Source: Gammaproteobacteria bacterium (GTDB taxonomy: Bacteria; Pseudomonadota; Gammaproteobacteria; Arenicellales; JAJDZL01). From it: 38,099 nt of DNA. Of the stretch, positions 1 through 38,099 are shown piece by piece. Each line of letters starts with the position of its first letter. The first letter of the stretch is position 1. The DNA lies in the NCBI GenBank assembly GCA_022824665.1, contig JAJDZL010000009.1:1-38099 (forward strand). The letters run 5' to 3'. The notes beneath the pieces are model-generated. The model did no database searches, was not told where the DNA came from, and saw only the letters and a list, made by a program, of their open reading frames with translations. Position numbers and translations under genes: made by a program.

Positions 1-2
1 TT

Positions 3-545
3 GTTGGGCAATGGAAGCATCTTATGAAACAGTACCTTGACAATCAGAACTGTCCGAAACGTGCAAATTTCGAGACCATGGAAAAGGCGTTAGCCTGGCG
101 AGACCCAAAACGAACGACAAAGCAAATCCGGGACAGATTTATTGAGTTGATCGAAAGCGGACAGCAGGTTAACTGTGTCTGGAGTAACACAAAGTTGATG
201 AGGAACAACTTTAATGTTGACCACTGCTTCCCCTATTCAGCATGGCCCTGTGGAGATATGTGGAATCTCTTACCGGCTTCACAAAATGTCAATCAGAAAC
301 AGAAGCGGGACAAATTGCCATCAGTGCCGAAGTTGGAAAAATCAGAATCTGCCATATTGGAATGGTGGCAAAAGGCGTACATTGAAAAGTCAGGAAGTAC
401 CAAACAGGAATTTTTCAATCAAGCAAGAGCCAGTCTCAGAGTCAGTGTCGATTCACATTCTGGTCCTTCACTTGATGATATTTTTGAGTCCCTGGTTGTG
501 CAACAGCACAAACTCAGGGTTTACCAGCAGATTCCGCAATGGTAG
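3..545 (+). CDS. HNH endonuclease-like protein, C-terminal part (5' end outside window)
   Basis: Frame stays open to the left edge (VGQWKHLMKQY...). HNH-like core NVDHCFPYSAWPCGDMWNLLPASQNVNQKQKRDKLPS. Confidence 0.75.
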   Translation, partial: VGQWKHLMKQYLDNQNCPKRANFETMEKALAWRDPKRTTKQIRDRFIELIESGQQVNCVWSNTKLMRNNFNVDHCFPYSAWPCGDMWNLLPASQNVNQKQKRDKLPSVPKLEKSESAILEWWQKAYIEKSGSTKQEFFNQARASLRVSVDSHSGPSLDDIFESLVVQQHKLRVYQQIPQW

Positions 546-859
546 GATCGAAATGACCCGGAAATGAGGCCTTTTCGAAGGTTGTAATGTATTGAATGTT
601 TCGCGCGAAAGCCGAGACTTGAAAAAACGCTTACCCCAAAATATCGCCCCATATTGGCCTTTTGTTGCACTTTGAGGCCGAAATCCCGCATTTCTACCCC
701 ACTGCCTGGGTGTTGCCTATGCAACGCTATGGAGTCCTGGAATAATCCAAGATATTGCCGTCTTTCATTATGATTTTATTGATTATTGGTGCCATAGTCC
801 AGTCTCTATGAAGAACAATTGCAACCATCATAAAACCACAAAATTCCACAGGCTGAACC

Positions 860-1342
860 ATGGCAACAACCATCAACTGTGACTTATTTTGGACCCACTA
901 CCTCAATTGTTCTGAGCTGCAGCGGCTCGAGGGAATCTTCAACCAGATCGATCTTTCGCCACTCGTTGAAGCCATTTTCAGGGAACGTAATTTCAGCGGC
1001 CGTTGCGACTGGCCAGTAGCCGCAATGCTGCGCGCGCTGATCGCCATGGGTGTCCTGCAGCATCGCAGCACTGAATCATTGCGGCGCGAACTGATGCACA
1101 ATCCCACCTTGATGATCACACTGGGATTTGAATTGAAAGCCGACCTCGACGGCTGTGACCACCTCAATCAGTTTTTGCCCTGGGGCTTAAGGTAACGATC
1201 TCAATGGTTGTGATGCTGGCGGTGGCGAATTTTGCCATACAGCTGAACAAACCCGATGAGGTTCGCTCGCTGGTCTTGTCTTTGGCAGCCGGAACAGGGC
1301 GTTTTTTGTCAAATACCGAACACTCGACAGGTCGAAGGATTT
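860..1342 (+). pseudogene. IS transposase (DUF772 / InsH N-terminal type), internally deleted: N-terminal domain joined to C-terminal tail
   Basis: 860-1195 encodes MATTINCDLFWTHYLNCSELQRLEGIFNQIDLSPLVEAIF...RRELMHNPTLMITLGFELKADLDGCDHLNQF (DUF772-like). Near the 3' end another frame reads LKVTISMVVMLAVANFAIQLNKPDEVRSLV, which looks like a transposase C-terminus. The DDE core is missing. Confidence 0.7.
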
Positions 1343-1575
1343 AACGCGGCTGAATTTCGGGGTTGCCTTACAACAAAGCTGATTTTTTTTAGCTGATGAT
1401 GCTCAATGGGCTCAATTCACCGACAGGTAGACTGAATTCCGGGATAATTGACTCCATCACAGATGAAACTCCGCGGTGCGGAGCGTGAAACTGCCGGATT
1501 TTGAATGAATCGAGATTTAAGATAACATTACAATTAAATTCAGACATTTAAATTTCAAACAACGATCAGGTTAGT

Positions 1576-2196
1576 GTGATGTTAATAAATTCAAAAATCA
1601 CGGCAGCGGTCTGTGCGTGTTTGGTGTCGCTGATGAGCAGCGGATATACGTATGCTACGAGTTGCGATCAAGTTGAACTGGGTAATTCCAATTGTGCCGA
1701 AGGTGTTTACTATAACGATACTAAATCGGTAGGAGGAACATTGCAACACTCGGCCAGGGTTTACATTAGACATCTTTGTCCAGAATTAAAAAAGAAAATC
1801 AGTATCCGTGTCTATTTTCAGAATAATACGACACAACAGCTAGTGGCAACTGAAGACTCAACAAGGTCATCAAAAACCTACAAGGGACGAGGAAAAAGTA
1901 CAGGTTTACGCTGCTGTTCAAACTTGGGAATGTGCAACAAAAGCGACGTCATTAACGATGAAGGCTGTAAGGCACAGTACGAAACGAGCGCGGCAAGCAA
2001 TTCGTGCACCAATGCAACTGTCACTTTTTGGTCAGGCACATCTTGCAAAATTAATAACCAGTGTAAACAAGATGATGGCACTTGGAGTCGCTACCAAAAT
2101 GCGTACATTGAGTATTTGGAAGTGCCAGATTTACGTAATTGTGACGGCTATATGACCACGAATACGAATTGCTATAGAGGCAGCACTGGGTTTTAA
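1576..2196 (+). CDS. Hypothetical secreted Cys-rich protein
   Basis: 206-aa ORF with N-terminal hydrophobic signal-like segment (ITAAVCACLVSLMSSGYTYA) and about a dozen Cys in the mature part; locally AT-richer DNA. No family recognised. Confidence 0.55.
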   Translation: MMLINSKITAAVCACLVSLMSSGYTYATSCDQVELGNSNCAEGVYYNDTKSVGGTLQHSARVYIRHLCPELKKKISIRVYFQNNTTQQLVATEDSTRSSKTYKGRGKSTGLRCCSNLGMCNKSDVINDEGCKAQYETSAASNSCTNATVTFWSGTSCKINNQCKQDDGTWSRYQNAYIEYLEVPDLRNCDGYMTTNTNCYRGSTGF

Positions 2197-2211
2197 CTCA
2201 AATTTCAGAGC

Positions 2212-2515
2212 ATGATTCTGGATACCGATACCAGTTCATTAAAGCGGGACTGGGCTGATAAAAACGACAAGGACGTCACAAGTACCAAGACCTGATTCGG
2301 CTAAAAATTGCACGTCCATGGGGATGTGAAATAAGAGCTGCCAATCTGCTTCAGTTTGGCTACCGCGCGCGAGTCTGAATACGGCCACTGTTAAATGCCA
2401 ATTGCACAGCATGAAAAGCTTTGGTTCTTTGATCGGTGCGAGAGTTTTGTTGCCGACCGCGGTCTTGACAGCAACAAGATCCGCAAGCGGCTGTTTGACA
2501 ATGATCCCGTGTTAT
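2212..2515 (+). pseudogene. Degraded IS transposase DDE core fragment
   Basis: One frame reads MILDTDTSSLKRDWADKNDKDVTSTKT*FG*KLHVHGDVK*ELPICFSLATARESEYG; the stops sit where W, Y and Y are expected in the WFGYKLH...YELP motif. A neighbouring frame continues ESFVADRGLDSNKIRKRLFDNDP. Confidence 0.75.
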
Positions 2516-2685
2516 AAAATCTTGACCAGCGATAATGTCTCCAACGCAAAACCCTCGAAATTGCGCACAATTGATTTTTGCTGGTTAGAATGGCAGAATA
2601 AGGTTCATGGCCTTTTTGGCTAAATTGACAAACGAAATTTATTGGATGATTTACTGTCCATAGTACAGTGTGAAGAGAGATTCAG

Positions 2686-3201
2686 ATGACGCATTCAACT
2701 TTAATATTGCGATTGCCACAGCGATGGAAAATCGTTGCAGCTTTGTCCGCCGCCCTTTGGTGTGCAGCGGTTACCGCAGACGAAATGAACACAATCGAAT
2801 TAGTGACCACCTACAAGCGTGATTATGTCACGATCGAACACGCGGGTCAGGAGGTCACCGGGGGCTCGCTACGCGGGACGACTACCGTGACTCGGAGCGA
2901 TGTTAGTCCGTTTGTGGAAGGCGAAAGCAGTCTCATAACGTGCATCTTCTATGGGACCGCAACAGACACGGGTATCGACCTTGAAGCACCTTGCACGAAT
3001 ACGGACACCTCGGGTGACAAGTGGTTCTGGCTGGCAAAGAGGAGCGCCGGGGATACACAAGTGGGTGGCGAGGGGCGCCGGGAACTGCTCGGTGGTACAG
3101 GCAAGTACAAAGGTGTGAGCGGTTCGTGCACCTATTCCACCCACTATATGGCAGATAACTGGATTGTTTCGCGAAGCCGTTGCAAATGGAGCATACGGTG
3201 A
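2686..3201 (+). CDS. Secreted hypothetical protein, copy 1 (allene-oxide-cyclase-barrel-like GGTGKYKGVSG motif)
   Basis: 171 aa, signal peptide (WKIVAALSAALWCAAVTA), conserved motif shared with copy 2. Confidence 0.75.
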   Translation: MTHSTLILRLPQRWKIVAALSAALWCAAVTADEMNTIELVTTYKRDYVTIEHAGQEVTGGSLRGTTTVTRSDVSPFVEGESSLITCIFYGTATDTGIDLEAPCTNTDTSGDKWFWLAKRSAGDTQVGGEGRRELLGGTGKYKGVSGSCTYSTHYMADNWIVSRSRCKWSIR

Positions 3202-3333
3202 TCCAAGGGTTATATTGCAGGATTTTTGCCGGTTAGATTGACACAAAAAGGTTGATGGCCTTTTTGATTAAATTGACAAACGAAATTTATTGGATAATTC
3301 GCTGTCTATAATGCAGTGCGACGAGAGATTCAG

Positions 3334-3849
3334 ATGACGCTTTCAACTTTAAAATTGCGATTGCCACAGCGATGGAAAATCGTTGCAGCTTTGTCCGCCG
3401 CCCTTTGGTGTGCGGCAGCTACCGCAGATGAAATGGGCACGACCGAACTGTTGACCACCTACAAGTACGACTATGTCACGATCGAACATGCGGGTCATGA
3501 GATCACCGGGGGCTCGTTACGCGGGACGACTACTGTGACTCGGAGCGATGTTGGTCCGTTTGTGGAAGGCGAAAGCAGTCTCATAGCGTGCATCATCTAT
3601 GCATCCAAAACTGACACAGGTCTTGACCTTGAGGCACCTTGCACGAATACAGACACCTCGGGTGACAAGTGGTTCTGGCTGGCAAAGAGGAGTGCCGGGG
3701 ATATACAAGTGGGCGGCGAGGGGCGCTGGGAAGTGCCGGGTGGTACAGGTAAATATAAAGGTTTGAGCGGCGCGTGCACCTATTCCACCCGTTATATGGA
3801 AGATAACTGGATTGTTACGCGCACTCGTTGCAAATGGAGCATACAGTGA
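3334..3849 (+). CDS. Secreted hypothetical protein, copy 2
   Basis: 171 aa from ATG 3334 (the ORF track starts 18 nt upstream, but homology with copy 1 supports 3334). About 84% identical to copy 1 by hand alignment. Confidence 0.75.
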   Translation: MTLSTLKLRLPQRWKIVAALSAALWCAAATADEMGTTELLTTYKYDYVTIEHAGHEITGGSLRGTTTVTRSDVGPFVEGESSLIACIIYASKTDTGLDLEAPCTNTDTSGDKWFWLAKRSAGDIQVGGEGRWEVPGGTGKYKGLSGACTYSTRYMEDNWIVTRTRCKWSIQ

Positions 3850-4221
3850 TCCGAGGGCTCTATTGCACGAGTCCATGCGGTAATTCACTCTAAGTGAATC
3901 GCTTAATTCGCCAGCGCGTGAAAACTAACTGGCGCTGAATAGCCCATTGGCTGACGCTGTGATGTAGTTGTTCGAGATGCGGTAATCCCGATCTGAAGTG
4001 CAATACTTGTCAGACACAGAACCTGACGCATCGCCCGAACAGCCAAAATTGAATTCGATTCACTTCATGGATGAATGACAGCGACTAAAAAGATTTCTTT
4101 TCTTCGCTTTGTTTAGGTAAAATTTTGACTTGCTTCTTTCTTTCGGGTTTATCTCAGGCAAATAATTGACCCGGACCGTCAATGAAAGAAAGTATCTCGA
4201 AATAAAAAATTTTGATATTTT

Positions 4222-4251
4222 TTGAATTACCATTATCAATACGATTAAAAT
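4222..4251 (+). promoter_or_regulatory. Possible sigma70 promoter for trxA (TTGAAT-18 nt-TAAAAT)
   Basis: TTGAAT at 4222-4227 and TAAAAT at 4246-4251 in AT-rich DNA about 70 bp upstream of trxA. Confidence 0.35.
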
Positions 4252-4318
4252 AATTGCTCCTACCAGTTTGAATAAAGCTGTGCTGGCATTTTTTCAGCAC
4301 ACCTGCTAACAGTGAGTT

Positions 4319-4645
4319 ATGTCAGAATCAATTACATACGTAAGCGACGATAGTTTTCAGAACGAGGTTTTGAATTCGTCTATGCCGGTCATCGTTGACT
4401 TCTGGGCCGAATGGTGTGGTCCGTGCAAGATGATTGCTCCGATTCTGGAAGAAGTAGCCGTTGAATACGCGGGCAAACTGAAAGTTGCAAAAGTGAATAT
4501 TGATGAAAATCCGCAGATACCGACAAACTACAGTATTCGCGGAATTCCAACCCTGATGATTTTCAAAAACGGCGTGGTCGAAGGAACCAAGGTTGGCGCT
4601 GTTTCTAAATCACAGTTAACCGCTTTCATTGATGAGACTGTTTAG
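4319..4645 (+). CDS. trxA: Thioredoxin
   Basis: 108 aa; [20 protein letters not shown] active site, [12 protein letters not shown]. Confidence 0.97.
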
Positions 4646-4677
4646 CTCATTTATTTCGGAGACGATAACTTTTTTGA

Positions 4678-4700
4678 ACACCAGTTCGGTGTAATTTTTT
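4678..4700 (+). terminator. Weak intrinsic terminator/attenuator-like hairpin between trxA and rho
   Basis: ACACC-agttc-GGTGT stem-loop followed by aaTTTTTT. Confidence 0.45.
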
Positions 4701-4792
4701 ACTTCCTGCCACATCAAAACCATTCTTTCTTTTCTTGTTGACAGTGCCTGCGTCATGCGGCCCTGTTACATCCATAACCGAGACCAAATTTT

Positions 4793-6061
4793 ATGGGAAT
4801 TAGTCTAACTGAGTTAAAAGCAAAATCACCAACCGAACTGGTTGATATTGCGCGAACATCAAAAATCAACGGCGCTTCCAGAATGCGCAAACAGGATCAG
4901 ATTTTTGCCATTCTAAAAGCTGAAGCCCGAAATGGCGGCAGTATCACCGGAGAAGGTGTGATGGAGACCCTGCAGGATGGTTTTGGATTTCTGCGCTCTC
5001 CGATGGGATCTTATCTGGCCGGTCCCGATGATATCTACGTTTCACCGAGTCAAATCAGACGCTTTAATCTGCGCACCGGTGATACCGTTTCCGGTCTCAT
5101 TCGCCCACCCAAAGACTCTGAGCGATACTTTGCATTGCTCAAGGTCGAACAAATCAACAACGAAGCACTCGACCGACTCAGGGACAAGGTACTGTTTGAG
5201 AATTTGACGCCGCTGCATCCAGACGAACGCATCCGGCTCGAACGGGGCAATGGCAGCTCGGAAGACTTGACCGCCAGGATTATCGACCTGGTGGCGCCGA
5301 TCGGTAAAGGCCAGCGAGGTCTGATTGTGTCATCGCCAAAGACTGGAAAAACAGTCATGCTGCAGCAGATGGCACACTCGATCGCAGCAAACAATCCTGA
5401 ATGCGAGCTGATCGTACTGCTGATCGATGAACGGCCTGAAGAGGTTACAGAAATGCAGCGCTCGGTGCGCGGCGAGGTCGTCTCCTCGACATTCGATGAG
5501 CCGGCAACCCGGCACATTCAGGTGGCCGAGATGGTCATTGAAAAAGCCAAGCGACTGGTTGAACACAAACGCGATGTTGTCATCCTGCTTGACTCAATCA
5601 CCCGCCTGGCCCGTGCTTACAATACTGTTGCACCGGCCTCCGGCAAGGTGCTCACCGGCGGAGTCGACTCCAACGCCCTGCAGCGCCCAAAACGCTTCTT
5701 TGGCGCAGCCCGCAACATTGAAGAAGGTGGCAGTATTACGATTCTCGCCACTGCCCTCATTGAAACCGGGTCAAAAATGGACGAGGTCATTTATGAGGAA
5801 TTCAAAGGCACCGGCAATATGGAGATTCATCTGGACCGCAGGATCGCTGAAAAGCGCGTTTATCCGTCCATTATCATCTCACGATCCGGGACCCGGCGCG
5901 AGGACTTACTGACTGAACCGACAGAGCTGAAAATGATCTGGGCACTCAGGAAGCTGCTGCACTCTTCAGACGATCTTGAGTCAATCGAGCTGCTTTCCGA
6001 ACGCCTCAAGGCGACAAAAACCAACGCCGATTTCTTTGAATCCATGAAACGGATTTCCTGA
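4793..6061 (+). CDS. rho: Transcription termination factor Rho
   Basis: 422 aa; [57 protein letters not shown]; trxA-rho-rpmE order. Confidence 0.98.
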
Positions 6062-6199
6062 TTCGGACACGATTGCGTATTCATTCACGGCAAAGGCCTG
6101 AATCCGAGTTGGCAATTTCGCCCGTTTTACCGTATCATTCGTGCGCTTGGCAACCTTTACCACGAACAACATCCCTGAACTGCTTAAGTTCACTGAGTC

Positions 6200-6400
6200 A
6201 TGAAACAAAACATACATCCAAATTACTCGACGATTAAAGTCAGTTGCGCTTGCGGGAACAGTTTCGAGACGCGCTCAACTCTGAAAGAAGATCTCAGCAT
6301 TGAAATTTGTTCGGTCTGCCATCCTTTTTACACTGGCAAACAGAAAATCGTTGATACCGCGGGTCGCGTAGGAAGATTCAAACAAAAGTACGGCATGTAG
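6200..6400 (+). CDS. rpmE: 50S ribosomal protein L31 (zinc-binding Cys type)
   Basis: 66 aa; CACGN...[23 protein letters not shown]. Confidence 0.95.
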
Positions 6401-6479
6401 TACCCGCCGTCCCGAACGCATAGGACAACGCGCGCTGCACTTCGCCACATCTGCTGCGAATTTCCCTCAAGGGGCTGAA

Positions 6480-7385
6480 GTGATGTCCGGCACCCCGTCG
6501 AATACGATCCGAGCCTGTGTGGACTGGGCGACTTTGCAGTTTGAAAATTCAAACGTGTATTTTGGGCACGGCTGCGACAATCCGCGCGACGAAGCGATCT
6601 GGGCAACGATGCATGTTGCCGGGCTGATGGACCGCGAGTATGAACAGGTTGCTGACCTGTCGCTTGATGGTAAGCTGCGCGCCAGCGTCGCGCAGCTGAT
6701 CAGGCAGAGGATCGAAAGCCGCAAGCCACTTGCCTATCTCATCGGTGAAGCCTGGTTTGCCGGGCACCCCTTTTTTATTGATGAGCGCGCGATTGTGCCC
6801 CGGTCACACTTTAGCGACCTGATTCAAGACGGATTCGGACCGTGGATTTCGCCGCATCAGCTACACCGTGCACTCGACCTTTGCTGCGGCAGCGGGTGCA
6901 TTGCACTCGCCCTGGCTCTGGCTTTTCCGCAACTTCAGGTTGACGCTGCTGACATCGACAGCGCGGCACTGCAAGTCGCCGAGGTGAATATTGAACGTTA
7001 CCGGTTGAATGGACGCATCAACGTCATTCAAAGCGACCTCTTTGCAGGTTTAGCGAAAGAAAAATACGATCTGATCATTTGCAATCCACCTTACATTGCA
7101 ATGTCGCTGATTGATCAATTACCGGATGAATACCTGCACGAACCACGCCATGCCTTTGCTGGCGGTAGCGACGGACTGAAGTTTGTCAGGCAGATACTCG
7201 CCCAGGCAGAACGCTATCTGACTGACAACGGCACGTTACTGATTGAACTTGGTGATAACGCTGATGCACTTGAGAACGCGTACCCGCACGTTCCGTTCCT
7301 GTGGCTGACCAGTCGCAGTGGTCAGTCGGTGGTCATGCTGCTGAGCAGGCAGGACCTTGAAACCCATCGCGACCAACTCAACTGA
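6480..7385 (+). CDS. prmB: 50S ribosomal protein L3 N5-glutamine methyltransferase
   Basis: 301 aa; SAM-binding DLCCGSGCIALALA and NPPYI motifs; PrmB-like N-terminus. Confidence 0.9.
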   Translation: MMSGTPSNTIRACVDWATLQFENSNVYFGHGCDNPRDEAIWATMHVAGLMDREYEQVADLSLDGKLRASVAQLIRQRIESRKPLAYLIGEAWFAGHPFFIDERAIVPRSHFSDLIQDGFGPWISPHQLHRALDLCCGSGCIALALALAFPQLQVDAADIDSAALQVAEVNIERYRLNGRINVIQSDLFAGLAKEKYDLIICNPPYIAMSLIDQLPDEYLHEPRHAFAGGSDGLKFVRQILAQAERYLTDNGTLLIELGDNADALENAYPHVPFLWLTSRSGQSVVMLLSRQDLETHRDQLN

Positions 7386-7406
7386 ACCACAGTCAGTCAG
7401 GTTTGT

Positions 7407-7601
7407 TCAGATCTCGAGCATATCGAAATCGTCCTTAGTCGCAAAACAGTCCGGACACTGCCAGGTTTCGGGTACGTCCTCCCAGCGCGTGCCAGGCGCA
7501 ATGCCTTCTTCCGGCAAACCAAACTCCTCCTCATAAATGAAGCCGCAGACCACACACATGTAGGCTTTAAATTCCACAGCGATTCGCGACGATCCGGCCA
7601 A
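7407..7601 (-). CDS. Rubredoxin
   Basis: CVVCGFIYEEEFGLPEEGIAPGTRWEDVPETWQCPDCFATKDDFDML; two CxxC motifs. Confidence 0.95.
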   Translation of the reverse strand: MAGSSRIAVEFKAYMCVVCGFIYEEEFGLPEEGIAPGTRWEDVPETWQCPDCFATKDDFDMLEI

Positions 7602-7661
7602 TAGACGAAAGGATTGAGTTCACAGCACAGTATAGATGCAAGCCCGGCGATGGCCTGTATC

Positions 7662-8135
7662 TCAGTCTTTATCAGACTTTGGCTGAAAACCGTATAGTTT
7701 CAGCATCTCGTTTTGCATTTCCGACCAGCGCTGCATATTCTGCTGAGTTAATTCACTCATAGAGGTCATGGAGCCGGCATTCAGCATATCCTTCCATTGC
7801 TCATGATAGGCCTGCTGCTGATTGGTAAGCATCTCGACTGTTTTGCCGAGGTAGTCAGTAAATACGCTCTGAAACGCTCCGCCGTAAAATCGAATCATCT
7901 GCGTCAGCAATTCCTTGGTGAACATCGGCTGACCACCTGACTCCTGTTCAGAAATAATCTGGATCAGAACCTGCCGGGTGATATCTTCGCCTGTCGCGAC
8001 GTCGACAGCCTGGATCTCTGTACCGCTGATGATCAGTTGTCGAACTTCCGCCAAGGTAACGTAACGACTGTCGCCCGTATCATAAAGACGACGATTCGAA
8101 TATTTTTTTATGACCCGAACTTCCATATTCTTCAC
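7662..8135 (-). CDS. phaR: Polyhydroxyalkanoate synthesis repressor PhaR
   Basis: IKKYSNRRLYDTGDSRYVTLAEVRQLI, typical PHB/PHA accumulation regulator N-terminus; next to phaB. Confidence 0.93.
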   Translation of the reverse strand: MKNMEVRVIKKYSNRRLYDTGDSRYVTLAEVRQLIISGTEIQAVDVATGEDITRQVLIQIISEQESGGQPMFTKELLTQMIRFYGGAFQSVFTDYLGKTVEMLTNQQQAYHEQWKDMLNAGSMTSMSELTQQNMQRWSEMQNEMLKLYGFQPKSDKD

Positions 8136-8141
8136 ACTGTA

Positions 8142-8867
8142 TCAGTACATATGCTGACCGCCATTGATGTCAATGGTTGAGCCAGTTATAAAAGACGCGT
8201 TTTCATCAACCAGGAACAGCACACCTCTTGCGATGTCCTGTGCTCTGCCGAGTCGTCCGACCGGAATGGTGCCAATGATTTTTTCCAGTACTCTTTCGGG
8301 CACGGCACGGACCATGTCTGTATCAACATAACCCGGCGCAATCGCATTGACTGTGATACCCTTTCTCGCACCCTCTTTGGCCAGTGCCTTGGTGAATCCA
8401 TGGATACCGGACTTGGCCGCCGAATAATTCACCTGTCCGTACTGACCGGCCTGCCCATTGACTGAACCAATGTTCACGATGCGACCGAATTCACGCTCGC
8501 GCATGCCATCGATTACCGCGCGGCACATATTGAAACATGATGACAGGTTGGTTTGCAGCACTGCGTTCCACTGCTCAAAGTCCATCGAGTGGATGGTTCT
8601 ATCGCGCGTAATGCCTGCATTGTTGACGAGAATATCGACCACGCCAAGATCACTGGTAATTTGCTCGACACCCGCCTGACACTGCTCAAAATCACTGACG
8701 TCAAACGCATAAATCGGAATCCCGGTTCTGTCATGAAATTCCTTCGCACGTTCGTGGTTGCCGGCATAATTGGCTGCGACCCGAAAACCCGCATCTGACA
8801 GGGCAATTGAAATGGCTTCACCGATTCCGCGTGTTCCACCTGTGACGATTGCAACATGTGCATTCAT
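8142..8867 (-). CDS. phaB: Acetoacetyl-CoA reductase (SDR)
   Basis: TGGTRGIGEAIS, NNAGITRD, YSAAKSGIHGFTKALAKEGA, IDINGGQHMY C-terminus. Confidence 0.93.
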   Translation of the reverse strand: MNAHVAIVTGGTRGIGEAISIALSDAGFRVAANYAGNHERAKEFHDRTGIPIYAFDVSDFEQCQAGVEQITSDLGVVDILVNNAGITRDRTIHSMDFEQWNAVLQTNLSSCFNMCRAVIDGMREREFGRIVNIGSVNGQAGQYGQVNYSAAKSGIHGFTKALAKEGARKGITVNAIAPGYVDTDMVRAVPERVLEKIIGTIPVGRLGRAQDIARGVLFLVDENASFITGSTIDINGGQHMY

Positions 8868-9266
8868 TGTTTTGTTTCTCCTTGAAGGTGAATTTTGGGT
8901 AAATTATTTTACACAAGGTTTATTTCAATACTAAATTTTTTGCACTGCAGTAATTTTTCTGTGGAGTAATAACGAAATTACCAATATGGCAGCCAAAACG
9001 GCGTATTTTTCAAGCACGTAGCACTTGAACCGAACGCGAGGTCGTTATGCAATATATCCGGCGGCAAACTGCCAGCAAAAACGCTTCAATTGAACTTCGG
9101 AAGACTCGAAACAAGTGGTTGACTGCGACAGTCACTCAATCGTCTGCACAATGGAATTTTCAACCCCTCTTCCCTTTGGTGATTAAGCAGTGAGTTTGCT
9201 CGCTGCTTCCGGGCAGAGCTTTGCAAAATCACCAGTGAGAAGTTTCCAGATATTCGGATAATCACG

Positions 9267-10700
9267 ATGTTCAGAAACAGATCTGCTGATTCCAAGTGGC
9301 GGGACATCATGGCAAAACGCCATCGAAAATCCCTTTCCCTGGTCAGTTTGTCGATCTGGCTACACGCCTCCATGGTAACTGCCATGTCGACACTGGTGCC
9401 CGACACCGTCAGGGAGATCGGTGGAATATCACTGGTCCCGTGGACCTTTGCCTTATATGACATCGGGTCCATATTGGTGGGTGCCGCCAGTGGGCTGATG
9501 GTTTTGCGCTATCGGCTGCGAAAGCCAATGGGCGTTGCAGCCCTCTTGTTTGGCGCGGGGAGCATCATCTGTGCACTGGCAACCATGATGCCGGTTGTGA
9601 TGCTTGGCAGACTCTTGCAGGGACTTGGGGGAGGCGGGCTGATCGCCATTTCATTTATCGGAATTGGCTCCCTGTTTCCCGAACGTTTGATGCTAAGGGT
9701 CATGGGTGCTGTATCAGCGATCTGGGGAGCATCTGCGTTTCTTGGGCCATTGATCGGCGCCTTTTTCGCCCAGCAGCTTTCCTGGCGCGCGGCATTTTGG
9801 TTTTTCGCGATGATGTCGATCATGTTAGCGATTTGGATACTTCGGGGCATTACCCAGGCATCGGCACCGGACATTACCGAATTGAAAAAACAGTTCCCGG
9901 TTCGGCGCATGATGGTATTGTCGATCGGTGTTGTGCTGATTGCCTCTGGCGGAATTGATATTTCATTGGTCAAAACTCCGATATTCGTACTGTCAGGGAT
10001 CGGCTTTTTTATCTGGTTTATTCGAATGGATGCCGTCAGTGAGCACAATCGGCTGTTACCCAGAAAACCGATCGGTTTCCAAAGCCAGGTCGGTGCGGGG
10101 TTAACCATGATCTTGTGCTTTACCATGGCCACCATGGTCGTAACCGTCTATGGGCCGCTGATTATCATTCAGCTGCATGAAGTGTCCATCATCGTGGCTG
10201 GATATATCGTGGCTTGTACGTCGGTGGGATGGAGTATCGGTGCTGTGCTTATCTCCGGCATACCTGCAACCCAGGATAAGCGTGCGATTGTCCTGGGGAT
10301 GGCAATGCTGTCAGTGAGCATGATTGGATTCGTCTTTGTTATCACGGCAGGGCCGCTGTACCTGCTGGCAATCCTGGCACTTGTCGAAGGCGGCGGATTT
10401 GGTGTTGCCTGGGCGAGCATCCTGCGTCGTATGCTTTTGTTGATTGATCACGAAGATCGCGGCAGAGTTTCCGCCGCGATTCCAACCATCCAGCGACTGG
10501 GTTATGCAATTGGTGCTTCCTGGATCGGCATTGTGGCCAATGCAGCGGGTTTGGAGGTGGACATTGACAGGCAGACCATTGAAACGGTTGCGCGATGGGT
10601 TTTTATAGCCGGCCTGCCGTTGGCGTTTATCGGTTGCCTCGCAACATGGCGATTTGTTTGTCGCCGACCGGGTGAAGGTACGCAATCTACGAACGATTGA
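9267..10700 (+). CDS. MFS transporter
   Basis: 477 aa, multiple hydrophobic helices; LGRLLQGLGGGGLIA and LSWRAAFWFFA motifs of the drug/H+ antiporter type. Confidence 0.85.
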   Translation: MFRNRSADSKWRDIMAKRHRKSLSLVSLSIWLHASMVTAMSTLVPDTVREIGGISLVPWTFALYDIGSILVGAASGLMVLRYRLRKPMGVAALLFGAGSIICALATMMPVVMLGRLLQGLGGGGLIAISFIGIGSLFPERLMLRVMGAVSAIWGASAFLGPLIGAFFAQQLSWRAAFWFFAMMSIMLAIWILRGITQASAPDITELKKQFPVRRMMVLSIGVVLIASGGIDISLVKTPIFVLSGIGFFIWFIRMDAVSEHNRLLPRKPIGFQSQVGAGLTMILCFTMATMVVTVYGPLIIIQLHEVSIIVAGYIVACTSVGWSIGAVLISGIPATQDKRAIVLGMAMLSVSMIGFVFVITAGPLYLLAILALVEGGGFGVAWASILRRMLLLIDHEDRGRVSAAIPTIQRLGYAIGASWIGIVANAAGLEVDIDRQTIETVARWVFIAGLPLAFIGCLATWRFVCRRPGEGTQSTND

Positions 10701-10707
10701 ATTCACT

Positions 10708-10720
10708 GATCAAGTTGATC
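10708..10720. promoter_or_regulatory. Perfect short palindrome GATCAA-G-TTGATC just after the MFS stop
   Basis: Inverted repeat read directly, extended imperfectly by tcact/gtga. Confidence 0.3.
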
Positions 10721-11407
10721 GTGACTCAAAAAATACGAGTTCTGCATCGCGCTTGGCGACCGGCGGCACTGATCACAAATCAATCTGAACGAGCCACACG
10801 CATGTCCAAAGCCAGATGACACGTCAACGGCACGAGCTGATTAACACCCAATGCGCAGCTTGGAGCCACACTTGAACATCTGCAGACTGTGCGCAGCAAA
10901 AACAAAGGCTAAAGCGCTCTGCCGCCGAGCCAATCGCCCTCAACAGCACTGCCGAGGATATGCTGAGCCATTGCCCGTCAAACCACCCTCAATTCCTGTC
11001 GCCGCGACTCGTATACCGAAATCTGCTACAGACGCAATTGCCTGCAGGATTGAGAAACAGGTGGATTTGCAACACCAGCTTGGGCATAGTCGCCGCTATG
11101 CAGCCAGAAAACCATCCATTATTCACTGAATAAAGTGTTGTTTTTGTTCTGTACTTTCCAGAATAAATGAAGCTCGGTGGTTTCCGGCTGTGCAAGGCTC
11201 TGAACCAGAAGACAATAGTCATCGACTGACTGTCTTACTCGCTTCGATTGGTTACGGCAATTTGTTCATAGGTGCTATACTGAATTTCCCCTGAATAATG
11301 TGACTTTGTGCATTAGTAAACCGCTGATGTAGCAATGTTGTTTATGAGAACGAATGATCTGAACCGAATTCGTGCCAGACGCGGTACGGTAAATATGTCT
11401 GGCTGAC

Positions 11408-12436
11408 TTGAAGATGCGGCAGTTTATTGAACGTCACACATTCTGGTCGATCATCATTGTGCTCGGCGCCGCGATATTGCTTTGGCTGCTGCTGGCTGTG
11501 TGGCCGGAGTGGGTCACCAATTTGCTCGGCCGCAAAAAGACATTCGTTAATACACTGCTTAACGGACTCACACTGGGCGGTTTGTATTTTCTTGTCGCAA
11601 GCGGCTTCACGCTGATTTTCGGTCTGATGCGCAATGTCAATCTTGCGCACGGCTCAATGTACCTGTTTGGTGCCTATATCGGCTACGAAGTGGCAGAAGC
11701 CAGCGGCAGCTGGTTTCTCGGGCTTGCCATCGCTTTTTTGGCAGTTGCTGCCAGCGGTGTGCTGATGCAGGTACTGGTCTTTCGCCGCATGGAAGGCGAT
11801 GACTTGCGCCAGACACTGGTTACGATTGCCATTTCAATCATCGCTGCTGATCTTATGCTGGCGATATGGACTGGTACAACCTACCAGTTTGCGCCGCCCG
11901 AGTGGCTGTTTGGTGCCGCGCAGCTGCCGATCGTGTCGGTAATTCGTTCCAGCGGTGAGGCGGTCTACATCAAATACCCCATCTATCGGCTCGCGGTGTT
12001 TGTTGTTGCAGTAGCAGTCGGTATTGCGCTTTGGCTGTTCCTGAACCGGACGCGGATCGGCATGATGATCCGCGCCGGGGTGAATGACCGCGATATGCTG
12101 TCTGCTTCAGGGATCAATGTGCAGTTGGTATTCGCACTGGTATTTGGCATTGGCGCAGGACTTGCCGGATTTGCAGGAGTTGTCGGGGGGACGGCCCTGT
12201 CGATTGCCCCAGGTGAAGATGTACGCTACCTGCTTGCCTCGCTGATTGTTGTCATCGTTGGCGGACTCGGTTCTGTGCCCGGCGCAGCCATCGGTGCGCT
12301 GATCATCGGGCTTGCAGAGCAGTTCGGATTGGCTTACTTTCCCACGTACGGAGTGGTGCTGACGTTTCTGATCATGGTGGTGGTGCTCGCCGTCAGACCG
12401 CAGGGGTTAATGGGGGGACAGTGGACAAGAAGATGA
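11408..12436 (+). CDS. Branched-chain amino acid-type ABC transporter permease (LivH family)
   Basis: NTLLNGLTLGGLYFLVASGFTLIFGLMRNVNLAHGSMYLFGAY; typical LivH core and C-terminal AVRPQGLMG. Confidence 0.92.
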   Translation: MKMRQFIERHTFWSIIIVLGAAILLWLLLAVWPEWVTNLLGRKKTFVNTLLNGLTLGGLYFLVASGFTLIFGLMRNVNLAHGSMYLFGAYIGYEVAEASGSWFLGLAIAFLAVAASGVLMQVLVFRRMEGDDLRQTLVTIAISIIAADLMLAIWTGTTYQFAPPEWLFGAAQLPIVSVIRSSGEAVYIKYPIYRLAVFVVAVAVGIALWLFLNRTRIGMMIRAGVNDRDMLSASGINVQLVFALVFGIGAGLAGFAGVVGGTALSIAPGEDVRYLLASLIVVIVGGLGSVPGAAIGALIIGLAEQFGLAYFPTYGVVLTFLIMVVVLAVRPQGLMGGQWTRR

Positions 12437-13506
12437 AATTTGAACACTGGTTTTTCAACGCCACACCTGGCTCGGGTTTCAAACCCTCGTGGCTCATCGT
12501 TGCAGTGTTTCTGATTGCGTATCCTGGCTTTAGCAGCGATTTCTTTACCTTTCAGATCGGCGCTTATTCACTGATTTTGGGCACGATTGCCCTTTCTTTA
12601 ATGATGCTGGCCGGATATGGCGGCATGATCAGTCTTGCCCAGATGACCGTGGCAGGCCTGGCGGGGTACCTGGTCGCTATTCTGGGTGATAACAGCGTGG
12701 GTGTCATGGGGCTCGGCTGGCCGTGGTGGCTCACGGTTTTCGTTGCCATCAGTCTGGCGGCACTGTTCAGCGCATTTGTCGGTGCAATTTCAGTGCGTAC
12801 CGAGGGTATATACACCATTATGATCACCTTGGCGATCGCTGTAGCCTTGTTCTATTTTGTGCGCCAAAACTACACAATATTCAATGGCTTTACCGGCTTC
12901 GCGGGGGTTGAGCCGCCGACGACTTTTGGTGTTTACTGGCGCAATCCTCTGCCTTTTTATTATTTGTGTCTGGCGATCGCGGTGCTATCGCTATGGGCGG
13001 TATTCTATATTTCGCGCTCCACTTTCGGCCTCAGCCTGCAGGCAATTCGGGATAATCCCCGCCGTATGCGCTCACTCGGCTTCAACGTTGCTGCGCATCG
13101 TATTTTCGCCTACTTTCTATCTGGAATTATTGCCGCGACGGCTGGTGTGCTGATGGTTTGGTTTAACGGGCGCATCTCTCCCGGCTCGGTTGGCGTCGAG
13201 GTCGTTATCGATATTCTGGTGATTGCTGTAGTCGGTGGTTTGCGACACCCGGTTGGCCCGTTTCTCGGTGCTATTGTGTTCGTATTGCTGGAAAATTTTG
13301 CCATTGATCTCATCGATCGCGAGCGATTCAACACCGTCATCGGACTTGCGCTTTTGCTGATCGTACTGTTTTCCCCGGATGGTTTGCTCGGTCTTTGGAG
13401 ACGCGCTCGCCAACGCCTGAGTGCAGCCCGGCAAACGCGGCTCGCCGCGGGCCGCGCAACCCGCGATGGCGGTTCAGAATCTTACAATTCCCTTTCTAAT
13501 CCATAA
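12421..13506 (+). CDS. Branched-chain amino acid-type ABC transporter permease (LivM family)
   Basis: LMMLAGYGGMISLAQMTVAGLAGY, AIRDNPRRMRSLGFNV; GTG start overlapping LivH by 16 nt. Confidence 0.92.
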   Translation: MDKKMKFEHWFFNATPGSGFKPSWLIVAVFLIAYPGFSSDFFTFQIGAYSLILGTIALSLMMLAGYGGMISLAQMTVAGLAGYLVAILGDNSVGVMGLGWPWWLTVFVAISLAALFSAFVGAISVRTEGIYTIMITLAIAVALFYFVRQNYTIFNGFTGFAGVEPPTTFGVYWRNPLPFYYLCLAIAVLSLWAVFYISRSTFGLSLQAIRDNPRRMRSLGFNVAAHRIFAYFLSGIIAATAGVLMVWFNGRISPGSVGVEVVIDILVIAVVGGLRHPVGPFLGAIVFVLLENFAIDLIDRERFNTVIGLALLLIVLFSPDGLLGLWRRARQRLSAARQTRLAAGRATRDGGSESYNSLSNP

Positions 13507-13529
13507 CTCAATAATTTTGGAGGAATATT

Positions 13530-14777
13530 ATGTTGAAAATCATTAGAAACACCTTGGTGGCAGCCGCATTGATCTCGCTGTCAACCGCTACCATGGCACA
13601 AGACACCATCAAGATGGGCGCGCTTGCTACCCTGGAAGGTGCATTCACGGTGCTTGGTGAAGACAGCATGCGAGGAGTGCAGATGGCCCTGGCAGAGTTT
13701 AACAGCATGGGCGGCGGCAAGAAGATTGAACTGATAACCGGTTCATCCAATGCGTCACCAGACAGCGCAATTCGCGCAGCTCGCAAGCTGGTAGAACAAG
13801 ACGGTGTACAGATCCTGGTCGGACCGCTTTCCGGATCCGAGGGGCTGGCCGTTAAGGACTATGCCAAAACTCAGCCCAATGTGACCTTTCTGAACGGATC
13901 TTCTGCCGCGCAGGATACAACTTTGCGCGAGCCGGCAGAAAACTTCTTCCGTTTCAGTACCGAGGGGGCTCAATGGATGGCAGGACTCGGTGAGTATGCC
14001 TATAACGAAAAAGGTTATCGCAGCGTTGCAGTGCTGGCAGAGGACTATTCGTTTCCATACACGCAAGTGTTCGGCTTCCTGGAGCCATTTTGCCGACTCG
14101 GTGGGAAATCTCCGGTCGATGCCCGCTTCTGGGTACCCATTGGCAACAAAGACTACTCATCAGTAATCGCAGCCCTGCCCGACGACGTTGACGCAATCTA
14201 TGTTGCGCTTGGCGGCGCGGACGCAGTCAATTTTCTGACGCAGTATGAACAGGCTGGCGGTGATCTGCCGCTGATTGGCGGTTCCATTACCGTGGACCAG
14301 AGCGTGCTGGGTTCCAAGGGACGCGCGCGAAGTTTTGTTGTCGGTACCCCTTCGGCTGGTCCGATTTCGGATACTTGGGACGATTCGAGATGGCATGCAT
14401 TTGTCGAGGCATATCAGACGCAGTTCCCGGATGGATTTCCATCTCCGTCGCTGTTTGCACACGCGTACTACATCAATACCAAGGCAGCATTGCTTGGCCT
14501 TGATCAAGTTGGCGGCGACCTGTCTGACGGCGGCGCGAATCTGCGCGCAGCACTGTCAGCACTGGAGTTTGAAACACCGACTGGCATGGTAAAACTCGAT
14601 GAGCGACGCAACGCAATTGCCGATATCTTTCTGACCGAGGTCATCGAAGGTCCGGAAGGCAACCTGCTGAACAAAACCATCGCAGTTACCTCACAGGTCA
14701 GCCAGACTTTCGGGCTGTCTTATGATGAGTTCCTGAACTACGGCCAGGTCGGACGCGAAAATCCGAAATGTGAGTAA
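13530..14777 (+). CDS. ABC transporter substrate-binding protein (Peripla_BP_6 / LivJ-like)
   Basis: Signal peptide; IKMGALATLEGAFTVLGEDSMRGVQMALAEFN; SD ggagg before ATG. Confidence 0.92.
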   Translation: MLKIIRNTLVAAALISLSTATMAQDTIKMGALATLEGAFTVLGEDSMRGVQMALAEFNSMGGGKKIELITGSSNASPDSAIRAARKLVEQDGVQILVGPLSGSEGLAVKDYAKTQPNVTFLNGSSAAQDTTLREPAENFFRFSTEGAQWMAGLGEYAYNEKGYRSVAVLAEDYSFPYTQVFGFLEPFCRLGGKSPVDARFWVPIGNKDYSSVIAALPDDVDAIYVALGGADAVNFLTQYEQAGGDLPLIGGSITVDQSVLGSKGRARSFVVGTPSAGPISDTWDDSRWHAFVEAYQTQFPDGFPSPSLFAHAYYINTKAALLGLDQVGGDLSDGGANLRAALSALEFETPTGMVKLDERRNAIADIFLTEVIEGPEGNLLNKTIAVTSQVSQTFGLSYDEFLNYGQVGRENPKCE

Positions 14778-15576
14778 GGAACCGGTGTCGAACACCCGCT
14801 CAAGTGCTTTAGAGCATCTGCAAAGTTCCGGGCGAAACGCACTGGAACTGGAGGCCATCAGTCGTCATTTTGGCGCACTGGTGGCCCTCGCAGATATCAA
14901 TATGACTGTCAGAGCGGGTGAGCGACGCGCAGTGCTGGGCTCCAATGGAGCGGGGAAAACGACACTGTTCAACACTGTAACAGGGGATTTTCTCCCGACA
15001 ACCGGGCGAGTTCGACTATTCGGCGAAGATGTCGGAGACATGCCGAGTTATGAGCGCGCCCGCCGCGGCTTGCGAAGAACTTACCAAATCTCGCTGCTGT
15101 TCGGCGGCCTGAGCGTAATGGATAACGTTTATCTTGCCTGCAGTGGCATCAAGCGAGGCCGCTTTTCGCTGCGAAGGCCACGCCGGGATGACAGCACCAT
15201 GGAATCGGCCGACGCGTTGATTCGTGCAGTACACCTTGATGATGACCGCGATGCACTGGTCGCAACCTTGAGTCACGGACGCCAGCGACAGCTGGAAATC
15301 GCACTGGCGCTGGCCGGTGCGCCGCGCTTAATTCTGTTTGATGAGCCGGCCGCCGGGCTGTCTCCGAGCGAGCGCTCAGAACTCGTCGAAATTCTGCAGG
15401 CGCTGCCGGATCACATTAGCTACATTATCATTGAGCACGACATGGATGTCGCCCTCAGGGTGGCTGAATCAGTAACCATGATGCACAATGGCCGCATCTT
15501 CAGGGAAGGAACGCCGGCAGAAATTGAAAACGATCCGCAAGTGCAGGAGCTTTACCTCGGCAATGGCCAGGCATAA
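14770..15576 (+). CDS. ABC transporter ATP-binding protein (LivG family)
   Basis: LGSNGAGKTTLFNTVTGDF Walker A, LSHGRQRQLEIALAL signature, LILFDEPAAGLSPSE Walker B. Confidence 0.93.
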   Translation: MSKEPVSNTRSSALEHLQSSGRNALELEAISRHFGALVALADINMTVRAGERRAVLGSNGAGKTTLFNTVTGDFLPTTGRVRLFGEDVGDMPSYERARRGLRRTYQISLLFGGLSVMDNVYLACSGIKRGRFSLRRPRRDDSTMESADALIRAVHLDDDRDALVATLSHGRQRQLEIALALAGAPRLILFDEPAAGLSPSERSELVEILQALPDHISYIIIEHDMDVALRVAESVTMMHNGRIFREGTPAEIENDPQVQELYLGNGQA

Positions 15577-17848
15577 TTCATCTCGAGAGCGGCGCAGAGC
15601 GGCTTCGAACAACGTGCTGCAGGTGCGTGATTTGCATGTTTATTATGGCCAGTCGCATTCTCTGCAGGGTGTCAACCTCACCATTGAACAAGGTGTCCAT
15701 GCGGTGGTCGGCCGAAATGGAATGGGCAAAACAACACTGTGTAATGCGATTATGGGGCTGGTTGCGACGCAGCGCGGATCCATCAAGTTTCAGGGCCGCG
15801 AAATCAGTGGAATGCCCGCTTATCGAATTGCATCGCTGGGTATCGGTTATACGCCACAGGGCAGACGGCTTTGGCCGTCGCTGAGTGTCGATGAGCACCT
15901 GCGGCTGGTCGAATCAGGTGGTTCCTGGACCGTGCAGCGAATTTATGAAACCTTTCCCCGGCTTGCAGAGCGACGCAGCAGCAGCGCAGGCCAGCTTTCC
16001 GGTGGCGAGCAGCAGATGCTGACTATATCACGGGCGCTGCTCCAAGACCCGGAACTATTGATACTTGATGAGCCAACCGAGGGGCTTGCACCGGTCATCG
16101 TTGACCAGGTCGAGCGGCTGCTCCAAGAGCTTGCAGCTGAGCAGGATGTTTCCATTTTGCTGATCGAACAGAACATTTCCGTTGCGACCGCGGTGGCAAA
16201 AGACGTGGCTATCATGGTAAACGGTCTCATCGGACGAATCATCCCCGCACGCGAGCTCGCGGGCGATCGGGTACTACAGCAGCGGCTGCTCGGGGTCGGC
16301 CGCCATTCACATGAGGACATTGACATTCAGCAGGCAACCGTGCCGGCGCCAGAAACTGCGCAGCGCGAGCCGCAGCCGGCGCGAACCGATTCTGTACCGG
16401 AACCGGCGCGGCAGGACGTTGTGAAAGATAAAGTCTCCAAGGGCTTTGCCTATACTGCGCCGACCCGTTGGTCAAGTGCGCTTTGGAACGAACGCGAAAC
16501 CGCTAAGACCCCGACCGCAGCCCAATTAGATCAGCCGCCCGCGCGACCTTTCGATATCAGGCCTGAACCGCTATATCAGAATTCTCCTAATACCCTGACT
16601 GCTGCAAGCGATTCATTCATTTATGTGGTTGGAACGTTTGATACGAAGGGTGCGGAGCTCAATTTCATCCGCAAATGTATCGCTGATCAGGGTATGTCAG
16701 TGAGATCAATCGATCTTTCAACCTCGGGTAAGCCCTCGTCAGCTGATGTACCGCCGCATGTCGTTGCAGCGTACCATTCAGGCGGTTCGAATTCAGTTTT
16801 TACCGGTGACCGCGGAGCATCTGTGCGCGCGATGGCAAGGGCGTTTGAACGCTACATTCAGTCGCGCAACGATATTGCCGGTATTGTTTCGGCGGCCGGC
16901 TCCGGTGGCACTGCGCTCGCCACACCGGCGATGCGCGCGCTGCCGATTGGAGTTCCCAAGATGATGATTTCAACTGTCGCGTCGGGTGATGTTTCTGCTT
17001 ACGTTGGCGCTTCCGACATCTCGATGATGTACTCGGTTGCAGACATACAGGGGCTGAACAAGATTTCCAGACAGGTTCTGACGAACGGTGCGAACGCGAT
17101 TTGCGGCATGGTACGAGACCGCGCGCGCAAACAGCGCACACCTGTAAACACTGACGATAAACCAGGTGTCGCCCTGACGATGTTTGGGGTAACAACAACA
17201 GCAGTGCAGCAGGTTATCAAGCTCATCGAAGACGAATATGACTGCATGGTGATGCATGCAACAGGAACTGGCGGGCGATCGATGGAAAAACTGGTCGACA
17301 GTGGCATGCTTGTCGCAGCGCTGGACTTGACCACCACTGAGGTTTGCGACATGATGATGGGCGGGGTTTTCCCTGCCAACGAGGATCGATTTGGCGCATT
17401 TATTCGCACCAGGACTCCCTGGGTCGGGTCAGTCGGTGCGTTGGACATGGTGAACTTCGGCCCGCGCGATACCGTACCGTCAAAATACCGCGAGCGAACC
17501 TTTGTTGAACACAATCCGCAAGTGACGCTGATGCGAACAACACCGGATGAAAACAAACGCATGGGCGACTGGATAGCCGGCCGCATCAATCTAATGGACG
17601 GCCCGGTGCGGTTTTTGATTCCCGAAGGCGGTGTTTCGGCACTTGATGCACCAGGACAGCCGTTTCACGATCCGCAGGCTGATCAGGCGCTTTTCGACGC
17701 GATCAGCGCGCGCTTTCGCGAGGCTGCCAACCGACACCTGATCCGCGTTCCCTGTCATATCAATGACCCGGCTTTCGCGCAAGCTTCGGTCAATGCACTG
17801 AATGAAATTTACGCACCCGAGCGAGTACTGAAATATGGCACGATTTGA
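15563..17848 (+). CDS. Fusion protein: LivF-type ABC ATPase + Pro/Ala-rich linker + UPF0261/Tm-1-like ATP-binding domain
   Basis: [45 protein letters not shown] (ABC), then from ~16616 [26 protein letters not shown]...[53 protein letters not shown] (Tm-1-like). One open frame; ATG 15563 preferred over upstream ORF start 15488. Confidence 0.88.
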
Positions 17849-18668
17849 ACGACGTGAACTGCTGGATAGATTTAACGCGATGCGACAGCGTGGTGAGCCG
17901 ATTATCGGCGGCGGCGCAGGCACCGGGCTTTCAGCAAAATGTGAAGAAGCAGGTGGTATCGACCTGATTGTGATCTACAACTCAGGCCGCTACAGAATGG
18001 CGGGCCGGGGATCTTTATCAGGTCTGATGCCGTATGGCAACGCCAACGAAGTGGTCATGGAAATGGCTGTGGAAGTGCTGCCAGTTGTAGCGAATACCCC
18101 GGTACTCGCCGGGGTCAATGGCACGGACCCGTTTTGTGTGTTTGATCAATATCTGGACCAGGTCAAGACGATTGGTTTTTCCGGCGTGCAGAACTTCCCG
18201 ACGGTGGGTCTCATAGATGGAACATTTCGCGCCAATCTTGAGGAAACCGGGATGTCTTATGGTCTGGAGGTTGACATGATTGGTCTGGCACACAGCAAGG
18301 ACATGTTCACCACGCCCTACGTGTTCAATGAAGATGACGCAGCCGCGATGGCAAAAGCGGGTGCCGATATTATTGTTTGTCACCTCGGTCTGACAACCGG
18401 CGGATCCATTGGTGCTGAGACTGCGCTACAACTCGAAGACTGCCCACAGCTGGTCGATACATGGGCACAATCAGCCATTCGGGTTAACCCGAATGTGCTG
18501 GTTTTGGTGCATGGCGGCCCGGTATCAATGCCGTCGGATGCCGAGTATGTACTAAGGAATACTGAAAACTGTCACGGCTTTTACGGCGCCTCTTCCATGG
18601 AGCGGCTGCCAACCGAAGTTGCACTGACAGAACAAACCAAAGCCTTCAAGGCGATTGGTACTCACTAA
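17835..18668 (+). CDS. TIM-barrel protein of the Tm-1 C-terminal / phosphoenolpyruvate hydrolase-like family
   Basis: 277 aa; [49 protein letters not shown]; overlaps the preceding Tm-1-like domain gene by 14 nt. Confidence 0.88.
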
Positions 18669-18681
18669 GAGGAATCAGGCT

Positions 18682-20748
18682 ATGACTGTTGGAATTATTG
18701 GTTCTCTGATATTGTGGCTGATTGTCGCAATTGTTGTAATCGCGGTGGTGGTGTATTTACTGCACTGGCTGTACCACCGCTCGACCAAGGAGCTGGCGTT
18801 TGTGCGTACGGGACTTGGCGGAGAAAGGGTTGTGATCAGTGGCGGTGCGCTGGTATTGCCGATCGTGCACGAGGTGACGCCCGTTAATCTGAATGTGGTG
18901 CGAATCGCGGTTTCGCGCACCAAGGATGAAGCTGTTATTACCAATGACCGTATGCGGGTCGATGTGGAAGCGGAGTTTTTCGTGCGGGTTATGCAGGAAA
19001 AAGAAGCCGTTGCTGCAGCGGCATCGACTCTGGGACGAAGAACACTGGAGGCAGGACGGCTGGCAGAGCTTCTGTCGGGTAAATTTGTCGGCGCGCTGCG
19101 CTCGGTCGCAGCAGAAATGACCCTGGATGCAATGCACGAAAATCGGGGCAACATGGTTGACAAGGTTGAGGAACGGGCAAAGGTGGCTCTGGCACAAAAC
19201 GGATTGGAGCTCGAATCGGTTGCCATCACAGATCTCGATCAGACAAGCCTGGAGTACTTTGACCCGGCAAACCGCTTTGATGCTGAGGGTATGACGCAGC
19301 TGATCGAGTTGATCGAGGGGCGCCGCAAGCTGCGCAACGACATCGAGCAGTCTTCGATGGTGGCGATACGCAGTCGCAACCTGGAAGCCGAGAAAGAAAC
19401 CTTGAAGCTCGAGCAGGAGAGCGAGAACTCGCGCCTTGATCAGGCGCTGGCGCTTGAATCGATGCGGGCGGAACAGCAGGCTGCGATTCAGCGTACCAGA
19501 TCGGCCAAGGAAGCCGAAGCTGAACAGTCTCGCATTGACAGCGAACAAAGTACCCGCGAGCGGGAAATTGCCCGTCAGCAGGTGCTTGATTCTGCAGAAA
19601 TCGCAGCCCGCGAAGCGGTGGAAAAAGTACGCATCGAACACGATCGGGAATTGAACGAAGCCCGCATCGACCGCGAGCATAAGGTGCGAGCCCGCGAGAT
19701 TAAGCAGCGCCATGACATTGAACATGCCGAGATTGTGGCAAACGAAGACCTCGAGCGCTCAAAGATTGTATCGGAGCGGCAGTTGCGCGAGGCGCGCATT
19801 ACAGCCGACGAGGAAATGGAGTCGCGGGACATCGCCCGCAGCCGCGAGGTTGAACTCGCACGTATCGCGGCGGACCAGACGCTTGAGCAAACCCGTATTG
19901 AACAGGAACGCATTGTTGATAAAGCACGCATTGCGCGCGATCGTCTGATACGAGGTGAACAAATTGCGCAAAGACAGGCGATTGAGGAAGCCGAAATTTC
20001 GGCCAGGGACGAAGTGGAACGTGCCCGACTCGCTTCTGATCGCGAACTTGACGAGGTACGAATCCTTAAGGAACGCGATCTCAAGCGACTGGAAGTCGAG
20101 CGTCAAATGGCACTGGAGCTCGCTGAAATCGAGCGACAGATAAACATCTTGAACAAACAATCCGAGGAAGCCTCAACGCGTACCGAAACGGAGACTGCAC
20201 GGGCCAAGGCCGTGGAAGCAGAGGAGCAGGTCAAAACTGTCAGGGAAAAAGAAGTTGCTGAACGAATTTCGGCGGTCGACCGGCTGCTTGCCCAAAAAGA
20301 TGCTGACACAATGATGATTGCAGCTGAAGCGGAGAAAGTTACCGCCGCGGTTGCAGCCGAAGCGCAGCGACTCAGGAATGAGGCAGAAAATATTCTGTCG
20401 GCTGATGCTCGTGCGGGGCTGTTGAGAACGAAGCTGATCGAGCGCCTTGAAGGCATTGTGCGCGAGAGCGTGAAACCGATGGAAAATATCGACGGCATCA
20501 AGATCCTGCACGTAGAAGGCCTCGGCGGTGGTGGAGACAGTCACCGCTCGCCAACTGATGAAGTCATCGAAAGTGCGCTTCGCTATCGTGCGCAGGCGCC
20601 GCTGATCGATGAGATGATGAAAGAAATAGGTGTGACCGGGTCCAATGTCACCGGTATGGGAGACATCTTCCGTTCTGCCAGAGAAGCGCAGACTTTGGCA
20701 AAGAATGCCGAGGCAAGTACCAAGTCAGACAAGAAATCTGACGACTAG
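18682..20748 (+). CDS. Flotillin/SPFH-domain (YqiK-like) membrane protein with long hendecad coiled coil
   Basis: N-terminal TM (IIGSLILWLIVAIVVIAVVVYLLHWLY), SPFH region (ELAFVRTGLGGERVVISGGALVLPIVHEVTPVNLNVVRI), then a long charged helix. ATG 18682 preceded by agagga. Confidence 0.88.
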   Translation: MTVGIIGSLILWLIVAIVVIAVVVYLLHWLYHRSTKELAFVRTGLGGERVVISGGALVLPIVHEVTPVNLNVVRIAVSRTKDEAVITNDRMRVDVEAEFFVRVMQEKEAVAAAASTLGRRTLEAGRLAELLSGKFVGALRSVAAEMTLDAMHENRGNMVDKVEERAKVALAQNGLELESVAITDLDQTSLEYFDPANRFDAEGMTQLIELIEGRRKLRNDIEQSSMVAIRSRNLEAEKETLKLEQESENSRLDQALALESMRAEQQAAIQRTRSAKEAEAEQSRIDSEQSTREREIARQQVLDSAEIAAREAVEKVRIEHDRELNEARIDREHKVRAREIKQRHDIEHAEIVANEDLERSKIVSERQLREARITADEEMESRDIARSREVELARIAADQTLEQTRIEQERIVDKARIARDRLIRGEQIAQRQAIEEAEISARDEVERARLASDRELDEVRILKERDLKRLEVERQMALELAEIERQINILNKQSEEASTRTETETARAKAVEAEEQVKTVREKEVAERISAVDRLLAQKDADTMMIAAEAEKVTAAVAAEAQRLRNEAENILSADARAGLLRTKLIERLEGIVRESVKPMENIDGIKILHVEGLGGGGDSHRSPTDEVIESALRYRAQAPLIDEMMKEIGVTGSNVTGMGDIFRSAREAQTLAKNAEASTKSDKKSDD
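19534..20160 (+). repeat. Protein-level tandem repeat: 19 uninterrupted 11-residue (33-bp) units in the flotillin
   Basis: Segments as IDSEQSTRERE/IARQQVLDSAE/IAAREAVEKVR/IEHDRELNEAR/IDREHKVRARE/IKQRHDIEHAE/IVANEDLERSK/IVSERQLREAR/ITADEEMESRD/IARSREVELAR/IAADQTLEQTR/IEQERIVDKAR/IARDRLIRGEQ/IAQRQAIEEAE/ISARDEVERAR/LASDRELDEVR/ILKERDLKRLE/VERQMALELAE/IERQINILNKQ. Confidence 0.92.
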
Positions 20749-20752
20749 TGCG

Positions 20753-21190
20753 ATGGCGACGGTATACACCTCCTCCATTATCGATGCACCTGCACCGCGG
20801 GTTTGGGAGGCACTGCGCGATTTCAATGCTTTGCCAGCCTGGCATCCCATCGTCGAGGACAGCCGCATCGAAGGCCATGCAGCCTCCGACCAGGTTGGTT
20901 GTATCCGCGCGTTCCGGCTAAGCGACGGCGGTTTCATACGCGAGCGGCTGCTGGCGTTATCCGATTACGACTACTGCTGTGTCTACGCCATATTGGAAAG
21001 TCCGATGGGGGTGGAAGACTACATTGCTACACTGAAGCTGACACCCATTACGGACGGAGACCGGACATTTGCGGAGTGGTCTGCCGAGTTTGAATGTGAC
21101 CCCAATCGGGAAGCTGAGCTTGTTGAGCAGATCGGACAGGCTGTTTTTCAGGCGGGGTTTGATGCGCTGAAGCAGCGATTTGGCGGCTGA
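20753..21190 (+). CDS. SRPBCC (polyketide cyclase/START-like) family protein
   Basis: 145 aa; SSIIDAPAPRVWEALRDFNALPAWHPIV...LKLTPITDGDRTFAEWSAEFE. Confidence 0.88.
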   Translation: MATVYTSSIIDAPAPRVWEALRDFNALPAWHPIVEDSRIEGHAASDQVGCIRAFRLSDGGFIRERLLALSDYDYCCVYAILESPMGVEDYIATLKLTPITDGDRTFAEWSAEFECDPNREAELVEQIGQAVFQAGFDALKQRFGG

Positions 21191-22667
21191 GGTGGTCACA
21201 GTCTCGCGCAGTACTGTAATCGACGCGCCGCTCGACGCGGTGTGGGGTGTTGTACGTGATTTTAACGACCATGACCAATGGCACCCGGTGGTCCGGACGA
21301 GTTATATCGAGAATTTTCTCAAGGCTGACCAGGTCGGTGCGGTACGAAACTTTTTACTGACCGGCGGCGAGCGGGTGCGGGAGAAGCTATTGACACTGTC
21401 GGACCGCGAACATAGTTTTCGCTATACCATCGTCGATGCTGACGTTCCTTTGCAAAACTATGTCGCGCAGGTTTCTCTTAAACCGGTAACCGATGGAGAC
21501 CGAACGTTCTGGTCATGGAGCTCGAAGTTTCAAACGCCACCAGGGCTTGAGCAGGAGATGGCCAAATTGGTGGCAGAAGGGGTTTATGAAGCAGGCTTTG
21601 ATGCAGTTCGTCAGCGCGTTCAGCGAACAAGACAGGCAACGCAATCCACCGCCGTACATGATGATTCGATTACCGCGCAGCCTGGCAGTTCGATGCTCAT
21701 CACGAGGTTTGGCGGTCCAGAGGTTTTTCGCAGTGATAAGTACTCGGCACCAGCACCAGGGCCAGGGCAGGTGCGAATCAGACAGCACGCAGTCGGGGTC
21801 AATTTTATTGATGTTTATTGTCGTACAGGCTATTTCAGAGCGCTCAATCCCCCTGCTGTTCCGGGGCTTGAAGCGGCAGGGGAGATCATTGACGTAGGTG
21901 AGGGTGTCACACATCTCGAATCCGGGCAGCGGGTTGGGTACGCGTGTCTACCGTTTGGTGCCTATGTCAGTGTACGCACCATGGATGCGGCACTCGTGAT
22001 TCCGCTACCCGACGGAATCGACAATATAACGGCTGCAGGCGGGCTGCTCAAAGGAATCACGGCTGATTTTCTGCTGCACCAGGTAAGCCCGGTCAGCGCC
22101 GGTGAAACTGTGCTGGTCTATGCACCGGCTGGCGGTGTTGGAAGTTTACTGTGCCAGTGGTCGAACCACCTTGGCGCAACCGTAATTGGCGCGACATCCA
22201 ACCCGGAGAAAATTCAGCCGGCACGCGAGGCAGGTGCGCATCATGTGATCACGCCCGGTAAATCGAGCCTGGTTGAACAGGTGCTCGAGCTGACAGATGG
22301 TCACGGTGCAGATGTGATATTTGATGCAGTCGGACGGGACAGTTTTGCACAGTCAGTCGCGGCACTGGCGGAACGGGGACACCTGGTAAGCTACGGTCAG
22401 GCCTCCGGCGATATTGGTGTTTGGGACATCGGTTCGCTGGCTTCAAAATCCGCTACAATTTCCCGACCGAACTACGCCCACTACACGGATACACGCGAGA
22501 AAGTAAGCGCTATTGCTGAGCGCCTGTTCAAAGCAATTGAACAGCGGATCGTACGCATCAATGTCAATCACCGCTTTGCTCTTGAGCAGGCGGAAGAAGC
22601 GCATCGATTGCTGCAGACAGGTCAAACGACCGGTTCGACTGTATTGGTTTGTGATCATCCGGTATAG
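21180..22667 (+). CDS. Fusion: SRPBCC domain + quinone oxidoreductase (MDR superfamily)
   Basis: N-term STVIDAPLDAVWGVVRDFNDHDQWHPVV...SLKPVTDGDRTFWSWSSKF; C-term from ~21693 MLITRFGGPEVF...VGVNFIDVYCRTGYF, VPGLEAAGEIIDVGEGV, VLVYAPAGGVGSLLCQW. Confidence 0.88.
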   Translation: MAAEVVTVSRSTVIDAPLDAVWGVVRDFNDHDQWHPVVRTSYIENFLKADQVGAVRNFLLTGGERVREKLLTLSDREHSFRYTIVDADVPLQNYVAQVSLKPVTDGDRTFWSWSSKFQTPPGLEQEMAKLVAEGVYEAGFDAVRQRVQRTRQATQSTAVHDDSITAQPGSSMLITRFGGPEVFRSDKYSAPAPGPGQVRIRQHAVGVNFIDVYCRTGYFRALNPPAVPGLEAAGEIIDVGEGVTHLESGQRVGYACLPFGAYVSVRTMDAALVIPLPDGIDNITAAGGLLKGITADFLLHQVSPVSAGETVLVYAPAGGVGSLLCQWSNHLGATVIGATSNPEKIQPAREAGAHHVITPGKSSLVEQVLELTDGHGADVIFDAVGRDSFAQSVAALAERGHLVSYGQASGDIGVWDIGSLASKSATISRPNYAHYTDTREKVSAIAERLFKAIEQRIVRINVNHRFALEQAEEAHRLLQTGQTTGSTVLVCDHPV

Positions 22668-22678
22668 GAATTTTCCTC

Positions 22679-23545
22679 TTGAAATTTGCTGCGTTCAAAA
22701 TAAATGGCGGTGTCGGGGTGGGCACCGTCGGTGCAACCGGCGCCAGCATCCGGCGCCTTGAATTCCAGCACCCGGCTGGGGCGGCTGACGGTGTCGCAGC
22801 ACTAATCGACAGAAAGTTGCCGAACCAGGGCGATGAGATCAAGCTTGATGACGTTGAGCTGGTCGCGCCGATTCCACAGCCGCGGCGAAATATATTCTGC
22901 GTCGGAAAAAATTACTACGATCATGCAAAGGAGTTTTCAAGATCCGGCTTTGACAGCTCAGCCGAAAAAGGCGAAGTCCCCGCCGCACCGATTGTTTTTT
23001 CCAAGGTACCGCAGAGCGTGATTGGACCGGGTATGCCGATACGCATCGACGCAGCAGTTTCGAGTGCGGTCGACTACGAAGTTGAACTTGGTGTCATAAT
23101 CGGTTTGACGGGAAGAAACATTCGTCCGGAAACCGCACTTGAACACGTTTGGGGCTATACGATCATCAACGACTTGACTGCAAGGGATTTGCAGGGTCTT
23201 CACAGTCAATGGCTGATTGGCAAATCGCAGGATACATTCTGTCCGATGGGCCCATGGGTGGTGACACGCGATGAGCTGAATCTGGCAGACACTGACATTC
23301 GCTGTTTTGTCAATGGCGAGCTTCGACAAAGCTCGAATACAGGTGCGATGATTTTCGATGTGCCGACAATCATTGCGGCAGTTTCAAACGGAATTACACT
23401 GCATGCGGGCGACATCATTGCTACCGGAACACCGGCAGGGGTCGGGATTGGATTTAACCCGCCCAAATACCTCGAACCAGGTGACGTTGTGCGATTGGAG
23501 ATTGATGGAATCGGCGTACTAGAGAACCCGGTGGAGAGCAGGTGA
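22679..23545 (+). CDS. Fumarylacetoacetate hydrolase (FAH) family protein
   Basis: RNIFCVGKNYYDHAKEF, SSAVDYEVELGVIIG, IINDLTARDLQ, GKSQDTFCPMGPW, ATGTPAGVGIG; TTG start. Confidence 0.93.
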   Translation: MKFAAFKINGGVGVGTVGATGASIRRLEFQHPAGAADGVAALIDRKLPNQGDEIKLDDVELVAPIPQPRRNIFCVGKNYYDHAKEFSRSGFDSSAEKGEVPAAPIVFSKVPQSVIGPGMPIRIDAAVSSAVDYEVELGVIIGLTGRNIRPETALEHVWGYTIINDLTARDLQGLHSQWLIGKSQDTFCPMGPWVVTRDELNLADTDIRCFVNGELRQSSNTGAMIFDVPTIIAAVSNGITLHAGDIIATGTPAGVGIGFNPPKYLEPGDVVRLEIDGIGVLENPVESR

Positions 23546-24324
23546 TGGCAGATCTGCATCTCGGCAGCATGGTGATCGAAGATGAAGGCAAAGGTCCTTG
23601 TGTGGTCATGGTGCACGGGCTTGGTGGTACATCGAACAGTTTTCAAACATTGCTACCGGCCCTCGGTAACTATCGGGTACTGAGAATCGATCTGCCGGGT
23701 GCTGGCCGGTCAGCCTATCGACCCGGTGTGCCGGGGATGCAGGGAATGGTTGCAGCGCTCAGCAACGCGCTTCGTTCAGCGGGCATTGATCGAGCACACC
23801 TTGTGGGACATTCGATGGGCACCCTGGTCTGTCAGTATCTCGCAGTGAACTCGCCAGATGTGGTTGCAAGTCTGGTGTTGTTCGGCGGGATCTATGAACC
23901 AACACCGGCGATGCGCCAACTGCTCAAGGAGCGCGCTGAAACCGCTCGGAAAAAGGGCATGGCGCCAATTGCGGAGTTTGTTTCGACGCATAGTGTTGGA
24001 GAGGCCTCGCGGTCGCGAAATCCGGTAATCAAGGCTTTCGTGCGCGAAAGTCTGATGCGCCACAATGCAATGAGTTATGCTTTTCATTGTGAAGCGCTAA
24101 GCGAGGCGGAGGCAGCGGACCACCAACGCATTGGCTGTCCAACAATGCTGATCGCAGGGGAGCATGACAGTGTTGCCCCGATTGCGATGAGCCAGAAACT
24201 TGCAGCCAAGATAGAAAATGCGAAAATGGAGGTCATTTCGAATATCGGGCACTGGCACATGATGGAAGCACCAAAGCAATGCGCCGAATTAGTTCGCGAA
24301 CATCTCGACGGACTGAAAGAGTAG
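23542..24324 (+). CDS. Alpha/beta hydrolase
   Basis: VVMVHGLGGTSNSF, HLVGHSMGTLVCQYLA nucleophile elbow, IAGEHDSVAP, NIGHWHMMEAP. Confidence 0.92.
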   Translation: MMADLHLGSMVIEDEGKGPCVVMVHGLGGTSNSFQTLLPALGNYRVLRIDLPGAGRSAYRPGVPGMQGMVAALSNALRSAGIDRAHLVGHSMGTLVCQYLAVNSPDVVASLVLFGGIYEPTPAMRQLLKERAETARKKGMAPIAEFVSTHSVGEASRSRNPVIKAFVRESLMRHNAMSYAFHCEALSEAEAADHQRIGCPTMLIAGEHDSVAPIAMSQKLAAKIENAKMEVISNIGHWHMMEAPKQCAELVREHLDGLKE

Positions 24325-24354
24325 AAGGGATCCGAATAAAGAGGTTAGAAGAAA

Positions 24355-25701
24355 ATGGCAGACAATACATCCAATTGGAACGGTGGTAACGGCTACCGAA
24401 ACGGACAGGACATTGTGTTCACCAATGTCAGAATTTTGGATGCGAGTGGCGAAACTCCTTACAACGGAGAAGTCACAGTATCCGGCAATCGCATCAAGTC
24501 GGTCAACCGATCCGGTGCGAACGGCTACTCGTGGGGCGGCAGCAATGGACTTCGCATCGACGGTCGGGGCATGACGCTGATGCCGGGGCTGATCGACGCA
24601 CACCTGCATCTTTCCTGGAATAACGCCCCTGGCATCGCGCCAATTCAGATGATGCCGGTCGAAGAACACGTTATCAATTGCGTTGAGATGGCGAAGGTAT
24701 TGATTGACGCCGGCTTTACAGCAGGCTGCGGTGCTGCTGCAGCCAAAGCGAGGCTCGACGTAGTGATCAGGGATGCCATCAATGCCGGCAAATGTCCCGG
24801 CCCACGCTATACGGCTGCAGGTCCCGAGATTACCTCAGTGGGCGGTCTTGGTGATACGAGCCTGCCGCACATTCCTCATGAAGGGCTTAATCTTGGTATT
24901 GTTGTATCAGGACCGGAGGAAATTCGCCGCACTGTACGCGAATTAATCAAACATGGTGTCGATACGATCAAGATCAATTTGTCGGGCGAGGAAATTACCA
25001 GCATGCCGGCTGAGCACAACCAATTCTCAGACGAAGAGATTTCAATGTGTGTTACCGAAGCCAAGCGCCGCGGCAAGAAGATGGCGGCACACGCCCGTTC
25101 AAAAGAATCCGTTCAAAAGTGCGTGGAATTTGGCATCGACTACATCTATCACGCGTCGTTTACAGATGAGGAAACGCTGGACAAGCTGGAAGCGGCAAAA
25201 GACAGGCATTTTGTTGCGCCTGGCCTGGCCTGGCTGATTAATACAGCCCGCAATGCCGGCGATTACGGGATAAAGCCCGGCACTCCAATCACAGATGCGT
25301 ATGAGCGGGAACTGGAAGCAGCAGTGAACAGCATGAGCGAGATGCACAAACGCGGCATCAAGGTTCTGATTGGAGGGGATTATGGGTTCGCCTGGACACC
25401 GCATGGCACCAATGCCAAAGATATTGAGTATTTTGTTGACATGGTAGGCATGACTCCGATGGAAGCCATTCAGGCCGCGACGCGCTATGGCGGCGAAATT
25501 ATGGGGATGAGCAACGAACTCGGGATGGTCCGTGAGGGTTACCTTGCTGATCTTTTGCTGGTCGATGGTGACCCGGTGTCAAACGTAAGAATCCTGCAGG
25601 ACCACAAACGACTCGTCATGATTATGAAAGACGGAAAGTTCCACAAAAAGCCAGATTTTCGGGAGTTAGAGATGTCCCATGAATTGCGCTTCAGCGCATA
25701 A
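24355..25701 (+). CDS. Metal-dependent amidohydrolase (imidazolonepropionase/prolidase-like)
   Basis: GMTLMPGLIDAHLHLSWN, KMAAHARS, YIYHASFTDEE, GGDYGFAWTPHG, GYLADLLLVDGDPV. Confidence 0.92.
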   Translation: MADNTSNWNGGNGYRNGQDIVFTNVRILDASGETPYNGEVTVSGNRIKSVNRSGANGYSWGGSNGLRIDGRGMTLMPGLIDAHLHLSWNNAPGIAPIQMMPVEEHVINCVEMAKVLIDAGFTAGCGAAAAKARLDVVIRDAINAGKCPGPRYTAAGPEITSVGGLGDTSLPHIPHEGLNLGIVVSGPEEIRRTVRELIKHGVDTIKINLSGEEITSMPAEHNQFSDEEISMCVTEAKRRGKKMAAHARSKESVQKCVEFGIDYIYHASFTDEETLDKLEAAKDRHFVAPGLAWLINTARNAGDYGIKPGTPITDAYERELEAAVNSMSEMHKRGIKVLIGGDYGFAWTPHGTNAKDIEYFVDMVGMTPMEAIQAATRYGGEIMGMSNELGMVREGYLADLLLVDGDPVSNVRILQDHKRLVMIMKDGKFHKKPDFRELEMSHELRFSA

Positions 25702-25942
25702 TTTTGTCCGGTGCTCCCAAAATCCAGTACGGGCAAAGACTCAGGAACCGATTGGCAACTGCTGGTTGCGTAGCAGGTGATTTGAATTTCTACTCACCGC
25801 AGGAAACGGACCGGTTGCATCGCAACTTCCCAAATGAGGTGTGCAACTGAACCAGGCCCGAAATAACGAATGCTTTCCTGGACTTGTGGCTGAGCAAAGA
25901 CTTTAGTTCGCTGACTGACATCACCAAACCGCCTTTTGTTCA

Positions 25943-26767
25943 TTGTTTAATCCCTGGCTAAACTTCAACCCAAACCAACCGCACCAGCTTTGGGGCATGC
26001 CGCCGATGCCGCCAGGCTTGTCACCGCCTGTGTTTGCTGAGCTCTACAACCTTGGCAACCTGATGCAGTCGCTGCAAAATCCGGCTTTTAATCAGGCTGC
26101 CGGAACAAACAGCTTGCGTCAAATGGAAGACCTCATCCGCACATTTTCTCAAGGCCCGCTTTTCGCCGGACTGCCAGGTGCCAATCTGCCCCAGCAAAAC
26201 CCCTGGCTGGGCGCTTTCAACAATAGCGCAGCGACACCGCCCTGGAGTATGAATACGCAAAATGCACCAGCACTTGGAATCGGCCGCGAGTACCAGGAAG
26301 ACTGGCGTACACTGACCGGGCTTAAAAGCGACTACGATGATGCGCTACGCGCATTTGGCGAGTTGTTTCAGGACTTCGTCAAACGCGCCAGCGAGGCGTT
26401 TTATTCGGCAAACACCAGTGCCACGGAACAAACGGATTTTAGTGCGCTCTGTAGAAAGTGGATCGAGTGCTGCGAAAACGAATTCCAGAGCTTCGCAAAT
26501 ACACCCGAGTACTCTACCCGCTTTGGACGGCTGCTCAACGCTTATCTTCGCTTGCTGCAACACACAAATCGTATGCAGGACAAATTGGCTGAGCTCAGCG
26601 GTCAACCCTCCCGCAGAGCACTCGACGCACTTAATCGCAAAGGTGCCGAGGCTCAGGCAAGGATTGAAGTTCTCGAACAGAAGATTCAGCAGCTGGAATC
26701 CGCAGCTAAAGCGAATCGAAAAAGAGCGCCGCGCGGCGGGCGATCTACAAAGAAAAGCACCAAATAG
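25943..26767 (+). CDS. phaE: Class III PHA synthase subunit PhaE
   Basis: PhaE-like length and composition directly upstream of phaC; NPWLNFNPNQPHQLWG N-term, C-terminal coiled coil and basic tail. TTG start; ATG at 25997 is an alternative. Confidence 0.8.
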   Translation: MFNPWLNFNPNQPHQLWGMPPMPPGLSPPVFAELYNLGNLMQSLQNPAFNQAAGTNSLRQMEDLIRTFSQGPLFAGLPGANLPQQNPWLGAFNNSAATPPWSMNTQNAPALGIGREYQEDWRTLTGLKSDYDDALRAFGELFQDFVKRASEAFYSANTSATEQTDFSALCRKWIECCENEFQSFANTPEYSTRFGRLLNAYLRLLQHTNRMQDKLAELSGQPSRRALDALNRKGAEAQARIEVLEQKIQQLESAAKANRKRAPRGGRSTKKSTK

Positions 26768-26788
26768 CGTATTTTCGGAGTTCAGTTA

Positions 26789-27850
26789 GTGACCGCGAGC
26801 GATCATTTTTTACGCGATTCAATCGAGTTTCAGTCGCGCCTGACTGAAGGCATGAAAGTCATTGCCGGGCTTGGTGAAATTGAAGTTGGCACAACCCCCA
26901 AAGACCAAATCTATGCATCAAACGGTCTGGTGCTTTACCGCTATCGACCGTTGGTCAAACAAAAACGCAAAACCGAGCCCCTTTTGATTGTCTATGCGCT
27001 CGTCAATCGTCCCTATATCGTGGACCTGCACGAAAAACGCTCCCTCGTACGAGGTCTGCTGAACGCGGGGCAGGATGTCTATCTGATTGATTGGGGCTAC
27101 CCCGGTCCCGAGGACCGCTATCTTGATATGTCGGACTATGTCGTTGATATGCTGGGGAAATGCGTTGCTGAAACTCTCAAGAACGCTAATGCGTCTGCAC
27201 TCAATCTGCTTGGCATCTGCCAGGGTGGCACCATGAGCCTTTGTTATGCAGCGCTTTACCCTGAACGCATCAGCAATCTCATCACCATGGTAACCCCGGC
27301 CGACTTTCATACGCCGGATAACATACTCGCGAACTGGTTTCGGGAAATCGATGTTGAGCTTCTGGTAGACACCATGGGTAACGTGCCGGGCATCTTGCTG
27401 AACAGCATATTCCTGTCCCTCAAACCATTCAAGCTCGGTGTAGAAAAGTACCTGGATTTCATCGAAATCATCGATGATAAAGACAAAGTCGAGAACTTCA
27501 TGCGCATGGAAAAGTGGATATTTGACAGCCCGGATCAGGCAGGAGCAATGTTTTGCACGTTCCTGAGAACATTTTTTCACGAAAACCGGTTTGTTTCTGG
27601 CGGCCTCGAAATCGACGGACAGGAAGTCAACCTGAAGGCAATATCAATACCCGTTCTCAATCTAATGGCCAGCGAAGACCACCTCGTACCGCCGTCGGCT
27701 TCCAAGGCAATCAAATACATGGTTGGTACCAGCGACTACACCGAGAAAGTCTACAAAACCGGGCATATCGGAATTTATGTCAGCAGTAAAGCCGGTGGAG
27801 ATATCCCCATTCGGATAGCCAACTGGCTGAACGAGCGGACGCCTGGCTAA
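26789..27850 (+). CDS. phaC: Class III PHA synthase subunit PhaC
   Basis: VYALVNRPYIVDLHEKRSLVRGLLNAGQDVYLIDWGYPG, lipase-like box LLGICQGGTMSLCYAALYP, KTGHIGIYVS; GTG start. Confidence 0.95.
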   Translation: MTASDHFLRDSIEFQSRLTEGMKVIAGLGEIEVGTTPKDQIYASNGLVLYRYRPLVKQKRKTEPLLIVYALVNRPYIVDLHEKRSLVRGLLNAGQDVYLIDWGYPGPEDRYLDMSDYVVDMLGKCVAETLKNANASALNLLGICQGGTMSLCYAALYPERISNLITMVTPADFHTPDNILANWFREIDVELLVDTMGNVPGILLNSIFLSLKPFKLGVEKYLDFIEIIDDKDKVENFMRMEKWIFDSPDQAGAMFCTFLRTFFHENRFVSGGLEIDGQEVNLKAISIPVLNLMASEDHLVPPSASKAIKYMVGTSDYTEKVYKTGHIGIYVSSKAGGDIPIRIANWLNERTPG

Positions 27851-28500
27851 CCGCTTGCCTTGACCCTGAAAACCAAAGGCTGATAATTCAACTCAGTCAG
27901 GTTGGCTGTGGTACGCTCAGCCGCGGCATATTCATCAAACGGCCCCAGTCTTACGCGGTAAAACTCGCCTCTGCCTTCCACCGTCACTTTCTGAATAAAA
28001 GCCTCGAGCCCGCTCAGCGCAAGTGTCGCTTTGACTCGGTCTGCATCCTCAAACTTACGAAATGAGCCAACCTGAATCACGTAGCTCGAGCCACTTTCAG
28101 CGGCCGGTTGCGGAGCAGATTTGGTTGCAGTCGGTGAACTGGTGCTCGTTGTCTCGGTCGCCGCGACTTCAGAATCTTGCACCGGCTGCGAAGGCTGCGG
28201 CTGCTGAGGTGATGTCAGCACATACTCCTCTTCCAGCAATAGTTCGTGATAGTCAAATTCCAGTGGCGATGAATCCGTTGCGGCTGGCGCAGCCGGGGCT
28301 TCGACGCTAGCCGGGGTGGTATCAGATGATGGCGTCAGTAAACTGCCGAGACCTGAACCTACGTCCAGTGGGCTTCGGTCAACGAAGCCAAGCCCGAGTA
28401 CCGTTCCAAGCGAACCTACTATCATCCCCATTACAAATAGACCGAAGCCGGACGATGACTTGCTGCCTTTACGTTTCGATTTGCGTCGCGACTGGGCCAT
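27847..28500 (-). CDS. SPOR-domain cell-division/envelope protein (FtsN-like)
   Basis: N-terminal basic segment + TM, Pro/Ser/Thr-rich linker, SYVIQVGSFRKFEDADRVKATLALSGLEAFIQ SPOR domain; adjacent to argS. Confidence 0.88.
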   Translation of the reverse strand: MAQSRRKSKRKGSKSSSGFGLFVMGMIVGSLGTVLGLGFVDRSPLDVGSGLGSLLTPSSDTTPASVEAPAAPAATDSSPLEFDYHELLLEEEYVLTSPQQPQPSQPVQDSEVAATETTSTSSPTATKSAPQPAAESGSSYVIQVGSFRKFEDADRVKATLALSGLEAFIQKVTVEGRGEFYRVRLGPFDEYAAAERTTANLTELNYQPLVFRVKASG

Positions 28501-28503
28501 TTG

Positions 28504-30240
28504 CTACATTGTTTCGGGTGCTGAAACACCCAAGATTTCAAGACCGTTGGCAAGCACCTGCTGCACCGCTTCAATCAGGTTCAATCTGAAATCCCTAAGC
28601 GGTGGTTCACCATCAAGAATTCGCACACGGTTATAGAATGAATGAAAATCGGTAGATAAATCACGCAGATAGTAAGCGATTTGATGTGGTTCAAGCGCTT
28701 GCGCAGCACTTTCAATCACTTCCGGAAACTTGGAAATTCGTCTGATCAGATTTAGTTCCACTTGTTCTGCGCGACCTGGTAAATTGCGCCCGGTACTTCG
28801 AACGATACCACGTTCAGACATCTGACGAAAAACGCTGCAAATTCGAGCGTGTGCGTACTGAACATAATATACAGGATTTTCGTTGGACACGGACTTCGCC
28901 AGTTCCAGATCGAAATCAAGGTGCTGATCAGGTTTTCTCAGCACGTAGAAAAACCGCGTGGCATCCTGGCCGATTTCATCAACCAGTTCGGCCAGCGAAA
29001 CAAATTCGCCCGCGCGCGTAGACATGGGGATTTTCTGCTTGCCGCGATAAAGTGCGGCGAATTGCACAAGATATATCCGCAACCGTTCGGCGTTCTCCCC
29101 GGCTGCCTGCATCGCAGCTTTCATCCTGGCAATATAGCCATGATGGTCAGCACCCCAAATATTAATGACATAATCGTGCCCGCGCCGCAATTTGTTGAGG
29201 TGATAGGCTATATCAGAGGCAAAATAGGTCAGCTCACCGTTCGAGCGTGTCAGCACCCGGTCTTTCTCGTCTCCGAATTCGCTTGACTGAAACCACCTCG
29301 CGCCGCCCGAACGGTATAAAAAACCGTTCTTCTCAAGGTCATTAATCGCTTCTTCCAGCTCACCGCTTTTAGTAACCTGGCTTTCGAAAAACCATGAATC
29401 GTGGACCACACCGATTGCCTCAAGGTCAGCTCGGATCACCTCGACCATATCCGCAAGCGCAAAGCTTCGAATCATTTCAAACTGTGCTTCCCCCAGCCAA
29501 TCGCGAACCTGCCTGATAAGCGAATCGACCACCTCATCCAAAGTGCCGCCATCGACCTCAAAACGCGGTACTTCACCGAGCTCAATCTCCCGGCCGTGCC
29601 GGCGCTTAAATCGCGCGGCTATATCGCGCACATACATGCCCTGATAGACACCTTGCGGCACAATCGCAGTTTGGCCTTCGAGTTCAAGATATCGCATGCA
29701 TACACTAACACCCAGAATATCCATTTGCCGGCCAATGTCGTTCACGTAATATTCCGTATCCACCTGGTGCCCGGCACTCCTCAGCAGGCGGGCAAGCGTA
29801 TCACCAAACGCAGCACCGCGTCCATGTCCCACGTGCAGGGGACCGGTCGGGTTGGCAGACACGTACTCGAGAAGGACCTTGTGCGGATTTTCAATCACCT
29901 TCGTGCCATATTTATCGCGCTCATCCAATACCTCCGAGACAACCTCGATCAAAGCCTGCTCGGCGACAAAAAAGTTGATAAAACCCGGGCCGGCAATTTC
30001 GGTTGACTCGACAAAGGGTGCAGCCGGTAAAGCCGCTTGAATCTTTCCTGCAAGATCTCTCGGCTTTTGTCCACTGACGCGGGCCAATCCAAGCGCGATG
30101 CCGGATGCATAATCACCCTGCCCGGCACGGCGAGGGTGCTCGACTGGAATTTGCGCCGGCAGCATTGCAAGCTCAAGGTCGCCGCCCTCAACAAGCTGGT
30201 CCAGGGATTGTTTCAACAATTGCCGAATCTTATGCTTCAT
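28504..30240 (-). CDS. argS: Arginyl-tRNA synthetase
   Basis: 578 aa; VSANPTGPLHVGHGRGAAFGDTLARLL, MSTRAGEFVSLAELVDEIG. Confidence 0.97.
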   Translation of the reverse strand: MKHKIRQLLKQSLDQLVEGGDLELAMLPAQIPVEHPRRAGQGDYASGIALGLARVSGQKPRDLAGKIQAALPAAPFVESTEIAGPGFINFFVAEQALIEVVSEVLDERDKYGTKVIENPHKVLLEYVSANPTGPLHVGHGRGAAFGDTLARLLRSAGHQVDTEYYVNDIGRQMDILGVSVCMRYLELEGQTAIVPQGVYQGMYVRDIAARFKRRHGREIELGEVPRFEVDGGTLDEVVDSLIRQVRDWLGEAQFEMIRSFALADMVEVIRADLEAIGVVHDSWFFESQVTKSGELEEAINDLEKNGFLYRSGGARWFQSSEFGDEKDRVLTRSNGELTYFASDIAYHLNKLRRGHDYVINIWGADHHGYIARMKAAMQAAGENAERLRIYLVQFAALYRGKQKIPMSTRAGEFVSLAELVDEIGQDATRFFYVLRKPDQHLDFDLELAKSVSNENPVYYVQYAHARICSVFRQMSERGIVRSTGRNLPGRAEQVELNLIRRISKFPEVIESAAQALEPHQIAYYLRDLSTDFHSFYNRVRILDGEPPLRDFRLNLIEAVQQVLANGLEILGVSAPETM

Positions 30241-30249
30241 TTTTCTTGG

Positions 30250-32454
30250 TCAGGAGAAATCAACCGGGTCTACGTCCAGATTCCAACGTAGTTTGCCCTT
30301 CTTGGGAATCTTTTCCAACTGCGGTATCCATGCATCAAGAAACTGCTTGAGCGGTGTATAAGCCACGCTGCCAAGCAGCAGTTGCGCGCGAAACCTGTTG
30401 GAAATTTTCTGAATGGGAGACTGTACTATATCAAACACCCGCACCTGGCTGTTGCCCTGTTTTTGCACAATCGACCTGGCAATGCTGCGGGCCTGTCTGA
30501 GGTACTCGATTTCCTGGCCGGGCTTTAAGGAGTTTGAACGCAGCAGCACGTAGCGGCTGAACGGTGGCTGCACCGCCTTCCTTCGCTGCATAAGCTCCAA
30601 ATCGGCAAAGCTCAGGTAATCGTGCTGGCGGATACAGTCAAAGTATGCGCTGTCCGGGTGCATGGTCTGAATATACACTTCACCCGGTTTTTCTGCCCGT
30701 CCGGCACGCCCCGCGACTTGCAGCACCTGCTGCACCAGGTGTTCCATGGCGCGAAAGTCCATACTGTAAAACCCCTGATCTACATTCAGAATTCCAACCA
30801 GCGTGACATTGGGAAAGTGGTGCCCCTTGGAAAGCATTTGTGTGCCGACCAGTATGTCCACATCGCCATCCTGTATGCGCTTGAGCTTGCGCTCAAATTC
30901 TGAGTACGACTGAGTCGTATCCCGGTCGATTCTCATCACCCGCGCGCCGGGTATTGCGCGTTGCAGCACCTCTTCTACACGCTGGGTACCCACGCCCAGC
31001 AACTGCACCTGATCGGACAGGCACTGGGGACACTGCGATATCAGTGCACTTCGCTGCATACAAAGGTGGCAATGCAGCCGATTGTCAGAATGATGGTAGA
31101 TTAATCTCGAATCACAGTTTGGGCAAATTGCCGTCCACTGACATGTCAGGCAAACCACAACCGGCGCGAAACCGCGCCTGTTAATGAATATCAGGCTCTG
31201 TTCACCTGCCATGATTCGATTGCGGATTTCATCCAGCAATCGAACGGTTAAACCGTCGCGCGAGTAGTCCCGACCTAGATCAATTAAATTTACCGTCGGC
31301 ATCGGTGCCCGGGTCGCACGCTCCGGCAGCAGCAGCGTTTGAGCGCGCCCCGCACGAGCCGCGTGAACCGTCTCAAGAGAAGGAGTTGCCGTGCCGAAAA
31401 TAATCGGAAACTTTTCTTGAGCAGCCCGGTGCAGCGCAACAGAGCGGGCATGATAGCGAACGCGCTCCTGTTGCTTGAATGAGGTGTCGTGCTCTTCATC
31501 AAGCACAATCACTTTTAAATTCCTGAACGGCAGAAAAACCGCAGAGCGCGTGCCGATCACCACTTTTGCCGCACCGCTCAGCGCCAGCCACCAGGATTTA
31601 TGTCGCTGTTTATCCGTAAGCCCTGAATGGTAGGAGGTAACAGCGACACCAAGCGCATGCTGCACGCGTTGCTCGAGCTGTGGTGACAGGCCAATTTCCG
31701 GAACCAGCATCAGTGCTTGACCGCCTGCTTCGAGCACTTTTGATATCACGTGCAGGTACACTTCCGTCTTACCGCTGCCGGTCACACCCTGGATCAGGAA
31801 GCATTGATGTTTGTCCAGCGATTGCAGAATGGTTGCGCGGGCCTGCGCCTGCTGTGGCATCAGATCATCAATCAATTGCTGCTCATGGAGCTCCGGCTCA
31901 ATGAAACGCGGTTCCGTTTTGACATATCCCCTGGTTTCGAGAGCCTTGAGCGCGCCTTTCCAGCTGCGCCCTGCGTGTTCAAACGCCTGTGGCCCAAGCG
32001 GTTCAGAAACATTCTTTAACACCTCAAAAACCGCCTTTTGAACCGGCGCCCGCGACAGCGACTCCGTATCGGCCTCCAAGCCAGCCTCGGTAAGCCGGTA
32101 AACAACACCGAATTTCGGCTGCAGCGGCCTGCCGCGTCTCACTGCCTTCGGCAGTGCAGTGGATATAACATCACCGATCGGCTGCTGATAGTAACGCGCG
32201 ATCCACTTAAGCGTCTCGACCAGCGATGCAGACAGCGCAGGGATCGAATCAAGTGCTGTATCAATATAACGAAGCCTGTCCAACGGGAGGTCTGAGTACT
32301 CTGCATGTTCGATAACGATACCGACCATTTTCCGGCGACCAAACGGAACCAGCACACGAGTGCCGATCTCAATGACCGGTTCACACCGGTAGTCAAAAAG
32401 GCTCCAGTGCCTAATCGGAAGCGCGACTCGAACGATGCTGCTCAATTGACCCAC
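30250..32454 (-). CDS. priA: Primosomal protein N' (replication restart helicase PriA)
   Basis: 734 aa; LIQGVTGSGKTEVYLHVI, VIVLDEEHDTSFKQQ, CNLTC-type zinc Cys (CLTCQWTAICPNCDSRL), GTQMLSKGHHFPNVTLVGI. Confidence 0.97.
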   Translation of the reverse strand: MGQLSSIVRVALPIRHWSLFDYRCEPVIEIGTRVLVPFGRRKMVGIVIEHAEYSDLPLDRLRYIDTALDSIPALSASLVETLKWIARYYQQPIGDVISTALPKAVRRGRPLQPKFGVVYRLTEAGLEADTESLSRAPVQKAVFEVLKNVSEPLGPQAFEHAGRSWKGALKALETRGYVKTEPRFIEPELHEQQLIDDLMPQQAQARATILQSLDKHQCFLIQGVTGSGKTEVYLHVISKVLEAGGQALMLVPEIGLSPQLEQRVQHALGVAVTSYHSGLTDKQRHKSWWLALSGAAKVVIGTRSAVFLPFRNLKVIVLDEEHDTSFKQQERVRYHARSVALHRAAQEKFPIIFGTATPSLETVHAARAGRAQTLLLPERATRAPMPTVNLIDLGRDYSRDGLTVRLLDEIRNRIMAGEQSLIFINRRGFAPVVVCLTCQWTAICPNCDSRLIYHHSDNRLHCHLCMQRSALISQCPQCLSDQVQLLGVGTQRVEEVLQRAIPGARVMRIDRDTTQSYSEFERKLKRIQDGDVDILVGTQMLSKGHHFPNVTLVGILNVDQGFYSMDFRAMEHLVQQVLQVAGRAGRAEKPGEVYIQTMHPDSAYFDCIRQHDYLSFADLELMQRRKAVQPPFSRYVLLRSNSLKPGQEIEYLRQARSIARSIVQKQGNSQVRVFDIVQSPIQKISNRFRAQLLLGSVAYTPLKQFLDAWIPQLEKIPKKGKLRWNLDVDPVDFS

Positions 32455-32523
32455 AAAAAGTTACAATACAATTTTCCTGGACCCTCACCTGAATTTTTGC
32501 CCACTCGGCATATCAGTACCGCC

Positions 32524-33402
32524 ATGTTATATTTTCGACAGGATCACCCGGTGTGGCTGCTCATCGCAGAGCAACTGGACGATGCCGTATCAGACATCTC
32601 CTGGCTGTCGCAGGGAGCGAATACACAAAACTACAAAATGACGTGCGCAAGTACCCAATATTTTGTCAAATTCTGTCCTGATTTTGATGTTTTGGCTGCG
32701 GAAAAAGACGGTCTTACAGCACTTGCAAATGCCGAATCAATCAAAGTACCAACACCCGTGCTGCTGGATTCAACCGATTCAACAGCCGTTCTGGTTTCTG
32801 AATATATCGAACTCAACTTTCGAAATACGAACTATTTGGAATTTGGTGAAAGACTTTGCGCCATGCACTCGCAAAGTGGCAAAGCTTATGGGTGGCATCG
32901 TAACAACTACATCGGTAAATCGAGCCAGATCAACACCTGGTGTGATAATTGGTGTGACTTTTTTCTCAATCATCGGCTGCTGTACCAGTTGGAGAAAGCC
33001 TGGGCAGATGGCTATGGAGACAAATTCAGATCGCTCGGTGAGCTGATTCCAGATGCAGCAATCCGGATTCTTGCAGATCATCAGCCAAGGGCCAGCCTGC
33101 TTCACGGCGACCTTTGGCGCGGGAATTACGGATTTTACGGGCACGGAAAACCAGTTATTCTCGACCCCGCCGTCTATTTTGGAGACCGCGAAACTGACTT
33201 GGCAATGATCCGCCTTTTCGGGTCGCCGCCCGAGAGTCTGTTCGCTGCATACTTCAAATCAAGTCCGCCTGATGAGGGCATAGAGCGGCGCAAATTAGTG
33301 TACGACCTCTATCACATACTCAATCACCTGAATATTTTTGGCCATACCTATCGCTGGCAGGCAGAAAACCTCATGCGGGAGATTCTGTACCAGGCCAGTT
33401 GA
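32524..33402 (+). CDS. Fructosamine kinase family protein
   Basis: LHGDLWRGNYGFYGHGKPVILDPAVYFGDRETDLAMIRLFG, WLSQGANTQNYKM; ATG 32524 preferred because the upstream ORF extension overlaps priA. Confidence 0.9.
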   Translation: MLYFRQDHPVWLLIAEQLDDAVSDISWLSQGANTQNYKMTCASTQYFVKFCPDFDVLAAEKDGLTALANAESIKVPTPVLLDSTDSTAVLVSEYIELNFRNTNYLEFGERLCAMHSQSGKAYGWHRNNYIGKSSQINTWCDNWCDFFLNHRLLYQLEKAWADGYGDKFRSLGELIPDAAIRILADHQPRASLLHGDLWRGNYGFYGHGKPVILDPAVYFGDRETDLAMIRLFGSPPESLFAAYFKSSPPDEGIERRKLVYDLYHILNHLNIFGHTYRWQAENLMREILYQAS

Positions 33403-33493
33403 GTCTGCTTGTCTGCTGTCGACCGGGTACCCGGGCCGAGCCTGTCAGTGTACATTGCCACGCGCTGAATTGAGCGGCAAACCCACTTATAAC

Positions 33494-34048
33494 TCATCGC
33501 CTTATAATGTCGCCCACATAGGGTCGGTGATCAGCCACAGATTCGTATTCGACATACCGTTTCAGTGCAGCTCGAACCACCCGGAATGCCAAATCGTCCC
33601 ACGGAATCTCATTTTTGGAAAATAGTTCTGTTTCCAGGCTTTCTTCGCCGGGTGAGTATTCCGGGGCATTCAGGTGCGCCCTGAATATGACGTAAACCTG
33701 GCTGACGTGTGGAATGTTGTACACCGCGAAAAGATCATCGATTTCAGCAACAGCACAGGCTTCTTCCATGGTTTCACGCGCGGCTGCGCCATCGGTCGTC
33801 TCGCCGAGCTCCATGAATCCCGCTGGAATGGTCCAAAGTCCATAGCTCGGTTCAATCGCTCTTTTGCAAAGCAATATCCGATCCTGCCAACTGACGATGC
33901 AGCCAGCGACGACCTTGGGATTATGGTAGTGAACCATGCCGCACTCATCACAGACAAAACGCGGCAATGTGTCACCGGCAGGTATACGGCTGCTTACCGA
34001 TGCACCACACATCGTGCAATAGTTCATGTGGATTTTTCTACTGGCCAA
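33494..34048 (-). CDS. NUDIX hydrolase with N-terminal zinc ribbon
   Basis: CTMCG...CDECG ribbon; NUDIX box GFMELGETTDGAAARETMEEACA. Confidence 0.93.
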   Translation of the reverse strand: MASRKIHMNYCTMCGASVSSRIPAGDTLPRFVCDECGMVHYHNPKVVAGCIVSWQDRILLCKRAIEPSYGLWTIPAGFMELGETTDGAAARETMEEACAVAEIDDLFAVYNIPHVSQVYVIFRAHLNAPEYSPGEESLETELFSKNEIPWDDLAFRVVRAALKRYVEYESVADHRPYVGDIIRR

Positions 34049-34117
34049 TTTAGCTGAATCCTTTTTGTGCAGTTTGTTGAATTGCTGTAAATCTCAAGCA
34101 ACTATTATGATCGTGAA

Positions 34118-35050
34118 ATGACCACAATTCTGATTACTGTTCCATTTTTTGCAGTGATTGCTTGCGGATATTTCGCGACTCGCAGAAACATCCTCAACGC
34201 CGGGGGCCGAACCGGCCTTAATCTTTTCGTCTACTATTTTGCCTTGCCGGTGCTGATTTTCTCACTGATGGCACAGGCAGACCTGCGCGGCGAGTTTCAA
34301 TGGACATTTGTCGCTGCCTACGGCTGTATCGCACTTCTCCTGTTCGCTGTTGGGCTGCTTATTGCCCGGGTTATCTTTAAACTGGATTTCAGCCTGCGTA
34401 TTGTTTTCGCATCTGGCTGCATCTATGGAAATACCGGTTATCTCGGCCTGCCGTTCGTGATTATCGCGTTCGGCCAGGCGGCAAGTGTGCCGATGATCGT
34501 CTGCACCACGTTTGATCTCGCCATCATGCTGCCACTGGCATCATTGCTGCTGGAAAGAGCCAAAGCGTCGTCCAATACTTCCTTGAGTCAAGTTTACAGG
34601 AATACAGCCCGTTCTATTGTGCAAAATCCAATTCTGATCGCAGTCACCCTTGGTGTGCTGTTCTCCTTATCAGGACTGGAGATGCCGGAAGTTGCCGACC
34701 GTTTTGTCGTACTGCTCGGCTCTGCCGCGGCGCCTTGCGCGCTATTTGCACTCGGCTCGAGCCTGGATGAAGAACGGGCAGAATTTTTCCAGTGGCAAAT
34801 CATGGCAGTAAGCCTGATTAAACTGGTCATTCATCCGCTGCTGATCTGGATTGCAATGTTTCACCTGTTTGAGGTTGACGACATTTGGGGCAGGAGTGCT
34901 ATCATCGCGGCTGCGATGCCGGTCGCAGTTACGGTTTACATCCTCGCGCAACAATACAATACCTACATCGGTCGCACTTCTGCGTCGATTCTGATTTCAA
35001 CGATAATCTCAGTTGCTACACTAACCCTGATACTGAACCAGATCGGATGA
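34118..35050 (+). CDS. AEC family transporter (auxin efflux carrier-like permease)
   Basis: 310 aa hydrophobic; GLNLFVYYFALPVLIFSLMAQ, GNTGYLGLPFVIIAFG. Confidence 0.88.
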   Translation: MTTILITVPFFAVIACGYFATRRNILNAGGRTGLNLFVYYFALPVLIFSLMAQADLRGEFQWTFVAAYGCIALLLFAVGLLIARVIFKLDFSLRIVFASGCIYGNTGYLGLPFVIIAFGQAASVPMIVCTTFDLAIMLPLASLLLERAKASSNTSLSQVYRNTARSIVQNPILIAVTLGVLFSLSGLEMPEVADRFVVLLGSAAAPCALFALGSSLDEERAEFFQWQIMAVSLIKLVIHPLLIWIAMFHLFEVDDIWGRSAIIAAAMPVAVTVYILAQQYNTYIGRTSASILISTIISVATLTLILNQIG

Positions 35051-35062
35051 GCTGAATCAAGC

Positions 35063-35788
35063 ATGCGCCTTTTGATCGACATCGGCAACGAAAACGCCAA
35101 GTGGAAGTTAGGCGACAATCGTGGTACATTCCCGTCTGAGCGCGCCAAATTTATTCAGAACCTGCAGATACAAACCGCAAATCTTGCCCCACCATCCGGG
35201 GTTTTATTTGTCAATGTGTCGGCGCGCGGCGTAGCTGAGGACATCAAGGCGTTTACTGCAGACAAGTGGCAAATCCCGACAATCGAGGTTGTACCGTCCG
35301 CTGAACAGTGCGGGGTGAAAAACAGCTACCACAATGCGAGTGAGCTTGGTGCAGACCGCTGGGCCGCATTGATTGGTGCACGTTCAATTTGTACCGGTGC
35401 TGCGATCATTGTGGACTCGGGAACAGCCGTCACGGTTGATGCTCTGGCAGCAGATGGCCAGTTCGTTGGCGGGTCAATACTGCCAGGGTTCAGACTCTCA
35501 CGCGAATCGCTGTGGCGAAACGCGTCGGGTATTGGAGATTTTGAACGACAGGTCCCGACCATTCCAGCACGCAGCACTGCTGAAGCTGTTTCAAGTGGCG
35601 TGGTATATTCAATTGCCGGAGGCGTCGACTCCCTCATTCGAAGCTACGGTAAGTTGATCGGTCCTGCAGCACAACTTCTGATAACCGGCGGTGACACCGC
35701 TCTGATTACCGAATATTCATCATATGAATTTGAACCGTCACCCAACCTAGTTATCGTCGGTCTTGAGACGATCGCCGAAACCCTGTAA
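35063..35788 (+). CDS. coaX: Type III pantothenate kinase
   Basis: MRLLIDIGNENAKWKL, ELGADRWAALIGAR, IIVDSGTAVTVDAL, GGSILPGFRLSRESL. Confidence 0.93.
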   Translation: MRLLIDIGNENAKWKLGDNRGTFPSERAKFIQNLQIQTANLAPPSGVLFVNVSARGVAEDIKAFTADKWQIPTIEVVPSAEQCGVKNSYHNASELGADRWAALIGARSICTGAAIIVDSGTAVTVDALAADGQFVGGSILPGFRLSRESLWRNASGIGDFERQVPTIPARSTAEAVSSGVVYSIAGGVDSLIRSYGKLIGPAAQLLITGGDTALITEYSSYEFEPSPNLVIVGLETIAETL

Positions 35789-35818
35789 CAATTGCGAACC
35801 GAATTTAGAGGAAGAATC

Positions 35819-36157
35819 ATGAAACCAATCAGCCCAAATCGAAGACGCGTCGTCAACCTTGCAGACGGTGAATTCCTGCCATTTTTAGACGAAGACGGGC
35901 AGCACGATGGTGATGTGCTGCAGGTCAATCCCAACAAACCCACCGGATATGGATTTCATGTCTATCGAATGGCCGCTGGTCATTCCACTACCGCGCATAT
36001 TCATGCCGGTGATGAAGAATTTCTGGTTCTTGAAGGCGAGATTGTTGACCATGATGGTTACCGCTACAGGGAAGGGGATTTGGTTTGGCTCGAGGCGGGT
36101 ACTGAGCACAATTCGTACTCACCTGAGGGTGCGTTGATTGCCGTCTACTACCGATGA
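35819..36157 (+). CDS. Cupin domain protein
   Basis: AHIHAGDEEFLVLEGEIVDHDGYRYREGDLVWLEAGTEHNSYSPEG; ATG 35819 preceded by gagga. Confidence 0.88.
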   Translation: MKPISPNRRRVVNLADGEFLPFLDEDGQHDGDVLQVNPNKPTGYGFHVYRMAAGHSTTAHIHAGDEEFLVLEGEIVDHDGYRYREGDLVWLEAGTEHNSYSPEGALIAVYYR

Positions 36158-36460
36158 AATGAATGCGATATTTGTCGTTCATTTGCCTTTGCTTGACGAG
36201 CACGCGGCACTCAGTTCATTGTCGGGAACGATTGCAGGTCCAATCATGTGAATTTGATGATCAGGCGAAAGTCTGACGCGAAATTGGCACTGCAAGACCA
36301 GCAAATTTCGCTGGCAAGACAAACCACTGACCGGGAATGAGGGATCAAGTAAAACGATACGCTCAATCATTCTCCTATGCGACTTGTTTTATTTTTGAAC
36401 CGGATTTCAAATTGAAGTTGCAATAGTTCAGTCAAGCATATAAGCTCCTGGGAGCTGGCG

Positions 36461-37147
36461 TCAGCGACTCCAAATTTCAGCCAGGGGGACTGCCAGGATT
36501 CGTCCTCCAGCAAACGGAAGTGTTTTTGTTCCGCTGTAGAAAACAATTCCCTTCTGGAATCCCTCACCGCACTGCTCGGCAAGTTTAACCAGACCAGCGA
36601 TATCGTGAGATCGCACTGTATACCCGGCTTTCACTTCGACTGCCCAAGTCTTATCCCCCATTGTCAAAACCGCATCCACCTCAACATTGCTTTTATCCCG
36701 ATAGTGCCATATTCGAAGGTCTGCATGTGTCTTTTCAGCTTCACTTAACGGTTGCAGCTCAATAACCTCCATCCTGCCGGCCAGAGACTCTGTAATGCCA
36801 GGCACAAGCAGCAGATTGGCAGATCCGGTCAACAAAAATCGACCAGGCTGGCGATTCTGATCGACCGAAACCTTTATTGCATCGACAAGTTCTGGAACTT
36901 TCTGTACTTCATCGATCGTAACCACATCGGGAAACTCCCGTATGTACCCCACCGGATCATCTGCAGCCGATTGATATTCAAAAGCATCATCCAGACTGAC
37001 GGACGGACGCGTTGCAAACATCTTTCGCACCAAAGTTGTTTTACCGGGTTGTCTCGGCCCGAGCAGGCACACAACGGATGTATCTGACAATGCTTCTCGA
37101 ACGACTGGTACAATTCGACGCGGATAAAAACGACTTATCTCATTCAT
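36461..37147 (-). pseudogene. AAA_14/DUF4143-type ATPase with in-frame internal deletion
   Basis: N-term VCLLGPRQPGKTTLVRKMF, DVVTIDEVQKVPELVDAIK, GRFLLTGSANLLL...SLAGRMEVIELQPLSEAE then abruptly LRIWHYRDKSNVEVDAVLTMGDKTWAVEVKAG (C-terminal nuclease-like part); 228 aa where intact members are usually near 400 aa. Confidence 0.75.
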
Positions 37148-37526
37148 GGCTTGCTCGCATTCATTTGGAACAGAAGTACTTTATTGACTGACCGGAGTAG
37201 ATCTCCGAGTCCCGTAATATTGCGACCGAATGTATATTAATTCGATGACTGTTTGTATCGTAAAGGTCTGTCCTTTTTGATACTAGTCAATATATGGATG
37301 GTTTGAGTACAGCGTCTTTGCGCGCCCGCTCTAACGCATTGTCTGCGCTACTTTAACAATAGACAGATACCCAATCCAGTTTCGATTCAAAATCAGTTAA
37401 TGGACGAAACCGGTTTCAAACCCCTTGAATTGAAAAATAATTCCGTCACTGGCAGTAATTGAAGACACGTCATGTACGCTTGGCTCATCTATCATCGGGC
37501 GTTACCGGAAAACTCAACCGAACACA

Positions 37527-38099
37527 TTAACTGCGGCTTTTGCTTCGCTCCGGATCAAAAAAGCTTCTAAACGATGCGCGCGCCTGATATCGCTCGCCTG
37601 CAATGTCAATTTCCCAACTGCCATGTTCGATCAAATCGGGTTCTACACCGCCGGCATAGTGTACGTAACCCAGTCCAACTGATGAGCCAAGCGTAAAACT
37701 GTATGCACCAGAAGACAGATAGCCTGCAACTTTCCCATCAAGATAAATCACCTCTTCTCCCCAGATTACAGGCTCCGGGTCTACCAGCCTGAACGCGACA
37801 AGCCGCTTTTCAGGATATGCGAGCTGGAGTTGGCTCAGCAAAGTGGTCTGACCCAAGAAAGAGCCGGGTTCGTTCCACTTGCCTGAGCGTCCGAGACCCG
37901 CTTCGACAGGTGTATCATCCGGTGTTATATCGAGACCGAATTCCCGGTAGGCAGCCTCCAGACGAAGGTGTTCAAGCGCATGATAACCGGCCGGTCTCAA
38001 TCCATATTGCTGGCCCGCCACCATGATCCGGTCAAAAATATCCTGCGCAAATTCAGACGCAATCAGCAACTCCCACCCGAGCTCTGCGACAAACGTGAG
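37527..38099 (-). CDS. GcvT-like aminomethyltransferase / folate-binding protein, C-terminal part (5' end outside window)
   Basis: Frame open to right edge: LTFVAELGWELLIASEFAQDIFDRIM...ALEHLRLEAAYREFG; GcvT C-terminal barrel. Confidence 0.88.
   Translation of the reverse strand, partial: LTFVAELGWELLIASEFAQDIFDRIMVAGQQYGLRPAGYHALEHLRLEAAYREFGLDITPDDTPVEAGLGRSGKWNEPGSFLGQTTLLSQLQLAYPEKRLVAFRLVDPEPVIWGEEVIYLDGKVAGYLSSGAYSFTLGSSVGLGYVHYAGGVEPDLIEHGSWEIDIAGERYQARASFRSFFDPERSKSRS

Follow-up and report, generated by a model that had tools for sequence, protein, structure and literature searches.

Gene content and setting of the operon

The window, by which we mean the whole 38,099-nucleotide stretch of gammaproteobacterial DNA that was analysed, holds between positions 11408 and 25701 a run of 12 intact, co-directional open reading frames on the + strand, with gaps of no more than 30 nt. 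These genes, and the larger segment in which they lie, are as follows.

11414–12436, +, LivH-type permease (PF02653 1.7e-36; ORF from TTG 11408, likely ATG 11414)
12421–13506, +, LivM-type permease (PF02653 3.1e-37)
13530–14777, +, LivK-type periplasmic binding protein (PF13458 2.8e-54)
14770–15576, +, LivG-type ABC ATPase (PF00005 1.9e-26, PF12399)
15563–17848, +, fusion of a LivF-type ABC ATPase to UPF0261, a Tm-1/MarK-like predicted kinase (PF00005 9.9e-29, PF06792 3.8e-61, PF23189 9.5e-87)
17835–18668, +, TIM-barrel partner, PEP_hydrolase family (PF09370 1.9e-129; solved relative 2p10, Mll9387)
18682–20748, +, flotillin with SPFH and Flot domains and a long coiled coil (PF01145 1.8e-17, PF15975 7.1e-33; ORF from TTG 18655)
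20753–21190, +, SRPBCC protein 1 (PF10604 8.4e-24; ORF from 20645, conserved start ATG 20753)
21180–22667, +, fusion of SRPBCC protein 2 to an NADPH:quinone oxidoreductase, QOR (PF10604 4.8e-23, PF00107, PF08240)
22679–23545, +, fumarylacetoacetate-hydrolase-family enzyme, FAH, type A tail (PF01557 2.3e-72)
23542–24324, +, alpha/beta hydrolase, PcaD-like, type A tail (PF00561 4.6e-29)
24355–25701, +, amidohydrolase related to Xaa-Pro/Arg carboxypeptidases, type A tail (PF01979 1.1e-35)
8887–26266, no strand, segment absent from the congeners' phaB–phaE interval (MFS gene at 9267–10700 plus the operon), putative insertion

An earlier note on this DNA had described a co-directional, nearly gapless gene run with six overlapping start/stop pairs. 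Both descriptions hold: every claimed gene is an intact + strand ORF at its given coordinates, and the overlaps at 12421/12436, 14770/14777, 15563/15576 (ATG), 17835/17848, 21180/21190 and 23542/23545 are all present on inspection of the sequence, the remaining spacings being 4–30 nt (LivM–LivK 23, TIM barrel–flotillin 13, flotillin–SRPBCC1 4, QOR–FAH 11, alpha/beta hydrolase–amidohydrolase 30). The claimed domains are found as well, with Pfam scores far above the cut-offs. The partition into genes required revision; the count is 12, with the second ATPase and UPF0261 forming a single ORF (15563–17848), as do SRPBCC2 and the quinone oxidoreductase (21180–22667), and the starts of LivH and of the flotillin are moved to the likely ATGs at 11414 and 18682.

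Upstream, the operon is preceded by a 707 bp non-coding stretch; downstream, 241 bp of non-coding DNA separate it from phaE. Scans for sigma-70 promoters and terminators gave site counts no higher than in shuffles; an Rfam scan of the window gave zero matches, so the 707 bp leader contains no known riboswitch. In the window the operon is located between phaB and phaE; in five congeners it is absent, the phaB–phaE spacing is 0.15–3.3 kb, and phaRB and phaEC lie close together. Nucleotide similarity to loci L215 and L216 ends at 8886 and restarts at 26267/26285, and we infer that the segment 8887–26266 is an insertion; a search for repeats at its borders returned chance-level matches only.

A recurrent unit with an exchangeable tail

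Matching gene order is found in dozens of genomes, with order and fusions kept across many families, and the LivH-type permease is 84–88% identical to those of relatives in the order. The TIM gene was examined at 53 loci with wide flanks: LivHMGF accompanies it at 50 of them, UPF0261 at 51 and a flotillin at 48. A census of 398 evenly sampled Pseudomonadota genomes places a flotillin within 6 kb of the LivF–UPF0261 fusion in 14 of 14 cases, drawn from 6 genera, as against 0 of 37 cases for an unfused UPF0261 gene (Fisher p 8e-13, kinship uncorrected). In some relatives (L076, L077 and L102) the importer, UPF0261 and SRPBCC are present and flotillin is absent. The 12-gene arrangement recurs as a unit and is no accident of position: that functionally separate genes are merely co-directional here has a negligible probability, being countered by the conserved order, the fusions and the census and refuted by the neighbourhood search. 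This search was the refutation test that the earlier note had set for itself, and flotillin, UPF0261 and TIM genes proved to be conserved beside LivHMGF; the assignment of the flotillin to an import and catabolism operon is likewise upheld, by the conserved neighbourhood and by a flotillin lineage of its own. Our search of the open-access literature found no description of the cluster.

These comparisons show a conserved core consisting of a LivHMGFK-type importer, the LivF–UPF0261 fusion, the TIM-barrel partner, a dedicated flotillin and two SRPBCC proteins, and a tail that is swapped between relatives: type A, found in the window, comprises QOR, FAH and the hydrolases, type B comprises a CO-dehydrogenase-like Mo-hydroxylase, and the two never occur together. 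Cultured strains that carry a type A cluster include Hwanghaeella grinnelliae (L042) and Kaistia hirudinis (L064). The three hydrolase-type enzymes previously assigned to the operon are thus present, but as a replaceable module that about half of the relatives lack, and not as a fixed part. The type B loci yielded neither the form I nor the form II CoxL motif, so CO is not indicated as a substrate. In the type A tail, the alpha/beta hydrolase scores 124.8 bits against the PcaD-like model TIGR02427, below its cut-off of 255.85, and the amidohydrolase, whose solved relatives are 3mtw, 3be7 and 2qs8, scores 236.9 bits against NF051886, below the cut-off of 500. All 29 assessable relatives have SRPBCC2 joined to QOR in one protein, and the QOR fold of the fusion matches E. 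coli QOR (1qor). CoxG-type SRPBCC proteins tether redox enzymes to membranes (PMC11962113); assignment of the two SRPBCC proteins to the CoxG family was considered and rejected, as both match PF10604 and one weakly PF03364, with no match to COXG (PF06240) at E up to 10.

The importer and its fused UPF0261 domain

The claim of a complete LivHMGF/K-type importer is confirmed by Pfam, with all five components in one operon: two BPD_transp_2 permeases, two ABC ATPases and a Peripla_BP_6 binding protein. Specificity for branched-chain amino acids or urea is unsupported by equivalog scores, which lie below the cut-offs for LivF (141.8 vs 441 bits), UrtE (216.4 vs 285.8) and UrtA (57 vs 492.75). The nearest solved structures of the binding protein are the receptor 4zpj (extracellular ligand-binding) and the 4ey3/4eyg/4eyk and 4evq groups; reading a substrate from these was tried and set aside, the similarity being at the family level only.

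In the fusion, the LivF part is followed by a linker of ~100 residues, UPF0261_N (16616–17122) and UPF0261_C (17159–17809); of 68 assessable relatives, 63 have the two parts in one protein and 5 (about 7%) have them unfused, and UPF0261 and the TIM barrel are separate ORFs in the window and in all 73 assessable relatives. An AlphaFold model of the window UPF0261 matches Tm-1 (TM about 0.87) and PDB 9mpy, the UPF0261 protein Saro_1862 crystallised with bound acetovanillone. In N. aromaticivorans, acetovanillone catabolism begins with the single-component kinase MarK (PMC13101465), and we infer that Saro_1862 is MarK. At L190, a UPF0261 protein 69% identical to Saro_1862 is followed by BCCP, biotin carboxylase, carboxyltransferase and a HAD phosphatase, which constitute the Hpe (hydroxyphenylethanone) set; the carboxylase of this pathway requires a phosphorylated substrate (PMC9618137), and by its gene context the L190 protein occupies the kinase slot of the route.

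The window protein has both the N and the C domain of UPF0261, with residues conserved to Saro_1862, and 26 residues are invariant between the two branches. Taken with the structure and the L190 gene context, this makes it probably a small-molecule kinase, and the LivF ABC ATPase would therefore be fused to a predicted kinase of this kind. At 32% identity and on a separate branch, the window protein need not share the kinase activity and substrate of Saro_1862. The label "Tm-1-like" given before has no antiviral sense in this setting, and a plain Tm-1-like module misses both the probable kinase identity and the fusion to an ABC ATPase. Phenolic, ketonic or cyclic acids are mildly favoured as the substrate by the homology to a kinase and by the family of the binding protein; the earlier "small carboxylated or cyclic compound" is a guess.

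Proposed function and relation to known systems

The flotillin has Band_7 and Flot domains. In the flotillin tree the cluster flotillins lie to the same side of one branch (SH-aLRT 87), with those of type B loci in a single clade (100), and in the 398-genome census 14 of 17 long flotillins, and 0 of 35 short ones, stand beside the LivF–UPF0261 fusion. SPFH2 flotillins have a conserved partner in their operons, NfeD (PMC2636767); no NfeD-type gene was found among the operon genes or the scanned flanking genes. The cluster flotillins are a separate lineage with a long coiled coil, and a role as a membrane platform for importer and enzymes is plausible. It is possible, though doubtful, that the flotillin instead serves general membrane fluidity or stress during uptake of a membrane-active substrate and is not an enzyme scaffold: bacterial flotillins are known to affect membrane fluidity (PMC7360373), and flotillins also occur in catabolic clusters of solvent or amine type that are unrelated to this one (L193–L195), but the long lineage tracks the fusion exactly, through several host families.

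We give an even chance to the view that the locus is one horizontally moving import and catabolism operon, in which transport-coupled phosphorylation by the predicted kinase would precede catabolism of the presumed substrate at a membrane site that the flotillin is proposed to organise. The binding protein would capture a small organic substrate for import by LivHMGF, and the LivF-tethered UPF0261 would phosphorylate it as it enters, a form of metabolic trapping; the TIM-barrel enzyme would work on the phosphorylated or enolised product. A flotillin ring would collect importer and enzymes at the inner membrane face, where SRPBCC1 and SRPBCC2–QOR may perform a redox step, SRPBCC carrying the substrate or a quinone, and FAH, the alpha/beta hydrolase and the amidohydrolase would then open the product and hydrolyse it. 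That the importer phosphorylates its cargo on entry through LivF–UPF0261, as a functional analogue of PTS group translocation, while a dedicated flotillin holds importer, kinase and quinone-linked enzymes together in a single catabolic membrane domain, is put forward tentatively.

The fusion to LivF could instead serve regulation or stoichiometry. On this account, which we consider rather unlikely, the locus is an ordinary importer and catabolic unit with no phosphorylation on entry, in which UPF0261 is a ligand or ATP sensor, the TIM barrel a signalling domain and the fusion only a means of holding stoichiometry constant or of regulating the transporter. Upstream of several relatives lies a Fis/AAA-type regulator (TIMreg) whose N-terminal domain is a TIM domain from this same family, so the TIM fold can serve sensing, and the plant UPF0261 protein Tm-1 is an inhibitor of viral replication (PMC5028733). 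Against it stand L190, where a UPF0261 protein takes the place of the kinase in an established catabolic pathway, and the 26 residues invariant across the Saro_1862 and window branches.

Bacterial flotillins have been studied chiefly for general membrane effects; a lineage tied to one importer and its enzymes opens the question of what a bacterial flotillin organises to direct test. An ABC ATPase fused to a probable small-molecule kinase suggests that phosphorylation is coupled to transport outside the PTS, and a testable function is offered for the widespread UPF0261/TIM-barrel pair, from which the plant Tm-1 resistance protein descends. The operon is widespread in Alphaproteobacteria, and its recurrence points to import, tagging and degradation of a compound at one membrane spot.

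Among known systems, bacterial SPFH2 flotillins (YqiK, YuaG/FloT) share the SPFH and Flot architecture of the window flotillin, which differs in its longer coiled coil, its own lineage and the lack of an NfeD partner. Aerobic CO-dehydrogenase-like clusters with MoxR and CoxE-type VWA proteins replace the QOR/FAH/hydrolase tail in type B relatives and are absent from the window. LivFGHMK/HAAT importers have the same component set, whereas the window LivF bears a C-terminal UPF0261 domain, the scores fall far under the LivF and Urt equivalog cut-offs, and a flotillin and catabolic enzymes are encoded in the importer's own operon. Plant Tm-1-like proteins join UPF0261 and a TIM barrel in one polypeptide (PMC5028733); in the window the same two domains are separate, with UPF0261 attached to an ABC ATPase and no viral connection. 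A Pfam scan of the window operon found neither the three-subunit biotin-dependent carboxylase nor the phosphatase of the Hpe/Acv pathway. With the MarK/Saro_1862-type kinase the window UPF0261 shares its protein family, the invariant residues and a catabolic context, but it is fused to LivF and paired with a TIM-barrel protein.

The operon and its place in the genome

The window carries an operon of 12 intact, co-directional genes in which every junction is an overlap or a gap of at most 30 nt, bearing out the earlier note's description of co-directional genes with almost no space between them; likely start codons lie at 15563, 18682, and 20753. The features, with "~" marking two domains in one reading frame, are:

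7662-8867: phaR and phaB of the polyhydroxyalkanoate (PHA) locus
11408-25701, + strand: LivH, LivM, LivK-type binding protein, LivG, LivF~UPF0261 fusion, TIM-barrel PEP_hydrolase-family protein, flotillin, SRPBCC1, SRPBCC2~quinone-oxidoreductase (QOR) fusion, FAH-family enzyme, alpha/beta hydrolase, amidohydrolase
25943-27850: phaE and phaC

The operon, with GC of 0.548 (0.486 to its left, 0.514 to its right), is preceded by 707 gene-free bp and an MFS gene and followed after 241 bp by phaE and phaC; operon and MFS gene together split the PHA locus. The source genome, a 2.6 Mb draft that is 87% complete, has a single UPF0261 gene. Five congeners lack the operon at this site, with 0.15-3.3 kb between phaB and phaE, and nucleotide similarity to congeners ends at 8886 and returns at about 26267. 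The empty pha interval, the location of the operon elsewhere in genomes G003 and G005, and a version with a different catabolic tail (type B, below) in the congener G002 indicate that the unit appears to move as a whole; border repeats of the presumed insert were looked for and none were found.

Conservation of the core and its flotillin

Long homologues occur in 9 of 59 relatives (the LivF-UPF0261 pair in 8, UPF0261 alone in 1), with matching gene order through the adjoining genes as far as contigs reach. Scanning 84,980 species with the TIM protein and taking the best 80 loci, a choice biased toward close relatives, gave loci mostly in Alphaproteobacteria. Among the matches listed, 53 loci have at least 8 kb on each flank: LivH, LivM, LivG, and LivF are each present in 50, UPF0261 and SRPBCC1 each in 51, and flotillin in 48, so that the UPF0261, TIM, and flotillin genes are kept beside LivHMGF, a neighborhood the earlier note had singled out for checking. 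LivF~UPF0261 is in a single frame in 63/68 assessable loci and SRPBCC2~QOR in 29/29 (again among the matches listed), and median spacing of matched parts within the core is 8-42 nt.

Because the best-80 scan carries selection bias, we also searched 398 evenly drawn Pseudomonadota genomes with the PF06792 and PF15975 profiles. A flotillin lies within 6 kb of all 14 fused LivF~UPF0261 loci vs none of the 37 unfused UPF0261 loci, a complete split whose p of 8e-13 overstates independence, since the 14 loci come from 6 genera and 8 are from one genus. Flotillins longer than 700 residues fall within LivF~UPF0261 clusters in 14 of 17 cases, vs 0 of 35 shorter ones; a 15th long flotillin is in L181, a variant locus that lacks a TIM gene and whose UPF0261 is diverged. 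When 67 flotillins are placed in a tree (quick method), all cluster flotillins lie on one side of a branch with SH-aLRT 87, those of type B form one clade with support 100, and the window flotillin groups with same-order relatives within an otherwise mostly alphaproteobacterial clade.

The L181 locus (L181:4734-16000, type C) has LivF fused to the strongly diverged UPF0261-like domain, flotillin, and two SRPBCC genes; after these come genes for a metallo-beta-lactamase-fold protein and for an aldehyde dehydrogenase. On Martelella and Hoeflea plasmids (L193:320-9536, L194:1752-9236), another flotillin sits between sugar-type ABC transporter genes, together with an annotated bacteriorhodopsin, and alcohol/semialdehyde dehydrogenase genes. 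On an Aminobacter plasmid (L195:3938-9680), a flotillin directly 5' of an N,N-dimethylformamidase subunit gene, with ABC binding-protein genes, suggests that flotillins may have a wider role in catabolic importer operons.

Exchangeable tails and a putative kinase

Two tails alternate among the matches listed. Type A (21 loci), lying 3' or 5' of LivH, is that of the window: SRPBCC2~QOR, FAH, hydrolase, and amidohydrolase. Type B (25 loci) has the FAD and FeS subunits of a CO-dehydrogenase-like enzyme along with its two Mo-cofactor subunits, a MoxR ATPase, a CoxE-like VWA protein, and another amidohydrolase, with an AraC regulator and often an alcohol or aldehyde dehydrogenase upstream. No listed locus has both, and in each type SRPBCC2 immediately precedes the oxidoreductase. 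Plasmids of Azospirillum, Terrarubrum, Ensifer, and Bosea carry simpler UPF0261-TIM-SRPBCC triads, whose neighbors are ABC importers of the sugar or BMP type or other genes. With the alternating tails, these make the core appear to be a front end taking various catabolic ends. In the type B relatives L116:6982-24356, L030, and L069, where the shared importer/UPF0261/TIM/flotillin/SRPBCC core is joined to the CO-dehydrogenase-like molybdenum hydroxylase, MoxR, and CoxE-like genes, the large subunit of the hydroxylase is divided over two genes.

The AlphaFold model of the window UPF0261 (mean pLDDT 91.9) convincingly matches only Tm-1 and 9mpy, the acetovanillone-bound UPF0261 protein Saro_1862 of Novosphingobium aromaticivorans (32% identity). 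Acetovanillone breakdown there begins with the single-component kinase MarK (PMC13101465), which we infer to be Saro_1862. Independent support comes from L190: its UPF0261 protein is 69% identical to Saro_1862, and in the cluster at L190:8961-14288 the genes after UPF0261 encode a biotin carrier, a biotin carboxylase, a carboxyltransferase, and a HAD phosphatase. The carboxylase of the hydroxyphenylethanone pathway takes only phosphorylated substrate (PMC9618137), and L190 is, judged by gene content, such a gene set with UPF0261 in the kinase position. Across 27 sequences from both UPF0261 branches 26 residues are invariant, including D16, T17, K122, D141, N155, H221, and D244 (positions counted along the aligned domain). 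Together, these observations make kinase chemistry likely for the UPF0261 domain of the operon.

Proposed pathway and comparison with known systems

The unit, its fusions, its flotillin lineage, and its modularity are observed here, and the following scheme would fit them. LivHMGF with the LivK-type protein would take in the substrate, which the tethered putative kinase would phosphorylate upon arrival; the TIM-barrel partner, whose known relative is 2p10, would act next, SRPBCC2~QOR (closest fold: E. coli QOR) would carry out a redox step, and the hydrolytic enzymes would finish the pathway, with flotillin as a possible platform. The TIM fold also recurs, presumably as a sensor domain, in a Fis-type regulator that several relatives encode upstream of the operon (L027:7809-9557; also L022, L040, L068, L076, L102); this protein, absent in the window, has an N-terminal TIM-barrel PEP_hydrolase domain and a C-terminal AAA lid/Fis HTH. 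CoxG is a precedent for SRPBCC proteins as membrane carriers or anchors (PMC11962113); assignment of the operon's SRPBCC proteins to the COXG family was rejected, as profile comparison gives no such membership.

Every protein family of the operon is already known. The gene combination was not found in the open-access literature searched. We regard the unit as a catabolic importer operon in which two traits, the ATPase~putative-kinase fusion and the dedicated flotillin, have no precedent known to us. A published survey of prokaryotic SPFH operons ties flotillins to NfeD, the partner in SPFH2 operons, and never mentions ABC transporters (PMC2636767).
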